From NCBI GenBank assembly GCA_947561585.1, contig CANNZV010001139.1, forward strand, positions 1 through 64,000: a DNA stretch of 64,000 bases, in the 5' to 3' direction. Below the pieces are notes generated by a model. It had not been told where the DNA came from. It made no database searches and worked only from the letters and a program-made list of their open reading frames with translations. The stretch comes from Caprella mutica (lineage: Eukaryota; Arthropoda; Malacostraca; Amphipoda; Caprellidae). Each line of letters begins with the position of its first letter. Position 1 is the stretch's first letter. Of this stretch, positions 1 through 64,000 are shown in pieces. Both the position numbers and the translations under genes were made by a program.

Positions 1-366
1 CATGCGTTTTCGGCCTTTATTTAAATTATTTTAGATATCAATTGTTTCCTTAAGTATATAAACGCTTCTATTATATTAAGTTCATTCAATTTCATACCTT
101 TACTCGAATAATAAATGGATTTATTAAACCTAATACCTAGTTGACAATCAAAACAAATGGTGTACATTCTTTTTCTTCAAGCTTAAAATTTCTTAAATTA
201 GTAAGTCGGAAGTAAAATAGGTTTTGTAGAGTTTTGATTATAAAAATCTTTAAAAGCATATAAAATTAAAAATATGCTACCAAATTCGATGCGGTTTGCA
301 GCAAAATGATAAGAAACATTAGCCTCGTTGAATAAAGCAATAAAAATATTTGCTTGGAGGGGACCT
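1..366 (+). mobile_element. Family A TTAA-flanked element, copy 1 (left part outside window)
   Basis: Right part of a short non-coding element. It ends in TGGAGGGGACCT followed by TTAA (367-370) and matches the right part of the complete copy at 1005-1600. The mirror-image start AGGTCCTCTCCA is seen in other copies, so the ends are inverted repeats and TTAA is the likely duplicated target, as in piggyBac-type insertion. No coding frame is present, so it is non-autonomous. The superfamily is inferred only from the TTAA target. Confidence 0.6.
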
Positions 367-1004
367 TTAAGGGTGACGATTTTTACCCATTTATCGACCT
401 ACTAGAATATAATTAGGGTGGTAAGGTAACTTTTATACATATAATAGAATCAGAATAGTTAATTATACATACTATTCAATATACCTTGTTCATCTAAATA
501 CTGATTAGTAAAAAAATATATATTTAAATAGAAAAGGGCCATCTAATTATAAAACGTATAAAATTGTCACAAGTTTTAGACGTCATGTTGTATTGCCATA
601 TACGTTATCCAAAGAATGTTTGTAGATCTGCGTGTGATATTTAGAATCAATATATAGCTAATATTCATCTTAAAATCATTTAATGGCTAGTTTATTGTTT
701 ATGTTTCTCTGATTCGGTTATTTATTATTTACACAGTATACGATGATAGATATTTGTGAACTTCATCTATTGGGAAAAACAAACAGCGTGATCTATCAAA
801 ATTTCGATACGACTTTGGTTATCTATAACTTTTTTCTCTCAAAATAAATTGATTTCAGCTAGAATAATTCATATCATAAATTAAATATTGTTAATCCATC
901 ATATTATATCTCAAATGTCATTTCCAGTGTCCGGGAAAAATATGAATATGTTAGATAAACTTTGCAAAATTTAGTTTGCTATATATATTTTTCATTTATT
1001 TTAA
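367..1004. other. AT-rich spacer without recognised feature
   Basis: Sequence between two family A copies. I see no open frame of note, no splice-bounded exon and no clear repeat. Confidence 0.5.
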
Positions 1005-1600
1005 AGGTCCTCTCCAGGCTCCGAAAAAAAAAAATGAGTTTATAACATATTACTATAGAACTAAGGTCTTCGATCATTATTCTACAAACCGCATACAATT
1101 CGTTTCAGTATCTATTTTAAAATTTGTTTTTAAAGTCTTTTAGTACTCTGTGAGCAACAATTGAGCGAATCTCTAATCTGATGCTCAAGAAGAAGATTGT
1201 ACACCCTTTATTATGATTGCAAACTTGAATTTTATAAACAAACCATGCGTTTTCGGCCATTATTTTAGATATAATTGTTTCTTTAACTATATAATCGTTT
1301 CTATTATAAGTTCTTTCAATTTTATACCTTTACACGAATATTAAATGGATTTATTAAATCTAATAATCCTAGTTGACAATAAAAAAAAAAATGGTGTACA
1401 TTCTTTTTCTTCAGGCTGAAAATTTCATAAATCAGTAAGTCTGAAGTAAAATAGGTTTTGTAGATTTTTAATTATGAAAATATTTTAAAGCATATAAAAT
1501 TAAAAATATGCTACCAAATTCGATGCGGTTTGCAGCAAAATGATAAGAATCATTAGCCTCGTTGAATAAGACAATAAAAATATTTGCTTGGAGGGGACCT
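1005..1600 (+). mobile_element. Family A TTAA-flanked element, copy 2 (complete)
   Basis: Complete 596-bp copy: TTAA (1001-1004), AGGTCCTCTCCAGGCTCC at the left, TGGAGGGGACCT at the right, TTAA (1601-1604). It is non-coding. Its right two thirds match copy 1 closely and it defines the family. Related copies lie at 4109-4983 (opposite orientation), 9294-9755 (truncated) and 41767-42111 (short). Confidence 0.65.
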
Positions 1601-1716
1601 TTAAAGTTTTTAATACTCAGTGTGATCCAATAGTACAAAGCATCATTGTGATATTTAAGATAATTTAGTGAGAGAGAAATTAAAAATATTGTTGCTTTAC
1701 TTAATTACAATTACGT

Positions 1717-2550
1717 AAGGGTTTTTACGTCTGCTGCAGAATCGGAGGCCAAATCACTGACTTCAAGTGTAATTTTATTAAGGGAAAGTGGATTCATGAG
1801 CAAAGTCAAATACCACCTGTCCGTTTCTAGCTCATGGATGCAGGAAAGCTACTCAGTGAATGCAGCCACTTACCAAGGAATGTGACGAAGAACTATACGT
1901 AAATACGGTGACTGCACTCACGGATCGAAGAGGAAAATGAAGAGGTGATAGTAAATGAAACCGACAAGTCTACCTAACACAAAATCAAAGACCTCGTAGT
2001 TGAAGAGCATAACCCTAGCTCTATGCTCTAAAACTGAACTGCAACCGCTCTAATTCACCACAGACAGTTCCAGGATAGAGCACTCAGTCCTGAAGCTGTC
2101 TGTGGTGAATGGAAAAGAAGGAGAGTGACATCTCTTGGGCCCCGAAATTTTGCAATTTGGATTGTGTGTTGTCTTTTTTCATTTTTTAACGCTAATTGCA
2201 GTTTTGGAGGATAGCGCTAGGGTTATGCTCTTCAACTACGATGTCTTAGATTTTTGTGTTAGGTAGGCTCTTATAGGCTTCATTAACTATCACCTCTTCG
2301 TTTTCCTCTTCTATCCGTGAGTGCAGCGTACGGTACGTGTGTTCCTTTTCGTCTCATTCCTTGGTAAGTGACTGCATTCAGTGAGTAGCTTTTTTACATC
2401 CATTCGAGCTTTGTCACCGACGGTGGTAGGTGATTTTATTCATGAAGCTACTTTTCTTTCTGACTGCTTCTTCCAGTCCCTTGTATTTAATTTTCCATTT
2501 TGAAATCAGCTATAAGGTTTTTGGTTCCGAAACAGACGTTAAACCCTCTC
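1717..2550. repeat. Two family B repeats joined head to head
   Basis: Positions 1717-2074 are a reverse-complement family B copy and 2085-2550 a forward copy, meeting at CTCTATCCTG-like ends (CCAGGATAGAG then TCCTGAAGCTGTCTG). The pair forms a large imperfect palindrome with about a 10-bp centre. Family B is a roughly 480-bp dispersed repeat that occurs at least seven times in this window. The forward copy runs directly into a minisatellite (2552-2755). Confidence 0.55.
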
Positions 2551-2551
2551 C

Positions 2552-2755
2552 TCATTCATTAATATCCCCATTCTGTCATTGTTTCCTCTGCTCAGCGACC
2601 AATTTCCCTCATTCTACTTTTATACTACCATTCTACCTGTTTTTGCTCCCATTTCACCCGATTTTCCTTCATTTTACCTGATTTTCCCCCATACAACCCA
2701 ATTTTCTCCATTTTATCTATTTTTCCCCATTATACCTAATTGTACTCCACTCTGC
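2552..2755. repeat. Minisatellite C, about 19-20 bp unit
   Basis: Degenerate tandem array of a unit like CATTCTACCTGATTTTCCCC, about ten copies. The same unit recurs at 6690-6875 and, on the opposite strand, at 42380-42765. Here and at 42380 the array touches the 3' end of a family B repeat. Short open frames across it are by-products of the repeat. Confidence 0.6.
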
Positions 2756-4104
2756 GGCGTATCTAGGATTCGGTCAAGGGAGGAGGCACTTTAAAAAAAA
2801 TAAGTTTCTGAAAAAAATCTACGGATAATTCCTCAGACTGGTCAGTTATTTGATTGTTTCAAATGCTTTGAACATGCTTACACTGTGTTCCGATGAGAAG
2901 CGTCATTTTTAAAATTGCGAAATGGTAGGACGTCATTATGTTCATAGAGTATAAAGAATAGATTTTATCCTATAAATATTAGCATTCCTCTTAAACCTTA
3001 AAAATGTTTTGGAATTTGAGAAGAAATGCATCGTCCTATACTCTGTAGTTTGTCGAAACACCTTCTTCTCCAACAGTATTTCGAAAATTCATGCTTCACT
3101 CCATGACAAGTGGAAGGGCGGCTAAATCTTACCACCTGAAAAATTTCACAAGAGTTCGTGGTCTATTCAATGAAACTGGTTCTATTCACAAGAAAAGCAA
3201 ATGATAACAAAACCAAAAAGAACAGAAACAGTGATTCAGGAGGTGAAGAGTTTCTATGAAGAACCCCACAGAACCCCCCAGTTTCTCAGCAGATTTCACC
3301 AACCAAAACTCCGTTGAGGAGGATCGTCAGGTACACTAATGAAAATCCCTGAAATATCAACGGAATAAATGATAGGTATGATGCTAAGGTAATATCTTTG
3401 TTGCCATTATCAATTGAATGGATATAATCTTTCATGCATTCCTTGATGATGATGGCAACTTGTCATCGGTTAATGGTGTTTCATATCTCAGATTGCTATA
3501 GGACATTATTTGGTGCTAGCTTGCTATGCAATCTGATCATCATTTACTGGTTTTGCATGCGATCTATTTAGAATTTATTAGCATATATAAATGATGCAAA
3601 CAGGTATACGAGATACCAACTATATATAGTATTTTATTTCCTCAAATAATTATATACTATTTTCCTATGCAAATCCTTATTATGGAAATACTTCAAGAAA
3701 ATATCGTTATATAAACTACATCCTCCCAAACTTATTTGGATATAAAGTTAAAATAAGCAATTAATATTATTTTTTACTTTCAATGCATGGTGACAATATC
3801 ATCTCGTCTATATTGTTTGTTTTGTATCACAGTTACTTAAAGAGAAAAGTTATCATAATTATTAAAATGAAAATACTAATACATTATCAGATTACATTAA
3901 CCTCACAGAGGTTACCAAACTAGCAACCCTTGTTTGGCCCATACTGAACCATTCTGCTTCTCGTTCTTCATTTTGGTGGATGCAAGAAGGCGCTCCACCA
4001 CATTGAAAACATGCAGTTCATTTGCAGAAGAATGGAAAATTCCTAGCCAGCACACAATCAATATCAAAACGTTTTTCCTACATATAGGCTTGATGAACTC
4101 TAGA
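2756..4104 (+). pseudogene. Decayed mariner-like transposase element, copy D1
   Basis: Shares long stretches with the reverse complement of 5278-6690, for example near 3000-3200 against 6190-6390. Around 3970-3995 one frame reads WMQEGAPPH, a recognisable form of the Tc1/mariner QQDGAPPH catalytic segment, followed by a stop. No continuous frame survives. The right end stops where family A copy 3 begins. Which Tc1/mariner lineage it belongs to cannot be decided. Confidence 0.4.
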
Positions 4105-4108
4105 TTAA

Positions 4109-4983
4109 AGGTCCCCTCCACGCAAATATTTTTATTGCCTTGTTATTTTTAGATCCATAGAACTGTACAATAAACTTCCTTCTATTTTAACAGAACCAAT
4201 GTCAGATTTTAAATTTAAGAAGCTTTTTAAAGAATATTGTTTTAGTAAATATAGTTCTTAGTTTTTTATTGTTTGTAGATTTTTAATTAGGTTTCACAAG
4301 TTTTAACTTTCACGGAACCTTAGCTGCAATTAATTTGTATTTTTGTTTGAATTGTGTATTTTTTCATTTTACTCTGTATATATTTTGTAAGCTCAAATAA
4401 ATAAATAAAATAAAATAAATAACTAGGCTAATGTTTCTTATCATTTTGCTGCAAACTGCATAGAATTTGGGAGCATATTTTTAATTTTATACGCTTTAAA
4501 AGATTTTTACAATCAAAACTCTGTAAAACCAATTTTACTTCCGACTTACTAATTCAAGAAATTTTCAGCCTGAAGAAAAAGAATGTACACCATTTGTTTT
4601 GATTGACAACTATATATTAGGTTTAATAAATCCATTTAATATTCATGTAAAGGTATAAAATTGAATGAACTTATAATAGAAACGTTTATATACTTTAGGA
4701 AACAATTAATATCTAAAATAATTTAAATAAAGGCCGAAAACGCATTGTTTGTTTATAAAATTCAAATTTGTAATCAAAACGAAGAGTGTACAATCTTCTT
4801 CTTGAGCATCAGATTAGTGATTCGCTCAATTGTTGCTCACAGAGTACTAAAAAACTTTAAAAACAAATTATTAAATATATACTTAACCGAATTGTATGCG
4901 GTTTGCAGAATAATGATCGTAGACCTTAGTTCTGTAATATTATGTTATAAACTCATTTTTTTCGCGGAGCCTGGAGAGGACCT
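4109..4983 (-). mobile_element. Family A TTAA-flanked element, copy 3, with internal insertion
   Basis: Flanked by TTAA at 4105-4108 and 4984-4987. It runs AGGTCCCCTCCA to TGGAGAGGACCT and is inverted relative to copies 1 and 2. The central match to copy 2 is interrupted by about 280 bp (4143-4423) of unrelated sequence with an A-rich tail. A 243-bp open frame near the right end carries no recognisable protein signature. Confidence 0.6.
4143..4423 (+). mobile_element. Short retroposon 3' fragment inside family A copy 3
   Basis: Inserted into an otherwise recognisable family A element. It ends in an A-rich simple tail (AAATAAATAAATAAAATAAA) after a T-rich segment, as in the 3' end of a truncated LINE or a SINE. 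No protein-coding part is present and exact ends are uncertain. Confidence 0.35.
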
Positions 4984-5277
4984 TTAAATTTTTTTTTAAC
5001 TACATTTATGGGTGAAAATGTCACCTGTTTTGTAAATGCTTGTAACTTGTTTTTTTTTTATCAATAAAGATTATTCTTATTATTATTCTCATTTTCACTT
5101 CTTGGCTTAACTTAGTCACAATATTCAATCATTGGCTGCAGCAAAACTAATCAATACCATACTGCTACTCTGTGTTTCATCAGATACGTAATTTTTTAAT
5201 TGCGAATAAGAAGCACTTAAAAATAAGTCAAATACCATTATAGATGCATCACTTTGAAGGAAAATTAAGTATTTTTA

Positions 5278-6690
5278 CTATTTTTCGTTATTTATTGTCT
5301 TATACCATATGAGGCCCATCTCCTGAGGTCCTACAAAAAATGTTGAAAATGACCCCCTCTGATGTGAAGACAGAACGATGCACGCTTCAGAACATTCTTC
5401 ATACTTTCTTGAGATTCTTATTGTTATATTTTTGACCGGAGATTTGAGCACATAATTGTATAAGAGACTCATCAGGATCTGTTTTTTCTTATATATAAAC
5501 TCGAGTTTGTGCATATGTGAAAGTCCAAAGAGTTGAGATCTGGACTGTGTGCTGACCCGGAATTTTATTTCCGTACTTTTGCTAATCACTCGACCTCGAA
5601 ACTTTTCCTTAAATTCTACAGCTGCATTTGTGCAATGTGGTTTTGCATCCACCAAAGTGAAGAAGTTGTAGGCTGGGCCAAATAATGTGTTGGAGCAATC
5701 AGAGTTTTGAAAACAATTAACTGGTAACAAGTTGCCATATTCCTTAAGGAATGCTTGAACAATTGGAACCATTCCATTAATAATTGCAACGAAGATCATT
5801 ACCTTAGCATCATACCTATCATTTGTTTTCCAGATATTTCGAGGATTTTCATTCGTATTTTTCGATGTGTTTTTGATGGAGGCAAATTAACTTCTCGTCT
5901 GTCCAAACGATTCAATTGGCAATGTTGGATGGTTGCTGCATAATCCACTCACAAAACCGCTATTTATGTGGTTTTTGTTAATGGTCGAACTGAAGTTCAA
6001 TGATAAAAACGGAAACAAAATGAATGTATGGCGATCCTCCACCACGTGGTTTTGGTGTGGATGAAATCTGCTGAAAAGCTTTTCTGAGAGAAAAACTAGT
6101 GGTTTCTTCGAAGAAACTCTTCACCTCCTGAATTGCAGTTTGTGTTTTATTGGTTTTGTTTTCATTTACTTTTTATTGTGAATAGAACCAGTTTCATTGA
6201 ATAAACCACGAACTCTTGTGAACTTTTTCAGGTGGTAAGATTAAGCCACCCTTCCACTTTTCTGGGAGTGAAGCATGAATTTTTGGCGTTCTGTTGAAGA
6301 AGAAGGTGTTTTGGCAAACTACAGAGTACAGGATGATGCATTTCTTCTCAAATTCAAAAACATTTTTGAAGTTGAAGATCAATGCCAATATAATTAGTGT
6401 AATAAAAATCTACTCTTTATGAACAAAATGTTTATACATAATACGACTTGAAGCAATTTAATTTCTCACATTTCGCAATTTAAAAATGACGATTTGATAG
6501 AATACAGTGTTCGAGCATGTCAAAAGCAATTAAAAATAATCAAATAATTGACATTTCTTCAATTTCTAGAATCAATCCGTATACTTTTATTAATCCGTAG
6601 ATTTATTTTTAAAAAGTTCAGACCTCAAGGGGGGGGGGGAGGGGCATCTGCCCTAAATGCCCCCCCCCCCTTGTATATATGCGCCTGATC
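5278..6690 (-). pseudogene. Decayed mariner-like transposase element, copy D2
   Basis: Minus-strand relic matching D1. The longest open piece (5278-5799) contains VDAKPHCTNAAVEF followed by a segment resembling the FRGRVISRSTEI stretch of insect Tc1/mariner transposases. The final catalytic region is scrambled by frameshifts. An upstream piece (6194-6388) is another open remnant. Near 6630-6665 the end carries G-rich and C-rich runs. It is inactive; the family call rests on the PHCTN-type motif and is moderate. Confidence 0.4.
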
Positions 6691-6875
6691 CCATTGTACC
6701 TAATTTTCCCCATATATTCCTAATTTTCCCCCATTCTACCTATTTTTCCCCCATTCTACTTAATTTTACCCCATTCTATTTAATTTTACACCATTCTACC
6801 TAATTTTCCCCCATTCTACCTATTTTACCCATTCTCCTAATTATCTCCCATTCTACCTGATTTTTAACATTCCCT
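6690..6875. repeat. Minisatellite C, second array
   Basis: About nine degenerate copies of a CATTCTACCTAATTTTCCCC-like unit in the same orientation as 2552-2755. It abuts the D2 relic at the left and a different minisatellite at the right. Confidence 0.6.
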
Positions 6876-6879
6876 TAAT

Positions 6880-7650
6880 TAGACTGACACTCCATTCATT
6901 GCTTCGATACCCGATTCTTTGGTCTGACACCTAATTAATTGGTCCAACACCTAATTCATTGGCCCGACACCACATTCATAATTGGTCTGACACCCAATTA
7001 TTTGGTTCGAATATACACTCATTTGTCTGAGACACCTTTCATTGGTCCTAGAAAACATTCATTGGTCCTAGACAACATTCATTGGTCCGACACTACATTA
7101 CTTGGTCCAACACTCCATTCCCTGGTCCGATACTCCATTCACTGATCCGACACCGTATTCATTTGTCCGACACTTCATTTATTGGTTCGACACTCCATTT
7201 ATTGGTCCGACACTCTATTTATTGGTCTGACAACCCATTCATTGATCCTATACTCCATTCATTGGTCCAAAACATTCTTCGGTCCGAGACACCATTCATT
7301 GGTCCGACACTCTACTCAATGGTCCAACACTCTATTCCATTGTCTGATACACTGGTCCGAAACCGTATTCATTGGTCCGACACTCCATTCATTGGAGTGT
7401 CGTTCTCAGACACCATTCATTTGTCCGACACTTTATTCATTGGTCTGACACTCCATTCATCGCTCCGTTATCACATTCATTGGTTCGAGACTCCATTCAT
7501 TAGTCTGACACTCAATTCATTGATCCCAGACTTCATACCTCTGTCCTGGACTCCATTCACTGGTCCGACATGCATTCTATTCATTAGTCTGATACTCCAT
7601 TTATATAACTCCGACACTCCAATCATTGATCCGACACTTCATTCATTAAG
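6880..7650. repeat. Minisatellite E, about 21-bp unit
   Basis: Degenerate tandem array of a CATTCATTGGTCCGACACTC-like unit, roughly 35 copies. The unit length is near a multiple of three, so long open frames arise (one covers 7082-7666) that translate to repetitive peptides. I see no reason to treat these as genes. Confidence 0.65.
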
Positions 7651-7655
7651 GAAAA

Positions 7656-8990
7656 TAATGAAGTAAGGGTTTTGAAGATACAGAAGACATGACGGAACTG
7701 TCTGGTATGATGTGCATTATAGTTTTTCTTTTATAACTTAAGTAAAAAAATTTCTTTTCCAGATTCAATTACTACAATAGATAGAGTAGATAATTATTGT
7801 CTATTATCTGTCGAAAGGAATTTTTGGGATTCGAACATGCGAACGAATAATAGACCTGTTTACTTTAATCAAAAGTACTAGAGGGACAGGCTGAAAATTG
7901 TAAATCTGACTGATTATTATGATCCTACGGAAGTGGTTCTATTAAATTTATTCGCATCATTTTTTCGATTTTATTGGTATTTTAAAAGTCATTCAAATCT
8001 TAGGATTCAGATATGTGAATAGTCAATATTACGATACTTTGAACTCGTGGATCTCATCAATTAGGGGACACTTTTGACTTATGATTGGGCCACCTGAATT
8101 TCAAGGTTTTCAGCCATCCAAAAACAAAAGGCTGATCTGAAATTCAAGCTAGTTTATGAATACCAGTCCCATTCGAAAACATATCTCTACCTTCGAAAAT
8201 TAACGAATCTTCAAATTATGATAATTACATTCTGTTCAACATCAAAAACTTTAGTAAAGTTGAAATTTTTGTTCGGTTCTAAATATTCGGAATAAAGTTA
8301 TGAATTTCAGAAAAAAACGCAATGTTTTTTTTATTTTAATTTCAATATTAGTAAATCACTTTTTCTCAGCTTTGTGAGCATTATTTTCATCCTTACTGAT
8401 TTTACTGAATCTGAAAACCATTTCCCGAAAGATGAAATATTTTGCAAGATTTGTAGGCCAATCGTGTTCAAATTCAGGTTATTTACTACTCGATATTTAT
8501 GACATAGCTTAATTTAATGTGTCTATACTTGAAAAAAATTGAGGTTATAATTTAGAGTAAATTATTTCCAAACAACATTAGTCTTATTTAGCAATCGGTT
8601 TGCCTGATTCGATGAATTATAAAGTAATTGCGTTTCTATCCCATTAATTTCTTGTTCAATGTTTAATTTCCACCATATTTATTCTACTTTTTTTATGATC
8701 CTGAAAATGGACCATTTATCGTCTGTAGACTGAATCAAACATTCTGAATACGAATATGATATATAAAATTGTTAATGTTAATTTCGATGAATTCACCACT
8801 CTAACATACAAGTCTTCTAAAAACTCATGTTGAAATTAATAAATTCAATTCAATTTAAAAAGCAGATAGGAATATAGTAAACTATGTCAAAAATTAATCA
8901 ATATCATTTATACTAGAATTATTTCTAATTTATCAAACAGTTATTTAATAGATCTAGGTTTTCTGTGTGTAAAATGGAGTGCTGGAATTT
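7656..8990. other. AT-rich spacer without recognised feature
   Basis: About 1.3 kb with no long frame, clear repeat or transposon end. It lies directly upstream of a candidate promoter element at 8998. Confidence 0.5.
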
Positions 8991-8997
8991 GTATGTG

Positions 8998-9011
8998 GTT
9001 TCCATGGCAAC
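8998..9011. promoter_or_regulatory. Candidate RFX X-box
   Basis: GTTTCCATGGCAAC is a full match to the palindromic RFX-factor X-box (GTTNCCATGGNAAC), which in animals marks promoters of ciliary genes, usually close to the start codon. It lies 15 bp upstream of an ATG in good context at 9027. A chance match cannot be excluded in 64 kb of repeat-rich DNA. Confidence 0.4.
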
Positions 9012-9026
9012 ACGCTTACACTAGAA

Positions 9027-9118
9027 ATGGCGATTTTGAAAGAAAACCTCTGTGCGTGGTTATCTTTTGAATTCTGTAAAAATGGAATAGAAAAAGTGAC
9101 TCATAGTCCATGTTCCTA
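9027..9118 (+). CDS. Candidate first coding exon of an unidentified host gene
   Basis: An ATG in the context GAAATGG opens 30 codons (starting MAILKENLCAWLSFEF) and runs to a possible splice donor, TA then GTAAAT, at 9119. The X-box at 8998-9011 would then sit in the proximal promoter. I recognise no family. No downstream exon joins in phase with confidence: the nearest candidates at 11662, 15616 and 15949 do not follow in frame. It could be a chance frame. Confidence 0.22.
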
Positions 9119-9232
9119 GTAAATATCATTACTCTATGCTCTTAGTTAGTGTTTTTTGTGTTAACTATTAGGTATCTGATTATATTGCACAATTTAAGCT
9201 TAATTCTCATATCAGTGTGTTACAGTTCAACA

Positions 9233-10251
9233 GTATCTAAAAGCTGAGCGGCGCACTACAATACGGCGCACCACTGTACCTACTTTCTATTAAAGGTCCT
9301 CTCCAGGCTCCGGGAAAAAAATGAGTTTATAACAAAATATTATTGAACTAAGGTCTACGATCATTATTCTTCAAAGCGCATACAATTCGGTTCAGTTTAT
9401 ATTTTATAATTTGTTTTAAAAGTTTTTTAATACTCTGTGAGCAACAATTGAGTGAATCTCTAATCTGATGCTCAAGAAGAAGATTGTACACTCTTTGTTT
9501 TGATTACAAATTTGAATTTTATAAACAAACCATGCGTTTTCGGCCTTTATTTAAATTATTTTAGGTACCTTCTAAGTACCTAATTGTTTTCTAAAGTATA
9601 TAAACGTTTCTATTATAAGTTTATTCAATTTTATACCTTTACACGAATATTAAATGGATTTATTAATCCTAATACCTAGTTGACAATCAAAACAAATGGT
9701 GTAGGTACATTCTTTTTCTTCAGGATGAAAATTTCTTAAATCAGTAAGTCTGATACACCCTCTGATACATCTAGGTACCTAACGGCTAACTAATAAGTTT
9801 TTATTTACACCTCAGATTGAAAGTTTACAATAGTTACCCCAAAAAAATTCAATTACAGTTTTCTATGATAAATTCTTTTTTCTATTCCAAATTAAACATC
9901 TCAATCAAATAATTAAACTGTGTAGTATAAATTCATTGGATTCAGGTACCGTCAGTCATAAATCTACTAAAACAATTATCAAATTCTCTCCATTTATCAT
10001 TAATCTGTATTCAAAATACCTAAAATACAGTGGTGCGCCATACCCAGTCTGAAAAGTATAGCAGGATTTCTGGATTAATCCAGCGCCCACGCCCAAGTCC
10101 TATTTAATTCCTATGTTCCCATGTTATTTGTTGCGCCCAAATCCCAATTTCTGGAAAAAATCCTGGGTCTGAAGAGGCTTCCTTTTCAGACTGGCACCAT
10201 ACTGTGAGTGTGGTGCGCCATACTGTGGTGCGCTGCTCAGCTTTTAGATAC
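9233..10251. mobile_element. Inverted-repeat-bounded element containing family A copy 4
   Basis: The left end GTATCTAAAAGCTGAGCGGC and the reverse complement of the right end (10225-10251) agree apart from a few bases, giving inverted repeats of about 27 bp; GTGGTGCGCCATAC-type motifs recur inside. The interior is non-coding. Family A copy 4 (from 9294) is nested within it. Superfamily unknown; no target duplication identified. Confidence 0.45.
9294..9755 (+). mobile_element. Family A TTAA-flanked element, copy 4 (right end lost)
   Basis: Starts with AGGTCCTCTCCAGGCTCC after TTAA (9290-9293) and follows copy 2 until about 9755, where similarity stops before the right terminal repeat. It lies inside the 9233-10251 element. 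Confidence 0.55.
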
Positions 10252-11661
10252 GTATCTACTATCTACAGTCTACAGTTTGGTACCTAGGTATATCAGATGT
10301 ATTATGAGTGAGTTAGGGTAAGTTCCGAATCATCAGACGGTTTCACATTTTCGATCGCGTAAGAAAAGTCTAGGTATACCTATACCTAATAGGCTAGTTG
10401 CCGTAGTTGGTAATTATTATTTTTCAAATATAATTTTAATTGGTATCCAGGGTTATTAAAAACCAAAGGTTTTTTTGGAAAAAACAAAAAACAATGTTTA
10501 TGGTTTATTTGGTTTTTATATGGAATTATTTAATAAAAGTGCATATAGATACTTATTAGTTCATAACTTATCACTGTACATGGTTAACAATACAAAACAT
10601 CATTCATATTTTGGTAAATTATAGGGAAAAAAATTATTTCAATGATATGTCAAGAGTTTAGAGATATTTCGATTTTCTAATTAAAAAAATTCCTGTAATG
10701 TCTGAGGATATTTAGCTATCAATTCCTATATTACCATTAATTTTTGGAGGAGAAACTGGAAAAATGTTGGCAGCTATTTATCAGATTTTTAAAAAAGTCA
10801 GAGGAGTAACAAGTTCAGTGCACCAAATACAAACTGGAGTATGGCTTATAAACCAGTCTGTATTTCGTGGTAAATTCCACCAACGTGTCGGTGGAATTTT
10901 CCCCTCTTTGAAAATAATATTCTAGCATAGTAAAAGCCAAAGTTGGTGGATTTTTAGCTATTTATTCCTATGTTAACATTAATTTTTGTTGGAGAAATAA
11001 TCTCATAAACTCGCCATTTGCCTCTCCACCAGTCTGTATTTAGAGGAAAATAAAATTTTGCCAAAGTCAGTGGATTTTTAGCTATTTATTCCTATGTTAC
11101 CATTAATTTTCGGTCGAAAAATGGGTGAAATGTTGGTGGATCAGCCAAATTACTGAAATTTGATGGTGAATTTTTTATCAGCTTTTTCAAAAAGTCAGTG
11201 GAATTTTGTGCACCTAATACAGACCAGCTCTCTCCAAAATCACCAATTTTCTCCAAAATGATCAAATTATCATAAATTCTCTCCAAATAATATTGTATTT
11301 GTAGCATAGCCAGTCTGCAGAATATGGGAGATATTTGGGATATTCTCTCCGAACAATTTTGAATTAATTCCTTTATTTACATTAATTTTGCTACAAACAA
11401 TTCTGAATTAATCTCTATATTTACATTAATTTTGCTATGAACAGAATAAGAGATCTCTATGATTACAAACACTTAACCAGTTTCTGCAAACTGGTAGCAT
11501 AGGAGTAAATTGAATAATTTTCACCATTTGCAAAAGAAGAACTCAAAATAATTGTCACAGACTCACCATTAAAATGATGAGTTTGGTCATGTTTTATTAC
11601 CTGGCCACCAAATTTAATTTTTTTCATCATATGTATTTTTGTTCATTGAATCTGTTTCCAG
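10252..11661. repeat. Degenerate local repeats (family F)
   Basis: Repeated motifs such as CCAGTCTGCAGAAT and GCTATTTATTCCTATGTTACC recur with spacings of roughly 100-250 bp (10725, 10960, 11080). The same motifs return near 13640 and 15535. The segment looks like a partly decayed local repeat and may be intronic if the candidate exons nearby are real. No coding sequence recognised. Confidence 0.35.
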
Positions 11662-11744
11662 ATTCTATCCGTGATATTTTACATTTATATTATTTCTTTG
11701 ATACTGATCTATGTGTAAATACAGTAATGGGGGATGTGCCGCAG
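11662..11744 (+). CDS. Candidate internal exon of an unidentified host gene
   Basis: An open stretch of 27 codons (SIRDILHLYYFFDTDLCVNT and onward) is preceded by a pyrimidine-rich tract and CAG at 11659-11661, and followed by CAG|GTCATT. The frame stays open to 11819. It needs one base from an upstream exon and ends in phase 0, so it could join the 15616 candidate if the second AG of CAGAG is the acceptor. No family recognised. Confidence 0.22.
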
Positions 11745-13600
11745 GTCATTATCTCGAAAATCATGAAATGTGCAGTTCAACAGTCAACACACTATTGGAC
11801 ACAACAAACTACATTATAATTTAGGGCTACCTTTGACCAAAATTGATCTGAGAGACTGTCATCTGAAACTGGAAGTTTAAAATACAGAATTACGGTGCCT
11901 TATAAGTTGGGTAATAAACCTCAATATATTTTTTTACCATTACTTTATATCCAAATTGTCTGATCTAACTAGCAAGAACCTAGTTTAAGGCTGTAAATTG
12001 TGATTATTTCTGTTTAGTATGTTTTTTCTTCTGTCCCTAAGTATATTTTTATATATCATTGATAGCTGACATTACATAGCCAATAGAACAGCAAGAAAGG
12101 CATTGATGACTTTAATTTGATATATAATTAGCCAAAGAAAAGGCTCGAGTTGTCAGGTAATAAACCATGTTCTTTCTCGCCATTTTTTGGCTAGTTAATG
12201 ACAGCTATTTCTAGCCCTCCTGCAAGTAATATAGTATCACTAATAAATAAACTCTCCATTTGTCTTTCCAGCTCTCCAAAAATTTCCATATTTCTCTCCA
12301 AATGATCAATTTATCATAGATTCTCTCCAAAATAACATTGTAGCATAGAAGAAAATTAGATAATTCTCACCATTTGCAATTGAAGGGCTCAAAACTGTCA
12401 AAAACTCGCCATTAAAATGGCAAGTTTGGACTTGCTGTATTATCTTGGATAGGAATAACATCAAGTTTGTAGAAAACACATGGCTTTCCGTCTTTTAGAT
12501 TTTTGTAACATGAAATCTTGGTGCCATACCGGCCGGCATCTTCCCGCATTGTGTTTGTCCCTTAAGCCCTCCCAGTAGGTCCCACTCCAAATCTCTGCTT
12601 AGTTTATATCAGTGGGGATTGGGGTGGGTACTGGAGAGAATGCCCGGCAGGTTGTCCCTGGTAAACTTTTAAATATTTTAATTAGAATTTGGTTTTAAAT
12701 TATGTATGGAAGTTCACTTAGAAGACAAGTAGCTAGTATAAATTTAAAAAAACTGTATTATTATTTGTAAATATTTTCGTTTTGATGCATGATTATAACA
12801 TCGGACTTGATCATACTTTTATAAATAAATAGTAATTTGATTATGATTTTATTTTTGAGAGACCAGAGCTGATACAAAAGATTCTCTGGAATATTTTAAC
12901 TTGGAACATCTTGCCATGAAATTGTTCACTGCACTGCATCCACTATTTCTACTGCACACATCATGATTGTTAAATGAGCTGATGGGGGGGGGGGGGAGGT
13001 TTGTTGGGAGGCACTTCCCCGTTATACATATTTGTAATGTTAATGTACCTTTCCAGACCCCTAAACTTAATCTAACCTATCGCTATCGAAAACTTAATTG
13101 CACTTTATCTCGAAAACGCATAGTTTCCACAAAAAATTGTTGCTATTCATGAATAGCATCTTCAAATGGTTCCTTTTACCTATGAAAAGTGTCAAAATAT
13201 CTAAAATTGGTGGTGACCTAAAGCACAAATTTACCATACTTTTTTCTTTAGGTAAATATATGCCCAGAAAACATGGAATTTTATAGGAAAATATAACATT
13301 GCAAGATCTTGTAGTGTTCAAGGCAATTTTCATTGACTTATTCATTGTATTTCCCAATTAATTTCTATGTTCTAATAATCTGATGTTCACATGTACCATG
13401 TTTCAAAGTATGGAAAAAGTCACCAATATAGTGGGGTGAGATAATTTGAAAAACCTGTAAAGTAAAAAAAACCTACAAGTAAATCACTCATAAAACCCAT
13501 CATTACACATGTTTCTAAGTATGGACAAAGTCTCCAATATATTGACAACTTTTGAGGGGTAAAAACAAGTTGAAAAACTGTGAATAACAAGTAAAAAATT
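11745..13600. other. Non-coding stretch with a GC-richer patch
   Basis: Mostly AT-rich. Positions 12525-12670 are noticeably richer in G and C (CCGGCCGGCATCTTCCCGC and following) and resemble a retroposon fragment in composition only; I cannot assign it. A G run lies at 12984-12996. Short open frames near 13094-13357 overlap on both strands and look like chance. Confidence 0.35.
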
Positions 13601-14420
13601 CCTAATAAAGTTTAAAGAGATAGGCATGCATCAGTCTATCAGACATAGATCATAAGGTTGCTCTCAAACCAGTCTGCAAAGTGTGGCAAATCTGTCTACA
13701 AGATTTTAATTTGAGGACAATTTGTCTCCAAAGATTTTCAAATCTGTCACCAAAATGACCAGAATTCTGTAAAATGTCTCCATTAAATACATGTAAACAT
13801 AGGAATTAATTAGAAAAGCGTTTCCTGGATCTTACAAAGATGTATTTTCCTTAAAATATGTCTCCAAAGATCTTCAACAATATGGACACGCTTTGCAAAC
13901 CTGCTTGTAAAATATTGAATAGAAACTTAGAAAGTCAAATTTCTTCTTTAAAGTATCCTAAAATTTAAATAGGGCGACCTCGATCCATTCTCTCATTAAG
14001 CTGACGACTTTCCTGCCACTGTGCCACATTTGCATTAGGGGTAACATGGTGCACAAAATCCCATTATCCCACCCAGTCAATTCATCTCCAAATATTTTCA
14101 AATCTGTTTCTAAAATAACAAGAATTCTACAAAGTGTCTCCAATAAATACATGTAAACATAGGAATTAATTAGGAAAGTGTCTCCCAAGATCTTACAAAG
14201 ATATATTTTCCCTCAAAATTATTGGCTGATCTAAATTATTGGATCAGCCAAATTATCCATGTCGCCACTTGCAATAGATTTTTGGAGACATTACTTTAGG
14301 GATAATATATCATTGAAAGATCTTGCTGACTATTTCCTAATTAATTCCTATGTTTACAGTAGCTAATTATTGGAGACAGAGTTGATGTAAATATATTCTT
14401 TGGAGACAAATTGTCTTCAG
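13600..14420. repeat. Local direct and inverted duplication
   Basis: A block around 13775-13855 (AATACATGTAAACATAGG, then GATCTTACAAAGAT) recurs at 14128-14215, and a reverse-complement version lies at about 14280-14400. Motifs like GTCTCCAAAGATTTTCAAAT are interspersed. This is decayed local repeat DNA with no coding potential. Confidence 0.4.
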
Positions 14421-14644
14421 TATATTTTACTGACTTTATTTGAAAGAAGAATATTTTCATAATTTCTTAATTTGTAATGTTTAATTTATATTTATTCTTT
14501 CTCCATATTTCAAATCAACTGATATAATTAATATTTACTGGACCTAAGTCTGCTGTCACCTCGCTAGATACAGGCCTTCCTACCAACATGCCTCATCTCC
14601 TTGTCTAAGACTCTCCAAATTGTGTTTGTGAGTTATTTTGACTT

Positions 14645-14759
14645 TACTAACTAGAGTATCTAAATACCTATCTGGTCGATACTAACTAGTGTATCTAAGT
14701 AGCTACAGATCTTGTTAATACTAATTAGTGTATCGAAGTACAGAGCTTGTAATTACTAA
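14645..14759. repeat. Two to three direct repeats of about 50 bp
   Basis: Units containing ACTAACTAGTGTATCTAAGT and GCTACAGATCTTGTTAATAC recur in degenerate form immediately before the hAT-type element at 14760. Confidence 0.4.
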
Positions 14760-15136
14760 CAGGGCTGCGGAGTTGGTGCATAAAATGTTCGACTCTGACT
14801 CCAACTCGGACTCCTTTATTTTGAATTTATAGACTCCAACTCCGACGACTCCTCTATAAATAATTTCCACGATTCCAACAAACAGTTTTACAGTATTTTT
14901 ATAAGCAGTATTGAGTCATTTGAACGTTTAGACTTTAAATATTTATTTAATTCATATCTATTAGCAATTACTAGTTCTTATGAGATATTTAACATCATGA
15001 ACAACAACTAAAATAGACCTTAATTTTTGTGACTTATTGCTTGGAGTCGAGAGTCTGTACAAATTTTCGACTCCTGACTCCGACTCCACCAAAAAAGCTT
15101 CGACTTGGACTCCACAACTCTGACTCCACAGCCCTG
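14760..15136. mobile_element. hAT-type non-autonomous element (CAGGGCTG ends)
   Basis: A 377-bp non-coding element starting CAGGGCTGCGGAG and ending with CAGCCCTG. Subterminal regions are rich in GACTCCGACTCC-type motifs in opposite orientation at the two ends, a hallmark of small animal hAT elements. I could not see a clean 8-bp target duplication (ATTACTAA left, CATACATT right). No frame is preserved. Confidence 0.55.
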
Positions 15137-15615
15137 CATACATTGCTCGTATAAACATTTTGTAATAAGTTGATCTTATTCCATTTTGATAATAATGAAA
15201 TGTACAGTAGTACATAACTTCATTCTATATAATTCATACATAAAAACTTCATTCTGCATGTGCCACTGGTGGTACATGCAGCACTACCATCATGTCGCCA
15301 AATGTAACACCGGCGAAGCAACTTTTTTATCGCATATTTCTGTACAGTATAATAAGCTGAACAACTATATCCTCGTTTTGTTGCGGCAGGTGAATTTGAG
15401 CTACTCGACAATTCTAAGATTTCTACGTCTAATTGTATAGTATACTATATCAGTATGTATCGTAAACTATTTTTCAGTCATCATCAATAAAAAAATAATT
15501 ATAACTTGTTATTTAATATAATGTGATATATCCAGTCTACAGAATTTGGGTCATTTTTTACATTTTCTGTGCGAGCATCCTTTAATTTTCTTCTATATTC
15601 AATTGTTTTTCAGAG
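15137..15615. other. Stretch without recognised feature
   Basis: AT-rich sequence with short overlapping frames on both strands. It ends in a pyrimidine-rich tract that could serve as a splice acceptor (TTGTTTTTCAG, 15603-15613). Confidence 0.35.
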
Positions 15616-15666
15616 AATAATGGGTTGAATAAAGGAACACTTTACCAGTTTCTGCAGCCTGATGAT
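15616..15666 (+). CDS. Candidate short internal exon
   Basis: Seventeen codons (NNGLNKGTLYQFLQPDD) lie between TTTTTCAGAG and a consensus donor GTAAGT (15667). The exon is in phase 0 if the AG at 15614-15615 is the acceptor. Part of it (CCAGTTTCTGCA) also occurs at about 11475 in the local repeat family, so it may be repeat-derived rather than a real exon. Confidence 0.25.
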
Positions 15667-15948
15667 GTAAGTACTCTCATGTTATTGTATATTGTAACAA
15701 ATAGGGTACATAGACTTACTGTTAATATGAAATATATTATACCAAATAAGAATATAGCTAATAACTGCTAACTATTATCGGGCTGCTTTCTTATATCCCA
15801 TAGACTCTTAAGATAATAATTTGATTTTTATCGAGTAAACAATTTTCTATGTGGAAAAGTGCATCCAGTATTAGCAAGTGGATATTACAGTAATATATAT
15901 ATTTATGTTAGGTATATAGGGATCTAATATTTTAAATTACTCTTACAG

Positions 15949-16084
15949 AAATTTGATTTGGCTATATTCCAGTAATCTACTGGAGGAAGAACCTATTCAG
16001 GCTATGTACAGAAGCTGTCTAATCTTGGAAAAGTTACTATATCATGGACACTTGGTTTATTTACCACATTCACCGCATCTTGAG
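15949..16084 (+). CDS. Candidate internal exon of an unidentified host gene
   Basis: A good acceptor (ATTACTCTTACAG, ending 15948) and donor (GAG|GTATGA, 16085) bound 136 bp with 45 open codons (NLIWLYSSNLLEEEPIQAMY, continuing to HSPHLE). The composition looks protein-like, but this frame needs two bases from the previous exon while 15616-15666 ends in phase 0; read in phase 0 it stops after eight codons. Not recognised. Confidence 0.28.
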
Positions 16085-16289
16085 GTATGATTGTAATGAA
16101 TTACCAGCATCTTTTTTCATTGTACATCACTGCACACTTACAGTTCCAAGAAAGACAGTGTAGTTTTTGTTACAGCTACACTATAGCTATGATGTGAGCA
16201 ATAACTTATGTGATTATAAAATATCTTGTCATATTTGGTGCATTTTGTAGAGAAGAAAATTTGGATCATGTAAAAATAACGCACACCAG

Positions 16290-17428
16290 ATGTTATTGGG
16301 GTGCATGATCTTTACAAGCTTTTTACTGGGGTGCATGATCGTTACAAGCTTTTTATTGGGGTGCATGATCGTTACAGGCTTTTTATTGGGGTGCATGATC
16401 TTCACAAGGTTATACTGGGGTGCATGATCTTTACAAGCTTTTTATTGGGGTGCATGATCTTTACAAGGTTATACCTACTGGGGTGCATGATCTTTACAAG
16501 GTTATACCTACTGGGGTGCATGATCGTTACAATCTTTTTATTGGGATGCATGATCTTTACAAGCTTTTTATTGGGGTGCATGATCGTTACAAGCTTTTTA
16601 TTAGGGTGCATGATCGTTACAAGCGTTTTATTGGGGTGCATGATCGTTACAGGCTTTTTATTGGGGTGCATGATCTTTACAAGGTTATACTGGGGTGCAT
16701 GATCTTTACAAGCTTTTTATTGGGGTGCATGATCTTTACAAGGTTATACTGGGGTGCATGATCGTTACAAGCTTTTTATTGGGGTGCATGATCGTTACAG
16801 GCTTTTTATTGGGGTGCATGATCTTTACAAGGTTATACTGGGGTGCATGATCGTTACAAGCTTTTTATTGGGGTGCATGATCGTTACAAGCTTTTTATTG
16901 GGGTGCATGATCGTTACAAGCTTTTTATTGGGGTGCATGATCGTTACAGGCTTTTTATTGGGGTGCATGATCTTTACAAGGTTATACTGGGGTGCATGAT
17001 CTTTACAAGCTTTTTATTGGGGTGCATGATCTTTACAAGCTTTTTACTGGGGTGCATGATCGTTACAAGCTTTTTATTGGGGTGCATGATCGTTACAGGC
17101 TTTTTATTGGGGTGCATGATCTTTACAAGGTTATACTGGGGTGCATGATCTTTACAAGCTTTTTATTGGGGTGCATGATCTTTACAAGGTTATACTGGGG
17201 TGCATGATCGTTACAATCTTTTTATTGGGATGCATGATCTTTACAAGCTTTTTATTGGGGTGCATGATCGTTACAAGCTTTTTATTGGGGTGCATGATCG
17301 TTACAAGCGTTTTATTGGGGTGCATGATCGTTACAGGCTTTTTATTGGGGTGCATGATCTTTACAAGGTTATACTGGGGTGCATGATCTTTACAAGCTTT
17401 TTATTGGGGTGCATGATCTTTACAAGAT
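16290..17428. repeat. Large 29/30-bp minisatellite, 38 units
   Basis: I count 38 units of GGGGTGCATGATC(G/T)TTACA followed by one of two tails: AGCTTTTTATT (30-bp unit) or AGGTTATACT (29-bp unit), with rarer variants (AATCTTTTT, AAGCGTTTT, ATACCTACT). A variant-marked block at about 16516-16740 reappears about 684 bp later, so the array grew by duplicating blocks. Overlapping frames in it give repetitive peptides and are not genes. Confidence 0.9.
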
Positions 17429-17609
17429 CCGAAAATTTTATTCATTCTGTACATCATCTACCAATAGTGTCACATGTTATAGCTATTTGATTGAATTATT
17501 GCCAGTGCACATCATGTATGTAAATAGTAAATAGGTACACATCTTGTTTTATATTAACTTCAATATTTTTCAATTCATATAAATACCTATAATTTTTTTT
17601 ATTTCTTAA

Positions 17610-18819
17610 AGGTCCTCTCCACTCTAAATAAAAAAATTCTGGTATCGCTTTAAATTTGTAGAGCTAAGGTTATATAACATATCGCAGTAAACAGAATTGA
17701 AATCGATCAAGTATTCTGTTCACAATTAATTATATAAGTAATATTCACATTTTGTTTTTTCTCATTCTGAGATTCGTAATTTCATTACAAGAAAAAGCCC
17801 CCTGTATACTTGAGTAGGATGTTCGTTCGTCTATACATAGCCCATACCTATTAAAAATTTCAAATCACAGATCTGCGTTCAAATAGAAAGTGTATAAAAA
17901 TTAACTGTTCTCAATATCGGAAAATGTTATGATATATGAAAACGATTAGTAAGAAATACTTAATTAGGAAATTGATTTCTTTATATAGATCCATTGTCTT
18001 AGAACTACACTATTATGATAAAGTGAATCTTAGAATAGAATACCTACCGTAACTTACGCGGATAAGGCGGGTTATGGATACGCTAAGACCGGCCTAGCTA
18101 TGCTAGCGCCTATGTACCTATATTATTAAAGTTAGGTAACAGTAAATCTGAGCAAGGCAGGGATTGCACCATAGTTTGATTCAGCTTTAATTGGTCCATA
18201 CTATACTTTACATCTGTGTCTCAGTGTCTGCATGATTTGTTGTTAAAAAATAGGTCATAAGAATTAGCCTAAGCCCTAATGCATGCTGAATGATGGGAAA
18301 TTGAATATCGGTCAAAAATAAAGTCATATAGATACAAAGTATAATATTAGACCAAAGCTCAATTGACTCAATTCTCCAAATTATAGTACATTTTAAGTTA
18401 ATGTACGAATACCTGATAGGAGTGCTGTGGTATCACGCTGAAATGGAAATTCAATCAATTTAATCAAAAAACATTCATTAAGTTGGCAGGTGTCTTTGTC
18501 AAGCATTTTTAGTTTGTTACAAAGTAACTCGATTAACACAAAGAACATCTTAGTGACAATACGGTACCGGTAGCATTGATATCTATTGATATCTATCAAT
18601 CAGCTTTGTTATTGTTTGGATTTTGTCGGATCGTGTTAGCCTATCGAACCGGGGGGCTTTTTCTTTGCTTGAAATTCAGAGGTGTAGTAGAAAGAACGAA
18701 AAAAATCTTAAATTACATATAATAAAACTATAGAACCCAATTTGAAATGGGTTGCAGTTTTATTATCAAGAACATTAGTTCTAATGCATAGAGATAAAAA
18801 AATAGAGTGGAGGGGACCT
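17610..18819. mobile_element. Second TTAA-flanked non-autonomous element
   Basis: TTAA at 17606-17609 and 18820-18823 flank a 1210-bp element with ends AGGTCCTCTCCACTCTA and TAGAGTGGAGGGGACCT. The first dozen terminal bases match family A, but the interior differs. Both sides carry GAAAAAGCCCCC about 180 bp from the end, in opposite orientation. No transposase frame is present. Confidence 0.6.
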
Positions 18820-18892
18820 TTAAATAAATTAAATGTATATGAATAATTTTTTTATTACTTACAGACTCACGGAACCGGAATCTCTTTATAGC

Positions 18893-19146
18893 CCCCAGGG
18901 GCTCTATCCTGAAGCTGTCAGTGGTGAATGGAAGAGAATGGAGGTGGCGTTCCTTTGGCCCTGAACTGTTGTAACTGGGATTATGCAATTTTTTTCCATT
19001 TTGACCATATTTATCATTTTTTTAATGCTACTTGTTGAAAATGAAGATAGTGCTGGTGTTATGCTCTTCATGTACGAAGTCTTAGATTTTTGTGTTAGGT
19101 AGATTCGTAGGCTTCATTTACTATCACCTCTTCATTTTCCTCTTAT
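18893..19146 (+). repeat. Family B repeat, 5' part of a split copy
   Basis: Begins CCCAGGGGCTCTATCCTGAA and follows other family B copies up to TTTTCCTCTT, where the foldback element at 19147 interrupts it. The remainder resumes at 20932. Confidence 0.6.
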
Positions 19147-20931
19147 GGCATTCCAGGACATGTGGTCTAAAGGTCAAGATCACACCCTTTCAGATTTGCA
19201 TGAAACTTGATACAATGGGTACTTGTGCTGAAAAAACTCCATTTCATAACTTTCTTATTATTAGTCATAGAACAAAAAGTTGGGAGGATTTTTGTTCAGA
19301 TTAAGCTTGGCAATCTTCCTAGTTGTAAAAATTTATTATTTCAAATTTTTAAATGAAAGAGTATTTTTCCTCATTGACCTTGACCTTTGCCCTCAAAGAC
19401 CCCATCTGACAAAAATAAATTATTAAAACAAAATAATGTAGATCGACTTCTTGGCTATAGGTTGGAAAAACAATATTTACTCTTAGAAGGGATTTATTTG
19501 AGCTCAAACAGGTGCGTTAGACAAAAAAGAAATATAAAAGTATATGATAAATTATAATTTTGGAAAAATAATTTGAAATAGATTTTCCCAAATCATAAAT
19601 TTACTAATATTAATAATTTCCAAATATTAGATTTACTACTATCAAATTTCTTTACTAACAGTTACTATTATTAGTTAAAGTTGCTATTATTGATTGATTG
19701 TTACTGTTATTTATTGATATAATAGTAAATATTATTACATAAATATTAATTAATATTAGTAAACATTACTTAATAAACATTAGTAAATGTTAATAAACAA
19801 TAGTAAATAATAATAAATATTTGTTAATAGTAGTAAATTTAATATTTGGTAGCTAATTATTAATATTAGTAAATTTATAATTTGTGAAACTCTACTCTAA
19901 TTTAACTTTTCAAAATTATAATTTATCTTTTACTTTTATATTTTTTTGTGTAACGCACCTTTTTGAACTCAAATTTATCCCTAATCCTTATTAATAGTAT
20001 CAATACTAACTTTCCAGCCTATAGTCAAGTATTGCATCCATTGGCTCTATCCTGAAGCTGTTTGTGGTGAATGGAAGAGAAATGGGGTGGCTTCCCTTGG
20101 GCCCCGAACTCTGGTGATTTAGATAATGGATTGTCTTTTTTCATTTTTACCATGTTTATCATTTTTTTAATGTTACTTGCAGTTATATAGGATAGCGCTA
20201 GGGTTATGCTCTTCAACTATGAGGTCTTAGATTTTGTGTTAGGTAGGCTCGTAGGCTTCATTTACTGTCACCTCTTCATTTTCCTCTTGCTTCCGTGAGC
20301 GCAGCCACCGATGCTTGTGTCCCTTTTCGTCACATTCCTTAGTAACTGACTGCATTCACGGAGTACCTTTTCTGCATCCATGAGCTCGTCACCGACGGTG
20401 GTAAGTGGCTTTGTTCATGAAGCAACTTTCCTTTCAGACTTCTTCTTCTAGTCCCTTGTTCCTTTTGATGTCAGCGAAATAGTACGATATGACTGAAGCT
20501 CGACGTCAAACCCCTACTAAAATAAAATAAAAATATAGTCAAGTATTCAATCTACATTTTTTTAGGTGGGACTTTTGAGGGCAAAGTTCAAGGTCAAAGA
20601 GGGTAAATGCCCTTTTTCATCAAAAAAGTTAAAATACATATGATTGTGTACACCCAGGAAGATTCTGAACAAAATCATTTCAAACTTTTTCTTCTAGAAC
20701 CAATAATAAGAAAGTTATGACCTTTTAAAAATCGTGATGACAAGGCATTATGCCCCTTATTACAAAAGTTCAAAAGGTTTATAACTTTTGACAAATGTAA
20801 GAGCTAGAGAGCTGGAATCTCAAAAGTCGAGTTTCTTGGGCACAATCACACATAGTACTAACTTTCATACAAATCTGAGGGGGTGGGGTGTTGAGTTAAA
20901 TATCATATTTTTTGGACTACTTGTCATGGAA
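19147..20931. mobile_element. Foldback element inserted in a family B repeat
   Basis: Long inverted arms: 19160-19570 is matched in reverse by 19900-20034 and 20530-20915, for example GACCTTGACCTTTGCCCTCA against TGAGGGCAAAGTTCAAGGTC and AACAGGTGCGTTAGACAAAA against its complement near 19945. Outer ends contain CATTCCA and TGGAATG. The centre (19570-19900) is AT-rich simple sequence. A family B copy (20034-20529) is nested in the right arm. TCCTCT on both sides may be the target duplication. Confidence 0.55.
20034..20529 (+). mobile_element. Family B retroposon-like repeat with target duplication
   Basis: The clearest family B insertion. It is flanked by a 14-bp direct repeat TATAGTCAAGTATT (20020-20033 and 20530-20543), and the other arm of the host foldback shows the corresponding uninterrupted site. 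It ends in an A-rich tail (TAAAATAAAATAAAA). A variable-length duplication plus A-rich tail indicates LINE-type retroposition. No complete frame. Confidence 0.6.
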
Positions 20932-21185
20932 TGTCCTCTGCCATTCGTGAATGTAACCACCGGTGCTTGTGTCCCATTTCGTCACATCCTTTGGTAAGTG
21001 ACTGCAACCACGTAGTAGCTTTCCTACATCCATGAGGATTGTCACCGACGGTGGTAGTTGACTTTGTTCATGGAACCACTTTTCTTTCTGACTGGTTCTG
21101 CAGTCCCTTGTTTTAAATTCCTTAAGTTGTCTCAAATATGGCCTTTAGTCACGAAGCACACGTCAAACCCCTACTAAAGTAAATT
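20932..21185 (+). repeat. Family B repeat, 3' part of the split copy
   Basis: Continues the copy begun at 18893, from the ACCGGTGCTTGTGTCCC region to CACGTCAAACCCCTACTAAA. Confidence 0.6.
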
Positions 21186-21999
21186 AAATCAACCAGGTTC
21201 TAACCTTACTATGGTTGGAGGAATACACTCTAAACATACCTTTATTGAAGTACACTAGTCCAAAATAAATAGAATGCCAATTCTGTTACAAACAGGTTGT
21301 TATAAATTAAAATGGTAAACAGAAAAGCTCAGAGGGTGGCCACTTTCTGCTACTTGGTGTACCATGCTTTGGCCAAAAAAAACTACTAAAGTTGCACAAT
21401 AGAGCAGACACCAGCCAATATCTTAGCAGTTGGAAGATTTTTATAATGTTTAGCTATTTATTCGAGTTGTATTTTCCAATTATTATCCTTTACTTCTCCA
21501 ACATATTCAATATATTATGCAGAAAAATCCGATTTTTAAAAGTTTTAGGAAATTAATACCAGTAGTGGTACATGCTGCACGTTGAGCGAGTTAGCTGTGT
21601 ACCATTATGGTGCATGATGCTATGAATGTCTTAAAACAGACTAAAAGTTGTTATTTGTTATTATTTATTTAATCAATACAACAAATAATCACTTGTTTTA
21701 TTATTTTCAATTTTGAAATGAAAGAGGCCATTCATCCTCATTAGCCTCTAATTCCACCTATTATAAATTTACTCAAATTAATAAAGCAAATAATCACTTG
21801 TTATTAGTTTTGATAGCTACTCCTTTTTAGCAAGATTTTTTAATTGACTTCATTTAATAATCATATATCTTGTGAATGTACTAAGCTAATTGAAAATATA
21901 CATCTTACTTAATTTTCCTGTTGTATTTCCACTTGTTCATTTGATAGTTTGATAGTTAATATTTTGATAGTTAATATTTTATTCAATTTTATTGCCACA
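21186..21999. other. AT-rich spacer without recognised feature
   Basis: No exon, transposon end or notable repeat seen; some TTATTTATTAATC-like simple sequence. Confidence 0.45.
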
Positions 22000-22121
22000 A
22001 GGGGCTATTTCGTGAAACTAATCTTTGGTGAATGGAAAAGAATGGGATGGCTCACAAATGTTTTTATTTTTACTATGCTTATTGGTTTTGTAACGCTACT
22101 TGCAGTTTTAGAGGGTTAAGC
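22000..22121 (+). repeat. Family B repeat, 5' part of a second split copy
   Basis: Degenerate start of a family B copy (GGGGCTATTTCGTGAAAC, TTTGGTGAATGG), broken at about 22121 by the element at 22122-22919. Confidence 0.5.
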
Positions 22122-22919
22122 GGCGTTTACACTATCAATTTTGACTGTGGAGGTGACTGTCAATCACACCTCTTCACTCACACTCCATCCCTGTAGTTTC
22201 AGTGACTGACGTTCAGACTATAAACAGTTAGTCAGTGTTGCTGAACGACACACATTGGCTTTAGTCACTAGAGAAACCTTTATTATTATTATTAGCTTTA
22301 TATTATATATTTAATATTTTTAATGTTGTATATTTGTTTATATTGTTTATAATTAAATTACACTACAGCAAATTCATTTAGTTATCACAATTTAACTTAA
22401 TGAAATAGCTTATGTAAATTGAAAATGATCTTGATTATTAATGTTCATCTTAAAGTTCGATTACAATATCAATAATTAAAAACAATTCAATACGTTCCAG
22501 TTACATTATTATATATTAACTGAGAAAATATTGTGAAATGTTTCTCGTTAATCCTATTTTATTTAAATTAAAAAAATCAATTCCATTTATCCCCTAAGAT
22601 CTCTTGCGATAAATTTTTCAGTTTTGTATTATGTTCAAAAATAAAAACTATCACTAATAAATTGATACACATTGGTTCATCATATTTAAAATATGAAAGT
22701 ATCTAAATAAATTAATAAAATTATGAATACTATCGCACACTACCTTTCATCCTCGATATGTGGTGTGTGACTGATTATCACTCAACTCGGCAACCTATGG
22801 CTAACATTGATAGATTCCATAGCGTGGACGAGATAAAGGGAGCAACTTTTGTGGTGGGGAGAGAAGGAATGATAAGATTTACACTCACCTCCACAGTCAA
22901 AACTGATAGTGTAAACACC
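22122..22919. mobile_element. Non-autonomous DNA element with about 34-bp inverted ends
   Basis: The left end GGCGTTTACACTATCAATTT and the complement of the right end GGTGTTTACACTATCAGTTT continue to match through GACTGTGGAGGTGA. The 798-bp interior is AT-rich and non-coding. It splits a family B copy. Confidence 0.6.
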
Positions 22920-23205
22920 ACTTTATGCTCTTCAACTACGAGGTCTTGGATTTTGTGTAAGGCAGCCTCGTAAGCTTCATTTTCCTCTTCCATCCGTGAG
23001 TGCAACCACCGGTGCTTGTGCCCCTTTTCGTCACATTCCTTGGCAAGTGACTGCATTCACGGAGTAGCTCTTCAGCATCCACGAGCTTTGTCACCGACGG
23101 TGGTAGGTAAATTTCATTTTTGACTGCTTCTTACAGTCTCTTGTACGTAATTACGGTCAGTGATATGGCATTTTTTTTCGAAGCAGATGTTAAACCCTTA
23201 TCAAT
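22920..23205 (+). repeat. Family B repeat, 3' part with best-preserved antisense frame
   Basis: Continues the split copy. On the complementary strand it has the longest intact version of a frame also visible in other copies (22778-23056, MQSLAKECDEKGHKHRWLHS and onward, rich in E and K). It might be a fragment of an ancestral coding sequence carried by the repeat. No known family recognised. Confidence 0.5.
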
Positions 23206-24309
23206 ATACATATTTGATATTTTCTTAATGTGAGTAATAGATCCTGAACTCAGAGTAATTTACAGTTCAATTTACTTTTACCTTTATAATTATGGTAAAA
23301 GATAGAAACTACAGGCTTTAGTTACCAAATTACGACTCAGTTTAGTTACCAAGCGGTAACTAAAGCAATTATAAGTAACAAAAATTTATAATGGTCACTC
23401 CTTGATTATATATCTCCTTTTTTATGAGTTGTAGAAAGAAAATTTGTTAAGAGTTATTAGAGTATTACGAATATAACACGGAACTTATCCTAAAATGGGA
23501 CATGTTGAATTTCTGAACCAATTGCTTCAAATAACCTCATATGGATTATAATTTTGATGTTTTTTAGTTACCGTGAAATAATCACAAAAAATTGTCTCCG
23601 TGTTCTATGTCTATGAACGGTTCTTATTTTGAAATAGGACTCTAAATAAGTACGTACCACTTTTATTAAAGTGAGTTATGCTTAAAGCGAGGCATGCCTG
23701 TACTTTGTTATCTACTGGGCCACTGACTAGTCCGGTTTTTATTACACCCCGCTCTTATTACAAAATGGTAGGTAATAAGAGCGATTTGCGACTCAAGTTT
23801 TATTTGAATTGTAACTCCTTGATTAAACATTTCATTTTCTATGAGTTAGATTGAAATAAAATGTTACGAAGGTTCAGCATTGCGAATATTGTAAAGATAA
23901 ACGTTAAAACAGGCCAATGAATTGACAATATTTTATATTAACATGAGATTAACTCTAATTCAGTACAGGTAGGTAATTAGTTTGGTAATTTGATTTATAT
24001 ACCTGCAAGGCTACAAGTAGGTACCATGAACATCAATAAATTAAACGTTATCTAATAGTTTCATATTTTTTACCCGAAAATGTGAAACCGTCCGATAACT
24101 CTAAACTTATCTTGCTGCCAACTATATTTTTCGGTGCATAAAATTACTGTTTGTTCAATGCAGCACAATTATATAAATCAAAGAATCAAACTAATTACAT
24201 AAAGTAACTTATATTCAACTAAGGTTGGATTTTAATAGTTTATTTCATTCTCTACTGACAGACTACTTACTGTACACTATTATATTAAAGCTTTCATAAT
24301 TTCAACTCT
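23206..24309. other. AT-rich stretch without recognised feature
   Basis: No convincing gene. Two short segments (around 23330-23400 and 23750-23830) repeat phrases such as GGTAACTAAAG and TAATAAGAGCG, suggesting decayed local repeats. Confidence 0.4.
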
Positions 24310-24530
24310 TCGAGTCTGGTGGTACATATTTTGTACCACACTGATGGTTACAATTAATGCAAGATGGTACAGAAAGTATACCACCTAAAAACTCTTTCAA
24401 AACTGGTGGGTAAATATTCCTTACCACCATAAAGGTTATGTTTAATGCTCAGTGGAACAGAAAATGTACCACCTTTAAAAATAAAGTTTGGCAGCTCAAA
24501 TTTTGAACCACCTTCATAAATGGTTAGGTA
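24310..24530. repeat. Two degenerate direct repeats of about 105 bp
   Basis: Units carry GGTGGTACATATTTTGTACC, then ATGGTACAGAAAGTATACCACC and a diverged second version ending GGAACAGAAAATGTACCACC. Confidence 0.4.
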
Positions 24531-24844
24531 TAGTCATAATTCTTTGAGCATATATGACATTTATTTCTCTGAAAAGTGTGGGTCTGAAAGAGTTAATATA
24601 TCTTATCATAACCCCCTATAAACAACGTATATCGATTCGATTGCCTTGGATGTCGAATTGATGGATTGTTCCATCGAATCGACAGACCGTTGAGACTAGG
24701 GGGCCATTTCATTATTGTAACTCGTACAAAATGAAATGTTTGAGGAGTTACAATTATATAATAACGTGAGCCATACATCAATCGTATTACCATTTCCAAC
24801 TAGATTACGTGCATTCGGTAGAACGCATACTATTGCCCCCGCTT

Positions 24845-25320
24845 ATAAATGACTTGACCTAAAGATTTCACCCGTTCGTTTACAATTATTTAATAAACTG
24901 ATTCGTGGATAATAACCAATCGTCCCACCAAGTTCCATTTAATATGGTTGATTACTTTTTGAGTTATTGAGTGATAAATGACTTTGACCAAATCACTTCC
25001 AACATTCTATCAAATGGTTTCTGGACATTAACTGATCGTCCCACTAAGTTTCAGTCATTTTGGTTAAATAATTTATGAGTTATAAATGGCATTGATCATT
25101 GACCCGATCTCTCCCAAAATATAACCAAATGGTTCTTTTACATTGACCAATCGTCCCACCAAGTTTCATGCAATGTGGTTAAATACTTTATAAGTTATAA
25201 ATGACCTTCACCGGATCACTTCCAAAATTCTACTAGATGGTTTATGCACAATGACCAATGGTCCAGTTAAATTTCAGTAAATTTGGTGGAATACTTTTTC
25301 AGTTAAGCGAATAACAAGAT
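24845..25320. repeat. Four degenerate tandem repeats of about 110 bp
   Basis: Each unit contains ACCAATCGTCCCACCAAGTT, a TTGGTTAAATACTTTATGAG-like segment and TTATAAATGACTTTGACC in diverged form (starts near 24890, 25010, 25120 and 25225). Non-coding. Confidence 0.5.
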
Positions 25321-25371
25321 GACAAATGCCGTGTAAAATATATCCTTTCCGCATTCTGCGAAGGTAATAAC

Positions 25372-26592
25372 TAGAGCCCGGATTTCCAGTTCTTATGCTA
25401 TAAACGCTATTTTGACCATGGAAATAAATTTTTATAGCGTTTATAGCATAAACGCTATTTTGACTAGAAATTAAAAGATAGAACTAGTAATTATGGTATA
25501 AGCGACTATAAAAACTGTGATAAACCATCCTTTACGTGCGAAATATATTTGTAACAGATTATTATATAATTGATAAATTATACATGCAAGAGACATTTAA
25601 ATTAGTGTGCCATTTCATTCACATTTTCTATAGGAATATTCCATAGAAAACGTACGAACATAATTATTGGTAAATTAAACTGAATTGAACAATGAATAAA
25701 CCACTACTCGATACAGTATAATATTATATAGTTTTCTTAAATAATAAATAGAATGATACGTGAAGAATGAAGATATGCCCAAATGAAATAAATATATGGT
25801 ACCTATTTATATATTGTGACCGGTAAATTTCGCTCTTTCCGTAATGAAGTTACTTTGAACACACTCATTTATGAACGTGATAGTTAATTGAGTGCTCAAG
25901 TTGTAAAAACTAAAACAACCCAAAGTGAAACAATCCGAAACTTTTATAGTAGAAATAATCTTTTCAAAATTAAAAATGATTTTAAGTGACAAGAGACTAA
26001 GCATATCAGCTGTAAATGTCATTGAGATGTTGGTAATTTCTCGCAATGAAGTTTAATTATTGTTTCATTAATTAAAAAAGTTATCAAGTCATTATATTAA
26101 GAATTAATGTTACTGTTTTTGCATTTGGTTTGTGCTGTTCTATGTGAGTGTCTTTGTTACTCTTAGTTGGTTGTGACTTAGACAACATAGTTTTGGATAA
26201 ATTTAGTTTTTTTTTCTTCTTGTTAGCTTCTTGTAAAATAAAAGCTACGTATAAATTGAGAAACATGGATATTATTTACTAATCATTAAACTCATAGTCT
26301 TATATATACGATATTATAAGTACACATTTGCCATTAATTGTTGCGTTAGTTCTGTGAATAATAATTTTAAATCAGCTATTAACAAATTAAAAAGAAAGGC
26401 ATAGTTATTGTGGAATTTTCTTCTAAAAGTTTCTATAATGTGGATAAAAGAAAGAAAATGCAATAATTTTAGGACACACTCAGCTATTATGAGGACTTTT
26501 TCACCGACTTTAAAACTCTTTTTTAGAGCTATACAAACTTTTTTAAAGCGCTATTTTGACTACTTTCGTTAGAACTAGGAAACCGGGCTCTA
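25372..26592. mobile_element. hAT-like non-autonomous element (TAGAGCCCGG ends)
   Basis: Starts TAGAGCCCGGATTTCC and ends GGAAACCGGGCTCTA. It is flanked by GTAATAAC (25364-25371) and CTAATAAC (26593-26600), a 7 of 8 match to an 8-bp target duplication. Subterminal motifs such as TATAGCGTTTATAGCATAAA recur near the left end. Several short minus frames inside (for example 25807-26046) have no recognisable domain. Confidence 0.6.
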
Positions 26593-26779
26593 CTAATAAC
26601 TCTTTATTTGTGTAATCAAAATGTGGTCTACCTGTATTTCTCACTTCAAATATTAAGAAGAATTGCTGAATATATATTTTTTATCTGAGGGAAGTAGATT
26701 CATAGTATGCATTCGCTCTGTTTAAACTCATATTACATGGCAAATATTTCAGACAGAAACCAAGCGATTTGGAGCGCAA

Positions 26780-26930
26780 AAAAATAGTAACACCACTCAC
26801 CGCGTCTCTGTCTGAACTGAGAGGCGAGCTGCGAGCATCGTGAGCATGGATGATGAATGAGTTGTCAGTGGCCCGCCCCTTTGTGTGTGGGAGAGGGAGG
26901 GGGAGGGTGGTGGGTGGAGCTAATATTAGT
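26780..26930. promoter_or_regulatory. GC-rich patch, possible promoter
   Basis: A short G/C-rich segment in AT-rich DNA, with GGCCCGCCCCTTTG and a GGGAGAGGGAGGGGGAGGG run. It could be a promoter or first-exon region of a host gene on either strand, but I see no initiator, exon chain or convincing protein. A minus frame at 26681-26935 crosses it without recognisable features. Confidence 0.2.
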
Positions 26931-26989
26931 TCCAAAGAGCATTAGTCCCCAGGCTGGGTAGGCTCTAGGCTAGTTCGTGTTATTTCAAT

Positions 26990-27843
26990 TATGTGGCCGG
27001 ACTATTTGCACAGATATCAAAGACCTAGGTACGACTTTTGCTAAGATATTATACCCAATGGACATTTATTTTCGAAAATTATAGCAGGGTAACATTATTT
27101 TTAAATCATTTGACGATTAGCTCATTTATCTTATGAGTATTAGTTTGAAAATATGTTTATCTTAATATTTTAGTTTGAAACATCTTTTATATTAATAATT
27201 TCGATGCCAGACCTAGTTTCGATAATACTACCTGACTAAAATACATTATATCTTAAAATTTTAGGAGCCAGACTGTTTTATCTTGATTTATTTTGCGATA
27301 TAATAATTTACCTAAGAAAATACTTCCAAAAAACGGTTTATTTAAGTATTTTATAAATAGATTCGTCTTTTCTTAAAACATTTCGATCTCAATCACAATA
27401 GGTATAAAAATATTAGTGCCAAAGTTTATTTATTTTGAAGAAATAGATCAGAGACCGATTTATTTAGAATATTATATTTTAAATCATATTTGCTTTAAGC
27501 TCATTATACCTCAGTACTGTTTGAAATAAAAAATACACGTGATTTTCCTATTTATGATATATTATTAGTGATTAAATCTATTTTTTTAAATTATCTTTAT
27601 GCAGGTACTGATTTTCTTGATACGATTATATTCAAATTTAGTTTTTCTTGTAACTGTTTACCGAATGACATGTTTATTTAAAGTAATTAGTTCACAATAA
27701 CACTTATCATAAATTTATAGATCTCAGGTGCGTTATAATAAAATCTTTTGATCTTAGGTCCTTTTACCTAGAATAATGTAGGCACTTGGAACATTTGCAG
27801 TAGGATATTTACGTTACTACTATTTTTATTAATTCTTTAGGTC
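26990..27843. other. AT-rich stretch left of the BEL/Pao relic
   Basis: Loosely repetitive T-rich sequence. The 3' LTR expected for the BEL/Pao element is not found here: nothing matches the 32600-32872 LTR, so the element's 3' end is lost or too diverged. Confidence 0.4.
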
Positions 27844-30800
27844 TCAGTATAGCCTATCTATCAAATGAGATAGAGTAAGTGGTTCGTCGTCGATAGAGTC
27901 TGTCATGTAAGCGAGTGGTCTATTATTTAACTGACATTCAATTTCGCATAGTAAAGTACGTAGTTCCAGTTCAGTTATTAATTTAGTACCAATAACTTTT
28001 TTCAAACAAAGTTTAGTTATGCCTATCAAACGTTCCCAGGTTCCACCAAAATGTGGAGCACGGGAAGGAATAAATGACCAATTTACTCTCATGTTATTAA
28101 GTTCTTCTTTTATTTTAATTACTCTACTCAAATCATAAAGATAATTTTTTCCAAATTTAAAATTACCCGCATTGTCGCTAAACATGACAGATGGACATGA
28201 ACGACGAGCCACAAAACGTCTAAAAGCATGAATAAAGGTATCTCCTGTCAAATCCTCAGCTAACTCCAAGTGAATAGCTCTTGTTGTCATGCAAGTGAAC
28301 AAACAAATGTAAACTTTCTCTACAGCGTCTTTAATTTTAACGTTTGTTGAACCGGCATAATGCACGCCTGTGTAGGTAAATGGCAAACTTTGAGATACTC
28401 TAATTTTAGGTAGGGGAGCAGTGTCAGAGGATTTCATAAGTCTACCGTGATGCCTTTTACATATGATACAATCTCTCACAATTTTTTTCAATTCGCTGCC
28501 TCCCCTTGATTATCCAAAATCGTTCCCTAATATTAGCAAGTAATGAATTGACTCCGCCATGTAGAGAAAGCTCATGATAGTAATTGACAATTAAAGTGCA
28601 TAGATGAGAATTTGAAGGCAACAAAATAGGAAATCTAGCGGAATGAGATAGTTCTGAATTACCTAATCTACCCTTACATTTTATCAGATCATCTTCTACA
28701 AATAAATTCAACTGGCTAACAATATTAGGCATTGGAACATTCTCTCCATTGCATTTCATGTAACTAAACACATCACTATAAAACAATTTCTGACTTAAAT
28801 TAATCAATTTGTTCTCTGATTCCACCAACTCAATGGGGGACAAATCATGAGGGCCGTTTGATTTTTTACGTTTTTTAAGTCTGTCTATAAATTGGATCAC
28901 ATAAGCAAAGACTGTTACAGTTTTACGAAAGTTACTAAACCTTTTAACAAAATTTTCGAACCATTCTATGCGAGAAAACAATTCTTCTGTTTGAGAAGTA
29001 TTAGTTACGTTAGTCGAAATGATTTCATAATCGTTGAGATAAGGAGTAGTTTTTTCAGGCCACATAGATTTGTCACCTAACCAGTCAGGTCCATTGAACC
29101 ATACCGAATTACCAGTAAAGGAACCAGCAGCAATCCCTCTCGTTAAGTAGTCAGCCGGATTATCTTTTCCGTTAATGAAATTCCAATTAGCGTTAGTTGC
29201 AAGTAATTTAATTTTTTCGACTCTTTTTCGTACATAGTTTTTACTAAATTTGATTGAATTAATCCACGAAAGAGCTATTTGACTGTCTGACCAAATATTA
29301 ACTGATTTAACGTTACATACTTTTCTCAGGGATTCAATAGTGTAATTTACAAGTTTAGAAGCAACTTCAGCACCTAGCAATTCTAAGCTTGGCAAAGTGA
29401 CTGGCTTGACAGGAGCGTCTCTTGCTTTTGCAATAAATAAATTAATTCTAGACCCACATTTCAATTAAAGAACAGCACCATAGGCCTTGGTACTAGCATC
29501 ACAAAAACAACATCTCTACCTCATATAAATTTACACATCTAGGTATATCTATCTGCTGGCAATAATTCAAATCATTGGCTAGGCTAATCCACCTTGAGCG
29601 AATATCATCCGTCAATGGTTGATCCCACTGAACTTTCAATTTCCAAATATCTTGGATGAGTATACGAGAAGCAATTGTAACTGGTAGCAAAATTCCTAAC
29701 GGATCGAAAATCTTTGAACATTCGCTCAATATGGATCGCTTAGTTATGTTCTCAAAATCGGTAATATAATGACACCTAAATAACATCCTATCAGAATCAA
29801 CATCCCAAAGCATTCATAGAACATTAATTTTTCCCCCATTTATGGCCTTGTCATCCCTGATATCTGATGGAATTATTGAGTTTAATTTACTAGAATTTGA
29901 GACCCACGATCTTAATTTAAAATTAGCCTGATTCATAACCCCGCAAGATTCATTAAAAAATTCAATTAAATCAAACTCAGTTTTAGTAGAATAGACTACA
30001 TTATCGACATATAAAGAATCTTCCAAATTTCTAATTATCTTGCTACGATATTGTTCTAAATGAACCTTAATGCTTAAATTCAATAGAAATTGACTATAGG
30101 TTGCTCCAAATAACACTACTCTAAATCTATAAACAGTTATAGGGCTATCGGGGTCGTGAGGATCATCTTGCCATAGAAACCTTGTTACGTTACGGTCATC
30201 ATACTCTAATTCAACCATGAGAGAAGCCTTCATTATGTCCGATATGCAAGCATATTCAAACGCCCTGAATCGCAGTAAAATAGCGATCATTTCATTCAAC
30301 AGTACAGGGCCGGAATATAAACAATCATTTAAACTAAGTAAATCTGGTTTAGCCTTAGATGAACAGTCAAAAACTATCCTGAGAGGAGTAGTAGAAGACG
30401 AAGATTTAATTATCCCATGGTGAGGAATATAATGAACCTTACCTACATCTTTCTCAGTTAAATCTACCTTCTCAATGAAATTATTTGCTAATTGTTCAGC
30501 CTACGAAAACTATTGTTATAATTCAATGGTAAATCTGCTTTTTCGTTTTTCCAAGGTAACCTAGCTATAAAATGGTTATCTTCAAATCTAGAACAATGTT
30601 TAAAATCTGAAAGCCCATCGCCATAGTCTTCTAAAGAATCTAACTTCCAAAGTCTCTCAAGCTGTAAGTCTACAGTATCCTCTATGCCAATCTTAAGAAC
30701 AGTTACATTTTCTACGTTAATATGATCAGATGAACGATCACGATTAATAATTGGTCCGGAAACAAGTGTTCCAAATTTTGAAGGAGTTAGAGTAACAGTA

Positions 30801-32568
30801 TCCCTAATAGGTGAATAAACAAATTTACCGTAATGATCCGCCCCAATCAAAAGAGATAAAGAAACTATATCGCACTCATTCAAATCTGCTAATCTAAATC
30901 CCTCGTTCAGTAACTTTTTAACTAATCCAACTCGACCTGGCATGGAAATCTTTGAAGGTAATTTTTCAACTACTATCACATCAATAGGTATAATCTCACT
31001 TTCTAGTATAATGTTAATACGAATAAGATCATAGAGTTCACTGTTGAGAGAATTGAAAAATCCGCTAATAGTTAACCTAATACTTCCTAACTTCTCATAC
31101 TTCATGCTACTTAATAAACTTTTTAGGATGAATAATCTTTGAGAGCCTATAGATCCAATAAAGCAGTGGCATGAGTTTTCCTATCTAAATTATTGCTCTC
31201 TACTGTAACTGAAGCAGTTGGACGAATAACGCTATACTTATTTTCGGCATCACCTATGCCGATAGAGTTTGTAGACGAGCCAGTCTCCACAGCCACAGAG
31301 TGTTGCGCTGCCCGTTTGTCATTGTTCCGGCCTCTGTTCATGTATGAGTTGTTGGGAACTCTAGCGGTTAGAAATCTTCCTCTGCCATGCTGCTCTGATG
31401 AATTACAGAGGACTGTATGATGCCTGCCATTACATTTCCGACAGTTAGCAGATGAAACACGCTGTCTGCTGCCATGACCTTCTCTCAAACAATTGAAGCA
31501 TAATTTGAGCTTCATTATCTGATCTCGTCTGTCTTCCGTAGATGCGTATTTATCACAATTAAATACAATATGTAAAGGAGATTTACAAAGGTAACATGCT
31601 TTTACTGGACGAACATTAGTAGAGAGAATAGTCGCCATTTTGTAAGATTCGTATGCTTTTGAGTGTGCACCATGCACATGCATCTGATCGTTCAAGTTAC
31701 TCGCTGGATCTGACGCTTTCAGATGATTGATCTCTATCTCGATTGCTGTTCGAAGAGATTCGAGATCCCAATTATCACGCTGGCTTTCTCTATTCAAGTG
31801 ATCTTGAATAACTGGTGGTAGCTTTCGCATTAGGATTGTCGCAAACACAAATCCAGCCGAGTTTTTATCTGCATTCAGACTCTTCATTGCCCGTAAATGA
31901 CCTTCGTACGATAATCTGAATGTCGACAACTCCTGCTTGGTTGGCCCAGGAGGTTACAGATCCAGAATGGCGCATAGGTGTGCGTTCACAACATATACAG
32001 TTTTGCCATACGTTTTCTTCAGAAGCTCGATTGCTTCCAAGTATTCGCTATCCGTAGAGTTGAATCCTCGTAACAGTTTAGCTGCCTCGCCAGTTAACCG
32101 AGAGGTCAAGTAATGGAATTTCGATGCGTTCCCCAAATCGGCTCGTTGATGCACAGTTGAGTCGTATAAGTCCCAAAATGTCTGCCAGTTCAAGAAACTA
32201 CCGTCGAATTTAGGTAATTCAATGATAGGCAGTCTTACGTTTTTAGCATGAAACTGCTTCACGTCGGTTTCTTCTTCAGTTCGATTTAGTGCCTCATCTG
32301 CTTTAAATAGAAAATCGTCGATTGACATGCTGATCTCTGTGCACTGCCTGATCTCGTCGCTTAGTAATTCAACATCAATTGCTTCCTGAACATCATCGTT
32401 CAAAGCCTCTAATTTTTCGGCTTGTTTAGCTAGTTTGCACTTAAATTTACGTAAGTTAACACAGTTTATCACTTCACAGGTTAAAATTTCGTCAATAGTT
32501 TCACACAATCTCTGTATTTCATCGCGATATCCCCTACGACGAGTGATTAGTTTCTTCAATGACCTCAT
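27844..32568 (-). pseudogene. BEL/Pao LTR retrotransposon gag-pol, multiply broken
   Basis: Gag starts at the ATG at 32568 and contains a DUF1759-like segment (KLPKFDG/NWQTFWDLYD style) and CX2C-type zinc knuckles (about 31400-31600). A Pao-type aspartic protease region, RT (IPHHGIIK, VFDCSSKAKPD, LYVDNVV), RNase H (FCDAST, IWSDSQIALSW) and integrase (TTRAIHLELA, APHFGGTWERLIG) follow. Breaks: TAA at 31954-31956, frameshift near 31140 within the protease active-site motif, frameshift near 30505, TGA at 29814-29816, frameshift near 29500, TAA at 29465-29467, frameshift near 28480. The integrase is cut at 27844. It cannot make a polyprotein. Confidence 0.85.
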
Positions 32569-32580
32569 AATTAGAGCAGC

Positions 32581-32593
32581 GGTCACGGCACCA
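32581..32593 (-). other. Primer binding site of the BEL/Pao relic
   Basis: TGGTGCCGTGACC on the minus strand, six bases inside the LTR end at 32600. It begins with the TGG expected for pairing to a tRNA 3' CCA end. The tRNA species is not assigned. Confidence 0.5.
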
Positions 32594-32599
32594 AATTAT

Positions 32600-32872
32600 T
32601 GTGAGGAATAAATCTAGGCTACGTATTCCAAGGATCGAAGGAAACACCAGGTCAACTGCTCTAATGTAATGTTTAAGTTGGGGGATATATACAGGAGATG
32701 TATTTGTGATATGACGACTGAATTACTACTGACTAGGTTTACAAATTCAAAGCCTATATAAATGTGCGAGGTTATACATTATTGGAACGTACTATACAGT
32801 CTTTTGAATTCCTATATATTCATATATTCAACATATTGTACATAATATTTACCCAAATTAATAATTTGTACA
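32600..32872 (-). repeat. 5' LTR of the BEL/Pao relic
   Basis: A 273-bp segment starting TGTGAGG and ending TGTACA on the plus strand, so TGTACA...CTCACA in element orientation. It lies between the primer binding site and the point where Ty3/Gypsy coding similarity starts (about 32873). The right end is inferred from the TG...CA rule and the abrupt sequence change; no second LTR is available to confirm it. Confidence 0.5.
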
Positions 32873-33744
32873 GTGGTATTCTGATATATGGCGATGGTGA
32901 AAATGAAAAAGAAGCAAGAATAAATCATTAAGAAAACTTAAGAGCACTGTTTGATAGATGTCGAGAAAGGTCCATTAAATTGAACAAAGATAAAATGAGA
33001 ATAAGACTTAAAGATTTAACATACATAGGACATGTGATCTCAGATGATGGTATTATGCCAGATCCAAAAATGGTAGACACCATTCTGAACATGCCTACAC
33101 CAGAAAATGTAACTCATTTAAAAAGATTTCTAGGTATGATCAGTAACGTTTCAAAATTTCTTCCATGTATATCCAAATATCCAGAATCTCTACGAAAGTT
33201 AGAACATAAAGGACATCAATGGGTTTGAACGGAACATCATGCGAAAATGTATCAACAAATTAAAAAAAATGGTTATTTGAAGCCCAATACTACGACATTA
33301 TGATCCTGATGAAGAGATTACACTTCAATGTGATGCCCTAATGGAAGGGCTAGGAACAGTACTGCTCCAAAAAGGACAGCCTTTTGCCTTCGGATCTAGA
33401 GCTTTAACTGCTACAGAAAAGAATTACGCCCAAATAGAAAAGGAAGCGTTCTCAATTCTATTTGGTTGTTAACATTTTGAGCAATATATATATGGAAGAG
33501 AAATTACAGTTCAAGAAACCGCTCACTAAAGCACCCAAGAGTTTGCAAAGAATTATGCTGTACTTATAACCATATAATGTGAAGCCTGTGTATGTACCGG
33601 GCAAACTTATGCTTATCGCAGACATGTTGAGCAGAGATACTAAAGAAATTAGAGATAATCTAAACAATAAAGAAGGCAATACAACGGATATGCAAGATCA
33701 AGTTTGGAAGTTGAACAATGGAATTCAACAAACATAAATTTCTA
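32873..33744 (+). pseudogene. Ty3/Gypsy RT-RNase H relic
   Basis: A plus-strand frame begins abruptly after the RT catalytic motif (ILIYGDGENEKEA), then YIGHVISDDGIMPDPK, MPTPENVTHLKRFLGM and the RNase H segment (CDALMEGLGTVLLQ, ALTATEKNYAQIEKE). Stops occur near 32930, 33226, 33280, 33470, 33525 and 33570. The abrupt left edge fits insertion of the BEL/Pao element into or beside it. It is a different, older element from the one at 43740. Confidence 0.75.
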
Positions 33745-34665
33745 AAACAATTGCTCGAAAAACAATTGCTCGAATGAACAATTGCTCGAATGAACAATTG
33801 CTCGAATGAACAATTGCTCAAAAGACAATTGCTCGAAAAACAATTGCTCGAACGAACAATTGATCGAATGAACAATTGCTCGAATTGTTCGAATGAACAA
33901 AATTGCTCGAATTATAAAAATGCACAGTTTTCGATTTTATAAAAGTCAGTTATTCTTGAAGTGGAGCTGCACCTAAAAGTCTTTGTTCCTTTTTAGAAAT
34001 TGATCATTAATCATTTTATAAATGATTTTAATTATTACTTATTCTGCATAATCATTTTTCAGACCGTTTGTGTCATCTCGTATGTAACATGTGAATTGGA
34101 TTATGTGGTGAATCAGTACTATTCATGTTATTTTTTTATTATAAAACATGAAAAAATTTGTAGATTTATTAAAACTCTGCCATAATTTTGTGTTATTTCA
34201 CCTATTGAGGTGCCACATACAGATAGGCTAACAATAAATTAATCTACAAATTTTTTCGGGTTTTATGATAAAAAAAACATGATTAGTACTGATTCACCAC
34301 ATGATTCCAATTCACATGTTACATAAGAGATGACACAACGGTCTAAAAAAAGATTATGCAGAATGAATAATAATTGAAATCATTTATAGAATGATTAATG
34401 ATCAATTACTAAAAAGGAACAAACAATGTTAGGTGCAGCTCCACTTCAAGAATAACTGACTTTTATAAAATCGAAAACTGTACAATTTATTATAATTCGA
34501 GCAATTTTGTTCATTCGAGCAATTTGATAATTCGAGCAATTGTTCATTCGATAAATTGTTCGTTCGAGCAATTGTTTTTATCGAGCGATTATTTTTCGAG
34601 CAATTGTTCATTCGAGCAATTGTTTTCGAGCAATTGTCGTTCGAGCATTTGTTTTCGAGCAATTT
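33745..34665. mobile_element. Foldback element with CAATTGCTCGAA subterminal array
   Basis: Two arms of about 425 bp (33745-34169 and 34228-34665) are near-exact inverted copies around a spacer of about 60 bp. The outer part of each arm is a tandem array of a 12-16-bp unit (AACAATTGCTCGAATG). No transposase frame. It sits between the Ty3/Gypsy relic and the RT fragment; the RT frame runs into the right arm and picks up NCSN-type repeats. Confidence 0.7.
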
Positions 34666-35559
34666 ACCGGCCATTGAAGACACAAAAGCAGGCAAGGCAA
34701 TATCTCCAGCTCTCCTACAACCTAGTCCACCAAGGCCAACCGGTAAAGTTGCCTGAACCCAAGAATCAGCTGACATCTCTACATTGGTCACACTGGCAAC
34801 GGCAGATCTAAGTGATTCATCAAAGCAGCTAAGTTCGACTACGTGCTTGTAAGCTGGAGAAGCCCGCAGAACATATTGTAGCTTCGGAATGGAGAAAACA
34901 TTTCTCAACAAAAAGAAGGCTTGATGGTTTTCCACCACCCGCAATCGAGAGACCATGAGATCCAGATCTTCTTTCTTCCTTAAAATCTCCTCGGGGATAC
35001 CCAAGTCACTTAAAGGAGCACCCAACAAGGAGCAATTGTCCTTATGAACCACTCTGGCATTTGGAAGCACTGCCTGGAACAACAATTCTGTTTTACCAGG
35101 GGCATTATCATCGAGAATGGTCAGCTCACATTTCGCGCTATTAACTTCAAGTCCGATGGCACTCAACCCATCTATCAAGGTTTTTACGTCCTCCAAAACT
35201 CTCCCCGGTGTATCTCCCAGGGCTGCGTCGTCCAGATACCATGCATTGAACTCTGACTCAACCCTGCGAGCCACCTCGTCAATTCCAAGAGCAAACATAG
35301 CCGGTCCAAAAGGGTCACCCTGCTGGATACCTGTCTCCGACCTCAGCACCTCTTCACCAAAAAACAAAGCTGAAGGCGAAGAATAAGCTTGCCAAAGGAG
35401 TCTATATAGCTCCGGCACACGGTTACGAATAACAGTAAAGAAGGTATCTCTCCTCAGACAATTGAAAGCGTTTTTCATATCCACCTTGAGAAACACCCTC
35501 CTATGGTTACAGTCATTCAAGTACCGTCTTGCAGAATGTGCGGCAGCTTATGTATAGGA
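34666..35559 (-). pseudogene. Reverse transcriptase fragment, non-LTR-like
   Basis: About 295 codons of RT without a stop: FLKVDMKNAFN (motif A), SETGIQQGDPFGPAMFALGI (motif B), AWYLDDAALGD (catalytic YLDD) and LEVNSAKCEL. The QGDP and YLDD signatures fit RTs of the non-LTR type. The frame opens at 35559 after a TAA, so the N-terminal part is missing; the C-terminal end is replaced at about 34668 by the foldback element. No endonuclease, RNase H or integrase is attached. Clade not assigned. Confidence 0.7.
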
Positions 35560-35966
35560 TGATTGGAGACAAGTGTTCAGTATTAAGTATTCTTCTAATC
35601 ATATTTTTATTTCAATGTGCTTCAAAATCTTGAGAACTAAATGTAATCCATTGGATTATTTTATGTTTAGTTTATAGTGAGAACTATTGATCTATGATTT
35701 AATTTTATATCCTATGCTATTATTCCTATTCTATTTATCATGTATGTCATTAGTCTACAATATTTCATAAGTCATGAATATCTTTAGGAGAATGAATCAA
35801 ACAAAATTAAATAAATTTTATTTCAATTATACAATCAAAAATTAATAACTTTCTGAATACATGCTCCTTGCTCTTAATAAATGAATTAAATTTAACAGCT
35901 AAGAAAATTTTAATTAATAAAGAGCGAAATTGAAATTGTCCTTAATTAAGACAAATTAATTTCTCA
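35560..35966. other. Spacer between RT fragment and LTR
   Basis: AT-rich, no frame or repeat recognised. It may be the remaining 3' internal part of the Ty3/Gypsy relic, but no protein similarity is visible. Confidence 0.35.
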
Positions 35967-36250
35967 TAAAAAGAGGGGACTATGTAAGGATCTGAAGCCA
36001 TACCCTTTAGTTATCATACTTTTATATAGCAAATGATCTACTCACAGAGTTAGTTGGATATTATCATATTAGCTTATGTACCACACAATCACCCATTGGA
36101 ACCTTATAATGTCCAACGATAAGGTTCCTACTCTATCCATTCTCTATTACTCTATTGTTGTATGTCAGTTGGTGTAACGTAAGATATCCAATAAAGGTGT
36201 TTATTGGATCCTAATAGAAATAATTAAATAAATATAGGTAGCGTGACACA
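35967..36250 (+). repeat. Polypurine tract and LTR of an old plus-strand element
   Basis: AAAAAGAGGGGAC (35968-35980) reads like a polypurine tract, followed by TGTAAGGATCTGAAGCC at 35983 and ending near GTGACACA at about 36250. CCAATAAAGG inside is a polyadenylation-type signal. It fits a 3' LTR of roughly 268 bp, plausibly of the plus-strand Ty3/Gypsy relic at 32873, or a solo LTR. No partner LTR was seen. Confidence 0.4.
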
Positions 36251-36251
36251 C

Positions 36252-36603
36252 AGATGTTCCAAACAGGTGGTGAGAAATAATAAGAATCCATCACTAACTA
36301 TGATAAGATGAGAGTGGTGGTGTATATATGTATATATATTCTCATAGTGAAAGGTTGATGTTGGCTTTTTATTTATTTATTTTAGTTTATTTTGGATATA
36401 GGAAATTTAAAAGAATGGTCATTTTCTGCTGTGAAAATATGGAATCTGATTCCTGAGAGAGCCAAAGGAAAAAATGTACATTGATTGAGGAAAAGTCGTA
36501 AAGATTATAATTTTATTTAATTCGTGTATCCTTAATTCTTTGCATTGTCCTGATCCTGCATTATTGAATGATTTATGCTATAATAAATATCCGTTTTTAC
36601 TTA
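36252..36603. other. Spacer without recognised feature
   Basis: AT-rich sequence with short TATATATG simple repeats near 36325. No gene or element end seen. Confidence 0.4.
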
Positions 36604-36611
36604 TTTATTAC

Positions 36612-37026
36612 TAGAGCCCAGACTTTTAGGACCTATGAAAAAGGTATTTTACGACCTATAAAAGGCATTTAAGGACCTCAAAAAAGTCAGTTTAGGACCT
36701 AAAGAATAGCATTTTAGGACCTATTAGGACATTTTAGGACCTAAAGATGGGATTTTAGGACTTACGCATACACTTTTAGGATAAATAAATAGGTATTTAC
36801 AACGAATGAATTAGCATTTTGGAATATGAAATCAGCAGATTTTAGTCTGTTCAAATGAAAAAAATGGTGAAAACAAATAAACAATTCATACCTTAAAAAT
36901 TCAATGAATCTTGTTTATAGTACATTTATTCCAATTTATCCTAAAAGTATTATAAAATGGTTAGGTGAATTGAAATTCATGGCTTTTATGGCATTTTAGG
37001 ACTTTATGGCATTTGTCCGGGCTCTA
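36612..37026 (+). mobile_element. Short hAT-like element (TAGAGCCC ends)
   Basis: A 415-bp element from TAGAGCCCAGAC to GTCCGGGCTCTA, flanked by a perfect 8-bp target duplication TTTATTAC (36604-36611 and 37027-37034), as expected for hAT transposition. The left part carries repeated TTTTAGGACCTA motifs, the right ATGGCATTTTAGGACTTT. Non-coding. It matches the outer parts of the longer copy at 37226-38221 in reverse. Confidence 0.7.
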
Positions 37027-37225
37027 TTTATTACCAAAAATATTTCTTCTTTTCTTGTGATTATTTTGTCATATGTGTCATTAATTCAAAATATTAGTTC
37101 GGTATGTACTATCATTAGAGTATTATTGTTTGTAATTTTAAGAAGTCAATGAAATCTTGTTCTTTTCCAAGCCTTTATTTGTACACTGGTACAGTGACGT
37201 GAAACAAGTATTTAGACATAAGTTC

Positions 37226-38221
37226 TAGAGCCCGGACAAATGCCATAAAGTCCTAAAATGCCATAAAGCCATAAAATGCCATAAAGTCAATAAATGCCAT
37301 AGAGTCCTAAAATGCCATAAAGTCCTTAAAATGCCATAAAGTCCTAAAATATCATAAATTCCTAAAATGATGAAAAGTCTTATTTTGGGCTTTTTTATAC
37401 TATTTAATAATTTGGTAAGTTGGTAAAGTTGTCAAATTTTAGAACGTTATAATTCAATCAAAATCTGTCAGAATTATCATATGAATAAACTACTCCTATC
37501 ACTTCAAGAATTAGCAGAGTCACCACTGTATCTAGCTTTCTGTAACTCTCCACATTAATTTTTTACCATAGACTCTGCCATTAATAAAAAAATAAATTGC
37601 GAATAATCAATATAATAAACTATTCGAAGAGAGAGATATGTAGAACCTAGTAATATTTGTATTATTTACAATAGAAAAACTGTCAGGTGACAAAAATTTT
37701 GTTTTGTCTTGTAAGTGGGTTTACCTGTACAACAGTTTCAAAATATTTTAATTGGTCTAATTATCTAATATATGGTTTGTATAGTCTGAGGTTGTCTTCA
37801 ACGAGGGTTTGCTGTAAATACAAATTTCGAATTTAATATTGGAATTAGTTACATTTCATGAATTTCAATTTACCTAACCTTTTTTATAATACTTTTAGGT
37901 TAAATTTGAATAAATTTACTAAAAACTAGATTCATTGAATTTTTAAGGTATGAATTGTTTATTTGTTTCACCATTTTTTCTTTTTCATTTGAACGGATTA
38001 AAATCTGCTGATTTCATATTCCAAAATGCTAATTTATTCGTTGTAAATACCTATTTATTAATCCTAAAAGTGTATGTAAAAATCTCTTCTTTAGGTCCTA
38101 AGATGTCGTAATAGGTCCTAAAGTGCAATTTTTTAGGTCCTAAACTGCCTTTTTGAGGTCTTTAAATGCCTTTTTTTAGGTCTTGAAATGCCTTTTTTAT
38201 AGGTCCTAAAAGTCCGGGCTA
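37226..38221 (-). mobile_element. Long hAT-like element, inverted relative of 36612-37026
   Basis: Starts TAGAGCCCGGAC with subterminal tandem AAATGCCATAAAGTCC units (37236-37375) and ends in the CCTAAAAGTCCGGGCT type. At 996 bp it holds about 580 bp more in the middle than the short copy. The right tip is altered (GGGCTATA). TAGACATAA lies near both ends, but not at the exact position of an 8-bp duplication. No frame. Confidence 0.6.
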
Positions 38222-38950
38222 TAGACATAACAAAATGTTTATTTTTATGCATTTCAATGGAATACATGCTAAACAACATTATAGAATAATACTTTTACAT
38301 TATTTATATATATTGATTGATATAATAGAATATAAACGTTTATAAATAAATACGATTTATTTAACATATCATGAAATAGGTTGTAAAAAATTTGCCTAAA
38401 TTCATTTAAAAAGCTGTGGCAATTAAAGAAATATAGAACAGAGAAAGACAGCTCTTCAGCCTGCACCAATTACAGACTTTTGATATGGAAAAGTGGAGGA
38501 AAATTCCTGTAAAATATTGCCAGGACCTGCTCAAAAACTACAGAAATAGTTTGACAGCTGTAATTAATGCCAAATGAGACCCAATTGAATATTAACCATT
38601 TCTCCTTCATCTTCCAAATACTTCTCTCACTACCTATTTGAACGAATGTTGAATCAATCGTATATATTTAATACGAGTTACGTTTTTATTATTCCAATCA
38701 ATATATATATTTATGTATTATACAATTATTTATAATTTTGTATGGCATGCATTTTATCTAAATAGTGAAAAATATATTAAAAATTATGCTCAAATAGCTA
38801 CTTGTTAAATAATCGTCACTGTAGAACTAAATACAGTTAATTAATTAAAATAGAAACTATTTACAGTTCAATTTTAACTATTATAATTTATTTTTTATTT
38901 GCTTCAATTGGTATATGATTTGATGGAATTCCTATTTAATTCAGAAGACT
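38222..38950. other. AT-rich spacer
   Basis: No gene recognised. A 66-codon minus frame at 38269-38469 lacks recognisable features. Confidence 0.4.
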
Positions 38951-38954
38951 ATCT

Positions 38955-39500
38955 ATTTGATATAAAAAATCGTTTGATTCGAAATAATTTGTATTTGATT
39001 CAAAATCATTTGAATTTGATTCAAAATAATTTGAATTTGATTCAAAATCATTTGAATTTGATTCAAAATCATTTGAATTTGATTCAAAATCATTTGAATT
39101 TGATTCAAAATCATTTGAATTTGATTCAAAATCATTTGAATTTGATTCAAAATCATTTGAATTTGATTCAAAATCATTTGTATTTGATTAAAAATCATTT
39201 GTATTTGATTCAAAATCATTTGAATTTGATTCAAATTCATTTGTATTTGATTCAAAATCATTTGTATTTGATTCACAATCATTTGAATTTGATTCAAAAT
39301 CATTTGTATTTGATTCAAAATCATTTGTATTTGATTCAAAATCATTTGTATTTGATTCAAAATCATTTGTATTTGATTCAAATCATTTGTATTTGATTCA
39401 AATCATTTGTATTTGATTCAAAATCATTTGAATTTGATTCAAAATCATTTGAATTTGATTCAAAATCATTTGTTTCTGATTCAAAATCATTTGTATTTGT
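38955..39500. repeat. 21-bp minisatellite, open on both strands
   Basis: About 25 tandem copies of TTTGAATTTGATTCAAAATCA. The unit is 21 bp, so the plus frame gives a HLNLIQN repeat and the minus frame a NQIQMIL repeat, without stops for over 140 codons each. Two units near 39375-39420 lost one base and break the frame. Internal GAATTTGATTC-type symmetry makes the array self-complementary. Not a gene. Confidence 0.85.
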
Positions 39501-39762
39501 TGAAAAAATGTATATTTAAATAAGAAGTATAAAAAGTGAAAAATATATCGTATCTTGGTTGTGCTAATTTTAGATCTAATGGGATAACTAATGTAAGCGT
39601 AAACATGTGTTCCAATAATGTGGTCTCGATAAGTTTACTGCTCCTCTATTCACCACGGAACGTTCATTGCATTCAATTCCCCGCGGAGTAAGTTCACTGA
39701 AACTCAATTCACCGCACAGTGAATTCAACGCCTGGTAATTTTTAATATAAGTAATATATTTA

Positions 39763-41057
39763 CAGGGTGCGAAGGAAATTCCCAATCAAATTATATTTTT
39801 CAAAGGAAAGATGTTGTTTATTTACTAAATTTATCCATTTATATCGCATTCTCTTCCTATAATCATATACTTTAATGTTCCAGGTCTAAATTTTGATATA
39901 TACATTGTATTTTGTAAAAATGAGTCAACGTGAGGCTATTATTCAGCTACACTGCGCAGGGAAGACAAACCCAGAGATTGTTAAGCTGTTAAAAGCACCG
40001 AAATCGACTGTTAGGGATGCTGTTAAACGCTACCAAGTACTGGAGACAACAGGTGATCGACCCAGGTGTGGACAACCTCGCACTGCACGCACTCCAACCA
40101 AAATCAAAGACAATTGGGGATTGGATAAGGAGGAACCCAAAGCGAAGCATGAGAAAGATGGCTAAGAGTATGGACATCGACGAAAAAAGTGTGAAAACCA
40201 TCGTCAAAGAAGACCTCAAGTTGTCCCCATTCAAAATGACCAACATGCAACAGCTCACTGACTTTCAGAAATAGAAGAGGCTGGACAGATCAAAGATTCT
40301 TTTCAATGCAATGAAAGATGGCACGCAAGCTGGTGAGATCGTCTTTTTGGATGAGAAAATGTTCACTGTGGAGGCCAAAATTAACTCCCAGAACGACACA
40401 ATTTTGGCTAAAAGTGCTGACAGTATCCCTCCTTCCGTAAAGACTGTTTTCCGTCGCCAAAAGCCTCTCTGTGATGGTTTGGGCTGCCATCTCTGAGATT
40501 TGGAGATCTCCTCTCATTTTCGTCAAAGAAGGCGCTAAAGTTAACGCAAAATTGTATATCGAGGATATTTTGAATCCAAGACAAGTCGAGATGAAGAAGC
40601 ACGTCAAGGACAGGCCTTTTAACTTTCAACAGGACGGTGCGCCTTCGCACACAGCGAACAAAACTCAGGATTGGTGTGGACGTCACTTTCCTGCGTTTTG
40701 GAGGAAGGAATTGTGGCCTCCTTCTTTGCCGTACCTCAACCCTCTGGACTTTTGTGTGTGGTCCATCTTGGAAAAGGAAGCGTGGGCTACAGCTCATGAT
40801 AGTACGGAATATCTGAAGAAGTATCTCGAGCGACAATGGACCAAAATTCCCCAAGAAACGTTCCTTGTCGCAGTAAAGAGCTTCAGAGGTAGACTCGAGA
40901 GAGTAATCGCCGCCAATGGTGGTCATATTTAAAAATAATTGGTAGAACTGTTAAATGGGTTTATTGAGATATTGTGTGATAAGTTTTGTTTTATATTATC
41001 CATCGCAACTCATTAAATTAACATTTTTAAATGGTCGGGGACTTTCTCCGCACCCTG
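39763..41057 (+). mobile_element. Mariner-family transposon, complete ends, dead transposase
   Basis: TA on both sides (39761-39762 and 41058-41059). The inverted ends CAGGGTGCGAAGGAAATTCC and, at the right, the complement of CAGGGTGCGGAGAAAGTCCC agree at most positions. Total length 1295 bp, typical for mariner elements. It encloses a broken transposase gene (39920-40932). Confidence 0.8.
39920..40932 (+). pseudogene. Mariner (DD37D-type) transposase, broken
   Basis: Starts at ATG 39920 with an N-terminal helix-turn-helix (MSQREAIIQLHCAGKTNPEI; STVRDAVKRY). The catalytic aspartates are in FLDEKMF, FQQDGAPSHTA and LNPLDFCVW; 37 residues separate the last two, as in DD37D mariners. The C-terminus ends VIAANGGHI. 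Damage: a frameshift near 40110, a TAG at 40272-40274 and a frameshift near 40465. All catalytic residues are still encoded. A 172-codon minus frame over this gene is a shadow. Confidence 0.8.
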
Positions 41058-41069
41058 TAATTGTTTTAA

Positions 41070-41762
41070 CCCACGCAGGAGCACTGTTATGTCAAGGGTC
41101 CACCGATCATGTTCAGGTTTATTATGTAAATAAGTGAATGAAGTGTAATGCCAAAATTCCATGAGAGTCAAGGTAGTGTATGCCGTCATGCTCAGAGTAT
41201 ACCGCAAATAGACCAGTGCGTAACTGGTCTACCCTATTATGTAATTTTTTTCTCTCATTTTTCGTCATACAGGGAAAATAGCCATACTTTTGAAATTTTT
41301 GATATTATTTTATGTTCAAATATATCTCATTTTTCTTTAGAGCAAGAAAAGTGCTCAACTTATATATAAATGAATGTAAATTTAAAATTTCTTATATTTT
41401 TTACAAAATAGTCTGTAACTTTCTTATTTTCCATCGTACAAGAAAAACACGGAGACCCTTGAATTTCCCAGGTTTTTTTACATTAATAACACTAAGCTTG
41501 ATTTTTTTGATATATATAGAAAAATTGGCACGAGTTTTCCTGAAAAAGGTGAAGCTCAAAACCTATGGATTTATACGCCTTACTTCACGTAAATTATGAG
41601 TGTAAAAATATAAAACAAAATTGTACTAGGAAGGCAAAAAGTGGGTCTATCGAACCATATATGTTTCATTTATGTACTCGAAATAGTATTCTCACACCAT
41701 GTCGAAAATTAAACTTATTTCTGCCAATTTTTTTGTAGAACTGAGCAGTGACCGTGCAAGGG
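41070..41762. mobile_element. piggyBac-like non-autonomous element
   Basis: TTAA at 41066-41069 and 41763-41766. The left end CCCACGCAGGAGCACTG and the complement of the right end CCCTTGCACGGTCACTG agree at 12 of 17 positions, and both begin CCC like piggyBac termini. The 693-bp interior has no transposase. It starts 12 bp after the mariner and shares its right TTAA with family A copy 5. Confidence 0.5.
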
Positions 41763-41766
41763 TTAA

Positions 41767-42111
41767 AGGTCTTCTCCAGGCTCCGGGGAAAAAATGAGTT
41801 TATAAAATAATATTATAGAACTAAGGTCTACGATCATTATTCTGCAAACTACATTACAACTCGGTTCAGTTTATACATATTTTATTATTAGCTTTCGAAG
41901 CTTTTAGATTGTACACTCTTTGTTTTACTTTCAAATTTGAATTTTATAAACAAACAATGCGTTGTCGGCCTTCATTTATGATATTAATTGTTTCCTTCGG
42001 TATATATATACTTTTCTATAATGAGTTCAATATTATTATTATTTACACGAATGTTAAATTGATTTGTTATAGGGGGAAGCCTCCATTTATCGACCACTTA
42101 AGAGGTTTCCT
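41767..42111 (+). mobile_element. Family A TTAA-flanked element, copy 5 (short, diverged)
   Basis: AGGTCTTCTCCAGGCTCC after TTAA (41763-41766), ending in a diverged AGAGGTTTCCT before TTAA (42112-42115). The interior keeps ACTAAGGTCTACGATCATTA but lacks part of the right half of the complete copy. Confidence 0.55.
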
Positions 42112-42379
42112 TTAAAACTATTATTATTGTGCAACTCTCCTTTCTACTAATGCATCCACGACAGAACCAACTTAAAGAAAATTCAAATATTTTAAAGTAC
42201 TATGCAATTCGTCCAGTATAAATTAATATACATTGAATCAAATATTATATCTGAAAAAACTCCAATTATCAACATGTTGAAACCAAATATCGTCATTCAT
42301 GTTATTACCCATTTATCGTCATGTGTCGATACATGGGTGATATTGTCCACAGAATAAAATTTTCATTGAACAGCTGGCA

Positions 42380-42765
42380 GGATGGGGGAAAATCAAGTAG
42401 AATGGGGGAAAATCAGGAAGAATGGGGGGAAATAAGGTAGAATGGGGGGGAAATAAGGTAGAATGAGGGGAAATAAAGTAGAATGACGGAAAATGAGGTA
42501 GAATGGGGGAAATCGGGTAGAATGGGGGGAAATCAGGTAGAATAGGGGAAAATCATGTAGAATGGGGGAAAATCAGGTAGAATGGGGGAAAATCGAGTAG
42601 AATGGGGAAAATCAGGTGGAATGGGTGAAAATCAGGTAGAATGGGGGAAATCGGGTAGAATGGGTGAAAATCAGGTAGAATGGGGGAAATCGGGTAGAAT
42701 GGGGGAAAATCAGGTAGAATGGGGGGAAATCAGGTGGAATCGGGGAAAGAGTAGGGAAAATGATT
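42380..42765. repeat. Minisatellite C, third array (opposite strand)
   Basis: About 19 copies of GGTAGAATGGGGGAAAATCA, the complement of the unit at 2552-2755. It abuts the 3' end of a reverse family B copy. A short plus frame with GENQVEWG-type repeats is a by-product. Confidence 0.8.
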
Positions 42766-42802
42766 GCAGAATGGAGAAATTAATGATTTTAATGAGGGTT
42801 TA

Positions 42803-43209
42803 ACATCTTTTTCGAAACTATAGGCCATATCGCTGATGTCAAAAGGAAATTAAATACAAGGGACTTGAAGAAACAGTCAGAAAGAAAAGTAACTTCATGA
42901 ACAAAATCACCAACCATCGTCGGTAACAATGTTCATGGATTTAGAAAAACTACTCAGATAATGTAGTCACTTACCAAGGAATGTGACGAAAATGGACACA
43001 AGCACCAGTCGCTGCATTCACGGATAGAAGAGGAAAATGAAGAGGTGATAGTTGAAGAGCATAACTCTAACACTATCCTCTACAACTGCAAATAGAGTTT
43101 AAAAAATGAAAAAAAAATACATAATCCAAATTACAACAGTTCGAGGCTCAAGGGACGCCACTCCCATTCTCTTCCATTCACCACAGACAGCTCCAGGATA
43201 GAGCCCCCA
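42803..43209 (-). repeat. Family B repeat, reverse copy
   Basis: Runs from TTTAACATCTTTTTCGAAAC to CCAGGATAGAGCCCCCAG, complementary to the forward copies. Its 3' end faces the minisatellite at 42380-42765, the same association as at 2550. A G run follows at 43212. Confidence 0.6.
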
Positions 43210-43214
43210 GGGAG

Positions 43215-43632
43215 GGGGGGGGAGGGTATTTTTAATAATATTTACAATAAAGTAGTTATAGAAAATAGTCAAAGCTGTATGCTGGTAATATTAAAGATTA
43301 TTCATTCAAAAATTAGTACATATCGGATGGTTAGTCCCAAACTCCTGAACAGTTTCTTTTCAAATAGATTGTCTATTAATACACACAACTCGCTAATATT
43401 CATCCTCGTACATTTCTCAATAACCCAAATAATTTGTCTTTTCCTAATTACCTTACACATATTGAAAATACCTTCCCTAATTAGTACTATTTCCACAATT
43501 ATTTATATAAAGAGTTTTTGTCATTATCATGTCGTGAACTGCCAGTAATTGTGAGTTGCAAAACATAAGAATTAACTGTTTTGCAGGAAAATGTGTAATT
43601 ATTGATCGAGGTTTATCACCTAACAACTGACA
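43215..43632. other. Spacer without recognised feature
   Basis: AT-rich. Overlapping frames on both strands (43279-43548 and 43302-43496) have no recognisable domain. Confidence 0.4.
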
Positions 43633-43739
43633 CCCCAGAGGCTCTATCCAGAAGCTGCTTGTGGTGAATGGAAGAGAAAGGGGATGGCATGTCTGGGCCC
43701 CGAACTGTTGTAATTTGGAATATGAATTGTCTTTTCCCC
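43633..43739 (+). repeat. Family B repeat, interrupted by the LTR array
   Basis: CCCAGAGGCTCTATCCAGAA through ATGAATTGTCTTTTCCCC, then the LTR begins at 43740. The rest of this family B copy should lie beyond the far end of the array, outside the window. Confidence 0.6.
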
Positions 43740-45391
43740 TGTAGCGGCAGAGGTGCCAGAATATGAACAGAGGTAAATGGGAGAGACTAATATTTATAAT
43801 GACTGAAAAAAACTAGAGTTCACCTGGCAAATTGAAACATCAAATATAAAATACAGCAATTAGGTCTCATCAATGGCAAATAAAACAAATAGGTAATTTG
43901 GTTCTTAAATGTAATACTTTTAATAAACTCTTAATAACAAAACTAAATGAACTACTTATAAACTATTAATAAACAAAAACCAAGTAAATATACTCTAGAA
44001 GAAATCTGGTAAAAAGAAATAAATTAACTTAGTCGCCGATAGAATTCGCGACGGCAGATAACGGTGTTTACGTACGCTACCCACAACAAACACACCCACA
44101 CACTCAAGCAAACCTCCGTACAGTAATACCAATGATGCACATTAATGTAGGGGAAATAAATAATGCACAAAAAAATAATTACACCTCAATGATAGAAATA
44201 TGGTACGGTAATTTATAACGGTAGGTGGTCTACAGAAGTTACTGTAAGAAAACAGAGACACAAAATATACGGAGTTCCGTCAACACTCCTAAGAGCATAT
44301 AGGTAATGGGTCTTATTTCCAGATTAAATATTCACGAATAAATATGGCATTAATTCGTATATTAGGTGGTCATCAGAATATAGGATACGAGATAATTAGA
44401 ACTAGAATTAAATTTCGAGGACCTAGGCAGAATTGCTAGGACCTAGTTAGAATTTCAAGATCTAGGCAGAATTTCCAGGACCAAGGTAGAATTTCAGGTT
44501 CTAGGTAGAACTCCAGGTCCCAGGTAGAATGTCAGGTCCCAGGTAGAATGTCAGGTTCTAGGTTGGTATTTACAAAAGAGACCTCTGAGCAAGGTAGGGA
44601 GTGTCTTTATCAAAGTAGCACTGAAAAGTAGACTCTTGACCAAGGTAGTTTAGGAAGAGTTCATCTCTGCTACACGAACTGTAGAGAGAAAAAATAACTC
44701 CAGATAAACTCAGGCAAAAATCAAACTAAAATTAAAAATAACATCAAACTATAATTTTTCCCAAATTTCCACCTTGAGCAACAACACATGGCATAGCTCT
44801 ACTTACATGGTGTGATCTGCTTTCAGAGAGTGATAGAATGATTGGCCAGCAACTGGCCAACCTCAGACAAGCAGCAACAAACTCAGTTAGGCTTGAACAA
44901 GCTCCGTCAGGCTGCAACAAGCTCCGATAGTCGGTTTACAGTTTTATTTTAGGGTAACACTACTGCACCGTCTATTTCAAGACTAATCGAGCAGTCTTAC
45001 TTTACAAACAAATAAACCTAAGGACAAATAGACAACTAAACTGGAGAAATTACTAGCCTCCTCAATGGGGCTCCAGCGAGGCGTTTATTCTAAAATTAGA
45101 TTAAACGACTCTACCGGAATTCCCAACAATCAGATGAAAAAATACCAACGTAACAAGATCACAGTTCAGCACATCAACAAGATAAAACTTAAAAGGAACG
45201 AACAGAGTGATACTGCAGTTCAGAAAACTAGGTGCCAAATATCACTCTACAACCAGTATCACCTTCCAAGGGAAACTACTCGAATACCAAAAATTGAAAC
45301 AATGAAGAGCGAGAGGGACAATGGGTCACAAAAATAAAGGAATTTAACCATTTAAATTACTAACCAATACAGAATAATCCAGATTTCAACA
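43740..45391 (-). repeat. LTR 1 (3' LTR of copy 1)
   Basis: 1652 bp, TGTTGAAATC...CCGCTACA in element orientation. The left edge is where period-9976 similarity starts; the right edge is set by the terminal TGT next to a polypurine tract. It holds a GACCTAGGTAGAATTTCAG-like minisatellite (44415-44575). A 90-codon antisense frame (45065-45337) is unlikely to be a gene. Confidence 0.85.
44415..44575. repeat. Minisatellite inside the LTR
   Basis: About eight imperfect 17-19-bp units of the type CAGGTCCCAGGTAGAATGT. Repeated in LTR 2 at 54391-54551. Such arrays in LTRs often change copy number between family members and may carry regulatory sites; that role is inference. Confidence 0.6.
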
Positions 45392-48300
45392 TTCCTCCCC
45401 ACCTGGCCCATTGCTCACTCTCTTAGAAACAGAACGTGACTTGTATTCAATAGGGGTCGGCTGGACTCTAGGAAAATCTTGAACCGGTCCTTGTGAACGG
45501 GTTTGACGTCGATTACCCGGAAAAACCACTGAAGCTTTCGACGAAGTCGACGGATCAGATGAAATGGGACGAGAAGTCGAAGAATCTGACTTTAGGAAAT
45601 TACTCCTCTTCTTACGACGATTCCATAATTCAGGCAAGGACCCAACAACTGGCCTAGTTATCGCAAGATCCAATGCGGTAATAGTCCTACTTAACCAAAT
45701 AAAGCGCGGGCGTGTTGCCTTTTCAACGAGCAGACTATCCAAATCACCATAGCTCCAGTTCATTCTGGTAGAGATCCTCCAAGTAACCGGCTCATCGGTC
45801 TGCTTCTCTAAATCCAAATATAAGTCATCTGCACAATTATCAGACTCGTCCTCGATATCTGGGGTTACAACGTAATACTTTCTCGAATCATTACTGAGGA
45901 GAGAAATATATTCGCTCATAGTAGTATCACTCTCAGATTCGTCACTCGCAGGTTCATTACATACAGATGGTTCGACCTCCAGTATTTCCCAAAACTCTGG
46001 ATCATCTGCCAAAGATGACCAATTCAAGTCCCTTGACGAAGATGATGTTTCCGGAACAATGAAGGTATACTCCTTAGTTTCCAGAGTGAGATCTTTGACA
46101 TTAGGCAAAAATGTCTCCTCCACCTCGCATATAGTGTCTATATAGTCCTCGAACACCATGTCAATACAGAGATCTTCCGAAGGATGTACATCGAAAGTGA
46201 AATTATCATTAATCCCTATTTCACCGCTAGAGGACTTACGTGAGTATTCTCCAATAACTCGAGGGTGATAATCATTATCTGCAGGAAAATAATCACCCGA
46301 ATAGCCATCACCGATTGGCTGGAATTGATCGACAGTAGTCTCCTGAGTAGGAAGAACCTCGTGCTCTGTTTGAGAACCACTCGACACAATTCGATCAAAT
46401 GAAAAGTGATTTAAGAGATATCTTGGAGCTGGGTAGTAACGACGTAATTGTGTATGATGAACCTTTTGTTCACGACCATCAGACACTCTCTTTATGATGT
46501 AGGTCACTTTATTCAAATTTACTTGAACAATCTGGTACGGACCACAGTACCTGTCCTCTAACTTATCTGTCAACTTACGCCCTGTAAATACTATTTTACG
46601 GAGTACCATGTTACCTCTTTTAAATGGTTTAAAAGCAGGATTCCCCTGTTTCCAGTATGTATTTTCTGTGGCAGGCAATCTCAAATCTGAAGACAACATG
46701 TGACTATGTCTGAGTAGAAATGACGATGGTGACTCCTTTAATTCCGAATGAGTAGAACCATTGTACAACATAACAGCACGAGGAATCATGGTGTCCCAAT
46801 CATGACACTCTGCTTTCAAACTTCTTAGAAGTTCAGTCAAGGTCCTATTGGTTCGCTCTACTAAGCCATTGCTAGTGGGCTTGTAAGCCGTAGTGCGTAT
46901 ATGGGCTATAGACCAACGATCAAGCACATCAGTGAACGTAGCTGCTCGAAATTCTGGACCATTATCGCTTAGAATCTTCTGTGGTACTTTCAGCAACGAT
47001 GGCAGGATCTGGTTCTCCAAAGCAGCTGAGACAACTGCAGAGGTTTTATTGGGAAGAGGAACCACAGACAGCCACTTTGAATAATGATCGACTGCCACTA
47101 AGCAGCAGGAATTTCGTTTTCTCGTCGTAGGCAACGCTAGCAAATCTACGGTCAACAACTCAAATGGCGAACTGGTTTGAATCTTAGTGATTGGTGGCTG
47201 TAACACTCCGGCCACTTTCACTCTCTGACAGGAGTCACAAGTCCGTGTGACATCTGAAGCAACTGCAGCGATGCTAGGGTGCCACAAGTGCTGCGTAACG
47301 TCATCTATTAATTTCTGACGACCAGGATGAGCTCTGCAATGGTGGAAAAGTAAGCACACTTCTACCAAAAAATTAAAGGGTATAATGGGTACTAACAATT
47401 TACCCTTTTCATATAATAGCACCTCATCTACTATGTTTATCGATTTACGATACCTGTGATACCTTTTTATGGGTGCTGGCCATGACTGGTTTGTAGGGTT
47501 TTGAATCATCTTCCTCAATTGTGAGAGCTGATTATGCTTTTGAAGTTCCAGCAACTCGTTACGATCAAGTGGTATTATCGTATTCAAATCTGATTCATTT
47601 GCGATGAAGCTCTGTCGTACAGCGCAAGAATGACCAGCGTGAGAAGCAGATGGCTCCTTGAATTTGGGGATTTGTACCACCGACATTGGAGTTATCAATT
47701 GCTGTTCTGATAAGCTCAACTGAAAATTGTGAGCTTCCATCAAATCTATACCGAAGATGCAGCAAAAATTCATCGAGCCCCTTGGTACAATCACGAAATC
47801 ATGCTCAAATCCGAAACCTCCCATGTGAAATGGTAAGTTCAACTTTCCGAGCACTGTAGACTTTCCATCTCCTATACCAATAATTTCCATTCCACCACAT
47901 TCTGTTAATTCATCATGGTCATCTGGAAGGACATCAATGATCAAACAACTAACTTGCGCACCAGTATCTAGTAACACGCATCTCTCTTCACCCAGTATAG
48001 ACACCATTAATGTAGTACTGTGTGAACGATGATGAAGTCGACACCAATCCGAACGATCGTTTTCATCGGAACTCCGATATAGAGAAGTAGTGCGAATCTG
48101 TGGTTCATCACATGGCTCATCTTCGTCACGATTGGGGTTCGAAGGAGAGAAGTCATCGACAGCTGGTGGGACAGGATCACGAGGAAGTTTCGGAACCTGA
48201 TAACCAGCACTCTCAACCAACGGGTTGAAATGAATTCCAGCTAATAGATGAAGATGTACTCTCACTGCATCACTAGCTAACTGCAAGGTTGGCGATGAGT

Positions 48301-51061
48301 AAACAATCGGATGGGTAGAACCTAGATGTACGAATACAACACAGCGATAAATATGAGCAAATGCACCAATTGCTTCCATGCACATCAGCTGACCTGGTTG
48401 ACACATCAAATTAAAGCTTTGGGTTCCACGCTGACGTTTGGCAACTCCATATGCTTTGGGGTCTCTGCGTAGCTCTGTTACTAAACGTTCTCGTAAGTCT
48501 AATGAAGTGTCTGGCAACTGTAACAGTCCTGTGCATCCACCTGATACTAGCAAACTTTGACAAAGAGAGTCACCTCCTCCAGGCACCTCCTTACAGTGCA
48601 CGATACCAACAGGCAGACTCGAGTTATCTTCTGTTCCCAGAGCTTCTTCCTCTGAATTATTTAGGTGTTCTATTCGGGACAAGGCGTCTGCGGCCATATT
48701 CTCACGACCAGGTGTGAATTTGACAGTGAAATTATATTCACTTAACTCTCGTAACGTGCGAGCCAATCTCATATTCACAATTTGCAGATTGTGAAGATAT
48801 AGCAGTGGACGATGGTCAGTCATCACAACGAATTCAACACCGAACACGAAAGGTCTGAACGTTTTCACTGCCCATCTAATCGCTGCCAGCTCGCGTTCGA
48901 TAGTGCTATATCGCACTTCTGCGGCATTGAAGGCAACTGAAGCATAGGCAATAATCCGAATAGATCCTTCTTGATTTTGAGCCAGACATGCTCCAATTCC
49001 ACAGCCAGATGCATCCGTGAAGACTAACAAGGGTTCAGCCTCATCACTGTAGTCTGGGAAGGCTAATCTAACATCAGTAGCCATCATGCTTTTAAGTTGG
49101 TTAAATGCATCTTCCATTTCACCCGTCCAGATGATTTTTCCTTTTTTGTCTTTCCCTCCAGAAGCTCGACTTAAAGGTTTCATTATCACGGAACAGTTGG
49201 GCACGAATTTTCTTTGAAAGTTCAATAGTCCCATGAACTCACGAAGTTGAGTCTTAGTCTTCGGTTGAGGGAAGCCAACAACGGCTTTCACATAGCTTTC
49301 TGGCTTTTTCAGACCTTTACAACTGACCGTATGACCCAAAAACTCTACCTCCTCTGAGAACCATTTACACTTGCCGAGATTTAATTTCACTCCATGTTCC
49401 CTGAGAGTGAACAATACAGCTTTGCAGAGTTCCAAGTGTTCAGCGAAGGTCTCTCCCATAATGAGAATATCGTCTATGTAAACGATGACCTTCCTCCAAC
49501 TGAACCCACTCAAGACTTGCTTCATCACTCGTTGGAAGGCTGACGGAGCGTTTTTTAATCCGAAGGAGAGGCGTTTAAACTGCCAGTGTCCTCTGGCGGT
49601 CGAAAAAGCAGTGTACTGTCTGGTGTTTATGTCTAAGGGCACTTGGTAGTATCCCTTGACCAAGTCCAATGATGTGAAATATTTCACACCGTGAAGGCCA
49701 AAAATAGCATCACTGAGATTTGGAAGGGGAAATTTGTCTGCCTTGGTGACTGCATTTAACCGACGATAATCAATGCACAATCTGATTGATCCGTCTTTTT
49801 TTCTTATAGGAACCACAGGGCTAGACCAACCTGATTCGCTCTGTTCGATTACATCCAGCAGCTCCAACTCTTTAACTTGTTTTTCGATATCCATGTTGAC
49901 AGGACCTGGAAATCGACGGGGACGCTGGTAGATTGGTGTGTAGTCTGTTAGTTCGATTCTATGGGGGGCGATATCCAGACAGCCGATTTCATTTTCTTTG
50001 CCAAAAACATCTTCATTATCGAGCAAAAGCTCGAGTACTTCCTCCTTTTCATCAGAGGATAAATTGTTCTGCAAGATCACCTGATTAAAATCAACGGCAT
50101 GGGATTCGGGAGCTCCAGCAGATTCAACGGCAACAACGTTAATCGCCTTAGATTTAATCAATTCTGAGTAATCGATCACCGATGAAACTGATCCTATTAT
50201 TTGGTTTTTCTTCAAAGATTCTGCATAAGTTCCGTTATTCAGAACAAGAGCTTCAACAACTGTGTCACCAGCAGGAATTATCCCACTAATCAGCTGCAAC
50301 CGTTGACTGCCCTCTTTCTCATCAAGGAAAAACAATTCTTGATTACAGGAACAGCACACACAGCAAGGACCCTTCACAATATCAGGATAGCTCCAAATGA
50401 CTTTAACCTTTTCCATGCATTGGGGTTTAACAGTAGTGGGAGTCTCCACGACAAGTGGTAAATTGGACCATACTATGCGACAATTATTAGAATTAGCATC
50501 GATGTAACACTCCCAAGTTGTTCCGTCGTTGAGATTTTTCCGCACTCTACGGCGTTTCAAATCTAATATGATTTCATTTTCTTTCAGAAAAGGAACTCCT
50601 AACATTATCATACCAGATAGTTTATTAGATTCCAATATTAAAAATTCACAAGGATCCAACTTTAAACCATGTAACTCTATAGGTATAGAAACCTTTCCTA
50701 ATACCTTAGTTGGGCCACTCAAGCCAAAGCCCAGAATGTATTCATCATCAAGAGCTTGGTAAATAGTACCTGCCTCATTTAGTATCTCAACAGGGATGAG
50801 GTTAGATTGAGCTCCGCTGTCAAACATAGCCTCATGCAATCCTCCAAATAGCTCAATCGAAGTCACTAGTCTATTTTCTTTCACAGAACCCACCAGTGAA
50901 ATGTTTCTATATTCACTATTTGCAGGTTCACCATTGGAAGCCTCAAACTCGTTTTCAATTTCCACGTCTGAGTTAGATATTTCATTATCTAATTCAATAA
51001 CTTGCGATTCCTCTATAGAGGCATCACCCGCAACTGGTTGCTCATTATTAAGAGTAATCAA
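45386..51061 (-). CDS. pol: Pol polyprotein, copy 1: PR-RT-RNaseH-OTU-PR2-IN
   Basis: 1891 codons; numbering starts at the TTG at 51061, but the frame is open up to 51151 and is read after -1 frameshifting from gag. Domains: retropepsin (DSGAQ at 81-85, LGVPFL at 154-159); Cys-rich segment 233-239; RT about 395-575 (YIDD 528-531); RNase H about 675-800 (D683, E724, D749, D792); OTU-like cysteine protease about 828-950 (D831, C834, H944, N946); second retropepsin-like domain about 1016-1118 (DTGAQ at 1032-1036, FGIDLMEAHNFQL at 1103-1115); integrase with HHCC finger (H1241, H1245, C1275, C1278), D1306, D1366, E1402 and GPY at 1507-1509; Ser/Asp/Glu-rich tail 1550-1891. All catalytic residues are present. 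The stop lies inside the LTR. Confidence 0.92.
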   Translation of the reverse strand: MITLNNEQPVAGDASIEESQVIELDNEISNSDVEIENEFEASNGEPANSEYRNISLVGSVKENRLVTSIELFGGLHEAMFDSGAQSNLIPVEILNEAGTIYQALDDEYILGFGLSGPTKVLGKVSIPIELHGLKLDPCEFLILESNKLSGMIMLGVPFLKENEIILDLKRRRVRKNLNDGTTWECYIDANSNNCRIVWSNLPLVVETPTTVKPQCMEKVKVIWSYPDIVKGPCCVCCSCNQELFFLDEKEGSQRLQLISGIIPAGDTVVEALVLNNGTYAESLKKNQIIGSVSSVIDYSELIKSKAINVVAVESAGAPESHAVDFNQVILQNNLSSDEKEEVLELLLDNEDVFGKENEIGCLDIAPHRIELTDYTPIYQRPRRFPGPVNMDIEKQVKELELLDVIEQSESGWSSPVVPIRKKDGSIRLCIDYRRLNAVTKADKFPLPNLSDAIFGLHGVKYFTSLDLVKGYYQVPLDINTRQYTAFSTARGHWQFKRLSFGLKNAPSAFQRVMKQVLSGFSWRKVIVYIDDILIMGETFAEHLELCKAVLFTLREHGVKLNLGKCKWFSEEVEFLGHTVSCKGLKKPESYVKAVVGFPQPKTKTQLREFMGLLNFQRKFVPNCSVIMKPLSRASGGKDKKGKIIWTGEMEDAFNQLKSMMATDVRLAFPDYSDEAEPLLVFTDASGCGIGACLAQNQEGSIRIIAYASVAFNAAEVRYSTIERELAAIRWAVKTFRPFVFGVEFVVMTDHRPLLYLHNLQIVNMRLARTLRELSEYNFTVKFTPGRENMAADALSRIEHLNNSEEEALGTEDNSSLPVGIVHCKEVPGGGDSLCQSLLVSGGCTGLLQLPDTSLDLRERLVTELRRDPKAYGVAKRQRGTQSFNLMCQPGQLMCMEAIGAFAHIYRCVVFVHLGSTHPIVYSSPTLQLASDAVRVHLHLLAGIHFNPLVESAGYQVPKLPRDPVPPAVDDFSPSNPNRDEDEPCDEPQIRTTSLYRSSDENDRSDWCRLHHRSHSTTLMVSILGEERCVLLDTGAQVSCLIIDVLPDDHDELTECGGMEIIGIGDGKSTVLGKLNLPFHMGGFGFEHDFVIVPRGSMNFCCIFGIDLMEAHNFQLSLSEQQLITPMSVVQIPKFKEPSASHAGHSCAVRQSFIANESDLNTIIPLDRNELLELQKHNQLSQLRKMIQNPTNQSWPAPIKRYHRYRKSINIVDEVLLYEKGKLLVPIIPFNFLVEVCLLFHHCRAHPGRQKLIDDVTQHLWHPSIAAVASDVTRTCDSCQRVKVAGVLQPPITKIQTSSPFELLTVDLLALPTTRKRNSCCLVAVDHYSKWLSVVPLPNKTSAVVSAALENQILPSLLKVPQKILSDNGPEFRAATFTDVLDRWSIAHIRTTAYKPTSNGLVERTNRTLTELLRSLKAECHDWDTMIPRAVMLYNGSTHSELKESPSSFLLRHSHMLSSDLRLPATENTYWKQGNPAFKPFKRGNMVLRKIVFTGRKLTDKLEDRYCGPYQIVQVNLNKVTYIIKRVSDGREQKVHHTQLRRYYPAPRYLLNHFSFDRIVSSGSQTEHEVLPTQETTVDQFQPIGDGYSGDYFPADNDYHPRVIGEYSRKSSSGEIGINDNFTFDVHPSEDLCIDMVFEDYIDTICEVEETFLPNVKDLTLETKEYTFIVPETSSSSRDLNWSSLADDPEFWEILEVEPSVCNEPASDESESDTTMSEYISLLSNDSRKYYVVTPDIEDESDNCADDLYLDLEKQTDEPVTWRISTRMNWSYGDLDSLLVEKATRPRFIWLSRTITALDLAITRPVVGSLPELWNRRKKRSNFLKSDSSTSRPISSDPSTSSKASVVFPGNRRQTRSQGPVQDFPRVQPTPIEYKSRSVSKRVSNGPGGEEC
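45392..45403 (-). other. Polypurine tract of copy 1
   Basis: GGTGGGGAGGAA on the minus strand, directly before the LTR's TGTTGA; this would prime plus-strand synthesis. It is also the coding sequence for the last four Pol residues before Cys (GGEE). Copy 2 equivalent: 55368-55379. Confidence 0.75.
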
Positions 51062-51087
51062 TTTTAAGCTGGGTGTGGACTCTGAGT

Positions 51088-52977
51088 CTATAAGCTCTGT
51101 TCTCCGTCCACGCGACCAAGAGCTCTTTCTTTTAACGGCCTGGAGTCGTATCTAACTCGCTTATCAGTGGGAGGATGGTTGTCGGTGTGACGGTAACCTG
51201 GGTTATCCTTCAGAGGGCAATTTGCTTTCCAGTGGTCGTAGCTTCCACATCCAAAACATCTGTTGTGTTTGCCCCAACAATTTTTCTCGGTATGACCTGC
51301 CTTGTTACAGCTCCTGCATCTTACTTGATCACGAGATCTCACAGATGGTGGAGATGGACCATACTTTGGAGATCGCTGATCATTACGTTGAAAGGCTGGA
51401 AGACTAGGAACTCCGTCTCGTCCAGGTGAGTGAACCTGTTGGTCCCTTCGAGGTGGATAACGAGTGTTATGGTTTGACCTATTCCAGTAAACATCCCTTT
51501 TGCGATCTACTGGTGATCTACAATGCCAATCATCGGGCTGATGATGATAACTATCTAATTCATCAGTCTGTTTTGCTGTCCATCGGCTGCTACTGAACAA
51601 GCTCACAGGTTCGACACTATCCTTAAGCGGAACCAATGACTTGGAAATCAATTTCCTATCGTGTTGTTCCACTAACTTCTTCAGCCGCTTCCAAGAAAGA
51701 CTACCCTCATCAGTCACACTAAAAATGCCCTCGGCAATGTCTATCTGCTGAACCAATGAGTATGGGGCAGTGCTCTTCAATTTCCTTTTTAGTTGAGATT
51801 CCATTTCGCGGGGAGATTCACAGAACACTCGTTCCGCCAATTTTTCTAATCTCAAGCAGTATATTGAACACGAGTCTCCAGGAATCATTGTAGCATTATT
51901 GAAGTCCTCCCTGATTTTATCAGTCCTGTCTACCTGCTGCGACTCATGCCATGAGATTAGTTTCCCCTTCAAATCCTCGTAGTTCATATCAGAACCGCTC
52001 AATGCACTATATGCAGACCTAGCTGTTCCAGAGAGATATTTCTCCAAGTGCATTGCCATTTCTCTCTCAGTACCCTCATACTTTGACCCAAAGTAGCGTT
52101 CATAACTGGTGAAGAACTTAAAGATGGATCCTCCTTTCGCTGGGTCGAAAACAGAAGGAGGGATAACCTCTCTTCGGGGCCCTAAACTTCTCAGAGTACG
52201 GACTAGCAAGTCCTCTTTGCTTTCAGTTCCCCTTCTTGTCTCGTTAGAAGAACCACTCTGACCCTGATCGATCTTGTAAGAACTAGTTTCATGATCGAAG
52301 TGGTTTCCATGATATTTCTCCTCACGCACAGCAAAAGATTCAACGTAAGCCTTAGCTTCTTGATTTATTGAATGTGCACCAGATGGGACACGTGACGATG
52401 AAGAATCGTCGTCTCTACCCCTGTTAACATCGGTCCATCCATCGCTCTTAATCAAAATTTCAAAGAAATTTCTCCACCAGGAAAAGTTCTTCCTGATTGG
52501 AAAAGGACGTCCGTCCTCATCCCTTGGCTCTGAAGAATCCATGGAGAAAAGCTTCGCCAAGTCAACCATCCTAGGTTCAATATCCTTCCGAGCTTCAACA
52601 GGAGAAGGAAGAAATATTCGCATGAATATGTCAATGGATGAGAGAAACTCATTGGAGCAGAAATCCTTAATTAGAAGTCCGTTTAGGAACTTTTCACGGA
52701 CCGAATTATAGGTAAATTGCATCAGCATACCCTGATAAACCACAATTCTTCTCGTAATTACGGCATCTTTCTGAGCCTGAGTTCTAAGTTCTCTCGCTAA
52801 CACATTACGTTCTTCCTTTAGTTTACTTATTTCAGATTTACACTCTATAATGGTGCTAGTCATTTTCTCGACAGGACTATCAGACACGTTATTAGATATA
52901 GGACCAGCCACTGGGGACAAGCTGTCACCGAATTTGGGATCAGTAACGACTGGTCGTAAAGTTTCTTCTTCTTTCAT
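51088..52977 (-). CDS. gag: Gag polyprotein, copy 1
   Basis: 629 codons from ATG 52977 to TAG 51088-51090. It has a predicted coiled-coil stretch at about residues 43-71 (K/E/L-rich) and a capsid-like retrotransposon Gag segment at about 275-400 (FKFFTSYERYFGSKYEG; AMHLEKYLSGTARSAYSAL). Two CX2CX4HX4C zinc knuckles at 554-567 and 574-587 bind RNA. A basic Arg/Asp/Pro-rich region precedes them. Gag forms the particle that packages the RNA. It ends in the 0 frame, overlapping pol in -1. Confidence 0.9.
   Translation of the reverse strand: MKEEETLRPVVTDPKFGDSLSPVAGPISNNVSDSPVEKMTSTIIECKSEISKLKEERNVLARELRTQAQKDAVITRRIVVYQGMLMQFTYNSVREKFLNGLLIKDFCSNEFLSSIDIFMRIFLPSPVEARKDIEPRMVDLAKLFSMDSSEPRDEDGRPFPIRKNFSWWRNFFEILIKSDGWTDVNRGRDDDSSSSRVPSGAHSINQEAKAYVESFAVREEKYHGNHFDHETSSYKIDQGQSGSSNETRRGTESKEDLLVRTLRSLGPRREVIPPSVFDPAKGGSIFKFFTSYERYFGSKYEGTEREMAMHLEKYLSGTARSAYSALSGSDMNYEDLKGKLISWHESQQVDRTDKIREDFNNATMIPGDSCSIYCLRLEKLAERVFCESPREMESQLKRKLKSTAPYSLVQQIDIAEGIFSVTDEGSLSWKRLKKLVEQHDRKLISKSLVPLKDSVEPVSLFSSSRWTAKQTDELDSYHHQPDDWHCRSPVDRKRDVYWNRSNHNTRYPPRRDQQVHSPGRDGVPSLPAFQRNDQRSPKYGPSPPSVRSRDQVRCRSCNKAGHTEKNCWGKHNRCFGCGSYDHWKANCPLKDNPGYRHTDNHPPTDKRVRYDSRPLKERALGRVDGEQSL
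51130..51136 (-). promoter_or_regulatory. Candidate -1 ribosomal frameshift site, copy 1
   Basis: G TTA AAA in the gag frame, 39 bases before the gag stop (51088-51090), inside the 64-base overlap in which both frames are open. Slipping back one base re-pairs as GTT AAA. The motif resembles the G UUA AAC site known from nidoviruses. Downstream AAGAGCTCTT is a palindrome, but I see no clear pseudoknot. Copy 2 equivalent: 61106-61112. Confidence 0.4.
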
Positions 52978-53715
52978 TTTAGTGATAGGGAAAAAATTAA
53001 ATTGATGGACAAAAAAATTTTAGGTAGCTAATTAACCCCAAATTATTAAAACAAAGAAATAGCTCGCATATAAACGCAGCAATAATCTCCTTAAATTACT
53101 CGGCAGAGTAACCAATAAACTACAAGGGACTCAATCGAAGAAGAAAAATATGACCATAGCGGTCAAAAAAATATAAGGCTACTGCGTACTTAAATCGATA
53201 TAGTAAACAAAAATCTATCGAAAAGAATGATTCCTAGGCATAACTAAATCTGCCACTATATTAATTAACCCTATTTTTTTTTATAACTCAATATCTCAGG
53301 AACTAATGCAATAAATACTTCTCAATGCTAAACTATGACAGAAAATAATTTAAATTTTCGAGAATGATTGCGAAAAATATTTAATCCTAAACTATGAAAG
53401 ATGAAAAATCATTTAAATCTTCGAGAACTAGCCAATGCAAAAATACCATCCAATACTAGACTAATGAATAATATCTTTTATTCGAGAGCCGATGGGAAAA
53501 ATATTTAATACTAAACTTCCGAAAAATATGTAATTCCAATTTTCAAGAGCTAACGCAAAAATATTAAATTCTAAAACTATGAAAAATAATCAATTACACT
53601 TATCTAGAACCATAGAAAAGAGAAAAAAAATCTTTTACCAACGATGAGACCAATATACTAGCCAGAATATCTAAAGGTCCCTGGTCTGGGCACCAAAAAG
53701 TTGGACCTTGCGCTA
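52978..53715 (-). other. 5' untranslated region of copy 1 with degenerate repeats
   Basis: 738 bp between the LTR and the gag ATG. Positions 53291-53620 contain four or five degenerate copies of a roughly 65-bp unit (AAAATATTTAATCCTAAACT, then TTTCGAGAACTAGC). The region would hold packaging signals. It carries the only differences I found between copies: 52980 T/62956 C, 52988 G/62964 A, 53629 A/63605 T. Confidence 0.6.
53683..53695 (-). other. Candidate primer binding site, copy 1
   Basis: TGGTGCCCAGACC on the minus strand has the TGG start expected for pairing with a tRNA 3' end, but begins 20 bases inside the LTR edge rather than at 0-5 bases. It may be the true site or a coincidence; the tRNA is not assigned. 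Copy 2 equivalent: 63659-63671. Confidence 0.35.
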
Positions 53716-55367
53716 TGTAGCGGCAGAGGTGCCAGAATATGAACAGAGGTAAATGGGAGAGACTAATATTTATAATGACTGAAAAAAACTAGAGTTCACC
53801 TGGCAAATTGAAACATCAAATATAAAATACAGCAATTAGGTCTCATCAATGGCAAATAAAACAAATAGGTAATTTGGTTCTTAAATGTAATACTTTTAAT
53901 AAACTCTTAATAACAAAACTAAATGAACTACTTATAAACTATTAATAAACAAAAACCAAGTAAATATACTCTAGAAGAAATCTGGTAAAAAGAAATAAAT
54001 TAACTTAGTCGCCGATAGAATTCGCGACGGCAGATAACGGTGTTTACGTACGCTACCCACAACAAACACACCCACACACTCAAGCAAACCTCCGTACAGT
54101 AATACCAATGATGCACATTAATGTAGGGGAAATAAATAATGCACAAAAAAATAATTACACCTCAATGATAGAAATATGGTACGGTAATTTATAACGGTAG
54201 GTGGTCTACAGAAGTTACTGTAAGAAAACAGAGACACAAAATATACGGAGTTCCGTCAACACTCCTAAGAGCATATAGGTAATGGGTCTTATTTCCAGAT
54301 TAAATATTCACGAATAAATATGGCATTAATTCGTATATTAGGTGGTCATCAGAATATAGGATACGAGATAATTAGAACTAGAATTAAATTTCGAGGACCT
54401 AGGCAGAATTGCTAGGACCTAGTTAGAATTTCAAGATCTAGGCAGAATTTCCAGGACCAAGGTAGAATTTCAGGTTCTAGGTAGAACTCCAGGTCCCAGG
54501 TAGAATGTCAGGTCCCAGGTAGAATGTCAGGTTCTAGGTTGGTATTTACAAAAGAGACCTCTGAGCAAGGTAGGGAGTGTCTTTATCAAAGTAGCACTGA
54601 AAAGTAGACTCTTGACCAAGGTAGTTTAGGAAGAGTTCATCTCTGCTACACGAACTGTAGAGAGAAAAAATAACTCCAGATAAACTCAGGCAAAAATCAA
54701 ACTAAAATTAAAAATAACATCAAACTATAATTTTTCCCAAATTTCCACCTTGAGCAACAACACATGGCATAGCTCTACTTACATGGTGTGATCTGCTTTC
54801 AGAGAGTGATAGAATGATTGGCCAGCAACTGGCCAACCTCAGACAAGCAGCAACAAACTCAGTTAGGCTTGAACAAGCTCCGTCAGGCTGCAACAAGCTC
54901 CGATAGTCGGTTTACAGTTTTATTTTAGGGTAACACTACTGCACCGTCTATTTCAAGACTAATCGAGCAGTCTTACTTTACAAACAAATAAACCTAAGGA
55001 CAAATAGACAACTAAACTGGAGAAATTACTAGCCTCCTCAATGGGGCTCCAGCGAGGCGTTTATTCTAAAATTAGATTAAACGACTCTACCGGAATTCCC
55101 AACAATCAGATGAAAAAATACCAACGTAACAAGATCACAGTTCAGCACATCAACAAGATAAAACTTAAAAGGAACGAACAGAGTGATACTGCAGTTCAGA
55201 AAACTAGGTGCCAAATATCACTCTACAACCAGTATCACCTTCCAAGGGAAACTACTCGAATACCAAAAATTGAAACAATGAAGAGCGAGAGGGACAATGG
55301 GTCACAAAAATAAAGGAATTTAACCATTTAAATTACTAACCAATACAGAATAATCCAGATTTCAACA
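53716..55367 (-). repeat. LTR 2, shared by both copies
   Basis: 5' LTR of copy 1 and 3' LTR of copy 2 at once. No difference from LTR 1 was found in the stretches I compared, and there is no length difference. It has the same internal minisatellite (54391-54551) and the same antisense frame (55041-55313). Confidence 0.85.
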
Positions 55368-58300
55368 TTCCTCCCCACCTGGCCCATTGCTCACTCTCTT
55401 AGAAACAGAACGTGACTTGTATTCAATAGGGGTCGGCTGGACTCTAGGAAAATCTTGAACCGGTCCTTGTGAACGGGTTTGACGTCGATTACCCGGAAAA
55501 ACCACTGAAGCTTTCGACGAAGTCGACGGATCAGATGAAATGGGACGAGAAGTCGAAGAATCTGACTTTAGGAAATTACTCCTCTTCTTACGACGATTCC
55601 ATAATTCAGGCAAGGACCCAACAACTGGCCTAGTTATCGCAAGATCCAATGCGGTAATAGTCCTACTTAACCAAATAAAGCGCGGGCGTGTTGCCTTTTC
55701 AACGAGCAGACTATCCAAATCACCATAGCTCCAGTTCATTCTGGTAGAGATCCTCCAAGTAACCGGCTCATCGGTCTGCTTCTCTAAATCCAAATATAAG
55801 TCATCTGCACAATTATCAGACTCGTCCTCGATATCTGGGGTTACAACGTAATACTTTCTCGAATCATTACTGAGGAGAGAAATATATTCGCTCATAGTAG
55901 TATCACTCTCAGATTCGTCACTCGCAGGTTCATTACATACAGATGGTTCGACCTCCAGTATTTCCCAAAACTCTGGATCATCTGCCAAAGATGACCAATT
56001 CAAGTCCCTTGACGAAGATGATGTTTCCGGAACAATGAAGGTATACTCCTTAGTTTCCAGAGTGAGATCTTTGACATTAGGCAAAAATGTCTCCTCCACC
56101 TCGCATATAGTGTCTATATAGTCCTCGAACACCATGTCAATACAGAGATCTTCCGAAGGATGTACATCGAAAGTGAAATTATCATTAATCCCTATTTCAC
56201 CGCTAGAGGACTTACGTGAGTATTCTCCAATAACTCGAGGGTGATAATCATTATCTGCAGGAAAATAATCACCCGAATAGCCATCACCGATTGGCTGGAA
56301 TTGATCGACAGTAGTCTCCTGAGTAGGAAGAACCTCGTGCTCTGTTTGAGAACCACTCGACACAATTCGATCAAATGAAAAGTGATTTAAGAGATATCTT
56401 GGAGCTGGGTAGTAACGACGTAATTGTGTATGATGAACCTTTTGTTCACGACCATCAGACACTCTCTTTATGATGTAGGTCACTTTATTCAAATTTACTT
56501 GAACAATCTGGTACGGACCACAGTACCTGTCCTCTAACTTATCTGTCAACTTACGCCCTGTAAATACTATTTTACGGAGTACCATGTTACCTCTTTTAAA
56601 TGGTTTAAAAGCAGGATTCCCCTGTTTCCAGTATGTATTTTCTGTGGCAGGCAATCTCAAATCTGAAGACAACATGTGACTATGTCTGAGTAGAAATGAC
56701 GATGGTGACTCCTTTAATTCCGAATGAGTAGAACCATTGTACAACATAACAGCACGAGGAATCATGGTGTCCCAATCATGACACTCTGCTTTCAAACTTC
56801 TTAGAAGTTCAGTCAAGGTCCTATTGGTTCGCTCTACTAAGCCATTGCTAGTGGGCTTGTAAGCCGTAGTGCGTATATGGGCTATAGACCAACGATCAAG
56901 CACATCAGTGAACGTAGCTGCTCGAAATTCTGGACCATTATCGCTTAGAATCTTCTGTGGTACTTTCAGCAACGATGGCAGGATCTGGTTCTCCAAAGCA
57001 GCTGAGACAACTGCAGAGGTTTTATTGGGAAGAGGAACCACAGACAGCCACTTTGAATAATGATCGACTGCCACTAAGCAGCAGGAATTTCGTTTTCTCG
57101 TCGTAGGCAACGCTAGCAAATCTACGGTCAACAACTCAAATGGCGAACTGGTTTGAATCTTAGTGATTGGTGGCTGTAACACTCCGGCCACTTTCACTCT
57201 CTGACAGGAGTCACAAGTCCGTGTGACATCTGAAGCAACTGCAGCGATGCTAGGGTGCCACAAGTGCTGCGTAACGTCATCTATTAATTTCTGACGACCA
57301 GGATGAGCTCTGCAATGGTGGAAAAGTAAGCACACTTCTACCAAAAAATTAAAGGGTATAATGGGTACTAACAATTTACCCTTTTCATATAATAGCACCT
57401 CATCTACTATGTTTATCGATTTACGATACCTGTGATACCTTTTTATGGGTGCTGGCCATGACTGGTTTGTAGGGTTTTGAATCATCTTCCTCAATTGTGA
57501 GAGCTGATTATGCTTTTGAAGTTCCAGCAACTCGTTACGATCAAGTGGTATTATCGTATTCAAATCTGATTCATTTGCGATGAAGCTCTGTCGTACAGCG
57601 CAAGAATGACCAGCGTGAGAAGCAGATGGCTCCTTGAATTTGGGGATTTGTACCACCGACATTGGAGTTATCAATTGCTGTTCTGATAAGCTCAACTGAA
57701 AATTGTGAGCTTCCATCAAATCTATACCGAAGATGCAGCAAAAATTCATCGAGCCCCTTGGTACAATCACGAAATCATGCTCAAATCCGAAACCTCCCAT
57801 GTGAAATGGTAAGTTCAACTTTCCGAGCACTGTAGACTTTCCATCTCCTATACCAATAATTTCCATTCCACCACATTCTGTTAATTCATCATGGTCATCT
57901 GGAAGGACATCAATGATCAAACAACTAACTTGCGCACCAGTATCTAGTAACACGCATCTCTCTTCACCCAGTATAGACACCATTAATGTAGTACTGTGTG
58001 AACGATGATGAAGTCGACACCAATCCGAACGATCGTTTTCATCGGAACTCCGATATAGAGAAGTAGTGCGAATCTGTGGTTCATCACATGGCTCATCTTC
58101 GTCACGATTGGGGTTCGAAGGAGAGAAGTCATCGACAGCTGGTGGGACAGGATCACGAGGAAGTTTCGGAACCTGATAACCAGCACTCTCAACCAACGGG
58201 TTGAAATGAATTCCAGCTAATAGATGAAGATGTACTCTCACTGCATCACTAGCTAACTGCAAGGTTGGCGATGAGTAAACAATCGGATGGGTAGAACCTA

Positions 58301-61037
58301 GATGTACGAATACAACACAGCGATAAATATGAGCAAATGCACCAATTGCTTCCATGCACATCAGCTGACCTGGTTGACACATCAAATTAAAGCTTTGGGT
58401 TCCACGCTGACGTTTGGCAACTCCATATGCTTTGGGGTCTCTGCGTAGCTCTGTTACTAAACGTTCTCGTAAGTCTAATGAAGTGTCTGGCAACTGTAAC
58501 AGTCCTGTGCATCCACCTGATACTAGCAAACTTTGACAAAGAGAGTCACCTCCTCCAGGCACCTCCTTACAGTGCACGATACCAACAGGCAGACTCGAGT
58601 TATCTTCTGTTCCCAGAGCTTCTTCCTCTGAATTATTTAGGTGTTCTATTCGGGACAAGGCGTCTGCGGCCATATTCTCACGACCAGGTGTGAATTTGAC
58701 AGTGAAATTATATTCACTTAACTCTCGTAACGTGCGAGCCAATCTCATATTCACAATTTGCAGATTGTGAAGATATAGCAGTGGACGATGGTCAGTCATC
58801 ACAACGAATTCAACACCGAACACGAAAGGTCTGAACGTTTTCACTGCCCATCTAATCGCTGCCAGCTCGCGTTCGATAGTGCTATATCGCACTTCTGCGG
58901 CATTGAAGGCAACTGAAGCATAGGCAATAATCCGAATAGATCCTTCTTGATTTTGAGCCAGACATGCTCCAATTCCACAGCCAGATGCATCCGTGAAGAC
59001 TAACAAGGGTTCAGCCTCATCACTGTAGTCTGGGAAGGCTAATCTAACATCAGTAGCCATCATGCTTTTAAGTTGGTTAAATGCATCTTCCATTTCACCC
59101 GTCCAGATGATTTTTCCTTTTTTGTCTTTCCCTCCAGAAGCTCGACTTAAAGGTTTCATTATCACGGAACAGTTGGGCACGAATTTTCTTTGAAAGTTCA
59201 ATAGTCCCATGAACTCACGAAGTTGAGTCTTAGTCTTCGGTTGAGGGAAGCCAACAACGGCTTTCACATAGCTTTCTGGCTTTTTCAGACCTTTACAACT
59301 GACCGTATGACCCAAAAACTCTACCTCCTCTGAGAACCATTTACACTTGCCGAGATTTAATTTCACTCCATGTTCCCTGAGAGTGAACAATACAGCTTTG
59401 CAGAGTTCCAAGTGTTCAGCGAAGGTCTCTCCCATAATGAGAATATCGTCTATGTAAACGATGACCTTCCTCCAACTGAACCCACTCAAGACTTGCTTCA
59501 TCACTCGTTGGAAGGCTGACGGAGCGTTTTTTAATCCGAAGGAGAGGCGTTTAAACTGCCAGTGTCCTCTGGCGGTCGAAAAAGCAGTGTACTGTCTGGT
59601 GTTTATGTCTAAGGGCACTTGGTAGTATCCCTTGACCAAGTCCAATGATGTGAAATATTTCACACCGTGAAGGCCAAAAATAGCATCACTGAGATTTGGA
59701 AGGGGAAATTTGTCTGCCTTGGTGACTGCATTTAACCGACGATAATCAATGCACAATCTGATTGATCCGTCTTTTTTTCTTATAGGAACCACAGGGCTAG
59801 ACCAACCTGATTCGCTCTGTTCGATTACATCCAGCAGCTCCAACTCTTTAACTTGTTTTTCGATATCCATGTTGACAGGACCTGGAAATCGACGGGGACG
59901 CTGGTAGATTGGTGTGTAGTCTGTTAGTTCGATTCTATGGGGGGCGATATCCAGACAGCCGATTTCATTTTCTTTGCCAAAAACATCTTCATTATCGAGC
60001 AAAAGCTCGAGTACTTCCTCCTTTTCATCAGAGGATAAATTGTTCTGCAAGATCACCTGATTAAAATCAACGGCATGGGATTCGGGAGCTCCAGCAGATT
60101 CAACGGCAACAACGTTAATCGCCTTAGATTTAATCAATTCTGAGTAATCGATCACCGATGAAACTGATCCTATTATTTGGTTTTTCTTCAAAGATTCTGC
60201 ATAAGTTCCGTTATTCAGAACAAGAGCTTCAACAACTGTGTCACCAGCAGGAATTATCCCACTAATCAGCTGCAACCGTTGACTGCCCTCTTTCTCATCA
60301 AGGAAAAACAATTCTTGATTACAGGAACAGCACACACAGCAAGGACCCTTCACAATATCAGGATAGCTCCAAATGACTTTAACCTTTTCCATGCATTGGG
60401 GTTTAACAGTAGTGGGAGTCTCCACGACAAGTGGTAAATTGGACCATACTATGCGACAATTATTAGAATTAGCATCGATGTAACACTCCCAAGTTGTTCC
60501 GTCGTTGAGATTTTTCCGCACTCTACGGCGTTTCAAATCTAATATGATTTCATTTTCTTTCAGAAAAGGAACTCCTAACATTATCATACCAGATAGTTTA
60601 TTAGATTCCAATATTAAAAATTCACAAGGATCCAACTTTAAACCATGTAACTCTATAGGTATAGAAACCTTTCCTAATACCTTAGTTGGGCCACTCAAGC
60701 CAAAGCCCAGAATGTATTCATCATCAAGAGCTTGGTAAATAGTACCTGCCTCATTTAGTATCTCAACAGGGATGAGGTTAGATTGAGCTCCGCTGTCAAA
60801 CATAGCCTCATGCAATCCTCCAAATAGCTCAATCGAAGTCACTAGTCTATTTTCTTTCACAGAACCCACCAGTGAAATGTTTCTATATTCACTATTTGCA
60901 GGTTCACCATTGGAAGCCTCAAACTCGTTTTCAATTTCCACGTCTGAGTTAGATATTTCATTATCTAATTCAATAACTTGCGATTCCTCTATAGAGGCAT
61001 CACCCGCAACTGGTTGCTCATTATTAAGAGTAATCAA
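55362..61037 (-). CDS. pol: Pol polyprotein, copy 2: PR-RT-RNaseH-OTU-PR2-IN
   Basis: 1891 codons, residue for residue identical to copy 1, so every catalytic motif listed there is present. Numbering starts at a TTG at 61037; the frame is open up to 61127, overlapping gag by 64 bases. The OTU-like segment lies at about 58186-58556 and the second retropepsin at about 57684-57992. The stop TGA (55362-55364) again lies in the LTR. Identity over 1891 codons means very recent duplication or an assembly repeat. Confidence 0.92.
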   Translation of the reverse strand: MITLNNEQPVAGDASIEESQVIELDNEISNSDVEIENEFEASNGEPANSEYRNISLVGSVKENRLVTSIELFGGLHEAMFDSGAQSNLIPVEILNEAGTIYQALDDEYILGFGLSGPTKVLGKVSIPIELHGLKLDPCEFLILESNKLSGMIMLGVPFLKENEIILDLKRRRVRKNLNDGTTWECYIDANSNNCRIVWSNLPLVVETPTTVKPQCMEKVKVIWSYPDIVKGPCCVCCSCNQELFFLDEKEGSQRLQLISGIIPAGDTVVEALVLNNGTYAESLKKNQIIGSVSSVIDYSELIKSKAINVVAVESAGAPESHAVDFNQVILQNNLSSDEKEEVLELLLDNEDVFGKENEIGCLDIAPHRIELTDYTPIYQRPRRFPGPVNMDIEKQVKELELLDVIEQSESGWSSPVVPIRKKDGSIRLCIDYRRLNAVTKADKFPLPNLSDAIFGLHGVKYFTSLDLVKGYYQVPLDINTRQYTAFSTARGHWQFKRLSFGLKNAPSAFQRVMKQVLSGFSWRKVIVYIDDILIMGETFAEHLELCKAVLFTLREHGVKLNLGKCKWFSEEVEFLGHTVSCKGLKKPESYVKAVVGFPQPKTKTQLREFMGLLNFQRKFVPNCSVIMKPLSRASGGKDKKGKIIWTGEMEDAFNQLKSMMATDVRLAFPDYSDEAEPLLVFTDASGCGIGACLAQNQEGSIRIIAYASVAFNAAEVRYSTIERELAAIRWAVKTFRPFVFGVEFVVMTDHRPLLYLHNLQIVNMRLARTLRELSEYNFTVKFTPGRENMAADALSRIEHLNNSEEEALGTEDNSSLPVGIVHCKEVPGGGDSLCQSLLVSGGCTGLLQLPDTSLDLRERLVTELRRDPKAYGVAKRQRGTQSFNLMCQPGQLMCMEAIGAFAHIYRCVVFVHLGSTHPIVYSSPTLQLASDAVRVHLHLLAGIHFNPLVESAGYQVPKLPRDPVPPAVDDFSPSNPNRDEDEPCDEPQIRTTSLYRSSDENDRSDWCRLHHRSHSTTLMVSILGEERCVLLDTGAQVSCLIIDVLPDDHDELTECGGMEIIGIGDGKSTVLGKLNLPFHMGGFGFEHDFVIVPRGSMNFCCIFGIDLMEAHNFQLSLSEQQLITPMSVVQIPKFKEPSASHAGHSCAVRQSFIANESDLNTIIPLDRNELLELQKHNQLSQLRKMIQNPTNQSWPAPIKRYHRYRKSINIVDEVLLYEKGKLLVPIIPFNFLVEVCLLFHHCRAHPGRQKLIDDVTQHLWHPSIAAVASDVTRTCDSCQRVKVAGVLQPPITKIQTSSPFELLTVDLLALPTTRKRNSCCLVAVDHYSKWLSVVPLPNKTSAVVSAALENQILPSLLKVPQKILSDNGPEFRAATFTDVLDRWSIAHIRTTAYKPTSNGLVERTNRTLTELLRSLKAECHDWDTMIPRAVMLYNGSTHSELKESPSSFLLRHSHMLSSDLRLPATENTYWKQGNPAFKPFKRGNMVLRKIVFTGRKLTDKLEDRYCGPYQIVQVNLNKVTYIIKRVSDGREQKVHHTQLRRYYPAPRYLLNHFSFDRIVSSGSQTEHEVLPTQETTVDQFQPIGDGYSGDYFPADNDYHPRVIGEYSRKSSSGEIGINDNFTFDVHPSEDLCIDMVFEDYIDTICEVEETFLPNVKDLTLETKEYTFIVPETSSSSRDLNWSSLADDPEFWEILEVEPSVCNEPASDESESDTTMSEYISLLSNDSRKYYVVTPDIEDESDNCADDLYLDLEKQTDEPVTWRISTRMNWSYGDLDSLLVEKATRPRFIWLSRTITALDLAITRPVVGSLPELWNRRKKRSNFLKSDSSTSRPISSDPSTSSKASVVFPGNRRQTRSQGPVQDFPRVQPTPIEYKSRSVSKRVSNGPGGEEC

Positions 61038-61063
61038 TTTTAAGCTGGGTGTGGACTCTGAGT

Positions 61064-62953
61064 CTATAAGCTCTGTTCTCCGTCCACGCGACCAAGAGCT
61101 CTTTCTTTTAACGGCCTGGAGTCGTATCTAACTCGCTTATCAGTGGGAGGATGGTTGTCGGTGTGACGGTAACCTGGGTTATCCTTCAGAGGGCAATTTG
61201 CTTTCCAGTGGTCGTAGCTTCCACATCCAAAACATCTGTTGTGTTTGCCCCAACAATTTTTCTCGGTATGACCTGCCTTGTTACAGCTCCTGCATCTTAC
61301 TTGATCACGAGATCTCACAGATGGTGGAGATGGACCATACTTTGGAGATCGCTGATCATTACGTTGAAAGGCTGGAAGACTAGGAACTCCGTCTCGTCCA
61401 GGTGAGTGAACCTGTTGGTCCCTTCGAGGTGGATAACGAGTGTTATGGTTTGACCTATTCCAGTAAACATCCCTTTTGCGATCTACTGGTGATCTACAAT
61501 GCCAATCATCGGGCTGATGATGATAACTATCTAATTCATCAGTCTGTTTTGCTGTCCATCGGCTGCTACTGAACAAGCTCACAGGTTCGACACTATCCTT
61601 AAGCGGAACCAATGACTTGGAAATCAATTTCCTATCGTGTTGTTCCACTAACTTCTTCAGCCGCTTCCAAGAAAGACTACCCTCATCAGTCACACTAAAA
61701 ATGCCCTCGGCAATGTCTATCTGCTGAACCAATGAGTATGGGGCAGTGCTCTTCAATTTCCTTTTTAGTTGAGATTCCATTTCGCGGGGAGATTCACAGA
61801 ACACTCGTTCCGCCAATTTTTCTAATCTCAAGCAGTATATTGAACACGAGTCTCCAGGAATCATTGTAGCATTATTGAAGTCCTCCCTGATTTTATCAGT
61901 CCTGTCTACCTGCTGCGACTCATGCCATGAGATTAGTTTCCCCTTCAAATCCTCGTAGTTCATATCAGAACCGCTCAATGCACTATATGCAGACCTAGCT
62001 GTTCCAGAGAGATATTTCTCCAAGTGCATTGCCATTTCTCTCTCAGTACCCTCATACTTTGACCCAAAGTAGCGTTCATAACTGGTGAAGAACTTAAAGA
62101 TGGATCCTCCTTTCGCTGGGTCGAAAACAGAAGGAGGGATAACCTCTCTTCGGGGCCCTAAACTTCTCAGAGTACGGACTAGCAAGTCCTCTTTGCTTTC
62201 AGTTCCCCTTCTTGTCTCGTTAGAAGAACCACTCTGACCCTGATCGATCTTGTAAGAACTAGTTTCATGATCGAAGTGGTTTCCATGATATTTCTCCTCA
62301 CGCACAGCAAAAGATTCAACGTAAGCCTTAGCTTCTTGATTTATTGAATGTGCACCAGATGGGACACGTGACGATGAAGAATCGTCGTCTCTACCCCTGT
62401 TAACATCGGTCCATCCATCGCTCTTAATCAAAATTTCAAAGAAATTTCTCCACCAGGAAAAGTTCTTCCTGATTGGAAAAGGACGTCCGTCCTCATCCCT
62501 TGGCTCTGAAGAATCCATGGAGAAAAGCTTCGCCAAGTCAACCATCCTAGGTTCAATATCCTTCCGAGCTTCAACAGGAGAAGGAAGAAATATTCGCATG
62601 AATATGTCAATGGATGAGAGAAACTCATTGGAGCAGAAATCCTTAATTAGAAGTCCGTTTAGGAACTTTTCACGGACCGAATTATAGGTAAATTGCATCA
62701 GCATACCCTGATAAACCACAATTCTTCTCGTAATTACGGCATCTTTCTGAGCCTGAGTTCTAAGTTCTCTCGCTAACACATTACGTTCTTCCTTTAGTTT
62801 ACTTATTTCAGATTTACACTCTATAATGGTGCTAGTCATTTTCTCGACAGGACTATCAGACACGTTATTAGATATAGGACCAGCCACTGGGGACAAGCTG
62901 TCACCGAATTTGGGATCAGTAACGACTGGTCGTAAAGTTTCTTCTTCTTTCAT
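61064..62953 (-). CDS. gag: Gag polyprotein, copy 2
   Basis: 629 codons from ATG 62953, identical in protein to copy 1: coiled coil, capsid-like segment, two CCHC knuckles. The overlap with pol and the candidate slip site (61106-61112) are preserved. Nothing suggests decay. Confidence 0.9.
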   Translation of the reverse strand: MKEEETLRPVVTDPKFGDSLSPVAGPISNNVSDSPVEKMTSTIIECKSEISKLKEERNVLARELRTQAQKDAVITRRIVVYQGMLMQFTYNSVREKFLNGLLIKDFCSNEFLSSIDIFMRIFLPSPVEARKDIEPRMVDLAKLFSMDSSEPRDEDGRPFPIRKNFSWWRNFFEILIKSDGWTDVNRGRDDDSSSSRVPSGAHSINQEAKAYVESFAVREEKYHGNHFDHETSSYKIDQGQSGSSNETRRGTESKEDLLVRTLRSLGPRREVIPPSVFDPAKGGSIFKFFTSYERYFGSKYEGTEREMAMHLEKYLSGTARSAYSALSGSDMNYEDLKGKLISWHESQQVDRTDKIREDFNNATMIPGDSCSIYCLRLEKLAERVFCESPREMESQLKRKLKSTAPYSLVQQIDIAEGIFSVTDEGSLSWKRLKKLVEQHDRKLISKSLVPLKDSVEPVSLFSSSRWTAKQTDELDSYHHQPDDWHCRSPVDRKRDVYWNRSNHNTRYPPRRDQQVHSPGRDGVPSLPAFQRNDQRSPKYGPSPPSVRSRDQVRCRSCNKAGHTEKNCWGKHNRCFGCGSYDHWKANCPLKDNPGYRHTDNHPPTDKRVRYDSRPLKERALGRVDGEQSL

Positions 62954-63691
62954 TTCAGTGATAAGGAAAAAATTAAATTGATGGACAAAAAAATTTTAGG
63001 TAGCTAATTAACCCCAAATTATTAAAACAAAGAAATAGCTCGCATATAAACGCAGCAATAATCTCCTTAAATTACTCGGCAGAGTAACCAATAAACTACA
63101 AGGGACTCAATCGAAGAAGAAAAATATGACCATAGCGGTCAAAAAAATATAAGGCTACTGCGTACTTAAATCGATATAGTAAACAAAAATCTATCGAAAA
63201 GAATGATTCCTAGGCATAACTAAATCTGCCACTATATTAATTAACCCTATTTTTTTTTATAACTCAATATCTCAGGAACTAATGCAATAAATACTTCTCA
63301 ATGCTAAACTATGACAGAAAATAATTTAAATTTTCGAGAATGATTGCGAAAAATATTTAATCCTAAACTATGAAAGATGAAAAATCATTTAAATCTTCGA
63401 GAACTAGCCAATGCAAAAATACCATCCAATACTAGACTAATGAATAATATCTTTTATTCGAGAGCCGATGGGAAAAATATTTAATACTAAACTTCCGAAA
63501 AATATGTAATTCCAATTTTCAAGAGCTAACGCAAAAATATTAAATTCTAAAACTATGAAAAATAATCAATTACACTTATCTAGAACCATAGAAAAGAGAA
63601 AAAATATCTTTTACCAACGATGAGACCAATATACTAGCCAGAATATCTAAAGGTCCCTGGTCTGGGCACCAAAAAGTTGGACCTTGCGCTA
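62954..63691 (-). other. 5' untranslated region of copy 2
   Basis: Same layout as in copy 1: degenerate 65-bp-type repeats at 63267-63596 and the candidate primer site near 63671. It differs from copy 1 at 62956, 62964 and 63605. Confidence 0.6.
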
Positions 63692-64000
63692 TGTAGCGGC
63701 AGAGGTGCCAGAATATGAACAGAGGTAAATGGGAGAGACTAATATTTATAATGACTGAAAAAAACTAGAGTTCACCTGGCAAATTGAAACATCAAATATA
63801 AAATACAGCAATTAGGTCTCATCAATGGCAAATAAAACAAATAGGTAATTTGGTTCTTAAATGTAATACTTTTAATAAACTCTTAATAACAAAACTAAAT
63901 GAACTACTTATAAACTATTAATAAACAAAAACCAAGTAAATATACTCTAGAAGAAATCTGGTAAAAAGAAATAAATTAACTTAGTCGCCGATAGAATTCG
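63692..64000 (-). repeat. LTR 3 (truncated by the window end)
   Basis: The first 309 bases match LTRs 1 and 2 from TGTAGCGGCAGAGGTGCC onward. Whether it is the outer 5' LTR or the array continues cannot be seen. Confidence 0.85.

Follow-up and report, generated by a model that had tools for sequence, protein, structure and literature searches.

An OTU-fold domain with serine at the key cysteine position in the Pol of a group of Gypsy LTR retrotransposons

An OTU-fold domain has long been carried by a group of Gypsy LTR retrotransposons, in whose Pol it follows RNase H and precedes a second retropepsin. A serine occupies the key cysteine position of the fold, which suggests that the domain grips rather than cuts ubiquitin, or else acts as a serine enzyme of an unusual kind. 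The analysis started from a 64,000-nucleotide stretch of Caprella mutica DNA (the window), for which a sequence-only reading had proposed an OTU-like cysteine protease inside an LTR-retrotransposon Pol. Residues are numbered here in the stop-to-stop Pol frame; the numbers of that reading are 30 lower, so that its C834, H944, N946 and D831 correspond to Cys864, His974, Asn976 and Asp861.

The minus strand of the window contains two tandem units of 9976 nt each with shared LTRs. The main features of the first unit are:

43740..45391, minus strand: left LTR copy, about 1.65 kb (left edge uncertain by ~20 nt)
45386..51151, minus strand: Pol, one open frame of 1921 codons
51088..53019, minus strand: Gag open frame with CCHC knuckle (PF00098, E 0.003, 18 bits, below the cut-off of 20.8)
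50582..50836, minus strand: first retropepsin, PR1, Pol 106-190, motif DSG (PF13975, E 2.3e-4, 22.1 bits, below the cut-off of 28.2)
49325..49807, minus strand: reverse transcriptase (RT), Pol 449-609 (PF00078, E 2.1e-34)
48734..49039, minus strand: RNase H, Pol 705-806 (PF17917, E 8.6e-30)
47717..48010, minus strand: second retropepsin, PR2, Pol 1048-1145, motif DTG (PF00077, E 5.6e-5, above the cut-off)
46877..47347, minus strand: integrase zinc-binding part and catalytic core, Pol 1269-1425 (PF17921, E 1.4e-7; PF00665, E 6.6e-14)

The domain order in Pol is PR1, RT, RNase H, the OTU-fold stretch, PR2 and integrase. The LTRs, a Gag with a CCHC knuckle (below cut-off) and the PR-RT-RNase H-integrase order bear out the proposed LTR-retrotransposon setting and identify a Gypsy-type element, an assignment based on these features. 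The other two LTR copies start at 53716 and 63692, giving a tandem LTR-internal-LTR-internal-LTR arrangement at 43740-64000 (the contig extends to 65343). The first and third LTR differ at one base and the two units at three, all outside the OTU region; the array is either very recent, a recombination product or an assembly effect. Gag and Pol overlap at 51088-51151 (minus strand) and are read in different frames, an arrangement that suggests that Pol is made by ribosomal frameshifting.

This Pol has two retropepsin-like domains, PR1 before RT and PR2 after the OTU-fold stretch; a literature search turned up no Gypsy element described with two aspartic proteases. The PR1 motif is kept in aligned relatives, and the Asp of the PR2 catalytic motif is present in 62/62 relatives with letters at that position. 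A PDB sequence search with the stretch holding PR2 yielded two weak matches, neither of them a protease. Elsewhere in the window, frames at 27844-32595 and 34429-35547 (minus strand) and at 40408-40950 look by eye like BEL/Pao pieces and a mariner-like piece, for which Pfam gave nothing at E 0.001 in the four frames searched, and include an RT fragment (PF00078, E 7.1e-13). A minisatellite of 20-nt units (18.5 copies) lies at 42382-42748.

The OTU-fold domain and the residues discussed below map as follows:

48197..48640, minus strand: OTU-fold domain, Pol residues about 838-985 (AF2 model, Foldseek, VIA-align, profile match)
58173..58616, minus strand: OTU-fold domain of the second tandem unit (identical Pol translation, offset 9976 nt)
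48566..48568, minus strand: Ser862, codon TCT, at the OTU nucleophile Cys position (profile register, state counts, codon)
48560..48562, minus strand: Cys864, the nucleophile of the sequence-only reading, not conserved (conservation, codon)
48224..48232, minus strand: His974-Phe975-Asn976, corresponding to the catalytic His, aromatic gatekeeper and third triad residue of OTUs (alignment, conservation)

The AF2 model of the domain (pLDDT 88, pTM 0.83) matched OTUD3, yeast Otu2 and DUBA in both Foldseek and VIA-align, and the best 50 matches listed by each were all OTU or OTU-containing entries, which by fold of the model places the domain in the OTU superfamily. Baculovirus VP80/P80 capsid proteins were among the BFVD Foldseek matches of the model (E 1.6e-6 to 1.5e-4). 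The letters GDSL raised the question of a GDSL/SGNH hydrolase, which found no support among the fold matches listed; these letters fall in the register of the OTU Cys loop and are explained without such an enzyme. At the sequence level, homology to OTUs was detected with a 16-row profile, which matched OTUD3 in the PDB at E 7.9e-7 and, weakly, two viral L-protein OTUs (E 0.08), whereas the window sequence alone detected none: the best match of a single-sequence PDB search of the region was to ankyrin-like designed repeats (E 2.9), and PF02338 gave nothing up to E 1. Of the checks put forward with the sequence-only reading, PF02338 thus missed the domain in the window, and the profile and the predicted structure found it. 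PF02338 matched five of the 16 profile members (best E 2.1e-4); the best scorer, the Cys-bearing relative P0017, reached 22.3 bits against a curated cut-off of 23.3 bits, and Pfam searches of five relatives' domains returned nothing for three. Three pattern matches were found in the viral contigs searched, and none was confirmed.

A homologous stretch is present in 68 other proteins, each with RT, RNase H and/or integrase domains listed, so that the similarity to OTUs exceeds chance. The motif strings quoted in the sequence-only reading are all present in the Pol frame, and the OTU fold that it placed after RNase H and ahead of the second retropepsin, with an identical copy 9976 nt further on, proved correct. 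In the aligned relatives the domain sits at the same place in Pol, with RNase H on one side and PR2 on the other. This constancy would suit an OTU fold taken over for a structural or protein-contact role without a ubiquitin link, for example to position PR2 or integrase or to space RNase H from integrase, and the VP80/P80 matches hint at OTU folds in particle proteins; such a role leaves the high conservation of the active-site His, aromatic and Asn unexplained, however, and we consider it improbable.

Alignment with OTUD3 sets PGDGNC over PGGGDS and GEHYD over GIHFN. Comparison of the profile with OTUs of the element's own genome likewise sets DGNC over GGDS (probability 46%, E 2e-4), and the Cys of DGNC or DGDC also falls on Ser862 in the two viral L-protein OTUs. 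These alignments identify Ser862 as the nucleophile position. The sequence-only reading had read D-x-x-C, as in DGNC, ending on Cys864, which is off by two residues: Cys864 lies one helical step beyond the nucleophile.

The window and its 68 relatives give 69 aligned Pol sequences. Position 862 is Ser in 63, Ala in four and Cys in two of them, preceded by Asp in 66 and by Asn, the residue found in OTUD3, in three. Gly858 and Gly859 are invariant (69/69 each), the latter at the place of the Asp of DGNC. His974 is present in 69/69 rows and is as invariant as the catalytic Asp/Glu residues of RT and integrase; it is followed by an aromatic residue throughout (Phe in 43, Tyr in 26) and then by Asn in 68 rows and Asp in one, which upholds the earlier placement of the His and Asn. 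Few residues of the domain are as well conserved as the active-site His, aromatic and Asn. A catalytic His followed by an aromatic and Asn/Asp is therefore found, whereas the Cys nucleophile in a DGNC-type loop and the Asp of DGNC are replaced by Ser862 and Gly859; with the fold present and these two residues missing, the domain is not an OTU cysteine protease.

Position 864, in 63 rows, is Phe in 43, Leu in nine, Ile and Val in four each, and Cys, Met and Pro in one each, the single Cys being that of the window. The Cys does recur in 7/7 copies sampled from the cluster to which the window's element belongs, yet it is absent from the 68 other aligned Pols and from 73/80 copies in the own genome, and it is out of register in both the OTUD3 and the own-genome alignments. 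We accordingly give practically no credence to an active OTU cysteine protease using Cys864. The sequence-only reading had named lack of conservation of this cysteine in relatives as counting against it; this lack removes the catalytic claim and leaves the fold standing. Cys969 was considered as an alternative nucleophile and rejected: 65/69 relatives carry Cys there, and the window has Leu (own-genome copies: Cys 53, Ser 9, Leu 7, Asn 7, of 76).

In a tree of RT-RNase H (59 of 63 rows, four being too short; quick method, midpoint root), Ser occurs throughout. The Cys-bearing P0006 stands among Ser rows, the other Cys row, P0017, pairs with the Ala-bearing P0020, and Ala-bearing P0063 sits on a long branch, so that four state changes at position 862 suffice. 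P0066 and P0067, also with Ala, are kin of P0063 (55-58% identity), which makes two Ala lineages; P0065 has Ser. All four Ala relatives retain the His, aromatic and Asn. They show no D[TSN]GA motif after the OTU domain, and PR2 may therefore be absent from them.

A search of the 903-Mb own genome gave at least 152 matches, with 150 of 597 candidates scored; 80 stretches hand-picked across the listed similarity range, together with the window, made up 81 copies, which were read in stop-free frames only. Ser862 is present in 80/80 copies with letters at that position, encoded by TCT in 51, TCC in 17, TCG in eight and TCA in four; the 68 copies with TCT or TCC are a single base change from Cys. 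Position 974 is His in 74/76 copies, 975 is Phe or Tyr in 76/76, and 976 is Asn in 70, Asp in five (one cluster) and Tyr in one. Clustering at 90% codon identity yielded 23 clusters, with Ser in 23/23, His in 21/23 and, by motif search only, a PR2-like motif after the OTU domain in 20/23. A PF02338 search of the same genome produced eight matches, none on a listed Pol OTU match; a motif script found DGNC in five of these loci (L090, L092-L095), DGAC in L096 and neither in L089 and L091. L092-L095 are OTU frames with canonical DGNC in several copies, open over 184-558 codons, and perhaps represent another mobile element.

Usable dS values were available for 16 of 253 pairs of cluster representatives, with dN/dS ranging from 0.11 to 1.33 (median 0.21). 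All seven pairs with dS > 0.7 gave 0.11-0.21, and the four highest values (0.53-1.33) came from close pairs including the single copies L050, L052 or L053, a pattern indicating long-term constraint with drift of recent single copies. A functionless, decaying passenger domain captured from a host would account for truncated copies, for His974Asn (L044, L050) and Asn976Tyr (L068) in single copies, and for the near-identical pairs with dN/dS near or above 1. It is very improbable in view of the Ser in all copies and clusters, the low median dN/dS, the 68 diverse relatives and the absence of neutral dN/dS between intact diverged families.

The reading we prefer, at about an even chance, is that the Pol OTU mainly binds, without catalysis, the Gly-Gly tail of ubiquitin or of a ubiquitin-like protein. 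The thiol at the nucleophile position would be replaced by a small residue, Ser or Ala, the aromatic gatekeeper and the His/Asn pair would grip the tail, and Pol, and with it the virus-like particle, would be tethered to, or would shield, ubiquitin on Gag-Pol or host partners. The fold, the register, the conservation of His, aromatic, Asn and Gly, and the dN/dS values support a binder, and the Ala lineages favour binding, since a need for a nucleophile leaves their intact His, aromatic and Asn unexplained. Precedents come from the available parts of several papers: CG3251 and Otu of Drosophila, with a natural Ser, did not cleave ubiquitin chains (PMC4654579); Cys-to-Ala exchange in deubiquitinases, including OTUD1, raises ubiquitin affinity, and in Ubp8 Cys146Ala the C-terminus of ubiquitin can form extra hydrogen bonds once the thiol is gone (PMC6172466); and the aromatic after the His is the Gly-Gly gatekeeper of deubiquitinases (PMC7391069). 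The least secure steps are the choice of ubiquitin as the ligand and the advantage that the element would gain. The excess of Ser over Ala (63 to four, and Ser in every own-genome copy) and the near-restriction of position 976 to Asn/Asp, with one exception, resemble a kept catalytic triad and count against a binder, as do the two relatives with Cys. Drosophila Otu has later been reported to have deubiquitinase activity, which also weighs against binding.

A rival reading is a working serine isopeptidase or protease, in which Ser862, His974 and Asn976 would form a triad on the OTU scaffold and the target would be ubiquitin or a ubiquitin-like protein on Gag-Pol or host proteins, or Pol itself. 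The triad-like conservation, the invariance of the His and the two Ser/Cys exchanges, as expected of interchangeable nucleophiles, speak for it, as does the Asp before Ser, which adds negative charge relative to OTUD3; in the accessible text of PMC10318531, papain-like folds are believed to favour Ser where negative charge surrounds the site, and Ser-for-Cys exchange is called 'especially intriguing and poorly explored'. Of the 80 own-genome copies, however, 11 have Asn and four have Glu ahead of Ser, so that Asp is rejected as a required acid; the Ala lineages retain the rest of the site, and the Drosophila Ser-OTUs were inactive in vitro as described in the available part of PMC4654579. Given the preference for Ser over Ala, the limits at position 976 and the literature on charged sites, a serine enzyme is kept as a rather unlikely alternative. 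We think it unlikely, too, that Ser862-His974-Asn976 is a true serine-nucleophile OTU, an active ubiquitin or ubiquitin-like isopeptidase kept across the whole retroelement group; if it were, it would be a serine-type deubiquitinase, of which none had been described before according to the same part of that paper.

For the binder and the enzyme alike, the residue to assay is Ser862 instead of Cys864, and the natural Ser, Cys and Ala variants at one site make binding and catalysis testable against each other. The domain may mean that the Pol of a retrotransposon has a ubiquitin-type interaction of its own. OTU domains are already known from mobile elements, namely Ginger1 and Helitrons (PMC2836005) and Helentrons (PMC4067079, PMC6431247), and an OTU-like domain occurs in adintovirus PolB (PMC11071296), each as given in the available part of the source. 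PMC text searches of partial coverage did not find an OTU in Gypsy Pol, and within that partial search the serine-position OTU inside a Gypsy Pol appears to be new.

Compared with OTUD3 (PDB 4bou) and other OTU deubiquitinases, the Pol domain shares the fold, the order of elements, the His, the aromatic after it and the Asn/Asp two residues after it, but differs by Ser for Cys, Gly859 for the Asp of DGNC and Asp for Asn before the nucleophile, at ~18-19% identity. Nairovirus-like L-protein OTUs (7y5m, 11ny), matched by profile and fold, likewise lie inside a large replication polyprotein, but have a Cys nucleophile and belong to RNA viruses. The OTUD4 homologues Otu and CG3251 of Drosophila, compared by description only (PMC4654579, available part), also have a natural Ser at the nucleophile position and keep the His, but they are Tudor-domain host genes whose Ser is of recent and repeated origin. 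In the Pol OTU, by contrast, a whole retroelement group has Ser as its usual state; the known Ser-OTUs are a few host genes, whereas the set found here comprises 69 aligned Pols, with Ser, Cys and Ala variants, and no fewer than 23 clusters from a single genome. Ginger1 transposases and Helentrons, compared by description in the accessible parts of PMC2836005 and PMC4067079, carry an OTU in a mobile-element protein, that of Ginger1 adjoining a Gypsy-type integrase; they are DNA transposons and not reverse-transcribing, and their OTUs are described as cysteine proteases, with all residues required for function present in the Helentron OTU (PMC4067079). Finally, the AlkB m6A demethylase of an orchid Gypsy lineage, as described in the available part of PMC9289625, is similarly a modification domain of host type that has become fixed in Gypsy elements, but it occupies a separate frame, performs another chemistry and is confined to one plant genus.
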